Positions 1 through 64,000 of a stretch of DNA of 64,000 nt are shown piece by piece. Source of the stretch: Xestospongia bergquistia (Eukaryota > Porifera > Demospongiae > Haplosclerida > Petrosiidae). The notes under the pieces were generated by a model. The model was not told the DNA's origin and searched no databases. It saw only the letters and a program-made list of their open reading frames with translations. The position numbers and the translations under genes were made by a program. Location of the stretch: positions 868,001 through 932,000 of the forward strand of contig OZ014424.1 of the NCBI GenBank assembly GCA_963965975.1, given 5' to 3'. Every line of letters starts with the position of its first letter. The stretch's first letter is position 1.

Positions 1-1622
1 CATTTAGCACATATTTTGCTACAGCTGTTGCTGGGGGTGATACCCCTCCAGAAATTTCAGTCAAATTATTAGCAGTCTCTGCAATAAGTATGTGAAACCT
101 TGTAATAATGACCTTATATGTATCATGTCCTTTTAGTACTTCTAAGTCTTATTAATGTGTACAGTCTCCGAGTTACAGCTACAGTGATAAATGTATTAAG
201 TGTTGCTAAAGTGCTGGCTTTAGTCTTTATTAGTATACTCGGAATATGGCAACTTATTAAAGGAGGTTTGTACAAGAAGCCAGAAAGAGAGTATGCTATT
301 TTTCTTCTTCACAGATCACGCAGATAATTTCACTAATGCTTTTGAAGGTACTACCACATGTCCTGGAGAAATGGCCCTGGCTTTTTATTCAGTGCTATGG
401 GCTTATGCTGGATGGTAAATTTATCTATGAATAATTGTTATTAACTATGTAACTTAATTCATTATAGGAATGTACTAAGTTACAGTGTAGAAGAGAGTAA
501 ACATGTAGAAAAGTAAGTCATTACTATATTAATTGATATTAATTTTGTTAATAGAAACTTACCTCGTGGAATCTTAATAGGTTTACCAATTGTTATTGTG
601 TGTTATCTCTTTGTTAACATTGCTTATTTTGCTGGTTTGAGTAAAAGTGAAATGCTCTCTTCAACAGCAACCGCACTGGTAAAATAAAGTATATAACATC
701 AACTTTAATAAAGGTATCTTTTAGACATTTGGTCACAAGACATTAGGCAATGCTGGTTTAGTTATTCTACCATTGTTAGTAGCTACATCAACTCTTGGAG
801 CAGCCACTGGTGGTATGTATGCTGGATCTAGAGTTACATACGCTACATCACGTGATGGGAACTTCCTTGAAATGTTTAGTGGACTACACAATAAGTTTAA
901 AACTCCAGTAGCAGGAATAATATTTCAGGTATGAAGAAAACAATAGGAAAAGAATGAAAAAGAGATAGCCACAGCTAGACAGCAGAGATAAATAAATGTC
1001 CAAAGAGTAACGTTAAAATTTTATTTCACAGGGTCTTCTTTCTCTTGCTTTAATCTTTGCTGGTAATGTAACTCAACTTATAAATGGAGTTAGTATATTT
1101 CAATGGATCTTCTATTGTTTGGTGTTTGTTGGATTATTAATAATGAGATTTACAAAGAGACATGAGAAAAGACCCTTCAAAGTAATGATAAAATAAAAAT
1201 AATAAAACAATATTTATTTGCATTTTTAAATTTGTGTGTAGGTCTGGTTTATAGTACCTGTTCTAATGATACTAATATTCCTAACCCTCATTTTAATTCC
1301 TTTAATTTTGGTTCCTGGTCAAAGAGTATATACCATTGTGGGACTTATCTTGATTTCACTTGGATTACCAGTATATTACATCTTAATATGGGATAGGTTC
1401 AGACCTCAAGTCTTTAACAAAATCAGTGGTAAGTTAGTAAATTTAGTATGTATATAACTATAACAATATTATATTAATGTAATTATATATATTGATTAAC
1501 AATAATGTTATGTTCTAGTAATATATCTGATGATTTGTTTTGTAGAGAAACTAACTAGTATTTCTAACTTACTACTGGACTTATCTACACCATCAAATGA
1601 TTCTTCCTGTATTTCCGAATGA
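1..1622 (+). CDS. SLC7-type amino-acid transporter, copy A (5' truncated by window edge)
   Basis: This is the 3' part of an APC-superfamily transporter of the SLC7 light-chain type (LAT/b0,+AT/xCT group), which exchanges or takes up amino acids across the plasma membrane. The window opens inside exon 1, at the loop between membrane segments 3 and 4. Spliced exons follow through the segment-6 motif ([11 protein letters not shown]), the EESKHVEKNLPRG loop, segments 7-12, and a C-terminal tail ending at the TGA at 1620-1622. The introns are short GT-AG introns. The first 60 bases and several introns are almost identical to copy B (for example around 490-690 against 2,940-3,150), so A and B are a recent tandem duplication. 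Family assignment is strong; the substrate is not predictable. Confidence 0.85.
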
Positions 1623-1882
1623 AACTGAGCTTTCTCAATGTAAAATATTAAAATCTAAATCATTGTCTAATTCCAAGAACATTATTTGTAATATTATTAT
1701 TATTATTAATTTATATCAAAGATTGGTAAATGAGAACTCAATTATAATAATATAATATTATGTCATTGCAGTAGATAATAAAATCAGTGGAATTGGTTAG
1801 TCCATTGAACTAATATTTGAGTTGCACACCCCTCCTCCTTCATCTAGATGAATGGGCGGGGTTTTCTTTGAAAACAGTAGTA
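1623..1882. other. Intergenic spacer between SLC7 copies A and B
   Basis: About 260 bp of AT-rich sequence. It should hold the 3' UTR of copy A and the promoter/5' UTR of copy B. I saw no distinct motif. Confidence 0.6.
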
Positions 1883-4101
1883 ATGTCCTCTGATTCAATT
1901 GAGTTGAGTGTTCTATCATCACAAGATAAAGAAACCAATATCTCACAATCTGATACTGAAGGAGAAAGCAATAATGAAGACAATGTCAAGTTGTTACCAA
2001 TTGACAATTCACAAGAGAAGAGCAGTAGTGGATCAAAAGGCAACTCTGTTCCCAAAAGTGATGTCAAACTTCAAAAAGAGTTGACTGTCTTTAATTCAAT
2101 AGCAATAGTGGTTGGTCAAATTATAGGGTCTGGAATTTTTATTTCATCCACTCAAGTCCTCCAATATTCCGGCTCATTTGGACTCACTTTAATATTTTGG
2201 ACTCTAGGAGGTCTTATAGCTATGGGTGGGGGTCTGGCATATGTAGAACTAGGAACCATGATCAAAAGTTCAGGAGGAGAATATGCATACATTAGAGAAG
2301 GGTTTTCATTTAACAAAAAACGACCAGCATATGTGGTTTTTGGTACTTCTTTAGGATTCTTATATTCCTGGACGTATATTATATTTTTACGTCCAGCATC
2401 CAATGCCATTATCACTCAAGCATTTAGCACATATTTTGCTACAGCTGTTGCCGGGGGTGATACCCCTCCAAAAAGTTCTGTCAAATTGTTAGCAATTTGT
2501 GCTATACGTATGTGATACTAATGATACTGTTATTGTGATCACTTGTGTTTTGTTTTTCTAGTATTTATATGTGTTCTTAATGTGTATAGTCTCAGAGCTA
2601 CTGCTATGTTGATGAATATATTAAGTGTTGCTAAAGTACTTGCATTAATGTTTATTAGTGCACTTGGATTATGGCAACTTATTAAAGGAGGTTAGTAGAG
2701 AGAGAGAGAGAGGAGGGGGGAGCAAAAGGGCGTGGATTATGTATTGTCTTTCTCACAGATCACACAGATAACTTCACTAATGCATTTGAAGGCACTACCA
2801 CATGTACTGGAGATATAGCACTAGCTTTTTATTCAGTGCTATGGGCCTATGATGGATGGTAAGACCTATATCTTAGGAACTTTGAAAACGTTTATTGAAT
2901 ATTGTCTCCATTATAGGAATGTATTAAGTTACACTGTAGAAGAGAGTAAAAATATAGAAAAGTAAGTCATTACTATATTAATTGATATTAATTTTGTTAA
3001 TAGAAATTTACCTCGTGGAATCTTAATAGGTTTACCAATTGTTATTGTGTGTTATCTCTTTGTTAACATTGCTTACTTTGCTGGTCTGAGTAAAAGTGAA
3101 ATGCTCTCTTCAACAGCAACTGCACTGGTAAAATAAAGTATATAACATCAGCTGTAATAAAGGTATCTTTTAGACATTTGGTCACAAGACATTAGGTAAT
3201 GCTGGTTTAGTTATTCTACCATTGTTAGTAGCTACATCAACTCTTGGATCAGCCACTGGTGGTGTATATACTGGATCTAGAGTTATGTACGCTACGTCAC
3301 GTGATGGGAACTTCCTTGAAATGTTTAGTGGACTACACAATAAGTTTAAAACTCCAGTAGCAGGAATAATATTTCAAGTAGGAAGAAAGAACGGAGAGAG
3401 AGAGAGAGAGTCAGGGAGAGAGAGAGAGAGAGAGAGTCAGAGAGAGAGAGGAGAGGAAGTATAAATAAAAAAAGTAGTGGACACTGGACAGAGAGTTAAC
3501 TCAGTCAAGTGACAAAGGTGATATTATTTTTTTTTTATTTCACAGGGTCTTCTTTCTGTTGCTTTAATACTTGCTGGTAATGTAACTCAACTTATAAATG
3601 GATTTAGTGCTTTACAATGGATGTTCTATTGTTTGACATTTATAGCACTATTAATAATGAGATTTACTAAAAGAAAAGAGAAAAGACCATTTAAAGTATG
3701 ATACAATATTACAAAGAAAAACAACTAGTAGTGTTTACATTTATTTAGGTTTGGTTTGTAGTACCTTCAGCAATGATTATAGTGGCTATCTTTCTCATTA
3801 TGGTTCCCTTAATACTAGTCTCTGACCAAAGAATATACACTCTTGTTGGGTTGTTCTTTATTCTACTAGGACTACCAGTATATTACATCTTAATATGGGG
3901 GAGATATAGACCTCAAATCTTAAACAAAATTAGTGGTAAGCTAGTTAGCTATCACTTATGCATAACTTTATTTAGTGTGGGGTAATAGTGTAATATCTCT
4001 TTATTTATTTTATAGAGAAATTGTCCAATGTTTCTAATTTACTATTCGACTCATCTATTGCGTCATTAAACGATTCTTACTCCTACTCCACTTCACAATG
4101 A
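1883..4101 (+). CDS. SLC7-type amino-acid transporter, copy B (complete, 9 exons)
   Basis: A complete gene with exons 1883-2507, 2562-2690, 2759-2858, 2917-2961, 3004-3127, 3174-3377, 3546-3695, 3749-3935 and 4016-4101, giving 549 residues, the usual SLC7 light-chain length with 12 membrane segments. I chose the ATG at 1883, which precedes a charged cytosolic N-terminus of about 65 residues. Segment 1 carries the substrate-site GSGIF motif and segment 6 carries LWAYDGW. In SLC7A5-11 a cysteine in the loop between segments 3 and 4 bonds the SLC3 heavy chain. Here that loop reads AVAGGDTPPKSSVKLL and has no cysteine. Introns 2 and 6 contain (GA)n tracts. Plasma-membrane amino-acid transport is inferred from the family. 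Confidence 0.9.
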
Positions 4102-4377
4102 AACTAAGTTATTAAAAAATTAATAATGAATTGTTTTAATTTTAGTGTTAAAGATATAGTTACAAACATCATATTTAAACAAGTGGTATTTATTGTATTA
4201 TAAGAGACATCAGCACATTATCAAATGACAGTAATTTATCATGAATACATGGCAGATACAGTGATTAGTATTATATTATATAGTACATTTATTTAATATT
4301 ATGTTATATAAACTGTTTAATATTAAGACAATTAATTATTGTTAGTATATTGTCAGTATTGAATATAAAACAATGTT

Positions 4378-4504
4378 TTAAAACAATCCTTTTCCTTTTT
4401 TCACTACTTTTACAATCACAAAAGCTACTACACCAACTACTACAATAACTATTAAAACTATAATAATTATTAATTTAATTGATCTCTTCTGATGCTTCTC
4501 AGCC

Positions 4505-4559
<55 letters not shown>

Positions 4560-6610
4560 GTTCATTTCACGATACATTTATTAGGGCAAATATTGTACCT
4601 TTTCTAATTGCTTAACTCCCTCTGAGATCTTATGCAGTGCTCTTTCAACATTATAATCAATTCTATCCAATATTGTTCCCTACAAAAGAGGAGAGTATGT
4701 ATATATCGCTATTAGTACTAGTAATATTGAACACAACTGCTTTAATAAACAAACTTTTGCTACTTCCATTGAAGACCTATTGCTGTGACACTTGTGGTAC
4801 AACAGGAAAATAAACTGTAGATACGCTAATGACAACTGAAGCTTGCATTATCATAATACATGTATTATATAACACTAGCAATAATGTAAGTATTGAAGAC
4901 AGCTGACAAAGTTTTTATACATTTGTAGCAGTTTTTAGGATAAAGGTGTCATTGATCTTACCTGTTCAACAATCATAGTGGCCAAGTCCTTGTACATTTC
5001 ATTGATTTCCGATATAGATTGTACAATTGATTGTATTTCTCTCTCTCTTTGTTCAATAATTTCAGTATTGTCTTCTAGTTGAGCCATTTGACCACCTGTG
5101 AACCCTAATAATGGATACATAATAGAGAGAATGGATATATAAATTATATAAATGGACACATGTTAACTTATCAATGGATGTATGAAAACATATTCATCAG
5201 AAATGGATACATGAGGTCAGTATTACCTTTATCTACTAAAACTTCAACTTCTTCCTCTTCATCAAATGGTGAATAAGATTGCTTGCCTTTCTCTGCCGAT
5301 GCCAGTGAAGGTTTTAACTCCCCACTGATAACCCTTTCCTCTCGACTCTTCATTCCTGTATTAAATAGATTTAAATTAGAAATCTATAAGAGATATATTT
5401 ATTGAATAATATATGACTTATTAGTCTCAATCCTAATCTGTAGTATCAGTCTGAGTCTGTCTATTTCAGTAGTTTATGTTAGTCATAGTCTGTAACTTGG
5501 TATTAGTCTCAGATTCTCAGTCTCAGTCTAAGTTTAGGTCTCAGTCTTACTTCTTAAATAGTTTGATTGTGATTTCCTGAAGTTTACTGAGAGTTCTTGT
5601 AATGTCAGAGCTAAAGATGACATGACATTTTTAGCAACCTTCTTCTCTTGATCTGAACCATGTTTAGCTTGACTGTTAATAGCTAAAAGACCTTGTTTAG
5701 CTCGACTAAACATCTAAAAACAATACAACAATTTTAATAAAGGTCTTTGACCATCTCTCCATTCATCCATTAATTTGTTGCCCACCCACCAATCCATCCA
5801 TCCATCTATCCACCCACCCATCCATTCATCCATCCACCCACCCATCCATTCATCCATTACTTGTGTTATTTCTGCTGTCAATATATCAATAGCATGTTCT
5901 TCTTCCACATCATCAAACACATCAGGACGTGTACTATGTTTCTCTTGTAACTCTTCCAATTCTTTCACTAGAGGAAGTTATACAAGTATTATGTCTATAC
6001 CACATCCAGTACATTTAGTACTGATATGTCTACATTAATATATAATATAGGTCAGTATCATTTCCCCCTAGTTATTAATAGTTATAATTAAAAATATTTA
6101 AAATTTGGATGACAATGTGTGTGACATACTTCTTCTCTTGATTTGTGTGACTTCGTATTCAATCTGAAAAAGAGAAAGAGGGAGGGAGAGAATAATATTT
6201 CAATTCATATTGAAGTTTTATTAACTTACCTCTCCTAATAAATGAGTCCTAAATTAACAGGAGCATCCCCATAACAGAAAGAAACAAGATACATTGATGA
6301 CATCATTATTACATCATTATACTTACCAATCAGGAGCAACAGCTACAGCTGTAATATCACCTTCTCCGTGACTGTCACGTTTAACTAATGACACAGTGTC
6401 ATCTCCTGAACTCTGAAAGTAAATGGTACGGAACTAATATTAATGGGCGGGGTCTTAACTTACCCATCTGACGTCCATATCCCCTGTTTGTGTTCGGGCA
6501 TTTTTCTGTCGCATTTGAAGGAACATAGTCGTGTGAGAGCGGTAAGCACCAATATGGATCTGGCCAACAGGAGTTATGGCCACAATAGTCGGTCTAGCAT
6601 AAGTAGCCAT
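4378..6610 (-). CDS. STX16: Syntaxin-16 (Qa-SNARE)
   Basis: A minus-strand gene starting at the ATG at 6610 and ending at the TAA at 4380-4378. In order the exons encode an N-terminal segment ([14 protein letters not shown]..., followed by FLQMRQKN), an Habc region ([42 protein letters not shown], then [20 protein letters not shown]), a linker with MKSREER, the SNARE motif ([37 protein letters not shown]) and a C-terminal anchor of about 20 Ile/Val residues ending KKGKGLF. The zero-layer glutamine is the last residue of MIVEQ, just before an intron. Order and wording match animal syntaxin-16, the trans-Golgi SNARE for endosome-to-Golgi retrograde fusion. It lies inside the SLC7 cluster on the opposite strand and starts 215 bp from SLC7 copy C. 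Introns contain a (GA)n tract and a TCCA-type minisatellite. Confidence 0.93.
4506..4557. repeat. (GA)n microsatellite in STX16 intron
   Basis: About 26 uninterrupted GA dinucleotides. It lies in the intron between the exon encoding the end of the SNARE motif and the exon encoding the membrane anchor. Confidence 0.95.
5755..5862. repeat. TCCA/CACC minisatellite in STX16 intron
   Basis: A degenerate tandem array of TCCATCCA/CCACCCA units. On both strands it makes artefactual open frames (WMDGW on one, HPSIHP on the other). The true exon ends before it, just after the Habc segment LTAEITQ. Confidence 0.85.
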
Positions 6611-6825
6611 GTTGTAGGATTAGAGGTAACGTTGACGGGTTAATACGGTAAATCTAAAAAGCATAGACAAAGATAACAACAGCTTTTAATGGAGTATATT
6701 CTCTAATGGGCATAGGAAGGTCTTCTCGTTCTCACAAAAAGGGACAGTTATTGCTTGCTTTAAGAGCTCCACCCACTTTGGGCGTGACTAATTAATAAAC
6801 GTGAAGCCCGGTGTGGTCAATAATA
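6611..6825. promoter_or_regulatory. Shared divergent promoter region, STX16 / SLC7 copy C
   Basis: There are 215 bp between the STX16 start codon (minus strand) and the SLC7 copy C start codon (plus strand). Both 5' UTRs and both core promoters must fit in this space. It is less AT-rich than most spacers nearby and contains TTTAAGAGC and CACCCAC-type motifs. No TATA assignment is made. The bidirectional role is inferred from geometry. Confidence 0.55.
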
Positions 6826-9029
6826 ATGGATGTTAACTTTGCAGGATCTAGCAAGTCTGAAATTGAAGGAGAGAGCACTACTGAGGAAGATGTCAAACTT
6901 TTACCAAAAGAACACATTGTAAAGAATTATGGCAGCTTGAATGAAGCAGAAGATAAAGTTATTATCATGGAGAAAGCTTCTAAGAGTTCTGTAGGACTTC
7001 AGAAGGAGCTAACTTTATATAATTCTGTAGCCCTTGTCATTGGTGAAGTGGTTGGCTCTGGAATTTTTATCTCATCCACTCAAGTCCTCCAATATTCTGG
7101 GTCATTTGGATTCACTTTAATATTTTGGATTATAGGGGGGCTTATAGCAATGGGTGGGGGTCTGGCGTATACAGAACTAGGGATCTTGGTAAGAAACTCT
7201 GGAGGAGAATATGCATATCTTAGAGAAGGGTTTTCATTTAACAAGAAACGACCTGCATATGTGGTTTTCGGTAACACATTAGGATTCTTGTACACATGGT
7301 CATTTATTGTAATGATACGTCCAGGATCTACAGCTGTCGCTGCTCTAGCGTTTGGTACATACTTAGCACAAGCTGTTGCTGGAGGTGACCCTCCTCCTGA
7401 CATCTCTGTCAAGTTGCTTGCTGTTAGTGCAGTAAGTAAGTGACTAGTAACTAATAATCAATGGTCATCTCCTGTCTTCTCTCCTAGTATTTCTCTCTTT
7501 TATTAATGTATATAGTCTCCGAGCTACAGCTATGATAATAAATATGTTAAGTTCTATCAAAATACTAGCACTAGTATTTATTAGCACACTTGGAATATGG
7601 CAACTTGTTAAAGGAGGTTAGGAGAGAGAGAGAGAGAGAGAGAGATGGTTGATATGCATACTTACATTGGTTTTCCCTTGTAGATCACACAGATAATTTC
7701 ACTAATGCATTTGAAGGCACTACCACATGTACTGGAGATATAGCGCTGGCTTTTTATTCAGTGTTATGGGCCTATGATGGATGGTAAGACAATGTACATT
7801 AGCACTGCACCTAACTTTATTATAGGGGGATATTGGCCTACTCTGTTGAGGAAACTAAAAACTTGGAAAAGTAAGTTTAAATTTGCAAGATATCTTGTCA
7901 TGAACATACATCTATTAACAAAATGTTTCTATAGAAACTTACCTCGTGGAATTATCATTGCTCTAGTATTGATTACTATGTGTTATCTCTTTGTTAACAT
8001 TGCCTATTTTGCTGGTTTAGATAAAAGTCAAATACTCTCTTCAACAGCAACTGCACTCGTAAGAAAATGGTCTCATTGCTTGGTGCTTAGTCTCATCTCT
8101 TTTAGACATTTGGTCATGTGACATTAGGTGAAGCTGGTTTAGTTGTTATTCCGTTATTGGTAGCTACATCAACTATTGGCGCAGTTGCTAGTGGGGTATA
8201 TTCAGGGTCTAGAGTTCAATATGCTACATCACGTGATGGGAACTTTCTTGAAATGTTCAGTGGAATTCATAATATCTTTAAAACTCCAGTGGCAGCGACA
8301 ATATTCCAAGTAAGTAGAGTTAAGTAAGAGAGATAATGATAGACTTTACAAAGTGACAGAAAAGACTCAGTTTTCTTTCTAATAGGGTCTTCTTACTGTT
8401 ATTTTAATATTTGCTGGTAGTGTCACTGAACTTATTAATGGAGTCAGTGCATTAGAATGGGTTTTCTATGGACTGGTATTTATAGCACTATTAGTAATGA
8501 GATTTACTAAACAACATGAAAAAAGACCATTTAAAGTAAGATTTAATGTAAAGGGATGACAATGTACTGGAAAAAAGTTATTTTTAAGCAGGTCTCTTTG
8601 TGCTCTATTTAATAAATAGTTAGAAATTTTCATGACAGTTGACCATTTAATTTTAAAAATATTTTTTCCTTAACTTTACACAGGTATGGTTTATAATACC
8701 ATTAATTATGATCTTAGTAGCTGTCTTTCTTATTGCTGCTCCCTTAGTACTAATCCCAAATCAAAGAATCTCAACTCTTATAGGTTTATTCCTAATTCTA
8801 TTAGGAATACCAGTATATTACATCTTTATATGGGAGAGATGTAGACCTCAAATCTTTAACAAAATCAGTGGTATGTTGTGTTATAAGTATCTATCAACGA
8901 AAACTGTAGTAATTCACTTTTATTTACTGACTGATGTTTTATTTTATAGAGAAACTAACTAGTATTTCTAATCTGCTCTTGGATTCTTCTACAACATCAT
9001 CTGATATTCTCTCTCATACTATTCAATAA
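6826..9029 (+). CDS. SLC7-type amino-acid transporter, copy C (complete)
   Basis: The third SLC7 copy, more divergent from A and B. The ATG at 6826 opens [16 protein letters not shown]; an open GTG codon just upstream is not needed. Segment 1 has [10 protein letters not shown] and segment 6 has VLWAYDGW, followed by [15 protein letters not shown]. The intron before the latter must end at the AG just before GGGGATATTGG (about 7826), because reading through creates a stop. Segments 7-12 follow, ending at the TAA at 9027-9029. The loop between segments 3 and 4 ([16 protein letters not shown]) again lacks the heavy-chain cysteine. Intron/exon structure matches copy B. It is transcribed divergently from STX16. 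Confidence 0.9.
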
Positions 9030-9270
9030 AACTATTTATATCAACATCTTTTCATTGTATCATTTGCTAATATAGTTATGATCACCAGTAATAATATTTG
9101 TTTATTACAGGTAAAGAAATAATAACATCATTGCATTAAATACTATTCCTTTATTTTATTTTTAAATAAATTTATTTTTGTACTGAAATAAATGACATTG
9201 CTACCAGCATGCATGCTCGCCATGGCAACCTAATATTATAGAATGCATTATGAATATAATAACTAATTGT
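9030..9270. other. Tail-to-tail spacer, SLC7 copy C / MRPL52
   Basis: About 240 bp of AT-rich sequence between two convergent stop codons. AATAAA-like strings occur on both strands. Apart from presumed polyadenylation signals I see nothing. Confidence 0.5.
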
Positions 9271-10167
9271 TTAATTGCTATCATGATCAGGGGTCTTGTC
9301 CAAATTATTACAAGTATTTTCTAACTCTTGTTCATCTGTTTGACTCAAACCTTTTGCTAAATCAACTTCTTTAAGTAAAGTTTTGATACGATACTAAAAG
9401 AAAAAAATCAAATGTATGACTAACTAGTAATAACTATTATTAATATTATGACTAACTAGTAATAACTATTAATAATATTAAGACTAACTAGTAATAACTA
9501 TTAATAATATTAAGACTAACTAGTAATAACTATTAATAATATTAAGACTAACTAGTAATAACCATTATTAATATTAAGACTAACTAACTAATAGTAATTA
9601 TTAAAGATACTTACATTTAAATGTGTGTTCTTTGCTTTTCTTTTCTGTCTTCTTTTACTAGTAAGTGGAGCTGGACGTCCATCTTTAAGTGTGTGTGATA
9701 TTAGAGTTATAGGATGTGATTAGTAATCACTTACCAACATAAGACCAGTCAGGTAGATCAGTAAGTGGTCCATATGATGTACCAGTACGAGATTGACCAT
9801 GTCTATAAAAAAATAAAGAGGAAGCAAGTCTCAAAATAAATTATCATTTTCAATTTCATTTTGTCTAATAAGAGCTAGTTCATACAAAACAAACTTGATT
9901 ATATTAATCATAGAGGTCAATGTTCATTATATTAATCATAGAGGTCAATGTTCATTATACTAATCATAGAGGTCAATGTTCATTATATTAATCATAGAGG
10001 TCAATGTTCATTATATTAATCACAGAGGTCAATGTTCATTATATTAATCATAGAGGTAAATGTTCTAAATGTAGTTTAACGTACTGTTCTCTCCAATTTC
10101 CTCCGGCTCTTACTTCTCTTGTGATATGCAAAGATCTGATGCAGTACCTTGACTCCACCCAGTGCAT
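9271..10167 (-). CDS. MRPL52: Mitochondrial ribosomal protein L52
   Basis: A four-exon minus-strand gene: 10085-10167, 9735-9802, 9615-9682 and 9271-9393, giving 342 nt or 113 residues, about the family length. The N-terminus (MHWVESRYCIRSLHITREVR) is Arg-rich like a mitochondrial presequence. It is followed by AGGNWREQ, then TSYGPLTDLPDWSY joined across a phase-1 intron to DGRPAPLTSKRRQKRK, the diagnostic bL52m core (animal proteins read [21 protein letters not shown]). The end is acidic. It is a component of the mitochondrial large ribosomal subunit. Two of the introns are filled with minisatellites. The start lies 212 bp from the divergent SACM1L start. Confidence 0.92.
9413..9602. repeat. 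32-bp tandem repeat (~6 copies) in MRPL52 intron
   Basis: Units of about 32 bp begin with GACTAACTAGTAATAACTAT and differ at a few AT positions. The array fills most of the intron between 9394 and 9614. There are no unique spacers, so it is an ordinary minisatellite. Confidence 0.9.
9896..10066. repeat. 28-bp tandem repeat (~6 copies) in MRPL52 intron 1
   Basis: Head-to-tail units of 28 bp contain ATTAATCATAGAGGTCAATG. Copies differ by one or two bases. The array ends about 18 bp from the splice donor of exon 1. Confidence 0.92.
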
Positions 10168-10379
10168 AAGACTATTACTGTATACTGTGTATGGACAACC
10201 AATATAATAAAGAGATTAACCATATGATTTTAAAGCTAATATTACCTTGTGATAGTAGATGTAAAGATCTATAGCTCAATCTTATTGAAAAGGTCATAGT
10301 GACCATCTTAGCTAACCACGTGGATAACGTACACGGAAATGCCGTAATAATTACCTTTTAGTATACGGAGGAGGAAAGG
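10168..10379. promoter_or_regulatory. Shared divergent promoter region, MRPL52 / SACM1L
   Basis: There are 212 bp between two divergent start codons. The region contains CTAACCACGTGGATAACG (a CACGTG E-box) near its SACM1L side. A short minus-strand open stretch around 10240-10302 is out of frame with MRPL52 and is not counted as coding. Confidence 0.5.
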
Positions 10380-13290
10380 ATGTCTGCTTTCACTCACACA
10401 AGAATGCAACTGTAAGTTTACTTTAAAATACAAACAACATGCAAATAATGTTAATATGAACTTGTTCCAATAGAATCTCCTCAGAGGAGAGTTTCTATTT
10501 AGTGCCAAGCTCAGGAAAGGTCAATGAAGTTTTAGAAATTACCAAATTGACTTGTCAATTGAAGTTAGTGGGTAAGTTATACTAAAGATCAAAGAAAGAG
10601 ATAAGAATTGGAAACAGAATTTGATCAACGAAATCATTGTATGTGTCATACATAGTCTAAGAAGCTAACTCCACCTCTTTTGACAATCTGATGATGTCAA
10701 AAAGAGGAGGGGCTAGCTCACCAGACTATTACTGCAATATTACTGGTACAAAAAATAGAAGAAATGTAGATAAGGTCAGGACACATTGGAGTTCAATTTA
10801 CTTATGTATCTAAGTCACTTCAGTATGTAGTTCCTTTGAGCCTCTTTCTCTTCATGGTAACACATGTCTATTGTAATGACATCATGGTTCTTTCTCTCTC
10901 TCCAAATCACAGATCGAAGTGAAATTGTATCAAAAATAAATGGAGAAAGACAAGAGATTTGTATCTTGTTAGGAATAATACGTCTTTTAGCTGGTAGGTT
11001 GTTAAACAGTACACAAAGTCACATGACTGTCATGTGGTATTTAGGACCATATCTTGTTGTGGGTACTAAACATAGACTAGTGGGTACAATTGGAGGTCAT
11101 GAGATTTATGAGATGACTCATTATGACATCATCCCTTTTTTCAAGTCCACTCTTCACTTAACGCAATCACAAGTAAAAAAACTAAACTTAAAGTCACTTC
11201 TATTAATAAATCTCTCTCTCTCTCTCTCTCTAAGGAGAGAGATAACAGGGTCTATCTTGCTATGATACACAGAGTTCTAGACACTCCAGGGTTTTACTAT
11301 TCTTATACATATGACATTACACATTCTTGTCAGAGACAAGAAAATCTCGCGAGGGAAAATCCTAATTTTACACAAATTCCTCTTTACAGCAGGGTGAATT
11401 ATGATGACTACATAATGTCTATAAAATAATATAATATAAGTGCCTGTTCTAGCTTAATAGTGTTCATTCTAGTACATCAATGGAAATGATGTAACATTTA
11501 TACAATTCTAGGTGTTGTATCAGCTTTACAATACTATATATATTAAAATATAGATATGTCATAAGATCTGATCTCTCTCTCTCTCTCTCTCTCTTAGTCT
11601 GATGAGAGGTTTGTTTGGAATAGTCATTTGTTAAGAGAGTTTATTGTTCAGTCTGAGTTGGATCGTTTTCTTGTACCTCTATTACATGGATTTGTATCAA
11701 TTAAAAATTGTACTATTAATGGGAAAATATTTCAATTCATATTAATATCAAGACGAAGTTGGTATCGTGCAGGTAACGGATAAATGGATGGATGATGATA
11801 AACAAAATGGATGAATGGATAGATTGGATGGATAGAGGATGAGCAAATATAACTTTGTTAATTGCTGGGTACATAATTTGATAGAGATTAATAATAATAA
11901 TTAATAATTCATTAATACAAATGAATGGGATAACTGAATAATGGATTGTATTTTCCTTTAAAGGAGTTAGATATTACATGAGAGGTATTGATAAAGATGG
12001 ACATGCTGCTAATTTTGTTGAAACAGAACAAATAATCTTTTATGATGGCAGCTGTGCTTCCTTTGTTCAGGTAAAGAGAACTATTGATAATATTCCATGT
12101 ATAATATTACTCCTTTATTCTATCCTCAGACTCGTGGTTCTATTCCACTTCACTGGTCTCAGAGACCCACATTAAAATACAAACCCACACCGCGTGTTAG
12201 TCCTGCCCAAGGTGACCAGACAAGTGGTATACAACTTCACTTTGACAAGCAGATAGTTCACTATGGTCAACAAACAATTGTTAATCTTATTAACCAGAGT
12301 GGATCAGAGAAAACGTTAGGAGATGCTTTCCAGTACTTTATAAAAACCTTGTCTAGTCTGTCAGTGTGGTAAGGAGAGAGAGAGAGAGGAGAAAGAGATA
12401 GAGAGAGATTTACCTACTCTTCTCTTCACTAGTTATGATGCTTTTGATTTTCACAAAGAATGTAGTAAAATGCGATGGCACAATCTTAACATACTCATTG
12501 ACAGATTAGCTCCCACTCAAGAACAGTACAGGTATATCATCGATGTCTCTCACTAGTTCTTTTATTTGTTAACCTTTTTTTATAGTTTTTTCTTAAAGCT
12601 AAGAGATGGCAGAATACAGTCAGTACAGAAAGGAGTCTTTAGATCTAATTGTATTGATTGTTTAGATAGGTAAAATCCTGATAATATCCTAATAGTATAC
12701 TGAATTAATGCAATACTTCACTAGGTTATTCTATAATACACAAAGATTTACTGAGATATATGACCATATGTCTCTCATTTCATAGGACTAATGTAGTACA
12801 AAGTCTATTAGCTAGGAGAAGTTTAGCATCTCAATTACAGGTTTCTGTCTCAGTGATCTCATAGCCATCTTCACTGACAATACATTCTAGGTATTAGGTG
12901 TGATTAGCATAGGAGAAAGCTTGGAGAAGAAGAAAGAGTTTGAGAATGTTTTTAAAAATGGTATAACTTTTCATTTGAATATAATACAACTTAAATTGTT
13001 ACAGATGAAATAAACAATCATAATAATATGTCTTTTCTATTCTTATTTAGTTTGGGCTGATAATGCTGATTCTTGTGCTAAACAGTATGCTGGAACTGGT
13101 GCATTGAAAACTGACTTCACCAGGTACTAAAAATAGAAGCTATATTTTGTTTCAAGATGATGTCATAATACTTTGTTATTTTTAGAACTGGCAAGAGGAC
13201 ACCAATTGGTGCATTAAAGGATGGAATGAACTCAGTTATTAGATATTATTATAATAACTTTGCTGATGGATTTAGACAGGTAGAGAGAGA

Positions 13291-13322
<32 letters not shown>

Positions 13323-13857
13323 ACTGTTATTATATAATGTCATATAGGATGCTATTGATTTATTCCTTGGCAATTATCTCATTAATCCGTGGGAGGGAAT
13401 AGATGCTTCCAAATCTCCTCTTCAGCGTCAAGATGGCTGGACAATTAGAGTGGTATGTTCTACATTTGATCCACTATTCTATTAATATTGTTATTCCCTT
13501 ACAGTTACCACTTATTATATTAGTGGGAATGTCAATGTTATTAATGAGTCTAATTATACCTAGCAGTAAGTATACATACATCCCATTTATATACCATTAT
13601 TAATATACCATTTATCAATTCAATAACCCACAGATCCATAGTCTTTTTCATCAATCATACATTCAATCATATAGTTACTGTGTGTTAATTCTCTTTCTCT
13701 TTTCTTTCTATTTTTAGCTGATCCAGTTTCTCAGATTATTTACATTATATTTTGGGGTCTTCTCATTATAGCTTGTATTATTTATGTGTATAGAAATGGA
13801 CCTGATTTTGTGGACTCTCCAAAGTTAGTTCAAGTTGAAGGAAAGAAGAAAGTTTAA
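10380..13857 (+). CDS. SACM1L: SAC1-type phosphatidylinositol-phosphate phosphatase
   Basis: A multi-exon gene that hydrolyses PI4P and related phosphoinositides at the ER/Golgi. It starts [11 protein letters not shown] and continues through the SAC N-lobe ([32 protein letters not shown]), [39 protein letters not shown] and the catalytic CX5R loop [12 protein letters not shown], which is interrupted by an intron between R and T (about 12669). After [20 protein letters not shown] it ends with two membrane segments encoded by the last two exons ([20 protein letters not shown] and the [16 protein letters not shown] region). The last four residues are KKKV, a di-lysine ER-retrieval signal. The intron at about 10997-11047 is 51 bp and in frame, so genomic translation reads through it. 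All exons look intact. Copies of its last two exons recur downstream. Confidence 0.94.
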
Positions 13858-15091
13858 ACTCAATTTCAATCTTCTAAATATAAGTATTTTCTAACTGGAT
13901 ATTAAATTAATAAATTAACTAATGAAAACATTTATTAGTTTTGTGAAGTAGACTGAACTAAGAATTAGAACAACTTTACAAATAATGTCCAGAAGTTATA
14001 GGTAAAGTCCCTGGTGAGACATATGAGTGAACCCCTTTGATAATGGGACCAGCTTGTTTTTATACATATATCTGTTTGTGAACATTTTATAATACTCTAT
14101 CTTGTAAAGTAAATTATTTAGTGTATACAGGTCATAACAGATCATTCTGACCTGTATTGCATGTAGTTATAATTATATTCATGATCTAAGACACTATTGT
14201 ACATATTTGGTCATCCACTAACTATAAAAATAATACTATGAATAATATTGACCACACCTCACATGATATTTATAATCCTATTCGATGTTCCAAGAGTTAT
14301 TACCCATATCAGTGGTGGAGAACTAGGGGGGGCTGGAGCCCCCCACTTTTGAAAGTGGAGGGGTCTCTGCCCCCTTACTGTTTGATTTTTGACTGTGTGA
14401 TATACAAGTATGCATGACGAATTTCACTCCTCACTTTGGTAATTTTTAGTTAATTTTTTAAAATAAGATTTTCATTACATCTATCTGATTCTTCACTAAG
14501 CACTTGCCCCCCTCCACCCACTTTTCAGTAGCTGTCTCCACTCCTGCATATGAGTGGGTTCGTCCGTACTTCGGGTTCAAAAATTTAATTAAACTCGTTA
14601 CACAAGACTTAACTAAATTTCATAAGGTCTATTGACTTTGAAAAGATCCAAACATCTTTGAATGTGTTGAGGTATTTCAAAGAGAACAAGTCAGCACATA
14701 GGTTTTGATACAGCAGCTTGCAGCAGGTGCACGTCCACCTCGTTGGAAAAAGAAAACTATAGAGAAAGATCAACACATTAAGGAACTCAAAGAAAGATTT
14801 AGCAGTAATGCAATCTCTTTATCAGATATGTAGCAGGCATGTCTCAACACATTAACTTATAATTGTTTAATTCTTTAATCTTTACTTTCTTAAATTGTAC
14901 ACTCTTTAAATATCATTTACCTTAAACTCCTTCATCATTATTTAGACTGTTTCAGTCCCTTTTGGTCAAGTAGCTCTTGCATTGTAATTTGTAAAATCGC
15001 AATATTTTTTAATTAGAATTACGGTATCCGTAGGCGAAAACGTACTATTGTAGAGTAGGCGAACCTGGAGTAGGCGAACCCGTACTAACTC
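13858..15091. other. Intergenic region downstream of SACM1L
   Basis: It holds the SACM1L 3' UTR and sequence shared with 28.68-29.1 kb and 54.7-55.1 kb (for example the stretch containing GTGAAGTAGACTGAACT), a G/C-rich foldback insertion at about 14308-14552, and diverged non-coding sequence. The piece at about 14700-14830 can be read in one frame as GARPPRWKKKTIEKD and could be a dead gene fragment. No intact gene is seen. Confidence 0.5.
14308..14552. mobile_element. Probable short non-autonomous DNA element (MITE-like)
   Basis: About 245 bp whose ends are imperfect inverted repeats. The left end has AGTGGTGGAGAACTAGGGGG and the right end has CCCCCCTCCACCCACTTTTC...CTGTCTCCACTCCTG. A G-run/C-run hairpin (GGGGGGCTGGAGCCCCCC) sits just inside the left end. 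The G/C-rich ends contrast sharply with the AT-rich surroundings. It is absent from the homologous interval near 29 kb, which supports insertion. Superfamily and target-site duplication were not determined. Confidence 0.5.
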
Positions 15092-15183
15092 TCACATTGT
15101 ATGTGGTGTACAGACAGGAACAAAAGGTAACTAAATATGTAGAACAAGTTGTCTTTTGATATATTGATTGTTTGTAGGCCATT
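15092..15183 (+). promoter_or_regulatory. Conserved 5' UTR with non-coding intron, ankyrin-family copy 1
   Basis: The block from CACATTGTATGTGGTGTACA to the ATG recurs with small changes upstream of all five copies (about 25,950, 29,480, 42,175 and 55,425). It contains a predicted 51-bp intron (15127-15177, GTAACT...TTTGTAG) ending six bases before the start codon. In copy 3 the intron donor region is partly deleted. Conservation suggests it carries the transcription start and first splice of the family. Confidence 0.6.
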
Positions 15184-18100
15184 ATGATTGATATCTCTCA
15201 ATGGAGAGCTAGTATTGGGTTATGGTATTGTCATCATATACCATATACTACTAAAAAGACTCCTTCTACCACTAATATCCCTGGATGGATAAAGTCACTA
15301 TTGATGTCAAGAGATGAGGGTGGTTGTACTTTGATATTCTCTCTAGTTTTGTTTCTCTTACTTCTTCTCATTTTATCAGGTGATATTGAACTCAACCCTG
15401 GACCTAAAACAGGTCAATAAATATTAAAACATATAACTGATGGAATAATGATTCAATTTACTTCAATAGAGTTAACATCAAATAATGCTCTACGACTGCT
15501 CGTTAAGAGTGGTTTTGTTGTTGAAGATAAATGGAATAAACTCACTAGTTTTCTAGGTGTGTCACTGGAAGAGAGGAGAAGACTCAAGAAAGTGGTCAGC
15601 AGTGATCAAGACTACCACTTTGCTTTAGAAGAAGGTTTACAATGGTGGATTACTAATGGTACTGCCCCTTGTTGGGAAGAACTCATTTCAGCTGTTGAAA
15701 GTTGTGGTGATAAGTGTATAGCTACTACACTGAGAAGACAACTAGATATTAAAGATGAAGGTATCTACTATGTATAGTTCATTATGCATTAAATAATTAT
15801 CAATGTAGTATAATAGTTTAGTAAAGTACATAACAAGGTATATTCTATTGATTTCATATATTGAAGGACACAGTTAGTCTTTTGGTACAGTTCTGGTATG
15901 ATTTACCTTTTAAAAGGAGTGGAACTAGATTGATAGTTCAATCATCTAAATTCAATCCTTGCATCTTCTTTTTTATACCAAGGGCAAGCAGGACAGAAAG
16001 AAGGAATAAGTGGTCAGGTCGGAGGCCAGAGTTTTTCTTCCTGTGATAAATACGTATATGGTGACACAGAGGGTACCAGTGCTATAGAAAGTGATGAAGT
16101 TTGCAAAGTATTGAAGAGTGTTCTGACGAGCCATTTTGCTGACTTAAGTAGCCAGTTAAGTAGATGTTTACCACGAGTTTCTGCAGCAATGTACTCTAAA
16201 AGACTGATAAGTGAATCTGTCAGAGATTCTCCAACTGTTTACAATGTTATTGGTGAATTTGAAAGTGGAATGAGATTAGCAGACAGTATTTCGAAGTTAC
16301 AAGAACATTGTCAACTTTTCTTACAATGTCTATCCAGTGAAGGTGGTCCTACTAAATTAGCTGCTCAAAAGTTATGTCAAGACTGGATAGAAGAAGTCAA
16401 AAAGCAATGTGATATCTCACTAGATCTTACATGTGATGAACAGGATATTAAACAACAAGGTCAGTATTGTAAAGTGATGGTAGTCCATATTTTTGGGATG
16501 AAGTGTCACAAATATGTATTGTTCTCATTATTAAAATTGCCTTATCCAATAGAATTACTATAGTATAGTAACATTCCAAATTTCCAATAGAATTCTTGTC
16601 ACAGCTGTTATGTGTGAATTTAATGATAACAAACAAAGCAAGTTGTGACAAGTATGTACTCCCTCATAGTTATAATAATATTTAAATGTATACATCCAGT
16701 AGTTAGTCACAAACTATTATTAATTGACCAAACTAAGAAACTAACTAACTGATTATGTAAGAGCTGTTATGTAATGTGAAATGATGACCTAAACTGTATT
16801 TGACTATACTCTTAGGAATAATTAAATAATTAATCTACAGTCAAACTATAGGTAGGAACACTATATTATAATGGGAAACGTGATCATTATAACTATTATT
16901 GTATCACTTATTATATAACTAATTTAGTTCATTGGATGTGTAATGAAAATGCATTTCTTTGTCAACTAATTTCTTTATTGCTAGCTGAGCTTTATGCATA
17001 CCAGGCAGTCCTATAATTGTGTTACTTATGTGCATATATTGCACCAAAGTATTCTCTGAGAAAGTCCATTGCATATACAGTACATTAGTACTGTAATTCC
17101 TTAAATAGAAACCTCTTCTGAATAGAGGCGCAGTCTTGAATTGAGGCAAGGTATAAACTGGGCCAAATAATAAATAAAGTTTTTACTAATTTGCAGTACA
17201 AAGAATCTACTTAATAGTAGTTGTGTGTGAAATGAGACTAGTGGATATACATGTCCATGTAGAGATTATTTCTAAATGTTGATATAATTTTTTTTATGTA
17301 GAAAACAATGATAAAGTTATTCAAGTGGGTCATACAATAACTTCCAATGAGAATGGAGTGCCTACATCATGTCAAGATGTAAAGTCTGCATCTACAGAAA
17401 CATCTCAAACACTTAATACCTCTTTACCAACAACTTCAGTACAATCAACTACTTCCCAAGGTATGTTAAAATTTCTTTAAAGATCTCATTATAATACATC
17501 TTTGTAGCCTCTAGAATTCATCAAGAAAAAGTAGAAGTAGAACAAGAGAAGGAAAAGGAACTTCAAACGTCTTTACAGAGTTTACATCAAAACTTCAGTG
17601 AATTGATAGTTGCTGTTAGATCAGCTCTTAATCATAAGCTACAGCAACAACTATTACAATTAGAAGATGTCACAATATTTATTAAGTATGAATTATATTG
17701 GGTTGAAGAGTTGAGTGACATCAACAAATGTAATGACTTAGATGAACTCTTCAAGAAACTACATCCATATTTTGACTTCTTAGACTGTGAATTGATTGTT
17801 CGTGTGAGTGAAAAGTTTCTCAATGATGAGTATTTTGGGGAAGACAAGAAAAACATAGTCAATGAACTTAAAGAACATATAGATAAAGGTAAGATTTTAC
17901 GTTGCTCAATTACTGTGAAACAACTCAAAAATCAACTAAAAAGCATATACACCCCACATCTAGGAGATATATCAAACATGCCTCAAATTTACATTGAATT
18001 ACACGATCCATGGAATGATGCCAATATTCAAGGACTTTACCTACTTGTCGGGCATTTACTTCCAAATAAATTAAAACAATCGCTTTTGGAGTATATCACA

Positions 18101-21100
18101 ATTGATACGGGTTCGGTTCGTATTAAATACATTGTCCATGAATCAAAAGCTGATTGTCTCATAGCTTATGCTCAAGGCAAGCTACAGTTTATGCGTCTCA
18201 TTGGTATCTTTGGTCTATCAATTAATGGTGAACCTATCCTAGAAGATGATGAGAATATGAACTTTACATTTGAGTCAGCTCTTCTTGAAGCTACAAAAGC
18301 TGGTCATAATGAAGCTGTACAATTTCTCCTCAAGTTAGGAGGTGATATAGACCATTGTGATGAAGAAGGCTGTACAGCACTCATGTTAGCTAGTAGAGGT
18401 GGACATGAACAAGTTGTACAAACACTGGTATCAGCTGGAGCTAATATTAACATTCAAGATAATGAAGGCTGGACGGCGCTAATGAGAGCAAGTGAACATA
18501 ACAATCTTGCAATAGTCAATACTCTCATACAGAATGGTGCTGACCTGAATTTACAGAAATCAAATGGCTCAAATGCATTAATGATTGCAAGTTTGTTTGG
18601 TCATTATGATATTGCTGAAATACTACTACTACTACAGAAAATTGACATTAACTCTCAAAGAAAAGATGGATCAACAGCCCTGATGTTAGCTAGCCTTAAT
18701 GGTCATACACGGGTCATTGAACTGCTACTCAAAGAGAATGCAGAAGTTAATACACAAAATGAAGAAGGATGGACTGCACTAGTGCTGGCAAGTCAAAATG
18801 GTCATACCTATGTTGTTCAAATTCTGCTTAACAATTGTGCGAATGTTAGCATTCAGGCAAAAAATGGATCAACTGCACTATTTCCAGCAAGTAGCAACGG
18901 TCATACTGAGGTTGCTGAACTACTTCTCAAAGAACAGGTGGACATTAATGCTCAGAGAGAAGATGGAGTGACTGCCTTGATGCTAGCTAGTCAAAATGGT
19001 CATACACAGGTTATTGAATTACTCCTCAAAGAGCATGCAGATGTCAATATGCAGAGCAAAAAAGGATCAACAGCCCTAATGCTAGCTAGTCTGAATGGTC
19101 ATACACAGGTAATCGAACTGTTAGTCAAAGAGAATGCAGAAGTGAATATACAAAATGAAGAGGGATGGACTGCTCTAATACTGGTATGTCAAAATGGTCA
19201 TACCCAGGTTGTTGAAATTCTGCTCAAAAATTGTGCAAATGTTAACAGTCAAGCTAAAAATGGATCAACTGCACTACTTTTAGCAAGTAGCAATGGTCAT
19301 ACTGAGGTTGTTGAGCTACTTCTCAAAGAACAGGTGGACATCAATGCTCGGAGAGAAGATGGATCAACAGCCCTAATGCTAGCTAGTCTGAATGGTCATA
19401 CACAGGTCATTGAACTACTACTCAAAGAGCATGCAGATGTCAATATGCAGAGAGATGATAAAGTAACAGCCCTGATGCTAGCTAGTCAAAATGGTCACTT
19501 TCAAGTTGCTGAAACACTCCTTAAAGAGCATGCAGATATCAACATACAGAGCAAAAAAGGATCAACGGCTCTAATGCTAGGTAGTCAAAATGGTCATACC
19601 CAGATTGTTGAACTATTGATTAAGGGAAAAGCAACTGTTAATATTCAAAACAACAATGGAGTAACTGCTTTAATGTCAGCTAGTGCAAAAGGTCATTCTA
19701 ATGTTGTTGAACTACTACTCCTAGAACATGCAGATGTTAATATTGTCGCCAAAAATGGAGTGACTGCTTTAATACTGGCTAGTCTAAAAGGTCAAACTCT
19801 CATTGTTGAATTGCTACTCAAAAATCATGCAGATATTGACATTAAGGAAGAAGATGGCTTTACTGCTCTAATGGTAGCTAGTCAAAATGGTCATACCCAG
19901 ATTGTTGAACTATTGCTTAAGGGAAAGGCAACTGTTAATATTCAAAACAACAATGGAGTAACTGCTTTAATGTCAGCTAGTGCAAAAGGTCATTCTAATG
20001 TTGTTGAACTACTACTCCTAGAACATGCAGATGTTAATATTGTCGCCAAAAATGGAGTGTCTGCTTTAATACTGGCTAGTCTAAAAGGTCAAACTCTCAT
20101 TGTTGAATTACTACTCAAAAATCATGCAGATATTGACATTAAGGAAGAAGATGGCTTTACTGCTCTAATGGTAGCTAGTCAAAATGGTCATACCCAGATT
20201 GTTGAACTATTGCTTAAGGCAAAAGCAACTGTTAATATTCAAAACAACAATGGAGTAACTGCTTTAATGTCAGCTAGTGCAAAAGGTCATTCTAATGTTG
20301 TTGAACTACTACTCCTAGAACATGCAGATGTTAATATTGTCGCCAAAAATGGAGTGTCTGCTTTAATACTGGCTAGTCTAAAAGGTCAAACTCTCATTGT
20401 TGAATTACTACTCAAAAATCATGCAGATATTGACATTAAGGAAGAAGATGGCTTTACTGCTCTAATGGTAGCTAGTCAAAATGGTCATACCCAGATTATT
20501 GAACTATTGATTAAGGGAAAAGCAACTGTTAATGTTCAAAACAACAATGGAGTAACTGCTTTAATGCTAGCTAGTCTAAGTGGTCATTCCTCAGTTGTTG
20601 AATTATTACTCAGGGAGAATGCAGATGTAAATGTAAAGGACAATAATGGAGTAACTGCTTTAATGTTAGCTAGTCTAAGTGGTCATATTCAACTACTATT
20701 TGAAAAAGATAAGACTCAGGTTGAAGATGCTTTTAAAAAGTTAGTACAAAATCGTGATACCCAGAATTTGTTTGAACTACTTCTTAAAGAGGAAGAAACT
20801 TTTAGTATGGACAATGAAGTAAGCAACCAAATACAAGATAGTGGAAATCATTATATCCAGGTTGTTGAACTACTACTGAAAGAACATGCAGATGTTAATA
20901 TTATTACCAAAACTGGAGTGACAGCCCTAATGCTAGCTTGTCTAAAAGGTCAAACTCACATTGTTAAACTGCTACTCAAAGAGAATGTAGATATCAATAT
21001 TCAGGAAGAAGACGGATTTACTGCTCTAATGCTAGCTAGTCAAAATGGTCATACCCAAATTGCTGAACTACTCCTTAAGGAGAAAGCTGGCATAAACATT

Positions 21101-24100
21101 CAAAACAACAATGGAGTAACTGCTTTAATGCTAGCTAGTCTAAGTGGTCATTCCTCAGTTGTTGAATTATTACTCAGGGAGAATGCAGATGTAAATGTAA
21201 AGGACAACAATGGAGTAACTGCTTTAATGTTAGCTAGTCTAAGTGGTCATTCCTCAGTTGTTGAATTATTACTCAGGGAGAATGCAGATGTAAATGTAAA
21301 GGACAATGATGGAGTAACTGCTTTAATGTTAGCTAGTCTAAGTGGTCATATTCAACTACTATTTGAAAAAGTTAAGACTCAGGTTGAAGATGCTTTTAAA
21401 AAGTTAGAACAAAATCGTGATACCCAGAATTTGTTTGAACTACTTCTTAAAGAGAACGAAACTTTTAGTATGGACAATGAAGTAAGCAACCAAGTACAAG
21501 ATAGTGGAAATCATTATATCCAGGTTGTTGAACTACTACTGAAAGAACATGCAGATGTTAATATTATTACCAAAACTGGAGTGACAGCCCTAATGCTAGC
21601 TTGTCTAAAAGGTCAAACTCACATTGTTAAACTGCTACTCAAAGAGAATGTAGATATCAATATTCAGGAAGAAGACGGGTTTACTGCTCTAATGCTAGCT
21701 AGTCAAAATGGTCATACCCAAATTGCTGAACTACTTCTTAAAGAGAAAGCTGGCATAAACATTCAAAACAACAATGGAGTAACTGCTTTAATGCTAGCTA
21801 GTCTAAGTGGTCATTCCTCAGTTGTTGAATTATTACTCAGGGAGAATGCAGATGTAAATGTAAAGGACAATAATGGAGTAACTGCTTTAATGTTAGCTAG
21901 TCTAAGTGGTCATATTCAACTACTATTTGAAAAAGATAAGACTCAGGTTGAAGATGCTTTTAAAAAGTTAGTACAAAATCGTGATACCCAGAATTTGTTT
22001 GAACTACTTCTTAAAGAGAACGAAACTTTTAGTATGGACAATGAAGTAAGCAACCAAATACAAGATAGTGGAAATCATTATATCCAGGTTGTTGAACTAC
22101 TACTGAAAGAACATGCAGATGTTAATATTATTACCAAAACTGGAGTGACAGCCCTAATGCTAGCTTGTCTAAAAGGTCAAACTCACATTGTTAAACTGCT
22201 ACTCAAAGAGAATGTAGATATCAATATTCAGGAAGAAGACGGATTTACTGCTCTAATGCTAGCTAGTCAAAATGGTCATACCCAAATTGCTGAACTACTC
22301 CTTAAGGAGAAAGCTGGCATAAACATTCAAAACAACAATGGAGTAACTGCTTTAATGCTAGCTAGTCTAAGTGGTCATTCCTCAGTTGTTGAATTATTAC
22401 TCAGGGAGAATGCAGATGTAAATGTAAAGGACAACAATGGAGTAACTGCTTTAATGTTAGCTAGTCTAAGTGGTCATTCCTCAGTTGTTGAATTATTACT
22501 CAGGGAGAATGCAGATGTAAATGTAAAGGACAATGATGGAGTAACTGCTTTAATGTTAGCTAGTCTAAGTGGTCATATTCAACTACTATTTGAAAAAGTT
22601 AAGACTCAGGTTGAAGATGCTTTTAAAAAGTTAGAACAAAATCGTGATACCCAGAATTTGTTTGAACTACTTCTTAAAGAGAACGAAACTTTTAGTATGG
22701 ACAATGAAGTAAGCAACCAAATACAAGATAGTGGAAATCATTATATCCAGGTTGTTGAACTACTACTGAAAGAACATGCAGATGTTAATATTATTACCAA
22801 AACTGGAGTGACAGCCCTAATGCTAGCTTGTCTAAAAGGTCAAACTCACATTGTTAAACTGCTACTCAAAGAGAATGTAGATATCAATATTCAGGAAGAA
22901 GACGGGTTTACTGCTCTAATGCTAGCTAGTCAAAATGGTCATACCCAAATTGCTGAACTACTTCTTAAAGAGAAAGCTGGCATAAACATTCAAAACAACA
23001 ATGGAGTAACTGCTTTAATGCTAGCTAGTCTAAGTGGTCATTCCTCAGTTGTTGAATTATTACTCAGGGAAAATGCAGATGTAAATGTAAAGGACAATAA
23101 TGGAGTAACTGCTTTAATGTTAGCTAGTCTAAATGGTCATATTCAACTACTATTTGAAAAAGATAAGACTCAGGTTGAAGATGCTTTTAAAAAGTTAGTA
23201 CAAAATCGTGATACCCAGAATTTGTTTGAACTACTTCTTAAAGAGAACGAAACTTTTAGTATGGACAATGAAGTAAGCAACCAAATACAAGATAGTGGAA
23301 ATCATTATATCCAGGTTGTTGAACTACTACTGAAAGAACATGCAGATGTTAATATTATTACAAAAACTGGAGTGACAGCCCTAATGCTAGCTTGTCTAAA
23401 AGGTCAAACTCACATTGTTAAACTGCTACTCAAAGAGAATGTAGATATCAATATTCAGGAAGAAGACGGGTTTACTGCTCTAATGCTAGCTAGTCAAAAT
23501 GGTCATACCCAAATTGCTGAACTACTTCTTAAAGAGAAAGCTGGCATAAACATTCAAAACAACAATGGAGTAACTGCTTTAATGCTAGCTAGTCAAAATG
23601 GTCATCACCAGGTTGTTGAACTACTACTCAAAGAACATGCCGACGTTAATACTCAAAATGAAAATGGATTGACTGCTCTAATGTTAGCTTGTCACTATAA
23701 ACATTTTAAAGTAGCTCAAATTTTACTTAACTCAAGAGGAGATCCTCATTTGTCAACGCACAATGGAGCAACAGCATTTTTATTAGCTGGTTTTAGTGGT
23801 AACAGAGACATTGTTAATATGCTCTTAGACAAAGTTCAACCCATTCCTGAGGAGATTGAAAAGGCAGTAGTACTATCATGTTTTGGTGGTCACCCTACTC
23901 TCATTACCTTCCTCTCAAACAAACTTCCACACCTCACTAATGACCAGAGAGAACTACTAGACTCATGTGTTAAAGGAGATTTAGCTACAGTTGTATGGAA
24001 GACATTAGATAGTCCAGATACTCCACTGGTACTAGGTCTTACTCCACTCATGGTAGCTTCATCATGTGGACATGTTGATATAGTGGATGCTCTCATACAA

Positions 24101-24748
24101 GCTGGAGCTGATGTCAATAAAGATACCTATCGAGGGTTGACTCCATTGTTTTTTGCAGTAGTAGGAGGTAAATCCACATCAATAGTAGAAACACTCTTAA
24201 AGAATGGTGCTAATCCTAACATTATTGTGAACAAGCAAACAGCATTAGATGATGCTAATATACTTGAATTGGAAACCATTAGCCAACTATTAATTGAGTA
24301 TGGAGGTCAGACAGCATCACAAATACAAGGACAAATTGAAACAGAAGTAAAATCATCATTACTAAGATCTGGTGAAGGGACAACAATGCTTACGTCTGTA
24401 GTAACTAAGACTATTAGTGAGATAGATACATTATCAAGTTGTACTATTAAGACTCCACCAAGTGTATTGCCCAAAGTAGATTTGACATCCATAAATAGTT
24501 TATTTACTCCATCTGACTTAAATTACTCCAGCTACACAATGAAGAGCCACCAAATGAGAATAAATGAAAGAGACCTCACATCCATAAATAGTTCAATGAC
24601 TCCATTTACCTTATATAATTCTAGTTATGATATTAGGAGATTACATGAAAAGGATTTCACTTTCAGACATACAGCATTTACTCAATACAACTTTAGCCGT
24701 ACTGCTACATTTAGAGATCCCTCTATAGTGCAAATATCCTGTTACTGA
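15184..24748 (+). CDS. Giant 2A-death domain-CARD-like-ankyrin protein, copy 1 (intact)
   Basis: Five coding exons, all joined in phase 1: 15184-15412, 15470-15760, 15983-16459, 17302-17460 and 17508-24748, giving 2,798 residues. Residues ~1-76: hydrophobic segment plus 2A motif GDIELNPGP. ~77-173: death-domain fold (KWNKLTSFLGVSLEERRRL, then LQWW and WEELISAVE). ~174-332: CARD-like helical region (YSKRLISESVRDSPTVYNVI). ~333-385: Ser/Thr-rich linker. ~415-635: conserved module (LDELFKKLHPYFDFLDCELI; later YAQGKLQFMRLIGIFGL). ~640-2650: about 50 ankyrin repeats (NGHTQVVELLLKEHADVN type) broken by non-ankyrin inserts. The tail has repeated DLTSINS motifs and ends SCY. The domains suggest an innate-immune or cell-death scaffold; partners are unknown. 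The first ATG and the shared start in all copies fix the N-terminus. No frame lesions were found. Confidence 0.8.
15382..15405 (+). other. 2A ribosome-skipping motif, copy 1
   Basis: Encodes DIELNPGP, matching the consensus D(V/I)ExNPG|P. It is preceded without a gap by the hydrophobic run LIFSLVLFLLLLLILSG. Established knowledge: ribosomes fail to form the final Gly-Pro bond at this motif, releasing the upstream peptide and continuing from Pro. Here that would split a ~72-residue hydrophobic leader from the death-domain/ankyrin protein. Confidence 0.85.
15470..15760 (+). other. Death-domain exon, copy 1
   Basis: A 291-nt symmetrical exon encoding one ~90-residue six-helix death-fold domain: NALRLLVKSGFVVEDKW, LGVSLEERRRLK, FALEEGLQWWITNGTAPCWE, LISAVESCGDK, TLRRQLDIKDE. 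The helix-3 to helix-5 pattern (L.xW, then WEELISAV) is typical of death domains. The flanking phase-1 introns make it skippable without frame change. Confidence 0.75.
15983..16459 (+). other. CARD-like helical exon, copy 1
   Basis: A 477-nt exon. A polar Gly/Gln/Ser-rich start is followed by about 115 residues of amphipathic helices: VLKSVLTSHFADLSSQLSRC, MYSKRLISESVRDSP, KLQEHCQLFLQCLSSEGGP, QKLCQDWIEEVKKQCDISL. The pattern of a start helix, then 'YSKxLIS' and 'SVRxSP', then a leucine-rich helix resembles CARD-type death folds, but I cannot exclude a different helical family. Confidence 0.5.
19582..20476 (+). repeat. 297-bp higher-order ankyrin repeat, three copies
   Basis: A three-ankyrin block (99 codons) is repeated three times almost unchanged. 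The string ATTAAGGAAGAAGATGG occurs at 19841, 20138 and 20435, exactly 297 bp apart. It lies inside the copy-1 ankyrin exon. Confidence 0.92.
20804..23257 (+). repeat. 1,227-bp super-repeat, two copies, inside copy-1 ankyrin exon
   Basis: The marker AGTATGGACAATGAAGTAAG occurs at 20804, 21467, 22031, 22694 and 23258, giving intervals of 663, 564, 663 and 564 bp. The 99-bp difference is exactly one 33-residue ankyrin repeat. The pattern is therefore a 1,227-bp (409-codon) unit duplicated in tandem with very few differences. Each sub-unit also contains a non-ankyrin insert beginning LLFEKDKTQVEDAFKKL. Confidence 0.92.
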
Positions 24749-26042
24749 TTATTATATATTACTGCATTGTTTGTTATTATTATGTAGCTAACTGCTGATA
24801 AATGATTCAGCCAGAGCTATAAGTATATTTGTACATGCTGCTGTTATATATATGCGTGTGTGTATAGGTTGTGTAGACAAGTTATTTTTTATTTGACTAC
24901 AATAATTTATGTTTGCTGCATTTAGAGTCAATACATTGTCCTCTAATGTTTCTTTTAGCAACAATAAAAATAATATTATTACAATGTATAATGTATAGTT
25001 CATTATACAATACTATCTTATTAATAATAGTCAATGTAGTATATTTTAGTAAATGGATGACAAAGTACTTCATATGATATCATGTAATTTCATTGAAGGA
25101 CACAGTTAGTCTTTTTGTACAGTTCTGGTACAAGTTAAAGACATCAGAACTGGAGATTTAGGACAAGTACCTTGTTTATTACTAGGTTGTATTTGAATAG
25201 AACTCTAATGATGAATAGGTTGAGCTTTGTGGACTAATGAACGATGTAGGAGTTTAATATCATGAGCTTCTTCAGCTTCTCTGATCACTATATGACCATT
25301 TATGGCAGAGACTTCCTTCAATTTGTCATTTCATTAAAAGCTATATAATAAGTGAACATCAAGCAATTGATCATGATTTGTATAAGACACTTTACAGACA
25401 ATATTTGTAGTTTGGACTTGTGTTGACATTAAAAAATATCAATAGTTACATTTTCTTAAGGCACTATACTGAGTTGAGTAGAAATGAGCTTTTAAAAGTT
25501 TTTAAATAATATTGACATAGAAATTGTAAAATGTCTATATACTCTGAATAAGACAACCTTTATGAGAACACAGCAATAAAGGAATGTGATATGTACATAC
25601 ATACCAATGTACAAGTGGAAGAGATCTATGCTAGATGCAGTGAAAAATATGTATCAGGTAATAACACAGTCTAAATGAAAAGAACTCAGTTCATGATCAT
25701 ATGTTGTTATTTTCCTTGACATAACTGAAATTTAACATAAAATAACAATTAAACTAATGATAATTTATTTTAGACTTACTGCAGTAGTAGATTAAAGATT
25801 ATTTTGCTCACATGACTCAATAATTGCTAGAGATACCATATATGGTAATAAATAGTAAAGTACTACATGTGTTTGTAGACTAGTCCAATCTATACTTTGA
25901 CAGAAATACAATGTTGCTGATTGTCTACTAGTAACCCGTCAAGAAAAGTGTCACATTGTGTGTGGTGTACAGACAGGGACAAAAGGTAACTAAATAAGTA
26001 GAACAAGTTGTCTTTTGATATATTGATTGTTTGTAGGTCATT
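24749..26042. other. Spacer between copies 1 and 2
   Basis: Starts with the 3' UTR shared with copy 3 (24,750-25,020 resembles 40,095-40,360). It continues with an antisense TPX2-like remnant (25106-25315), then about 600 bp of AT-rich sequence without recognisable genes, then the conserved 5' UTR block of copy 2 from about 25,950. Confidence 0.6.
25106..25315 (-). pseudogene. TPX2-like C-terminal exon remnant (antisense), unit 1
   Basis: On the minus strand the sequence reads REAEEAHDIKLLHRSLVHKA, QPIHH, an in-frame stop, SSIQIQPSNKQ and TVQKD, ending at the TAA at 25108-25106. SLVHKAQPIxxYxxIxIxPSxK resembles the conserved end of TPX2, the spindle microtubule-nucleation factor. One internal stop and the lack of upstream exons make it a dead fragment. 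Parallel copies lie at about 27.93-28.15, 40.45-40.69 and 55.87-55.97 kb. Confidence 0.55.
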
Positions 26043-27700
26043 ATGATTGATATCTCTCAATGGAGAGCTAGTATTGGGTTATGGTATTGTCATCATATAC
26101 CATATACCACTAAAAAGACTCCTTCTACCACTGATACCTCCAGATCGATAAAGTCACTATTGATATCAGGAGATGAGGGTGGTGGTACTTTGATATTCTC
26201 TTTAGTTTTGTTTTTCTTACTTCTCCTCATTTTATCAGGTGATGTTGAACTGAAGCCTGGACCTAAACAGGTCAGTAAACATTAAAACATATAACTGATG
26301 AGATGATGGTTTGATTTATTTGGTAATATTGAAGGTGCTAGCTGTGCTACTGAAAGTGATGAAGTTCATAGTGTTGAAGACTGTATTGACAACCAATTTT
26401 GTTGACTTAAGTAACCAGTTAAGTAGATGTTTGCCACAAGTTTCTGCATCAATGTATTCTAAAAGACTGATAAGTGAATCTGTCAGAGATTCTCCAACTG
26501 TTTACAATGTTATTGGTGAATTTAAAAGTGGAATGAGATTATATTAGCTGATAGTATTTCAAAGTTACAAGAACATTGTCAACGTTTCTTACAATGTCTC
26601 TCCAGCGAAGGTGGTCCTACTAAATTACCTGCTCAACAGTTATGTCAAGACTGGATGGAAGAAGTCAAAAAACAATGTGATATCTCACTAGATCTTACAT
26701 GTGATGAACAGGATATTAAACAACAAGGTCAGTAATAGAAAATAGTGGTAGTCCATATTTCTGAGATGAAGTGTCACAAATATGTATTGTTCTTATTATT
26801 AAAATTGTTTTAACCAATAAAATATTTTATAATAATATAATACATTTATAGACTGTTGTATCCATGGAGTAGTACACATTTGTCACAGCTTGCTTTGTTC
26901 ACTACCATTAGTTCACTCAACAGCTGTGACAAGAAATCTATTGGAATGTTACTATACCATAATTATTTTATTGGTTAAAACAATTTTAATAATAAGTTGT
27001 AATAAAAACATTAGATAGTCCAGATACTCCACTGGTACTTGGTCTTACTCCACTTATGATAGCTTCATCATGTGGACATGTTGATATAGTGGATGCTCTC
27101 ATAAAAGCTGGAGCTGATGTTAATAAGCAATTGTCAGAAAATAAGTGGAAACTCACTTCCATTAACTTTGCATTATCAGGAGGCAAATCCCCTTCAATTG
27201 TAAAGACACTCTTAGAAAATAATGCCAGTCCTAATGTCATTGTTGAAAATAAAACAGCTTTAGATTATGCTTATGAGAGCAAACAAGAAACCATCAGCAA
27301 GCTACTAACCAAATATGGAGGTCAAACAGCATCACAATTACAGGAAATAAAAGAATATGAAACTTCGAAACTGAAGTCATCTTTATTGACATGTACAACT
27401 CCAGCAACATCATTACTAACACCTGTGGAATTATCAAGTGAAGTAGCAACCACAGCTAATGTAACATCTTTACTTACACCTACGGATTCAAATGATGTTA
27501 TCACGAGTCAACCAGAGCAAAAAAGAACAGGTTTATTGAATTTTATGTCTAAACTTTTTGATTCATTCACTTCACACATTTTAAACCCTACTCATACGTT
27601 TAAAGATACCAGTGTAAAACAAGACAACAAGAAAGAAGTCAAAGAATTGTATTCTTCCAATAAAATGCTCTTAAATATAATACATACTTTTTCACAATAA
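26043..27700 (+). pseudogene. Ankyrin-family copy 2, internally deleted remnant
   Basis: Remaining parts: the N-terminal exon (26043-26270) with 2A changed to GDVELKPGP and one base lost before the donor; no death-domain exon; a CARD-like piece (26325-26729) with an inserted TATTA-type duplication that frameshifts after SGMRL; an inverted 0.2-kb segment; then directly the family C-terminus (about 27008-27700: last ankyrin repeats GLTPLMIASSCGHVDIVDAL and a tail with ILNPTHTFKDTSVK). Linker, conserved module and nearly all ankyrin repeats are gone. It could produce only fragments. Confidence 0.85.
26795..26994. repeat. Inverted repeat / local inversion in copy 2
   Basis: TTATTAAAATTGTTTTAACC at about 26,795 is matched by its reverse complement at about 26,966-26,994. 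The sequence between (for example AACAGCTGTGACAAGAAATC) is the reverse complement of the collinear sequence downstream of the CARD exon in copies 1, 3 and 4 (for example near 30,955-31,020). So about 150 bp was inverted and one arm duplicated, at the point where the ankyrin exon was lost. Confidence 0.75.
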
Positions 27701-27929
27701 ATTCTTTGATTAACTATTTTTAATTAACTACAAAATATAGAAATTTTTTAAACTCAATGTGTTTTTGAAATATACAAGATTTTCAACACCAAAAGGTTTC
27801 TTTTAACAACAAGAACTAATACCAATTTGTATAATTATAGCTCATTACACAATTGTAGTACATTTAATTTAATTATGTAGTACAATAGTAAAAGATATGA
27901 CTTCAATATGACTTTGTGTAATGTATTGA

Positions 27930-28150
27930 AGGATACAGTCAAGCTTTAGGTACAGTTCTGGTAAGAGGTAAAGACTGACATTAGAACTGAAGATTTAGGA
28001 AGAGAAATCTGTTTATTACCAGACTATATTTGAATAGAACTGTACTGATGCATGGGTTGAGCTTTGTGGACTAATGAACAACTTAAGAACTGAATTAATA
28101 AGCTTCTTCAGCATCTCTGATCACATGGAAGTATATCACCATTAATGGCA
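27930..28150 (-). pseudogene. TPX2-like C-terminal exon remnant (antisense), unit 2
   Basis: Collinear with 25106-25315 but more decayed. The minus strand keeps VIRDAEEAY, CSLVHKAQPMHQYSSIQI-like strings with stops and a frameshift between them, and the ...TVP-K-type end. No open frame remains. Confidence 0.5.
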
Positions 28151-28232
28151 GAGACCTCCTTCAATTTGCATTTTATTAAAAGTTATACAACAAGTGAATA
28201 TCAAGCAATTAATCATCATTGCATAAGACACT

Positions 28233-28680
28233 TTACAATTAGAGTGGTATGTTCTCCATTTGATCCACTATTCTATTATCTTTATTTAACTATTAATATA
28301 CTATTAATATTGTTATTCCCTTACAGTTACCACTTATTATATTAGTGGGAATGTCAATGTTATTAATGAGTCTAATTATACCTAGCAGTAAGTATATGTA
28401 CATCCCATTTATATACCATTGTTAATATACCATTTATCAATTCAATAACCCACAGATCCATACTCTTTTTCATCAATCATACATTCACTCATATAGTTAC
28501 TTTGTGTTAATTCTCTTTCTCTTTTTTTTCTATTTTTAGCTGATCCAGTTTCTCAGATTATTTACATTATATTTTGGGGTCTTCTCATTATAGCTTGTAT
28601 TATTTATGTATATAGAAATGGACCTGATTTTGTGGACTCTCCTAAGTTAGTTCAAGTTGAAGGAAAGAAGAAAGTTTAAA
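28233..28680 (+). pseudogene. Duplicated last two exons of SACM1L
   Basis: Nearly identical to 13440-13857: the donor after ACAATTAGAGTG, the exon for [20 protein letters not shown], the intron, and the final exon from TGATCCAGTTTCTCAG to GGAAAGAAGAAAGTTTAAAC. Both exons are still open, but nothing upstream encodes the phosphatase domain, so it is a non-functional 3' fragment. The similarity continues into the 3' flank. Confidence 0.9.
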
Positions 28681-29548
28681 CTCAATTTCAATCTTCTACA
28701 TATAAATATTTTCTAACTGGATATTAAATTAATAAATTAACTAATGAAAACATTTATTAGTTTTGTGAAGTAGACTGAACTGAACTAAGAGTTAGAACAA
28801 CTTTACAACTAATGTCCAGAGGCTTTATTAGTAAAGTCCCTGGTAAGACATATGAGTGAACCGCTTCAATAATGGACCAGCTTGTTTTTATACATACATC
28901 TGTTATTGCACATTTTTATAATGCACTCATAAATTATACTATAAGTGTATGGAGGTCATTGTAGGCCATCCTGACCTGAAGTCTATGTAATTATAATTAT
29001 ATTCATGATATAAGACATTATTCTACATATTTGGTCAAAATTTCCATCCACTAACTGATGAATAATATTGACCATACCTCACATGATATTTATAAATAAT
29101 ATTCATTGTTCCAACAGTTATTAGCCAAAAATACCGTACGAGTGTAAGTTTAAAATGTATTCATAACAGTTATTGCCTTATAAAGAATATAAAGTTATTC
29201 AATACGTAGTTGACCATTGTATAGCTCTATATTTCCTTAGTAACCAAGAAAAGCAAAACAGGGCTAGTTTGCCTGTTGCAGTAGTTGTCAATTCTACTAT
29301 AAATAATTTGTTGTTAATATTTTCAGATCCTGCTTTGTTTGTAAAACTAAGTTGAAACCTGAGGACATAAGTATTAATAAAAACTACCTGTTTCCTATTT
29401 TTATCTTGACAGCCATTTTAGTTGAGTTATTGAGCTACCCATTTGTCAGGTATCTACTGGTATACTGTGGAGTATACTATCACATTGTATGTGGTGTACA
29501 GACAGGAAACAAGTTGTCTTTTGATATATTGATTGTTTGTAGGTCATT
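28681..29548. other. Spacer upstream of copy 3
   Basis: Collinear with the SACM1L 3' flank (13.86-14.3 kb) and with 54.7-55.5 kb, then the conserved 5' UTR block of the ankyrin family from about 29,480. The segment between the 5' UTR exon and GTTGTCTTTTGAT is shorter than in the other copies (AACAAAAGGTAACT is missing), so the 5' intron donor may be lost. No gene is seen. Confidence 0.55.
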
Positions 29549-32500
29549 ATGATTGATATCTCTCAATGGAGAGCTAGTATTGGGTTATGGTATTGTCATC
29601 ATATACCATATACCACTAAAAAGACTCCTTCTACCACTAATACCCCTGGATGGATAAAGTCACTATTGATATCAGGAGATGAGAGTGGTGGTACTTTGAT
29701 ATTCTCTCTAGTTTTGTTTCTCTTACTTCTCCTCATTTTATCAGGAGATATTGAACTGAACCCTGGACCTAAAACAGGTCAGTAAACATTAAAACATATA
29801 ACTGATGGAATGATGTTTTAATTTATTTCAATAGAGCTGACAGCAATTAATGCTCTACAACTTCTTATTAAGAGTGGTTTTGTTGTTAAAGATAAATGGA
29901 CTGAACTCACTATTCTTCTAGGTGTGTCACTGGATGAGAGGAGAAGACTCCTGACAATGGCCAGCAGTGATCAAAATTTCCACTTTGCTTTAGAAGAAGG
30001 TTTACAATGGTGGATTACAAATGGTACTGCCCCTTGTTGGGAAGAACTCATTTCAGCTGTTGAGAATTGTGGTAATGATGATGTAGCTACTACACTGAGA
30101 AGACAACTAGACATTAAAGATGAAGGTATCTATTATATATAGTTCATTATATACTAGTACTTTAAAATAATTATCAATGTATTTTAATAGTTTAGTAAAG
30201 TACATAACAAGATATATTCTATTGATTTCATATATTGAAGGACACAGTTAGTCTTTTGGTAAATGTCTGGTATATAGCTTACTCCATTAAAAGGAGTGGA
30301 ACTGGATTGATAATTCATGCATCTAAATTCAATCCTCATAAAATCTTTTCCATATCAAGGGCAAACAGAAGGACAAAAAAAAGAAAGAAGTGCCCAGTCT
30401 GGAAAGCAAACATTTTCTTCTTGTGATAAATCTGTATATGGTGACAAAGGAGGTGCTAGTACAACAGAAAGCGATAAAGTTCATAAAGTGTTGAAGAGTG
30501 TACTGACAACCCATTTTGCTGACTTAAGTAACCAGTTAAGTAGATGTTTGCCACAAATTTCTACAGCAATGTATTCTAAAAGACTGATAAGTGAATCAGT
30601 TAGAAAGTCTCCAACTATTGACAGTGTGGTTAGTGAATTTGAAAGTGGAATGAGATTAGCAAACAACATTTCAAAGTTACAAGAACATTGTCAACTTTTC
30701 TTACAATGTTTCTATAGTGAAGGTGGTCCTACTAAATCAGCTGCTCAAAAGTTATGTCAAGACTGGATGGAAGAAGTTAAAAAGCAATGCGATATCTCAC
30801 TAGATCTTACATGTGATGAACAGGATATTAAACAACAAGGTCAGTGATACAAAATAGTGGCAGTCCATATTTCTGAGATGAAGTGTCACAAATATATGTT
30901 GTTCTTATTATTAAAATTGCTTAATCAAATAAAATTACTATAGTACAGTAACATTCCAATAGATTTCTTGTCACAGCTGTTGTGTGTGAATTTTATGATA
31001 GTGAACAAAGCTTGTTGTGACAAGTATGTACTCCCTCATAGTTATAATAGTATTTAAATGTATACATTCAATAGTTCTTCACAACTATTTATTAATTGAC
31101 CAAACTAAGAAACTAACTGATTATGTAAGAGCTATCATATAATGTGAAAGGATGACATAAAACTGTATTTGACCATACTCTTAGGAACAATTAAATATAG
31201 TCAAACTATAGGTAGGAGGAACACTATATTATAATAGGATGTATGATCATTCACAACTATTTTTGTATCACTTATTATAAAGCTAATTAAATTCATTGGA
31301 TGTGCCAGTGAAAAATTCATTTCTTTGTCAACTATAATTTATAATTTCTTTATTGCTGCCCAAGCTTTAAACATAACAGGTAGTCATATAGTTGTTTTAC
31401 TTCTGTGCATATATAGTACAATAGTATTCTATGAGGAATTCCATTTCATAGAAATAAATGGAGGTCCAGTCTTGAATTGAGGCCAGGTATAAACTGAGCC
31501 AAATAGTAAATGGAGATTATACGAATTGATGCTACAAGGAAGCTACTTTACAGTATTTATGTGTGAAATGAGACTAGTGGATATATAATTATGTCCATGT
31601 AGAGATTGTTTCTAATGCTAATATAATATATTCTTATATAGAAAACAGTGATACAGTTATTCAAGTGGATCATACATTGACTTCCAATGAAAATGGAGTA
31701 CCTACATCATGTCTGCAGGATGTAAAGTCTTCTCTAGAAAAATCACAAGAATATATTTTAGCTACAGAAATATCTCAAAAACCTAATACTTGTTTACAAA
31801 CAACTTCAGTACAATCAACTACTTCCCAAGGTATTATAAATTTCTTTGAGTATCTCATTATAATATATCTTTGTAGCCTCTAGCATTCATCAAAAGTAGA
31901 AGTAATAAATAAAGAGAAAGAAATGGAACTTAGAACCTCTTTACAGAATTTACATCAAAACTTCCGTACATTAATAGTTGCTGTTCGATCAGCTCTTAAT
32001 CATAAACTACAACATCAACTACTACAATTAGAAGATGTCACAATATTTATTAAGTATGAACTAGATTGGGTTGAAGAACTGAGTGACATCAACAAATGTA
32101 ATGATTTAGATGAACTTTTCAAGAAACTACATCCATATTTTGACTTCTTAGACTGTGAATTAATTGTTAATGTGAGTGAAGAGTTTCTTAATGATGAATA
32201 TTTTGGGAAAGACAAGAAGAACCTAGTCAGTGAACTTAAAGAACATATGGATAGAGTTGAGACTTTACGTTGCTCATTTACTGTTAAACAACTCAAACAT
32301 CAATTAAAAAGCATATACACTCCACATCTAGGAGATCTAACAAGCATGCCTCAAATTTATATTGAATTACACAATCCATGGAATGATGCCAATGTTCGAG
32401 GACTTTATCTACTAATAGGACATTTACTACCTTACAAGTCAAAGCATTCAATTTTGAAGTATATTGAAATAGAGACAGGCTCAGTTCGTATTAAATATTT

Positions 32501-35500
32501 TGTCCATGAATCAAATGCTGATTGTCTCATAGCTTATGCTCAAGGCAAGCTACAGTTTATGCGTCTCATTGGTATATTTGGTCTAACAATTAATGGTGAA
32601 CGTATCCTAGAAGGTGATGAGAATATGAACTTCACATTTGAGTCAGCTCTTCTTGAAGCTACAAAAGCTGGTCATAATGAAGCTGTACAATTTCTCCTGA
32701 AGTTAGGAGGTGATGTAGACCATTGTGATGAAGAAGGCAGTACAGCACTTATGTTAGCTAGTAACAGGGGACATGTACAAGTTGTACAAACACTAGTATC
32801 AGCTGGAGCTAATGTTAACATTCAAGATAACGATGGATGGACAGCACTTATGAGAGCAAGTGAACATAGCAATCTTACAATAGTCAATACTCTCATACAG
32901 AATGGTGCTGACCCAAATTACCCACAGAAATCAAATTGCTCAAATGCATTAATGATTGCAAGTTTTTGTGGTCATTATGATATTGTTCAAGTACTACTAC
33001 AACAGAAGATTGATATTAACTATCAAAGAAAAGATGGAGTGACTGCTCTAATACTAGCTAGTATGAATGGTCACACACAGGTTGTTGAACTGCTATTCAA
33101 AGAGAATGCAGAAGTAAATACTCTGGAAGAAAAAGGACGGACTGCACTAATGCTGGCATGTGAAAATGGTCATACACAGGTTGTTAAAATTCTGCTTAAT
33201 AATAATGTGAATGCTAGCATTCAGGCGAAAAATGGATTGACTGCACTAATGTCAGCAAGTAGCAATGGTCATACTGAGGTTGTTGAACTACTTCTCAAAG
33301 AACAGGTGAACATCAATGCTCAGAGAGAAGATGGAGTGACAGCCCTAATGCTAGGTAGTCAAAATGGTCATACACAGGTTGTTAAATTACTCGTCAAAGA
33401 GCATGCAGATGTCAATATGCAGAGAGATGACAAAGTAACAGCCCTAATGTTAGCTAGTCATAATGGTCACTTTCAAATCACTGAAATACTCCTTAAAGAA
33501 TATGCAGATATTAACATACAGAGCAAAAAAGGATCAACAGCCCTAATGCTAGCTAGTTTGAATGGTCATACACAGGTTGTTGAATTACTTCTCAAAGAGC
33601 ATGCAGATGTCAATATGCAGAGAGATGACAAAGCAACAGCCGTAATGCTAGCTAGTCAAAATGGTCATACACAGGTTGTTGAATTACTCGTCAAAGAGCA
33701 TGCAGATGTCAATATGCAGAGAGATGACAAAGTAACAGCCCTTATGCTTGCTAGTCATAACGGTCACTTTCAAATTGCTGAAATACTCCTTAAAGAGCAT
33801 GCAGATATTAACATACAGAGCATAAAAGGATCAACAGCTCTAATGCTAGCTAGTTTGAATGGTCATACACAGGTTGTTGAACTGCTACTTAAAGAGAATT
33901 TAGATATTAATATTCAGGAAGAAGATGGATTTACTGCTCTAATGCTAGCTAGTCAAAATGGTCATACCGAGATTGCTGAACTGTTGCTTAAGGGAAAGGC
34001 AACTATTAATATTCAAAACAACAATGGAGTAACTGCTTTAATGTTAGCTAGTGCAAAAAGTCATGCTGATGTTGTTGAACTACTACTCAAAGAGAATGCA
34101 GATGTTAACATTGTTGCAAAAAATGGATCGACTGCACTAATGTCAGCAAGTAGCAATGGTCATACTGAGGTTGTTGAACTACTTCTCAAAGAACAGGTGA
34201 ACATCAATGCTCAGAGAGAAGACGGAGTGACAGCCCTAATGCTAGGTAGTCAATATGGTCATACACAGGTTGTTGAATTACTCGTCAAAGAGCATGCAAA
34301 TGTCAATATGCAGAGAGATGACAAAGTAACAGCCCTTATGCTTGCTAGTCATAATGGTCACTTTCAAATCGCTGAAATACTCCTTAAAGAACATGCAGAT
34401 ATTAACATACAGAGCAAAAAAGGATCAACAGCTCTAATGCTAGCTAGTTTGAATGGTCATACACAGGTTGTTGAATTACTCGTCAAAGAGCATGCAGATG
34501 TCAATATGCAGAGAGATGACAAAGTAACAGCCCTAATGCTAGCTAGTCAAAATGGTCATACACAGGTTGTTGAATTACTCGTCAAAGAGCATGCAGATGT
34601 CAATATGCAGAGAGATGACAAAGTAACAGCCCTTATGCTTGCTAGTCATAATGGTCACTTTCAAATCGCTGAAATCCTTTTTAAAGAAGATGCAGATATT
34701 AACATACAGAGCAAAAAAGGATCAACAGCCCTAATGCTAGCTAGTCAAAATGGTCATACACAGGTTGTTAAATTACTTGTCAAAGAGCATGCAGATGTCA
34801 ATATGCAGAGAGATGACAAAGTAACAGCCCTAATGCTAGCTAGTCAAAATGGTCATACACAGGTTGTTGAATTACTCGTCAAAGAGCATGCAGATGTCAA
34901 TATGCAGAGAGATGATAAAGTAACAGCCCTAATGCTAGCTAGTCAAAATGGTCATACACAGGTTGTTGAATTACTCGTCAAAGAGCATGCAGATGTCAAT
35001 ATGCAGAGAGATGACAAAGTAACAGCCCTTATGCTTGCTAGTCATAATGGTCACTTTCAAATCACTGAAATACTCCTTAAAGAACATGCAGATATTAACA
35101 TACAGAGCAAAAAAGGATCAACAGCTCTAATGCTAGCTAGTTTGAATGGTCATACACAGGTTGTTGAACTGCTACTCAAAGAGAATTTAGATATTAATAT
35201 TCAGGAAGAAGATGGATTTACTGCTCTAATGCTAGCTAGTCAAAATGGTCATACTGAGATTGCTGAACTGTTGCTTAAGGGAAAGGCAACTATTAATATT
35301 CAAAACAACAATGGAGTAACTGCTTTAATATTAGCTAGTGCAAAAAGTCATGCTGATGTTGTTGAACTACTACTCAAAGAGAATGCAGATGTTAACATTG
35401 TTGCAAAAAATGGAGTGACTGCTCTAATGCTAGCTTGTTTAAATGGTCTCATCCAGGTTACTGAACTACTACTCAATGAGCATGAGAGTGTTAATATTCA

Positions 35501-38500
35501 AGAAGAAAATGGTCATACTAAGGTTGTTGAGCTGCTACTTAGAGAGCATGCAGACGTTAATATTATCGACAAAAATGGAATGACAGCACTAACACTAGCT
35601 AGTCTAAGTGGTCATGTCCAGATAGTTAAATTACTACTAAAGGAGCATGCAGATGTTAATGTTATTATTGAAAAATTAAATGGAATGACAACCTTAATGC
35701 TAGCTAGTCTAGGTGGTCATACTGGGATTGTTGAGCTACTAATAAAAGAGCATGCAGATGTTAATATTGCCACCAAAAACGGATTGACAGCTTTAATGCT
35801 AGCTAGTCTAAAAGGTCAAACTAACGTTGTTGAATTGCTACTCAAAGAGAATGCAGAAATTAATATTCAGGAAGAAGATGGCTTTACTGCTCTAATGCTA
35901 GCTAGTCAAAATGGTCATACCCAGATTGTTGAACTATTGCTTAATGAAGAAGCAACTATTAATATTCAAAATAACAATGGAGTAACTGCTTTAATGTTAG
36001 CTAGCGCAAAAGGCCACGTTGATGTTGTTGAACTACTACTAAAAGAACATGCAGATGTTAATATTGTCGCCAAAAATGGAGTCACTGCTTTAATACTGGC
36101 TAGTCTAAAAGGTCAAACTAACGTTGTTGAATTACTACTCAAACATCATGCAGATATCAACATAAAGGAAGAAGATGGCTTTACAGCTCTAATGCTAGCT
36201 AGTCAAAATGGTCATACCCAAATTGCTGAGTTACTGCTTAAAGAACAAGCAACTATTAATATTCAAAACAACAATGGAGCAACTGCTTTAATGTTAGCTA
36301 GTCTAAATTGTCATTCCCCAGTTGTTGAATTATTACTCAGGGAGAATGCAGATGTCAATGTAAAGGACAATAATGGAGTTACTGCGTTAATGCTAGCTAG
36401 TCTAAGTGGTCATATTCAACTACTATTTGAAAAAGTTAAGACTCAGCTAGAAGATGCTTTCAAAACGTTAGTACAAAATTGTGATACCCATCAGAATTTT
36501 GTTGAACTACTCCTTAAAGACAAAGAAGCTATTAGTATGGACAATGAAGTAACCAACCAAATGCAAGCTAATGGAAGTCATTATTCCCATGTTGTTGAAC
36601 TACTACTTAAAGAACATGCAGATGTTAATATTATTACTAAAACTGGAGTGACAGCCTTAATGCTAGCTTGTCTAAAAGGTCTAACTCACGTTGTTAAACT
36701 GCTACTAAAAGAGAATGTAGATATCAACGTTCAGGAAGAAGATGGCTTTACTGCTCTAATGCTAGCTAGTCAAAATGGTCATACCCAGATTGTTGAACTA
36801 TTGCTTAATGAAGAAGCAACAATTAATATTCAAAATAACAATGGAGTAACTGCTTTAATGTTAGCTAGTGCAAAAGGCCATGTTGATGTTGTTGAACTAC
36901 TACTAAAAGAACATGCAGATGTTAATATTGTCGCCAAAAATGGAGTCACTGCTTTAATACTGGCTAGTCTAAAAGGTCAAACTCACGTTGTTGAATTACT
37001 ACTCAAAGAGAATGCAGAAATTAATATTCAGGAAGAAGATGGCTTTACTGCTCTAATGCTAGCTAGTCAAAATGGTCATACCCAAATTGCTGAGTTACTG
37101 CTTAAAGAACAAGCAACTATTAATATTCAAAACAACAATGGAGTAACTGCTTTAATGTTAGCTAGTCTAAATTGTCATTCCCCAGTTGTTGAATTATTAC
37201 TCAGGGAGAATGCAGATGTCAATGTAAAGGACAATAATGGAGTTACTGCCTTAATGCTAGCTAGTCTAAGTGGTCATATTCAACTACTACTTGAAAAAGT
37301 TATGACTCAGCTAGAAGATGCTTTCAAAATGTTAGTACAAAATTGTGATACCCATCAGAAGTTTGTTGAACTACTCCTTAATAACAAAGAAACTATTAGT
37401 ATGGACAATGAAGTAACCAACCAAATGCAAGCTAATGGAAGTCATTGTTCCCATGTTGTTGAACTACTACTTAAAGAACATGCAGATGTTAATATTATTA
37501 CTAAAACTGGAGTGACAGCCTTAATGCTAGCTTGTCTAAAAGGTCAAACTCACGTTGTTAAACTGCTACTAAAAGAGAATGTAGATATCAACGTTCAGGA
37601 AGAAAATGGCTTTACTGCTCTAATGCTAGCTAGTCAAAATGGTCATACCCAGATTGTTGAACTATTGATTATGGAAGAAGCAACTATTAACATTCAAAAT
37701 AACAATGGAGTAACTGCTTTAATGTCAGCTAGTGCAAAAGGCCACATTGATGTTGTTGAACTACTACTAAAAGAACATGCAGATGTTAATATTGTCACTA
37801 AAAATGGAATCACTGCTTTAATACTGGCTAGTCTAAAAGGTCAAACTCACGTTGTTGAATTACTACTCAAAGAGAATGCAGAAATTAATATTCAGGAAGA
37901 AGATGGCTTTACTGCTCTAATGCTAGCTAGTCAAAATGGTCATACCCAGATTGTTGAACTATTGCTTAATGAAGAAGCAACTATTAATATTCAAAATAAC
38001 AATGGAGTAACTGCTTTAATGTTAGCTAGCGCAAAAGGCCACGTTGATGTTGTTGAACTACTACTAAAAGAACACGCTGATGTTAACACTCTTACAAAAG
38101 ATGGAGTGACTGCTCTAATGTTAGCTAGTGAAAATGGTCATACTCAGATTGTTGAACTATTGCTTAATGGAAAAACAACTGTTAATATTCAAAACAACAA
38201 TGGAGTAACTGCTTTAATGTCAGCTAGTGCAAAAGGCCATGTTGATGTTGTTGAAATTCTACTAAAAGAACATGCTGATGTTAACATTGTTGCCAAAAAT
38301 GGAGTGACAGCTCTAATCCTAGCTAGTCTAGAAGGTCAAACTCGCATTATTAAATTACTACTCAAAGAGAATGCAGATCTTGATGTTCAAGAAGAAGATG
38401 GCTTTACTGCTCTAATGTTAGCTAGTCAAAATGGTCATACCCAGATTGCTGAACTATTGCTTAAAGGAAAAGCAACAATTAATATTCAAAACAACAATGG

Positions 38501-40094
38501 AGTAACTGCTTTAATGTCAGCTAGTGCAAAAGGCCACATTGATCTTGTTGAACTACTACTAAAAGAACACGCTGATGTTAACATTCTTACAAAAGATGGA
38601 GTGACTGCTCTAATGGTAGCTAGTCAAAATGGTCATACCCAGATTGTTGAACTATTGCTTAAGGGAAAAGCAACTGTTAATATTCAAAACAACAATGGAG
38701 TAACTGCTTTAATATCAGCTAGTGCAAAAGGCCACGTTGATGTTGTTGAACTACTACTAAAAGAACATGCTGATGTTAACATTGTTGCAAAAGATGGAGT
38801 GACTGCTCTAATGCTAGCTAGTCAAAATGGTCATCACCAGATTGTTAAACTACTACTCAAGGAACATGCCAACATTAATACTCAGAATGAAGATGGACTG
38901 ACTGCTCTAATGTTATCTAGTTATAATGGTTATTACCAGGTTGTTGAACTACTACTCAAAGAACATGCCGACATTAATACTCAGAATGAAGATGGATGGA
39001 CTGCTCTAACACTTGCTTGTCGTTATGAACATTTTAAAGTAGCTCATATTTTACTTAACTCAAAAGCAGATTCTCATTTTTCCCTGCACAGTGGATCAAC
39101 AGCATTTTCATTAGCTGCTTTTGGTGGCAACAGAGACATTGTTAATATGCTCTTAGACAAAGTTCAACCTACTACTAAAGAGATTGAAAAAGCAGTTGTG
39201 GAATCTTGTTTAGGTGGTCACCCTACTCTCATTACCTTCCTCTCAAACAAACTTCCACACCTCACTAATGATCAGAGAGAACTACTAGACTCATGTGTTA
39301 AAGGAGATTTAGGTACAGTTGCAATGAAGACATTAGATAGTCCAGATACTCCACTGGTACTTGGTCTTACTCCACTCATGGTAGCTTCATCATGTGGACA
39401 TGTTGATATAGTGGATGCTCTCATACAAGCTGGAGCTGATGTTAATAAAGAAGGTTATCGAGGCTTGACTCCATTGTTCTTTGCAGTAGATGGAGGGAAA
39501 TCCTTTATGATAGTAGAGACACTTTTGAAAAACAATGCCAATCCTAACATTATTGTCAACAAGAAAACAGCTCTAGATGATGCTAATGAGAATGAACAGG
39601 AAACCATTAGTGAGCTATTAATTAAATATGGAGGTCAGACAGCATCACAATTACAGGGAGAAATTGAAACAGAAGTAAAGTCATCATTACTAACATCTGG
39701 TAAAAGGACAACAATGTTTACATCTCTAGTAACTGATGACATCAATGGGATAGATACATCATCAAGTTTTACTGTTAAGACTCCACTAAGCGTATTTCCT
39801 AAAGAAGATTTGACATCCATAAATGCTTTGTTTACTCCATCCATCTTAAACGACTCAAGCTACACAATGAAGAGCCACCAAACTAGAATACATGAAAAAG
39901 ACTTCAAATCCATAAATAGTCCATTGACTCCATCATTATATGATTCAAGTTATGCTACTGAGAGTTTACACAAAAAGAATTTCCCTCTCACAGATATACC
40001 ACTTACTCCATACAACTTCTACCATACTCCCACTAGCTTTAGCCGTACTGCTACATTTAAAGATCCCTTTGTAATGCCAATACCCTGTTGCTGA
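29549..40094 (+). CDS. Giant 2A-death domain-CARD-like-ankyrin protein, copy 3 (probably intact)
   Basis: Exons 29549-29777, 29835-30125, 30360-30839, 31642-31830 and 31900-40094 give 3,127 residues in one frame with phase-1 junctions. Content: hydrophobic leader and GDIELNPGP; death domain (KWTELTILLGVSLDERRRLL); CARD-like helices (YSKRLISESVRKSPTIDSVV); linker; conserved module (LFKKLHPYFDFLDCELIVNV); about 60 ankyrin repeats; two non-ankyrin inserts (LLFEKVKTQLEDAFKTL at ~36.4 kb and a sister at ~37.3 kb); and a tail with three DLTSINA/DFKSINS-type repeats ending IPCC. The usual acceptor for the last exon (31876) would put a stop eight codons in. A second AG 23 bases downstream (31899) restores the frame, so I use it. 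If the upstream site is obligatory, the gene is broken. Confidence 0.75.
29727..29770 (+). other. Hydrophobic run plus 2A motif, copy 3
   Basis: LLLLLILSGDIELNPGP with all consensus positions of D(V/I)ExNPGP retained. The exon splices at the same phase-1 donor (29777/29778) to the death-domain exon. Confidence 0.85.
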
Positions 40095-40447
40095 TTATTA
40101 TATATTGCTGCATTGTTTGCTATTATTATTTTCTTAATTGCTGATAACTGATTCAGCCAAAGCTACATGTTTATTCATGTATGCTACTGTTATATATGTG
40201 TGTGTGTGAGGTTATATAAACAACTAAGTTTTTATTTGGCTGCAATAAGTTTATTTGCTGCATTTAAAGTTAATACATTGTCCTCTAATGTTTCTCTTAC
40301 CAACAACAAAAATAATATTATTACAATGTATAATGTATAGTTCATTATACAATACTATCTTATATATAATAGTCAATGTAGTATATTTTAGTGAATGGAT
40401 AACAAGGTACTTCATGTGATGTCTTGTGATTTCATTGAAGGACACAG
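40095..40447. other. 3' flank of copy 3
   Basis: Collinear with the 3' flank of copy 1 (24.75-25.1 kb), including a GTGTGTGTG tract and AATGTATAATGTATAGTTCA. No gene is seen; it probably contains the polyadenylation signal. Confidence 0.6.
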
Positions 40448-40690
40448 TTAATCTTTTGGTACAGTTCTGGTACGAGTTAAAGACGTCACAACTGGAGACC
40501 TAAGACAAGTAACCTGTTTATTACTAGGTTGTATTTGAATAGAACTATAATGATGAATAGGCTGAGCTTTGTGGACTAATGAACAATGTAGGAGTTTGAT
40601 ATCACGACCTTCTCTTAAAGCTTGTCGTTTTGCCTCTTCAATATTTTATTCTTCTTCCTTTTCTTTTAATAGAGCTTCAAATTTACAATG
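40448..40690 (-). pseudogene. TPX2-like C-terminal exon remnant (antisense), best-preserved copy
   Basis: Minus strand: KFEALLKEKEEE, one stop, then NIEEAKRQALREGRDIKLLH, CSLVHKAQPIHHYSSIQIQP, SNKQVTCLRSPVVTSLTRTR and TVPKD before the TAA at 40450-40448. A charged coiled-coil-like stretch followed by xLVHKAQPIxxY...PSxKxxT...SP is the arrangement at the C-terminus of TPX2. It has one internal stop and no further exons in the window. Confidence 0.6.
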
Positions 40691-40741
40691 TTGTTCAGTT
40701 GTTGTTGTACACTCTCAATAATAAGACAAAGGAAAAGAGAT

Positions 40742-40908
40742 TACATTTATCCAGCATCTTATCCATATTTAGTTCACTCACTCCATACATCTTAAACCCT
40801 ACTCATACATTTAAAGATACCAGTGTAAAACAACACAATAAGAATAAACCAAAACAAGACAATAAGAAAGAAGCTAAAGAAATACATGTCATCATTAGTA
40901 ACTGATTG
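40742..40908 (+). pseudogene. Stranded alternative C-terminal tail of an ankyrin-family gene
   Basis: Encodes SSLTPYILNPTHTFKDTSVK followed by lysine/asparagine-rich sequence to a stop. This matches the tails of copies 2 (about 27,560) and 4 (about 49,500) but is not attached to ankyrin repeats. It abuts the TPX2-like remnant. It indicates a further, otherwise deleted family member. Part of it is duplicated again at about 41,210-41,290. Confidence 0.7.
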
Positions 40909-42173
40909 TATTAGACACTGTAATTGATACACTAGATCAATATAAACACTGTAATTGATACACTAGGTCAATATAGATATAATTTTTGCTAAATTTATTG
41001 TAAATGTTGATCAATATGTAACTATACCAATCTTACTTTCATTTAACATTATGAGGTGAACTGAATATTAATGGCACAAGAAAGTAGGTATACTTACTTT
41101 ATATACACATAGTACTATATTTAGTATATATACTATAGTAGTATATATATTTTATATATATTATATATACTTAATGTATACTTTATATATACTTAATATA
41201 TAAAGTATAAACCAAAACAAGACAATAAGAAAGAAACTAAAGAAATATATGTCATCATTAGTAACTGATTGTATTAGACACTGTAACTGATACACTAGTT
41301 GTATGTAGATATACTTTTTGATGAAGTTTTTGTAAATGTTAATGAATGTATAGCTGTACCAATATTAATTTTATTGAATAATGTGAGATGATGAACACAA
41401 GAATTCCTTTATACTAAAGAAAGTAGCTATACATAAATAATTATATATAAAATATAGTGTTATAATATCACAGATACTATATACATAATATCACAGAACT
41501 ATCCATACTAACATCCAATCAATGTTATGTAACTGTGTATGATAAGTGATAGTATAGAAATAGTTGAACTGTTATATTTTGTTTACTTCATATTATGTAT
41601 AAAATAGTTTTGTTTAGAGTCATTACTTAATAACTATAATATATACTGAGATAAACAATTGTTGTAGATATACTTTTAATCATTGTTTAAGAGTACAAAG
41701 AACTATAGACATTATTAGTAATATAGACCAACATTCATATACATATATATAATAATATAAATACTATGGATATAGAATAGTCTTTAAAGTTGTACAATTG
41801 TAAGGATAATAAAGTGATAATAATATATATTGAACTACATGTAGTGATATACAGTAACAGAATTATGTTGACTTGTAGTTAGTAATTAAATTGACAATAT
41901 AATTAACTAGTAATATTACTTCAATGTATAGATTAAACGGATACAGAATAGTTTGCTGTTAAATGAGCCCCTCCATCAAAGATGGAGTTAACTTGAATTC
42001 CTAACTTATGTAAAAGAAATAAAAACTTCCTGTTTCCTAGCTTTCTATGTTGATAGCCATTTTGATTGTGTTATTATTACTTATTGTTTCTTCTTATCTT
42101 TCTGTCATTGACAGCTACTTAATTGTCTACTAGTCTATAGTCTTTCTGTTGAGTATATAATAAAGTGTTGATA
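40909..42173. other. AT-rich spacer before copy 4
   Basis: Contains a tandem duplication (about 40,850-40,960 against 41,210-41,310, strings such as CATCATTAGTAACTGATTGT), a TATA-rich palindromic tract at about 41,090-41,210, and sequence shared with the region before copy 5 (AACTTCCTGTTTC... near 42,020 and 55,280). No coding potential is seen. Confidence 0.55.
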
Positions 42174-42267
42174 TCACATTGTATGTGGTGTACAGACAGG
42201 AACAAAAGGTAACTAAAAATATGTAGAACAATTTGTCTTTTAATATAAGGATTGTTTGTAGGTCATT

Positions 42268-45200
42268 ATGATTGATGTCTCTCAATGGAGAGCTAGTATT
42301 GGTTATGGTATTGTCATCATATACCATATACCACTAAAAAGACTCCTTCTACCACTGATACCCCTGGATGGATAAAGTCACTATTGACATCAGGAAATGA
42401 GGGTGGTGGTACTTTGATATTCTCTCTAGTTTTGTTTTTCTTACTTCTCCTCATTTTATCAGGAGATATTGAACTCAACCCTGGACCTAAAACAGGTCAG
42501 TAAACATTAAAAACATATAACTGATAGGATGATGTTTCAATTTATTTTAATAGAGTTAACATCAAACAATGCTCTACAAGTTCTTGTTAAGAGTGGTTTT
42601 GTTGTTAAAAACAAGTGGAATGAACTCACTATTCTTCTAGGTGTGTCATTGGAGGAGAGAAGAAGACTCAAGACAATGGCCAGCAGTGATCAAGACTACC
42701 ACTTTGCATTAGAAGAAGGTTTACAATGGTGGATTGCAAATGGTACTTCCCCCTCTTGGGAAGAACTCATTTCAGCTGTTGAGAATTGTAGTGATGTTGA
42801 TATAGCTACTACGCTAAGAAGACAACTTGATGTTAAAGATGAAGGTATCTATTATGTATAGTTCATTTTATACTAGTACTTTAAAATAATTATCAATGTA
42901 GTATAATTGTTTAGTAAAGTACATAACAAGGTATATTCTATTGATTTCATATATTGAAGGACACAGTTAGTATTTTGGTAAATGTCTGGTATATAGCTTA
43001 CTCCATTAAAAGGAGTGGAACTGAATTGATAATTCATGCATCTAAATTCAATCCTCATAACATCTTTTCCATACCAAGAACAAACAGAAGGACAAGAAAA
43101 GAAAGAAGTGGTCAGGTTGGAAGCAAGACTTTTTCTTCTTGTGATAAATCTGTATATGGTGACATTGAAGGTACCAGTGCTATAGAAAGTGATGAAGTTC
43201 ATAAAGTGTTGAAGAGTATTCTGACAAACCATTTTTCTGACTTAAGTAACCAACTAAATAGATGTTTATCACGAGTTTCTGCATCAATGTATTCTAAAAA
43301 ATTGATAAGTGAATCAGTCAGAGATTCTCCAACTGTTTACAATATAATTGGTGAATTTGAAAGTGGAATGAGATTAGCAAGCAATATTTCAAAGTTACAA
43401 GAACATTGTCAACTTTTCTTACAATGTCTCTCCAGTGAAGGTGGTCCTACTGAATTAGCTGCTCAAAAGTTGTCAAGACTGGATGGAAGATTTAAAAAGC
43501 AATGTGATATCTCACTAGATCTTACATGTGATGAACAGGATATTATACAACAAGGTCAGTGATATATAATGATGGTAGTCCTTATTTTTGAGATGAAGTG
43601 TCACAAATATGTATTGTTCTCCTTATTAAAATTATTTTAACCAATAAAATAACAATAGTATAGTAACATTCTAATAGATTTCTTGTCATAGCTGTTATGT
43701 GTGAACTTATGATAGTGAACAAAGCTAGCTTGTGACAAGTGTGCACTACTCCACAGATGCAATAATCTATAATTGTATTATAATTATTATAAAGTAAAGT
43801 TCAATATATTATTATATTATGTATATAAACATACATACCACATATTATATGTAAACATCATATACTCTAATCTATGAAGGAATTTACTCTTGTACTATAA
43901 TGTTCATAATGTGATGATTATCAGAGAATCTAATAGCAACTAGTGGTTAGTAGAAAAGTTCATATTATTACTGATTTTTCTACACCTTGTAGAAAATGTA
44001 GTGCCATATAGTTCTTAATTAACATTTCACATTACTGTAGTCTTATCAATACTATTGCCATAATATAATAATTGTCAAGAGTAGCTGTTATAATACTAGT
44101 ACTTTCCTAAGTGTAATGTGATTATATTGTATACCAGTATTGGTAGCTTATGTACATATAACATATATTCTTCATTCCAGATACACATCATTACATAGAT
44201 ATCATTGACCACCTGTTGATGCTACCAATTTTATGCTAATAAGATTCTACATAAGTACTTGTAATTACTTCCACATAGAGTCTTATGTATAAACACCAGT
44301 ATATATAACAATGATCATTCATTATTACAATGTACTCTATTTTGGCAAAGTCTTAATAGTATATGAATGGCAGTTTCGTCTATTACAAAAACAGTCAAAT
44401 TGGTAATAAAAATAAAGTCACATTATTTGACAAAAATTAGCTCCTTCACAGCAAATTAAAAGTTATTACAGTTGATGATTTGTGCACTATTAGTGACACA
44501 ATGTATCACTTGTTCAGCAGTGTGATGGAGGAGTACAATATTGGTAATTAATTATTCATAAGTAATAAATAATTGATTACTCAATAACTACTCTACATAA
44601 ATGAAGCATTCAACATTATGGGTCTAGTTATTTGAGGTGTAGCTCTACAGAGCTGGTATTTTTCTGAGACTTGAGTAGTTTCTTAACCAATGGATTATCT
44701 GAGAGATTTTAGCAAACTCTTTCGCTGTATTCACTTTATGGCATACACCAAATAATATACTTGTAACACATTCCTACAAAATTAACTTAAATTGTGTTTG
44801 CTGAATGTGTATAAGTTTTGGGCTATATAACTGTATGTAGTACTAAGACAAATTCTTTACTGAATGTATTACTTGTATCAGTTAATGTTAATTTCATTGC
44901 TATTCTCTATAGTTTTTCTTCTTGAACAAAATGATAAGTTTTTACATTTTGATTTACTAACTGTAGATGGGCAACTGCAAAAATAACAGTCACTCCAGAT
45001 GATCCTGTAGCTGAAAACTTGAAACGTTTGTACAAAAAATTTGTAGATTTAGTTGAAAATACCAAAAAGGCTCTCAACACTTCAATTGAAGAGAAAACAT
45101 ATACATTTAATGGCATTGCAAGTTATCTTGGAGAATATTCCCGAATAAAAGGGCTAACCAATACTACTGATATAAACAACCTATTTGAGACCCTTTGGCC

Positions 45201-48200
45201 TCATTACAGCTACGTTGATATTGAAGTGTTAGAAGTTATCATTGAAAAATTTCTCATTCAAGAAAAGATGCTAAAGGATATGCAGACTTACAAACATCAT
45301 CTTGAAGAATTCAAACAATCAACAACACTTAACAAATTCAAGAATGCAGTTGAAGAAGCATTGATACCAAATCCAGAAGTTACATCAATTACTTATGAAG
45401 TAGTTATCAAACTTAATCATCAATGGGGAAAGAAAACATTGGAGAACTTTAAAACACTTGTTAATCACATGTTCTATCAAAGAATGACTCATATACATGT
45501 GGAGGAATGATCAGTATGTGTTACTCTACTGGTACCTCAATCAAAGTTAGACTATATCTTGGAAATTGCTAGTCAAAGAAAGAATTTGCATCACTCATTG
45601 GTATCTTTGAACTGACTATTGATAGTCAATCTATTCTGAAAGATGAAGAAGACACTCAATTTACATTTGATCAAACATTACAAAAGGCTTCAAACCTTGG
45701 TGATGATGAAGTTGTTCATTTCTTACTTGACTTAATTGATAATATCAATTACCAAAATGAAGAAGGCAGTACAGCACTTATGTTAGCTAGCAAAGGAGGA
45801 CATGAACAAGTTGTACAAACACTAGTATCATCTGGAGCTAATGTTAACATTCAAGATAACAATGGTTACACTGCATTGATGCTAGCATGTGACACAAACT
45901 CCTACACTATAGTTAATTACCTACTCCAGGCTGGGGCTAATCCTGATATACAAAGAAATGATGGTGACACAGCTATCATAATAGTATGTCATAATAATCA
46001 CTCTGATATTGTCAAGTTATTACTTCAATTTAATGCTGATCCACTTATCACTAACAGAAAGCATTCACTGTAGCTACATGTCAAAATTCTATTGAGATAA
46101 TGGAAATATTACTTGGACATCTAACAGAGAGTCAGAAAACAAGTGCAGTAACATCAGCCCTTACTACAGCATGTCAATATAGACACTCTCAAATTATTAT
46201 CAGTTTATTGGTAAAGCTACTTGATATCATTAGACCAGATGAATTCCAACTTTTTGTTTTATGTGCCAAAGGAGATCATGATACCACAAAAAGACATATT
46301 TATGACACCAATGTCAATATCAATTGTACACTAGTCAATGGTATCACTCCTCTTATGATAGCCTCATCTTGTGGACATACAGAGACAGTACAAGTCCTCT
46401 TACAATCAGGAGCTAATGTCAACAGTACAGACAATGATGGGTACAGTCCATTAGTATATGCTATAACAGGACACAAGTCACTTCAAGTTATAGAACAACT
46501 ACTTAAAGCTGGTGCTCAACCTAATGTCTTTATTAATGACCAGAATATTGTTGATAAAGTAAGAGAAGAAGGAAGAGAAGATATCTGTAAATTATTACAA
46601 CAGTTTAGTGCTGTGAAGATCAAGAAAAGTGAGGAAGAAATACTTGAACAACTCTTGAAAATCTGTGATAGCTTTACAATTCTTAATTCAACAATTCTAT
46701 CAATTCTACAGAAACTAATAACAGAAGGAACTGTTCTCATTGTTGATGTCATAGAATTTCTTCATCATTATCTTGGGGACACTGAATTAAAGGTGGACAA
46801 TATAGACCAACTCTTCAATGTTCTTCAACCTCATTACTATTTCTTAAATGTAGACCTATTAAGGAAAATAATAGATAAGTTTATTGGAGGTAAACTTCAA
46901 AATCATTTACAAGACTACATTAGTATGGTTAGGGTTTTGAAGAAAGTACTCAACTACAGTTGTTTGTACAGGCTATTAAACACATACCATTACTTCAACC
47001 ACCAGTTACTACAACAAGGACATGTACATTGATCATCAAGTTTCATGAACAATGGCAGCAGAAAAATGTAGTCCATGTACAAAAATTTCTCAATTACTCA
47101 TTTTCTAAAGAGACTCATTTTCTGAATCACATTATAATTGAGGAGGAAGGATTATCATGTGTTTGTAAGTTTGTAGTTCCCAAGTGTCATTTAGACAGTC
47201 TTATAGTCATTGCAATAGATCAAAGAGAGTTCATGTATCAGGTTGGTGTTTATGAAGTTTATATTGGTGATCAACCTATTTTAATGGAAGATTACAACCA
47301 TAATTTTAACTTCAGATATGCTCTTCAAAGGTCTATAGAGGCTGAAAGTCACAAACTAGTGTCCTTCTTAATGGAGATTGATGTCAGTCTTCAAACCAAT
47401 TAACATTCATGAAGCTGCCAGAGATGGCAATATTGATGTTGTTGAACTCCTACTTAAAGAACATGTAGATATTAATATTCAGGATGAAAATGGAGTGAGA
47501 GCTCTTATGCTAGCTAGTAAAAATGGTCATATTCAGGTTGTTGAACTCCTACTGAAAGAGCATGCAGACATTAATATTCAGAATCAAGATGCTATAATGC
47601 TAGCCATTCAAAATGTTTTTACCCAGATTACGGAACTACTGGGAGAACATGTTGATGATGATATCCAAGACGAAAATCTAATGTTTCTATAATGTTTGCT
47701 AGTCAAAGTAGTCATTCTGAGGTTGCTGAACTACTACTTAAAGATAATGCAGACATTGATAATATTCAAGCAAAAATCCTAATGTTAACGCTAGCTACCG
47801 TTAATGGTTATACTGACATTGTCAAATTACTTTTAAAGGATATTGATGTTCATGTTCAGAGTGAAGATATACAATATAATGTTCTAATGTTTGCAAGCTA
47901 TTGTGGTCTTGTAGAAATTGTTGAACATCTCAAAGAGTGGGTAGGAGTTAATATCTGAGATGAAAGTGGAATGACTCCCATAATGTGGGCTAGTTTGAAT
48001 GGTCATCTTGAGGTTGTTGAGCTACTACTCAAAGAACATGTTGACATTAATGCTCAGAAAGAAGATGGTTGGACTGCTCTAATGCTAGCTAGTGAAATGG
48101 TCATACCAAAGTTGTTGAACTATTACTTAAAGAGCATACAGACATTAATCTTCAGAGAAATGATGGAGCAACTGCCTTAATGCTAGCTAGTCAAAATGGT

Positions 48201-49632
48201 CACCACAAGGTCATTGAGCTATTACTTAAAGAGCATGTTGACATTAATCACCAGGGAAATAAAAGATGGAGTGACTGGTCAAGTGCTGGGCTAGTCAAGA
48301 TGATCATCACAAGGTCATTGAACTACTACATGCTAACATTAATATTAAAAAAAAGATGGATGGACTGCTCTAATGCTAGCTAGTTTAAATGGCCATTTGC
48401 CAGTTGTTGAGCTATTACTGAAAGAACATGCTGACATTAATACTCAGAATAAAGATGGATTGACTTCCCCTAATGATAGCTAGTTTAAATGGTCATTTCC
48501 AGGTTGTCGAAGTATTGCTGAAAGAAAATGCTGACATTAATACTCAAGAAAAAGATGGGTGCACTGCCCTAATGATAGCTAGTTCAAATGGTCATACTCA
48601 GGTTGTTGAGCTACTTCTCCAACGGAATGCAGATATTAATTTCAGACTAAAGATTTTGGTTATAATGTCTTAATGTACGCCAGTGGATTTGGACATCTTG
48701 AAGTAGCTAAATGTTTATTACAATCACAAGCAGATCCTTATATTTTAGCATATAATAGAACAACAGCATTCTCATTGGCAGCTTATAGTGGTAACAGAGA
48801 TCTTGTTAATATGTTTTTAGACAAAGTTCAACCTACTTTTGATGAGATTGAAAAAGCAGTAGTACTATCTTGTTATGGTGGTCACCCTACTCTCATTACC
48901 TTCTTCTCAAAAAAAATTCCACACCTCACTAATGATCAGAGAGAACTACTAGACTCATGTGTTAAAGGAGATTTAGGAGCAGTCATAATGAAGACATTAA
49001 ATAGTCCAGATATTCCACTGGTACTTGGTCTTACTCCACTCATGGTAGCTTCATCATGTAGACATGTTGATATAGTGGATGCTCTCATACAAGCTTGAGC
49101 TGATGTTAATAAACAAGAAACTTTTTGGGGATTCAATTCTTTGTTATTTGCAGTAGTAGGAAGTAAATCCTTTTCAATAGTAGAGACACTTTTAAAGTAT
49201 GGTGCCAATCCTAATGTTGTTGTCAACCAGAGGACACCATTAGATGAAGCTAATAAAATTATACAGGAAAATATTAGTGACCTACTAATTAAATATGGAG
49301 GTCAAACAAGAGCATTATTAGAGGGAACAAAAGAGAAAGAGCTCAGTTCAACATCACATGAACAAAATACCGTACCTGCATCATTACAAAGAACAGATGA
49401 ACTAACAGATATAAAGACTAATGAAAATTCAAGGTACACTATCAAGAAGGAAGTGAAACAAAAGAAATTACAAATACCAAGTATCATATCCAAACTTAGT
49501 TCATTCACTCAATATGTCTTAAATCCTACTCACACATTTAGAAATACCAGTGTGAAACATGACAACAAGTCAAAGAAGTATACACACTGTTTGTTTGTAT
49601 TAATTAATATTACTATTATATTTATTAGTTAA
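42268..49632 (+). pseudogene. Ankyrin-family copy 4, decayed, divergent subfamily
   Basis: The 2A exon (42268-42495) has lost one G after ASIG, shifting the frame before an otherwise intact GDIELNPGP. The death-domain exon (42554-42844) is open. The CARD-like exon (43079-43554) has a one-base deletion near its start and a compensated 3-base loss (LSRLDGRFKK). The linker exon was not found. The last part (about 44,970-49,632) encodes a divergent version of the conserved module (NNLFETLWPHYSYVDIEVLE), a few ankyrin repeats, a second copy of the module (QLFNVLQPHYYFLNVDLLRK), more ankyrin repeats and a tail with YVLNPTHTFRNTSVK. At least nine frame breaks or stops interrupt it (for example near 45,507, 46,070, 47,030, 47,690, 47,957, 48,100, 48,290, 48,470, 48,660 and 49,097). 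Confidence 0.85.
43555..44965. other. Long gene-free stretch inside copy 4
   Basis: Between the CARD-like exon and the divergent module exon there are 1.4 kb of AT-rich sequence. The first 150 bp match the intron of copies 1 and 3 (TTCTTGTCATAGCTGTTATG). The rest has no counterpart in the other copies and no linker exon. This is probably the joint between two different family members. Confidence 0.55.
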
Positions 49633-50944
49633 TTTTAATTTCTCATTATCAATAAAAGTTGGTTTATACTTGTAATATATATAATTTAGGTCATAATTAT
49701 TGTATTTCCAATAAAATAAATAGTAATTAACAGTTTGAACACATAACCAGACAGATATATAGTTCTAGTCTTCAAAGTTAGTAACAATCCAGTCCCTTAC
49801 AACAGCAGTAGCATTATCATCAAAATAATCTTAGGACAAGTTTTACAAAAAGTTTATTATATTCTTGTTTATTTTGGTTCAGATTGTCCATCTATTGAAC
49901 ACATCACTTACATACTATTAACATATACAGATTTTGTTGACTGACTAATGTAGTGAGGGAATATTTAATAGTTTATTATAAGAGACATCAACTTCTATTT
50001 TAATAGGAACAACACAAAACAACTTTTTCTAAGAAGCTACAAAAATAATTATAATATATAATATATATATACTCACTTGATAAAAGAAGTTTGATGTATA
50101 ATATATATATAGACTATATATATAACTGGTTTGATATGAACTTATTCTCTGAGGCCTTGAGCTTGAGACTTCCTTTATTCTCTGCAGCAATCAAGATTTT
50201 TAAGACTGTTATAGTAAGATCCGCCTACAAATATGTGCCGCTACACGAATGTACTGCTAACTTCAACAGAGTGTTATAATAAGATATATATTTTTTGTTA
50301 CTTACATATATATTAAGATATATTTATATAAGTAACAAAAAATGTTGAAATAATCAGCCCCTCCCTTTAAAGGGACTATGAAAGATGTACAGGGAAAGCA
50401 GTGTCAGGGAGCCACAATAGAAAAGTGTATCGTTAGTCCTTTTTTGTGATTTAGGATAAAGATACACATTACAGTAGAGCAGTACACATTTATATAAAAC
50501 TATATGATGATTAATTTTGTTTAGTAAACTTGTGTAGCTAACATATGTGTGTGTTAATTTTATTTAAGACACAATGTAATTTGTACTTAGTAAATGTATA
50601 TTTCTTTATAGTATCCTTGTACATCATTTACATGGACTTATATCTACTGGATTATTAACAGTAATGGTATTGGGGATAAAACTATGAGTGGATGGATGGA
50701 TGAATAGATTAATAAATGGATACATGGACAGACAGACGGATGGATGGATAATGGGCCAATGGACACATGTTAAATGGACTAAAAATGAATAGATGGGGTT
50801 ATCTGAGTACATAGATACAAGATGGATCAAAGATAAAAGATACATATATTTACTAAATAATTTAATGTAAGTGTCTAATATTTTATAATATCTAATACAA
50901 CTACTTCACATATTATTCCATGATTTATTTTCTATTTCTTTGAG
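49633..50944. other. Spacer downstream of copy 4
   Basis: AT-rich. It contains a foldback at about 50,288-50,343 (TTTTTTGTTACTTA and its complement) and a GGAT/GATG minisatellite at about 50,685-50,790. No gene is recognised. Confidence 0.5.
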
Positions 50945-50980
50945 TTTAGTTGATCCTGTCTCAGACTATTTGGGTTTGTT
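50945..50980 (+). pseudogene. Minimal SACM1L last-exon remnant
   Basis: TTTAGTTGATCCTGTCTCAG followed by ACTATTTGGG resembles the acceptor and first bases of the SACM1L last exon (TTTTTAGCTGATCCAGTTTC). Only about 30 bp is recognisable. The call relies on the parallel remnants at 28.5 and 54.57 kb. Confidence 0.45.
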
Positions 50981-51339
50981 TGGTTTAATATCATTGACAG
51001 AGTTAAAGAAAAAGGATAGCTTGATAATAGATTTTCTTCACATATCTCATATTGACATGTTATTAAAAATTAAAGCATTTTAGCATCTACAATGCTAAAT
51101 ATATTGTTGAATATTTGTTTATCAAGTGTTTGTATGTAAAATTATCTCACAATATGTTTGTTATAAATTATTTAGTACAATGTACTTTAATAACTGTTGT
51201 TTTTTATTTATCACTAGTAACATTAAGCTAATAATATGCAATGTTCATTAAGACATACCCAAGCACTAACGAAGTCATGAATATAGTTTACAGTAATAAA
51301 TTAAAGTTTTGTAATAGGATATATTACAAACAACATGTT

Positions 51340-51902
51340 TAGTATCATTGAGAGAGTTAAAGAAAAAAGATAGCTTAAAGGTAATAGATTTTCTTCACAT
51401 ATCTCATATTGACATGTTAATAAAAATTAAAGCATTTTAACTTCTACAATGCTAAATATATTATCTATAATCATATCTATGATATATTAAGTTTTGTTAA
51501 TAGTTGTATACTTGTTTATCAAGTGTTTGTATGTAATTTAATAACTGTTGTTTTTTATTTATCACTAGTAATATTAAGCTAATAACATGCAATGTTCATT
51601 AAGACATACCCAAGCACTAACGAAGTCATGAATATAGTTTACAATAAGTTTTGTAATAGGATATATTACAAACAACATTAATGATAATATAATGATACAT
51701 TGTTATTATACTTAGTAAATCTCACTGTATCAATGGATATCAATGGATCATGTCTATGTAATAAAATAAGAACACTTAATAGCATTAGTTATAAAGGATC
51801 CATTTACTATAGCAGTATATTACCATATTAATTGATAAATTGTGTATTACTCTCTCTACTACATAGGGATGGACTGGTATATCATATAATATAACAATGA
51901 TA
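51340..51902. repeat. Segmental duplication, left copy (partner 53735-54303)
   Basis: From AGTATCATTGAGAGAGTTAA to ATAATATAACAATGATAT this ~560-bp block is almost identical to the block about 2.4 kb downstream, apart from short indels. A third, partial copy lies at about 50,985-51,330. It is non-coding. Confidence 0.9.
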
Positions 51903-52140
51903 TAAGATGAGATAATGGAGAGTTCTATTAGTTCTCTCTCTATAACAAAGGAGACTAGTACTTACCATATTGTGTCTACTGAACTCTCTATGTATAATGT
52001 TAGTAGACCTAGTAATAATATATTACCATAGTAAGACAATGATGTCTGTTTATCATTTCATTCATCTATCTATCTATCTCTTATTATTCATTCAAGTTGT
52101 TCATCTATTGGTATTATTTTATCTCATATCTCTCTCTCAT

Positions 52141-52201
52141 AGGACATATTCATATCTTACTTGAAGATATTATCATTATTATTATAGCAATAACTGGTAA
52201 G
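52141..52201 (+). pseudogene. Possible diverged SACM1L penultimate exon
   Basis: Between AG (after TCTCTCATAG) and GTAAGATC there is a 56-nt stretch encoding HILLEDIIIIIIAIT, a membrane-like segment. Its phase-1 donor would join the SACM1L-like last exon at 54,566 in the same way as in the true gene. Sequence identity to the real exon is low, so this is tentative. Confidence 0.3.
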
Positions 52202-53734
52202 ATCTATTTAATTTCTCTCTGTTTGTCCAACTGGTATCATCTCTTTCCATTTATGATCATCTACCTCATATACTACTTTCTAATTGTGTCTAAGCTAGAC
52301 ACATCTCTTAAAATGTAACAATAGACAAAAAAATATCTACAAAACTGTAGTCTTGTTCTGTAATAATGTTGATATTTAATTGTTACATGATATATAATAA
52401 CATGCCAAAATTGAGGCTATTAATTGTTCAAAATAGATATGGTTCAGATTTTAATAAAGCTGAGACTAAGAAAGAACTGATGGAAAGATAAGAATGGATT
52501 GAATAACATGTCACATGATAAATACATAATGTACAAGTGTATATCATGTGATTAACATCATTAGTAGGGACACATTTGTTATATTATATATTGTATTATA
52601 TTATATTATGTTAATGTGCTATTATGTTTAATTTTGTACTGGTCTTGTTGTTTGTCTCTATGTATGTATGTGTGAGGTCTGTTTGTTTATCTCTCATTTG
52701 TTGGTAGATTGAACTCTTTAATCATATACATGATATATGAATACTTTAATAAGATTTATTGCATTCTTTACAATAACAGACAATGTAGGGGTTCTTGCTT
52801 GCTGTTTGTCTCAAGATCGTATGATCAATGACGACATAAGTCACTATTACATCACCTTTATATCATATAGGTATTAAATAATTTAATCAAGATTAACTGT
52901 ACGACTCCATTAAAACATTATAACAAATGTTGTCAAATATTCTGCATTTCTCTTTAAGCATTGTGACATCATTTGTCTTCAATCATTACTCTTATTATGA
53001 TTGTTTGTCTCCTTTAATTTTTAATAGGAATTTTGTTTGATTGTAAGTAGTAAATATCTTTCTTTCCATTCATCATTCGTCCATCATCATCATTATGCAT
53101 ATTTATATAAAACTACATGATCATTACTTTTTATTTACTAACCTTGTGTAATTAATATATGTGTGTGTTAATTTATACAAGATATATCATATTTTATACT
53201 GGGTAACTAGAGAAAGATGTAATATGTGCTACAGCTAGTATATAGTGCTTGTCTAAAATTAATGATGTCTTTAGAGTATGTTTAAACTATGGGATATGGT
53301 CACTCTTCTTTTGTGCAATATATATAGCACTCATTGTAAATTAAGGTGTGTTAGCCTGAAGACTTTAGAAAATGTATGTTTCTTTATGGGATCCTTGTAT
53401 GTTTTTTAAATGGAATTATATCTGTTGGATTATTAACAGTAATAGTATTAAGGATAAGACTATCAAACAAGTTAGATGAATGAGTGGATGGATGGATGAA
53501 TAGATTGATGGATAGATGGACAGACATAAAGATGGATGGATGGATAATGGGCCAATGAACACATGTTAAATGGACTGAAAATGAATGGGTGGGGTTTTCT
53601 GAGTACATAGATACAAGACACATATATTTACTAGGTAATTTAATGTAGTGTCTAATATTTCATATATTCAATATATCTCCTTCATATATTATTCCATGAT
53701 TTATTTTCTATTTCGGGTTTGTTTTGTTTAGTAT

Positions 53735-54303
53735 CATTGAGAGAGTTAAAGAAAAAAGATAGCTTAAAGGTAATAGATTTTCTTCACATATCTCATATTG
53801 ACATGTTAATAAAAATTAAAGCATTTTAACATCTACAATGCTAAATATGTTATCTATAATAATATCTATGATATATTAAGTTTTGTTAATAGTTGTATAC
53901 TTGTTTATCAAGTGTTTGTTGTTTTATTAGTAATATAAAGTAATATATATTTATCACTAGTAACATTAAGCTAATAATATGCAATGTTCATTAAGACATA
54001 CCCAAGCACTAATGAAGTCATGAATATAGTTTACAGTAATAAATTAAAGTTTTGTAATAGGATATATTACAAACAACATTAATGATAATATAATGATACA
54101 TTGTTATTATACTTAGTAAATCTCACTGTATCAATGGATATCAATGGATCATGTCTATGTAATAAAATAAGAACACTTAATAGCATTAGTTATAAAGGAT
54201 CCATTTACTATAGCAGTATATTACCATATTAATTGATAAATTGTGTATTACTCTCTCTACTACATAGGGATGGACTGGTATATCATATAATATAACAATG
54301 ATA
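53735..54303. repeat. Segmental duplication, right copy (partner 51340-51902)
   Basis: The matching copy of the non-coding block at 51.34-51.90 kb, including the run ending TGGACTGGTATATCATATAA. Upstream at about 53,380-53,650 it also duplicates the GGAT-minisatellite region of 50.62-50.88 kb. Confidence 0.9.
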
Positions 54304-54565
54304 TCAAAGGAGATAATGGAGAGTTCTATTAATCACATGACTTGCTATCCAGTCACTACTTTCTATACTACTTTTTAATTGTCTCTTATTCATTAAGTCA
54401 TACATTCTCCTATACAGTCATTAATATAATTTCCATACTAAACATCATGTATAAAATGGTCATGTAGTAGTCATGTAAATGCAATTGTTTATTTAAATTT
54501 TCTCAATGCAACAAGTGTGGTTTTCCCATATTGGATTATGTGTTTATTATTTTTTTCTATACTTA

Positions 54566-54706
54566 GCTGATCCAGTTTCTCAGATTATTTACACTATATT
54601 TTTGGGTTTTATCATTATTGCTTGTATTTTCATATGTATAGAAATGGACCTGATTTTGTGGACTCTCCAAAGTTAGTTCAATTTGAAGGAAAAGGAAACT
54701 GTAAAT
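54566..54706 (+). pseudogene. SACM1L last-exon copy with frameshift
   Basis: CTGATCCAGTTTCTCAGATT to GAAGGAAAAGG matches the SACM1L last exon. One base is missing in the GCTTGTATT...TATAGAAATGG stretch, which shifts the frame before the [13 protein letters not shown] segment. The 3' flank stays collinear with SACM1L. Confidence 0.85.
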
Positions 54707-55512
54707 TCAATTTCAATTTTCAACATATAAGTATTTCAAATTGGATATTAATTAATAAATTAATTAACAAAACATTTATTTGTTTTGTGAAGTAGACTGC
54801 TTTCACTAGAGTTGGTATAACTTTGTAACTAATGTACAGAGGCTTATAGGTAAATCACCGGTAAAGACATATGAGTGAACCCTATTGAAGCATGAAACAG
54901 CTTCTTCATGATATTCATGATATAAAACACTATTGTATATTTTTGGTCAAAATTATAATCTTTCTCCATCCACTAACTGAGTTATACTATGAATAATATT
55001 GATCACACCTCACATGATATATTATAATAATATTCATTGTTCCCACAGTTATTAGTCAAAAATACCATGCGAGTGTCAGTCTAAAAATATATTCATAATA
55101 ATTTTTGTCTTATAAAGATGTTTATTCAATACATTTGTTGTTATTGAAAACCATTGTGTGCTCTGTGTTCCCCTAGTAACTGAGGAAAATAGAAGAGGGC
55201 CAGTTTGCCTGTGGTAATAATTTTGGATCTTGTTTTGTTTTTAAACCAACTTGAAAACCTAGATCATAAGTAGTAATAAAAACTTCCTGTTTCTTCACTT
55301 TCTATGTTGATAGCCATTTTGAATGTGTTATTTATTCTTCTTATCTTTCTGTCTTTGACAGCTATTCAATTGTCTACTAGTCTATAGTCTTTCTATTGAG
55401 TATATAATAAAGTGTTGATATTACATTGTATGTGGTGTACAGACAGGAACAAAAGGTAATTAAATATGTAGAACAAGTTTTCTTTTAATATATTGATTGT
55501 TTGTAGGTCATT
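54707..55512. other. Spacer upstream of copy 5
   Basis: Collinear with the SACM1L 3' flank and with 28.68-29.55 kb, ending in the conserved 5' UTR block (from about 55,423) with its short intron. No gene is seen. Confidence 0.6.
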
Positions 55513-55694
55513 ATGATTGATGTCTCTCAATGGAGAGCCAGTATTGGGTTATGGTATTGTCATCATATACCATACACCACTAAAATGACTCCTTCTACCA
55601 CTGATACCCCTGGATGGATAAAGTCACTATTGACATCAGGAAATGAGGGTGGTGGTACTTTGATATTCTCTCTAGTTTTGTTTCTCTTACTTCT

Positions 55695-55734
55695 CCTCAT
55701 TTTATCAGGAGATATTGAGCTCAACCCTGGACCT
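55695..55734 (+). other. Hydrophobic run plus 2A motif, copy 5
   Basis: LLLLILSGDIELNPGP, full consensus. Here it would splice directly to the CARD-like exon (…GPKTG-ASVSKNN). Confidence 0.8.
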
Positions 55735-55871
55735 AAAACAGGTCAGTAAACATTAAAACAACTAGACATTAAAGATGAAGGTATCTACTATAGTTCATTA
55801 TATACTAGTACTTTAAAATAATTATCAATCTAGTATAATTGTTTAGTAAAGTACATAACAATTGATTTCAT

Positions 55872-55970
55872 CTATTGAAGGTTAATCTTTTGGTACAGTT
55901 CTGGTATGAGTTAAAGATCAGAACTGGAGATTTAGGACAAGTAACCTGTTTATTACTAGGTTGTATTTAT
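55872..55970 (-). pseudogene. TPX2-like tail remnant in intron 1 of copy 5
   Basis: The minus strand contains IQPSNKQVTCPKSPVL and then a frameshift before the terminal TVPK-like codons. It is collinear with the remnants at 25.1 and 40.5 kb. It lies inside the intron of copy 5, which shows that these tails are part of the duplicated block. Confidence 0.5.
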
Positions 55971-55993
55971 TATAATAAATAGAACTGACAAAA

Positions 55994-56240
55994 TTGATTA
56001 GTTGATTTAACTAATATATAGTTATACAGGTTACATGTAATTATTTGATGTAAACTGATAGTAAAAATAAGATTGTTTTGATTATTTTTGTATTGTGGAA
56101 TTGACTGTTTGTTCTAACATTAATTTTGATAAACAGTCAATTCCATGATAATAGTAATTAAAATGTGTTTACTTTCAGTTTGCATCAAATAATTACATGT
56201 GACCTATATATAACCATATATTAGTTAAATCAACCAATCG
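55994..56240. mobile_element. Foldback MITE with ~115-bp inverted arms
   Basis: The left arm (from TTGATTAGTTGATTTAACTA, through ACATGTAATTATTTGATG, to GGAATTGACTGTTT) is matched by the reverse complement of the right arm, which ends ATTAGTTAAATCAACCAATC. A loop of about 20 bp separates them. The arms are roughly 90% identical by eye. It has no coding capacity. It is inserted in copy 5 between the 2A and CARD-like exons and is absent from the other copies. Confidence 0.8.
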
Positions 56241-59200
56241 GTTTTTCACATATATTTATTATAGTAAATACAACTTAGTAAAAAACTGGTTATACTTGTA
56301 TAGTTGAGCTTGCTGGAAAAGTCCTCATGAATTTCTCTAAAGCTTTCCTGTGATAACTCTATACATATTTATGATAACTTTACAGGTGCCAGTGTATCAA
56401 AAAACAATGAAATTCATCAAGTATTGAGAAGCATACTGACGAGCCATTTTGCTCATTTAAGTGACCTCTTAAAACCATGTCTCCATCAAGTTGCTGCAAA
56501 GATGTTCTCCCATGAGCTAATATCTAGATCTGTTCGAGATTCTCCAACTGTTCACAGTGTGATTAACGAATTTGAAAATGCTACGCAATATCTTGAGGAA
56601 GATATTTCAAAGTTACAAGAACATTGTCAACTTTTTTTACAATGTCTCTCCAGTGAAGGTGGTCCAATGAAATTAGCTGCTAAAAAGTTATGTCAAGACT
56701 GGATGGAAGAAGTTAAAAAGCAATGTGATATCTCACTAGATCTTACATGTGATGATGAACAGGATATTAAACAACAAGGTCAGTAATATAAAATGATGGT
56801 AGTCCATATTGTTGAGATGAAGTGTCACAAATATATACTGTTATTATTGCTTTATCCAGCTATAGCATAGCAGCATTCCAATATATTTCTTATCATAGCT
56901 GTTATGTGTGAAATTATGATAACAAAGCTAGTTGTGACTGGTGTATAAAACAGATTATGTAGGAGGTGTTACATAATGTAAAGGATGACATAAACTGTAT
57001 ACTCTTAGGAATAATTAAATAATTAATCTACAGTCAAACTATAGGAACACTATATTATAATGTGCAATATGATCATTTATAACTATTATTGTATCACTTG
57101 TTATCGAGCTAATTAAATCCATTGGATGTGGAAGTAAAAATGCATTTCTTTGTCGACTAATTTCTTTATTGCTACCTGAGCATCATGCATACCAGGCAGT
57201 CCTATATTATTTTACTTATGTGCATATATAGTACCAAAGTATTCTATGAGAAAGTCCATTCCATATATAGTATATTATTTCTGTAATTCTTCAAATAGAA
57301 ACCTCCTCAAAATAGAGGCCCAGTCTCGAATTGAGGCCAGATATAAACTGGGCCAAATAGTAAATAAAGGTTTTACTAATTTGTAGTACAATAAAGCTAC
57401 TTTATAGCATTTATGTATTAAATGAGACTAGTTGGATATATATGTCCATGTAGAGATTATTTCTGAAATGCTGATATGAAATGCTTTTATGTAGATAATG
57501 ATGCTATTCAAGTGGGTCATACAATAACTGCCAATGAAAATGGAGTGCCTACATCATGTCAAGATGTAGTGTCTGCATCTACAGAAATATCTCAAAAACC
57601 TAATACCTCTTTACCAACAACTTTAGTACAATCAACTACTTCACAAGGTATATGGTAAAATTTCTTTGAGTATCTCATTATAATATATCTTTGTAGCCTC
57701 TAGCAGTCATCAAGATAAAATAGAAGTAGAAAAAGAGAACGAAAAAGAACTTCAAACCTCTTTACATAGTTTACATCAAAACTTCAATACGTTGATAATT
57801 GCTATTCGATCAGCTCTTAATCATAAACTACAACATCAACTACTACAATTAGAAGATGTCACAATATTTATTAAGTATGAATTATATTGGGTTGAAGAAC
57901 TGAGTGACATCAACAAATGTAATGATTTAGATGAACTTTTCAAGAAACTACATCCATATTTTGACTTCTTAGACTGTGAGTTAATTCTTTGTGTGAGTGA
58001 AAAGTTTCTCGATAATGAATGTTTTGGGGAAGACAAGAAGAACCTAGTCAGTGAACTTAAAGAATATATAGATAAAGCTGAGACTTTGCGTTGCTCAATT
58101 ACTGTGAAACAACTCAAAAATCAACTAAAAGACTTATACACCCCACATCTAGGAGATATATCAAGCATGCCCCAAATTTACATTGAACTACACGATCCAT
58201 GGAATGAAGCCAATATTCAAGGACTTTATCTACTAATAGGACATTTACTGCCACACAAATTAAAACAATCTCTTTTGAAGTATATCACAATTGATACAGG
58301 TTCAGTTTGTATTGAATATATTGTCCATGATTCTACAGCTGATTGTCTCATAGCTTATGCTCAAGGGAAGCTACAGTTTATGCGTCTCATTGGTATCTTT
58401 GGTCTAACAATTAATGGTGAACCTATCCTAGAAGATGATGAGAATATGAACTTCACATTTGAGTCAGCTCTTCTCGAAGCTGCAAAAACTGGTCATAATG
58501 AAGCTGTACAATTACTCCTCAAGTTAGGAGGTGATGTAGACCATTGCAATAAAGAAGGTATAACAGCACTTATGATAGCTAGTAACAGTGGACATGAACA
58601 AGTTGTACAAACACTAGTATCAGCTGGAGCTAATGTTAATATTCAAGATAATGAAGGCTGGACAGCACTTATGATAGCAAGTGAACATAACAATCTTACA
58701 ATAGTCAATATTCTCATACAGAATGGTGCTGACCTGAATTTACAGAAATCAAATGGTTCAAATGCATTAATGATTACAAGTTTTTGTGGTCATTATGATA
58801 TTGTTCAAGTACTACTAGAGCAGAAAATTGATATTAACTATCAAAGAAAAGATGGATCAACAGCCCTAATACTAGCTAGTATGAATGGTCATACACAGGT
58901 TGTTGAACTACTTCTCAAAGAACAGGTGGACATCAATGCTCAGAGAGAAGATGGAATGACTGCGCTAATGCTAGCTAGTCAAAGTGGTCACTCTCTTGTT
59001 GTTGAACTACTCCGTAAAGAACATGCAGATATTAACATACAGAGCAAAAAAGGATCAACAGCTCTAATGCTAGCTAGTTTGAATGATCATACACAGGTTG
59101 TTGAACTGCTACTCAAAGAGAATGCAGAAGTAAATACACAAAATGAAGAAGAGTGGACTGCACTAATGCTGGCATGTCAAAATGGTCATACTCAGGTTGT

Positions 59201-62200
59201 TGAATTACTCCTCAAAGAACATGCAGATGTCAATATGCAGGGAGATGATAAAGTAACAGCCTTGATGTTAGCTAGTCATAATGATCACTTTCAAATCGCT
59301 GAACTACTCCTTAAAGAACATGCAGATATTAACATACAGAGCAAAAAAGGATCAACAGCTCTAACGCTAGCTAGTTTGAATGGTCATACACAGGTTGTTG
59401 AACTGCTACTCAAAGAGAATGCAGAAGTAAATACACAAAATGAAGAAGGATGGACTACACTAATGCTGGCATGTCAAAATGGTCATACCTGTGTTGTTCA
59501 AATTCTGTTTAGTAATCATGCAAATGTTAGCATTCAGGCGAAAAATGGATCAACTGCACTATTTTCAGCAAGTAGCAATGGTCATACTGAGGTTGTTGAA
59601 CTACTTCTCAAAGAACAGGTGGACATCAACTCTCAGAGAGAAGATAAAGTGACTGCCCTAATGTTAGCTAGTCAAAATGGTCATACAAAGGTTGTTGAAT
59701 TACTCGTCAAAGAGCATGCAGATGTGAATATGCAGAGAAATGACAAAGTAACATCCCTAATGTTAGCTAGTCATAACAGTCACTTTCAAATCGCTGAAAT
59801 ACTCCTTAAAGAGCATGTAGTTATTAACATACAGAGCAAAAAAGGATCAACAGCTCTAATGCTAGCTAGTTTGAATGGTCATACACAAGTCGTTGAACTG
59901 CTACTCAAAGAGAATGCAGAAGTAAATACACAAAATGAAGAAGGGTGGACTGCACTAATGCTGGCATGTCAAAATGGTCATACCCAAGTTGTTCAAATTC
60001 TGTTTAGTAATCATGCAAATGTTGGCGTTCAGGTGAAAAATGGATTGACTGCACTATTTTCAGCAAGTAGCAATGGTCATACTGAATTTATTGAACTACT
60101 TCTCAAAGAACAGGTGCACATCAATGCTCAGAGAGAAGATAAAGTGTCTGCCCTAATGTTAGCTAGTCAAAATGGTCATACACAGGTTGTTGAATTACTC
60201 CCCAAAGAGCATGCAGATGTGAATATGCAGAGAAATGACAAAGTGACATTCCTAATGTTAGCTAGTCATAATGGTCACTTTCAAATTGCTAAAATACTCC
60301 TTAAAGAGCAGGCAGTTATTAACATACAGAGCATAAAAGGATCAACAGCCCTAATGCTAGCTAGTTTGAATGGTCATACACAGGTCGTTGAACTGCTACT
60401 CAAAGAGAATGCAGAAGTAAATACACAAAATGAAGAAGGGTGGACTGCACTAATGCTGGCATGTCAAAATGGTCATACTCATGTTGTTCAAATTCTGCTT
60501 AACAATCATGCAAATGTTAGCATTTTGGCGAAAAATGGATCGTCTGCACTATTTTCAGCAAGTAGCAATGGTCATGCTGAGGTTGTTGAACTACTTCTCA
60601 AAGAACAGGTGGACGTCAATGCTCAAAGAGAAGATGGAGTGACTGCCCTAATGTTAGCTAGTCAAAATGGTCATACACAGGTTGTTGAATTACTCCTCAA
60701 AGAACATGCAGATGTCAATATGCAGAGAAATGACAAAGTAACAGCCCTAATGTTAGCTAGTCATAATGGTCACTTTCAAATCGCTGAAATACTCCTTAAA
60801 GAACATGCAGATATTAACATACAGATCAAAAAAGGATTAACAGCTCTAATGCTAGCTAGTTTGAATGGTCATACACAGGTCATTGAACTGCTACTCAAAG
60901 AGAATGCAGAAATTAATACACTAAATGAAGAAGGGTGGACTGCACTAATGCTGGCAAGTCAAAATGGTCATACCTGTGTTGTTCAAATTCTGCTTAATAA
61001 TCATGTAAATGTTAACATTCAGGCAAAAAATGGATTGACTGCATTATTTTCAGCAAGTAGCAATGGTCATACTGAGGTTGTTGAATTGCTTCTCAAAGAA
61101 CAGGTGGACGTCAACGCTCAGAGAGAAGATGGAGTGACTGCCCTAATGTTAGCTAGTCAAAATGGTCATACACAGGTTGTTGAATTGCTCCTCAAAGAGG
61201 ATGCAGATGTGAATATGCAGGGAGATGATAAAGTAACAGCCCTAATGTTAGCCTGTCATAACAGTCACTTTCAAATCGCTGAAATACTCCTTAAAGAGCA
61301 TGCAGATATTAACATACAGAGCAATAAAGGATTAACAGCTCTAATGCTAGCTAGTTTGAATGGTCATTCACAGGTTGTTGAACTGCTACTCAAAGAGAAT
61401 GCAAAAGTAAATACACAAAATAAAGAAGGTGGACTGCACTAATGCTGGCAAGTCAAAATGGTCATACCTGTGTTGTTAAAATTCTGCTTAATAATCATGC
61501 GAATGTTAACATTCAGGCGAAAAATGGATCAACTGCACTATTTTCAGCAAGTAGCAATGGTCATACTGAGGTTGTTGAACTACTTCTCAAAGAACAAGTG
61601 GACATCAATGCTCAGAGAGAAGATGGAGTGACTGTGCTAATGCTAGCTAGTCAAAGTGGTCACTCTCTGGTTGTTGAAATACTCCTTAAAGAGCATGCAG
61701 TTATTGACATACAGAGCAAAAAAGGATCAACAGCTCTAATGCTAGCTAGTTTGAATGGTCATACACAGGTCGTTGAACTGCTACTCAAAGAGAATGCAGA
61801 AGTAAATACACAAAATGAAGAAGGGTGGACTGCACTAATGCTGGCATGTCAAAATGGTCATACCCGTGTTGTTCAAATTCTGTTTAGTAATCATGCGAAT
61901 GTTAACATTCAGGCGAAAAATGGATCGACTGCATTATTTTCAGCAAGTAGCAATGGTCATACTGAGGTTGTTGAATTACTTCTCAAAGAACAGGTGGACG
62001 TCAACGCTCAGAGAGAAGATGGAGTGACTGCCCTAATGTTAGCTAGTCAAAATGGTCATGCACAGGTTGTTGAATTACTCCTCAAAGAGCGTGCAGATGT
62101 CAATATGCAGAGAAATGACAAAGTAACAGCCCTAATGTTAGCTAGTCATAATGGTCACTTTCAAATCGCTGAAATACTCCTTAAAGAACATGCAGATATT

Positions 62201-63822
62201 AACATACAAATCAAAAAAGGATTAACAGCTCTAATGCTAGCTAGTTTGAATGGTCATACACAGGTCATTGAACTGCTACTCAAAGAGAATGCAGAATTAA
62301 TACACTAAATGAAGAAGGGTGGACTGCACTAATGCTGGCAAGTCAAAATGGTCATACCTATGTTGTTCAAATTCTGCTTAATAATCATGTAAATGTTAAC
62401 ATTCAGGCAAAAAATGGATTGACTGCATTATTTTCAGCAAGTAGCAATGGTCATACTGAGGTTGTTGAATTGCTTCTCAAAGAACAGGTGGACGTCAACA
62501 CTCAGAGAGAAGATGGAGTGACTGCCCTAATGTTAGCTAGTCAAAATGGTCATACACAGGTTGTTGAATTACTTGTCAAAGAGCATGCTGATGTGAATAT
62601 GCAGAGAAATGACAAAGTAACAGCCCTAATGTTAGCCTGTCATAACAGTCACTTTCAAATCGCTGAAATACTCCTTAAAGAGCATGCAGTTATTAACATA
62701 CAGAGCATAAAAGGATCAACAGCTCTAATGCTAGCTAGTTTCAATGGTCATACACAGGTTGTTGAACTGCTACTTAAAGAGAATGCAGAAGTAAATACAC
62801 AAAATGAAGAAGGGTGGACTGCACTTATGCTGGCATGTCAAAATGGTCATACTCATGTTATTCAAATTCTGCTTAACAATTGTGCAAATGTTAACAGTCA
62901 AGCTAAAAATGGATCAACTGCACTATTTTCAGCAAGTAGCAATTGTCATACTGAGGTTGTTGAACTACTTCTCAAAGAACAAGTGGACATCAATGCTCAG
63001 AGAGAAGATGGAGTGACTGCACTAATGCTAGCTAGTCAAAGTGGTCACTCTCTGGTTGTTGAAATACTCCTTAAAGAGCATGCAGTTATTGACATGCAGA
63101 GCAAAAAAGGGTCAACAGCTCTAATGCTAGCTAGTTTGAATGGTCATACACAGGTCGTTGAACTGCTACTCAAAGAGAATGCAGAAGTAAATACACAAAA
63201 TGAAGAAGAGTGGACTGCACTAATGCTGGCATGTCAAAATGGTCATACTCAAGTTGTTGAAATTCTGCTTAACAATTGTGCAAATGTTAACAGTCAAGCT
63301 AAAGATGGATCAACTGCATTATTTCCAGCAAGTAGCAATGGTCATACTGAGGTTTGTGAACTACTTCTCAAAGAACAAGTGGACATCAACACTCAGAGAG
63401 AAGATGGAGTGACTGCACTAATGCTAGCTAGTCAAAATGGTCATATCCAGACTGCTGAACTATTACTTAACGAAAAAGCAACTATTAATATTCAAAATAA
63501 CAATGGAATAACTGCTCTAATGTTAGCTAGCATAAAAGGCCATGCTGATGTTGTTGAACTACTACTCAAAGAGAATGCAGATGTTAACATTGTTGCAAAA
63601 AATGGAGTGACTGCTCTAATGCTAGCTTGTTTGAATGGTCTCATCCAGGTTACTGAACTACTACTCAATGAGAACGAGAGTGTTAATATTCAAGAAGAAA
63701 ATGGTCATACTAAGGTTGTTGAGCTGCTACTTAAAGAGCATGCAGACTGTGAGATATTCCATATCATCATTTCCCTGTTGCTCATTTGTGTAACTTATGA
63801 TTGTTCATTTTGTAACTTATGA

Positions 63823-64000
63823 ATATTCATTTTGTATCAATATAAATGTGCATGCATTTTAATAATTTGTCAGTTGTTGTTGTTGTATAGTTGTTACACT
63901 TTAAACTTTGCGTGCATTATTTCAGCCACACAACACTTGACACACTAACTAATACTATTGATATGAACAACCTATTTGAGGCCCTTTGGCCTTATTAAAA
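63823..64000 (+). pseudogene. Break after copy 5 and start of a copy-4-like module fragment
   Basis: From about 63,925 the sequence (CTAATACTATTGATATGAAC, then CTATTTGAGGCCCTTTGGCC) matches the divergent conserved module of copy 4 at about 45,150-45,205, and stops at TAA after NLFEALWPY. It is the edge of a further, probably broken family member continuing beyond the window. Confidence 0.6.

Follow-up and report, generated by a model that had tools for sequence, protein, structure and literature searches.

What does a first exon ending in a ribosome-skipping StopGo (2A) motif do in front of a death-domain gene, and is it peculiar to one gene family? The question arises in a window of 64,000 nucleotides (G000:C14:868001-932000) from a sponge genome, of which 146 Mb on 21 contigs were scanned here. 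A sequence-only reading had proposed that a 2A leader is fused to a death-domain/ankyrin family in this window.

The leader exon at 15184 and its neighbouring copies

All window features described below lie on the forward strand. Exon 1 of the candidate gene (15184..15412) runs from the ATG for 76 codons plus 1 nt and ends in phase 1; its sequence is MIDISQWRASIGLWYCHHIPYTTKKTPSTTNIPGWIKSLLMSRDEGGCTLIFSLVLFLLLLLILSGDIELNPGPKT. An N-box, MIDISQWRASIGLWYC (15184..15231), which is kept among leader relatives, precedes a hydrophobic run, GCTLIFSLVLFLLLLLILSG (15322..15381), which contains the upstream hexapeptide LLILSG. The StopGo core DIELNPGP (15382..15405) is located next in the leader frame, with the break between its last Gly and Pro, and it conforms to the core set (D/G/C/N)(V/I)ExNPGP given in the available part of Li et al. 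2026 (PMC12846837). The leader is separated from exon 2, a phase 1-1 death-domain exon (15470..15760), by an intron of 57 nt (15413..15469, GT..AG) that contains TAA in frame. The model continues with two putative exons, exon 3 (15983..16459, without a Pfam match) and exon 4 (17302..17460). It ends with the long exon 5 (17508..24748), which reaches the stop codon and consists of ankyrin repeats for most of its length. All four introns of the model start with GT and end with AG, and the five predicted exons, joined from 15184 to 24748, give a single frame of 2798 codons with the ankyrin repeats at its end. Every element of the junction that had been proposed was found in place: the ATG, the hydrophobic run, DIELNPGP, the GT donor at 15413, the AG before 15470, phase 1, and the death exon. 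A pyrimidine-rich, acceptor-like TTTGTAG stands directly 5' of the ATG in many leaders of contig C14, including the one described here (window 15160-15184), and a 5' UTR intron may be suspected from it upstream of the leader exon.

The window death exon alone gave no PF00531 match. Eight of 14 members of its family matched PF00531 at E<=0.1 (best 5.3e-5), and a profile of the family gave 13 weak matches to solved structures (E 0.05-1), including the death domains of PIDD, FADD, and p84/THOC1. The predicted fold of the window exon has six helices (pLDDT 85.7). The eight best PDB matches of this fold are all death domains (prob 0.98-1.00, TM 0.63-0.69, E 0.13 or worse), and the top 16 are death domains as well (TM 0.54-0.69), none having an E below 0.1. 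On the family profile and the structural model, exon 2 is accepted as a death domain. Pfam searches with exon 3, with a GTPase-like frame on contig C4, and with the region resembling exon 3 at locus L090 returned no match.

The window holds five leader copies, at 15184, 26043, 29549, 42268, and 55513. The statement that each family copy possesses the leader exon applies to three of them, whose leaders are intact; the other two are degraded or frameshifted. The copy at 26043..26267 reads DVELKPGP (N to K) and loses its frame just past the core, and no death exon was found for it. The leader at 29549..29777 is intact and is in frame, via a 57-nt intron, with a death-domain exon at 29835..30125. 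Phase-1 joining to a death domain had been proposed for copies 1 and 3, which is correct when all five copies are counted. As joined, the 29549 copy meets a stop at codon 402, where its ankyrin exon begins; this stop may reflect a pseudogene, another acceptor, or an assembly error. The ankyrin exon itself (window 31877-40094) has its own frame open for 2736 codons. The copy at 42268..42495 contains the core and has a 1-nt deletion, with the frame lost from the ATG; its death-domain exon is located at 42554..42844. The leader exon at 55513..55741 is intact, and its death exon has been deleted to a 26-nt remnant (55755..55780). An acceptor at 56386 would put this leader in frame with its third exon. 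Among the five window leaders, a gene model open throughout was obtained only for the 15184 copy. The tandem copies are young; therefore, part of their likeness is due to recent duplication.

Leader exons across the genome and the genes behind them

The StopGo core pattern has 161 exact sites in the 146-Mb genome, and the reversed-pattern control has 0; the occurrence of the core is not due to chance. A query with the leader protein gave at least 150 genome matches (150 of 192 candidates were scored), of which 10 have internal stops and some are partial. Their common layout is the N-box MIDxxQWRxxIGLWxC, a drifting linker, and then the hydrophobic run with the core, and the leaders measure 62-78 residues up to the end of the core. 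In an alignment of 25 chosen leaders, most of which were picked because the core is present, E, N, P, G, and P of the core are invariant, D is nearly so, and p15 varies. In the N-box of the same leaders, M1, I2, W7, R8, and G12 are invariant, and Q6 and W14 nearly so.

Of 62 unique leaders, 57 have a splice donor exactly 7 nt past the core; therefore, the exon normally stops in phase 1, with two codons plus one base beyond NPGP. In 30 of the 57 leaders with this standard donor, a death exon comes next in the same frame. The introns between them measure 47-57 nt, apart from a single one with 199 nt. Sixteen of the 30 introns have a length other than 57 nt, and in 14 of them this length is not divisible by three; splicing is therefore the most economical means of preserving the frame. 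A purine occupies position -3 of the leader start codon in 54 of 54 cases, and in 48 of these 54 the 60 nt upstream contain an in-frame stop.

The leader family is probably present outside this assembly. A profile search elsewhere gave 702 exon-sized proteins at E<=0.01, and simple expressions detected the N-box in all 120 of those listed and an intact core in 116. Since the 702 proteins represent clusters formed at 90% identity and are more numerous than the leaders of this genome, the family probably extends beyond it. A search with the distant leader L073 for wider spread gave three relatives, 88-90% identical, by a method that needs shared exact words and is weak for absence. A viral source of the leader was considered and dropped, as a scan of viral_contigs gave 15 pattern matches without any relative.

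The 2A leader had been described as a feature of death-ankyrin genes. The in-frame joining stands, and the restriction to this family does not: the leader also lies 5' of NACHT, GBP-type, and caspase-like sequences. All 150 leaders were compared with 95 NACHT matches and 98 window-type death-exon matches, partial ones included. A same-strand leader is present within 8 kb upstream of 47 of the 95 NACHT matches and 81 of the 98 death exons, with one case in each opposite-strand control. For the 15 GBP and 15 caspase places entered, out of 27 GBP and 99 caspase-family places, the counts are 5 and 3, with controls of 0. Viewed from the leader, at least one compared domain (type-2 death included, see below) occurs within 8 kb and before the next leader for 109 of the 150, and none for 41. 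Three of these 41, on C4, were read by eye and have divergent death-like exons downstream; one of the three loci also has a GTPase-like frame.

Eight loci of 7.5 kb were read, with Pfam on ten frames, and NACHT was found downstream of the leader in L092 and L094. L094:1-7501 (G000:C11:418200-425700) has two tandem leaders, the first of which precedes a CARD-like exon, a death exon, and NACHT; the CARD match is weak and below the cut-off. The 51-nt intron behind the second L094 leader has no stop, so this leader and its death exon form one open frame even when unspliced. At L089 (G000:C3:1593500-1601000), the leader is followed by a death-like exon and then by a GBP-type GTPase frame, and a later frame ends in a hydrophobic segment. 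At L091 (G000:C4:753950-761450), a caspase-family frame stands behind a GVELNPGP leader, and its end resembles a later repeated, cysteine-bearing, fibrinogen-like frame without a Pfam name.

Many comparable genes have no leader. This applies to 48 of the 95 NACHT matches, counted by listed leaders, 29 of which are on C2. The region G000:C2:8.83-9.15 Mb holds a cluster of 29 NACHT matches with zero leader matches, and these NLRs without StopGo form a natural comparison group. A second, divergent (type-2) death-domain type, assigned by eye and alignment, numbered 874 candidates genome-wide at first look, of which 150 were scored, and these scored exons mostly have no nearby leader. The candidates would amount to a very large death-fold expansion. 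Pfam at 0.01 gave no match on three type-2 exons (L087, L089, and L092). A leader is present within 3 kb upstream of 21 of the 150 listed type-2 exons. Since the 48 NACHT matches and most listed type-2 death exons have no leader, such genes can function without one. Two wider generalizations were rejected, that the leader belongs to all NLRs, by the C2 cluster, and that it belongs to all death domains, by the type-2 count.

Constraint on the leader and the predicted StopGo reaction

Across 61 leaders, dN/dS by segment was 0.10 (core), 0.23 (N-box), 0.27 (hydrophobic run), and 0.85 (linker); the search expression demanded the core and part of the N-box, and these two values are biased low. A query of residues 1-44, without the 2A, provides a check free of this selection bias. 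It gave 126 genome matches, and 65 of them lie in regions for which the core-site list (100 of 161 listed) is complete. An exact core was found 60-330 nt downstream in 56 of the 65, with 55 in frame at 59-70 codons. The nine others are, by eye, frameshifted, truncated, or stop-ridden. This comparison used 68 of the 100 listed sites; retroelement-like and other-contig sites were left out, and none of them is near the nine misses. With the full-leader query in the same fully listed region, an exact core is present in 75 of 89 matches and absent from 14. Two open leaders, L081 and L104, have the altered core GVELNPGP. These sequence comparisons indicate that the leader exon is under constraint at both ends and drifts in its middle, and recent duplication alone is a poor explanation for a linker that drifts between constrained ends.

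These results bear on whether the leader might be an ordinary signal anchor, with NPGP merely its boundary and sponge ribosomes passing it without skipping. A membrane-type segment is conserved in the leader, and the available part of PMC12909245 treats sponge NLRs that have predicted transmembrane segments as membrane-bound. However, the core is exact in 56 of the 65 leaders that were found without it, next to a linker that drifts with a dN/dS of 0.85. In the 25 leaders chosen mostly for their core, variation at p15 accompanies invariant E, N, P, G, and P and a nearly invariant D, and in 57 of 62 leaders the spacing between core and exon end is constant. We regard an anchor without skipping as improbable.

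In StopGo, the growing peptide itself causes its release at Gly, after which the ribosome continues from Pro; the available text of PMC12846837 describes the reaction as rare among cellular genes. In that text, the L-rich viral classes 2 and 6 have an upstream hexapeptide ending in SG, D at p12, and Ser at p15, and mutation of characteristic residues in the four tested classes removed nearly all activity in almost all cases. The sponge leader resembles these classes in the form of its core, in the L-rich hexapeptide ending in SG, and in D at p12. LLILSG fits the L-rich upstream class, which terminates in (A/S/C)G and has D at p12; the window copy contains this hexapeptide, as do 104 of the 116 listed relatives with an intact core. 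The viral elements stand at polyprotein junctions and favour Ser at p15, whereas here the signal lies in a cellular first exon and p15 is Leu in 111 of the 116. Ser at p15 is a preference in PMC12846837 and no core requirement; because of the difference, skipping efficiency cannot be transferred from viral elements to the leader. Gly at p12 is allowed in the published core but is paired with other upstream motifs (PMC12846837, available part); therefore, the GVELNPGP leaders L081 and L104 may or may not skip.

We think it fairly probable that exon 1 is a modular StopGo leader, kept by selection and common to many NLR, death, and immune-type genes, which is released while translation resumes. 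The DNA itself shows the module, the position and phase of its exon boundary, its occurrence in front of several gene classes, and the constraint at both ends; the leader genes would be transcribed and spliced in vivo, and skipping and membrane insertion would follow. In the window gene, no stop codon would be needed for the ribosome to release a leader of 73 residues, with ...DIELNPG at its end, and to resume at Pro74. The downstream product would start with P-K-T-E-L-T and be a separate cytosolic receptor or adaptor, with the death domain at its extreme N-terminus. The hydrophobic run ends about 7 residues before the break; thus, at the moment of release, the exit tunnel would still enclose it. 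This suggests that the leader would insert post-translationally, like a small tail-anchored membrane peptide. Efficient skipping would be the main outcome, and an unskipped, membrane-routed minority form would be possible and secondary.

The constraint on the N-box exceeds what StopGo would need, since the N-box of the window copy ends 57 residues before the break, and it hints at a job for the leader peptide. The released leader may itself be functional, with the N-box as a common trans-acting arm of these genes, for example in anchoring, translation-stress sensing, or restraint of death-fold assembly; we offer this as a tentative idea. If it is true, there would probably be more than 100 versions of one small membrane peptide, each made one-for-one with a different immune or cell-death protein. 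The AlphaFold model of the leader (pLDDT 62.5) only hints at helices. An amphipathic helix in the N-box was rejected, its moment being 0.16 against a shuffle mean of 0.25.

Relation to 2A sequences in other genes

NLRs of Strongylocentrotus purpuratus possess an N-terminal 2A of about 26 residues, for which recoding and a signal function were shown (Roulston et al. 2016, PMC4981915, available part). The precedent cited in the sequence-only reading is therefore genuine. The same part of that paper gives 14 of 87 NCBI entries for 2A in NLR proteins and also states 85 of 241. In both animals, the core is at the N-terminus of NLR-type proteins with a death domain and NACHT, and a predicted signal sequence is found at the core. 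A 2A near the N-terminus of NLRs is seen here for 47 of 95 NACHT matches, and L092 and L094 read as leader and then NACHT from DNA alone. In contrast to the sea-urchin sequence of about 26 residues at the very start of NLR proteins, the sponge leaders have 62-78 residues and are bipartite, with an N-box, in a separate phase-1 exon that serves several gene classes. Whereas N-terminal 2A on NLRs is known from sea urchin, the longer bipartite exon and the broader gene classes appear to be new.

Where skipping fails, the full-length protein could be directed into the secretory pathway, as described in the part of PMC4981915 cited above. It may be supposed that dual targeting is the very purpose, so that skipping is deliberately partial and unskipped protein is taken to the ER or membrane via the signal anchor of the leader. 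This supposition presupposes skipping and overlaps with the modular StopGo leader. It accords with the sea-urchin N-terminal 2A, which skips and acts as a signal in mammalian and plant cells (PMC4981915, available part), and with the strength of the hydrophobic run (best 19-residue Kyte-Doolittle mean, median 2.68, 62 leaders). The available parts of two further papers report membrane NLRs in sponges (PMC12909245) and a Dysidea NLR with a predicted transmembrane domain that is induced by microbial patterns (PMC6208332). However, the hydrophobic run coincides partly with the L-rich element needed for StopGo and is therefore no independent evidence of membrane targeting. The sea-urchin leader has about 26 residues, whereas those described here have 62-78, with the hydrophobic window starting from about residue 50. 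Moreover, without skipping, about a dozen residues would separate the death domain from the membrane, and the domain might face the lumen. Dual targeting as a purpose thus seems to us rather doubtful, and we retain the modular leader with efficient release.

Expanded NACHT genes in the NLR repertoire of Amphimedon were reportedly described by Yuen et al. in 2014. In Dysidea avara, expanded NACHT genes with death or CARD domains and transmembrane NLRs have been reported, and membrane NLRs are said there to have been first reported in Amphimedon (PMC12909245, available part). No mention of a 2A-like sequence or ribosome skipping was found in that part of the Dysidea paper. The sponge NLR repertoires resemble the genes described here in their expanded NACHT genes, death or CARD domains, and membrane-type segment; the difference is that the segment is here part of a StopGo leader. 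The leader may be the membrane segment of the published Amphimedon membrane NLRs. A literature search on 2A or NPGP in sponges, Porifera, or NACHT proteins, with most subscription journals outside its scope, found no report of such a leader. Rao et al. 2025 scanned viral and cellular proteomes, according to the available text of PMC12846837.

In an early-branching animal, one leader exon stands 5' of about half of the NACHT matches and most of the window-type death exons found, and it covers several receptor and effector classes. If the leader works, StopGo would be a host regulatory device at the scale of a gene repertoire, and the published membrane-bound sponge NLRs would have a simple reading. 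Two products are then predicted, with the death domain exposed at a new N-terminus.

The genome also contains 2A cores outside the leader family. Among 11 fetched core sites without a leader match (L069-L079), L070 and L073 are leader-like, five are retroelement-like, and four are others (L072, L074, L077, and L078). The five (L069, L071, L075, L076, and L079, on C1 and C4) have 2A cores without an N-box, followed by PHD-like cysteine motifs recognized by eye. Odon et al. are said to have described, in 2013, 2A sequences in non-LTR retrotransposons of animal genomes. Such elements share with the present case a 2A core in an animal genome, and retroelement-like 2A frames occur here too. Exon 1 might accordingly be seen as a functionless retrotransposon remnant, captured once and spread by tandem duplication. 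The published 2A-bearing non-LTR elements (Odon 2013, as far as that source is available) and the frames with PHD-like cysteine motifs recognized by eye in this same genome fit such an origin. However, the five frames have no N-box and lead to PHD-like cysteine motifs, not to death, NACHT, or GBP sequences. The leader is constrained at both ends with a drifting middle, and coreless leaders mostly look frame-broken too. We consider a functionless remnant very improbable. By eye, no RT or PHD-like frames were seen behind the N-box leaders whose 7 kb downstream were read; 150 of 1023 RT candidates were scored, and 10 places from this list were compared with the leaders. The retroelement-like frames, judged by eye, are a second, separate use of 2A in the same genome.
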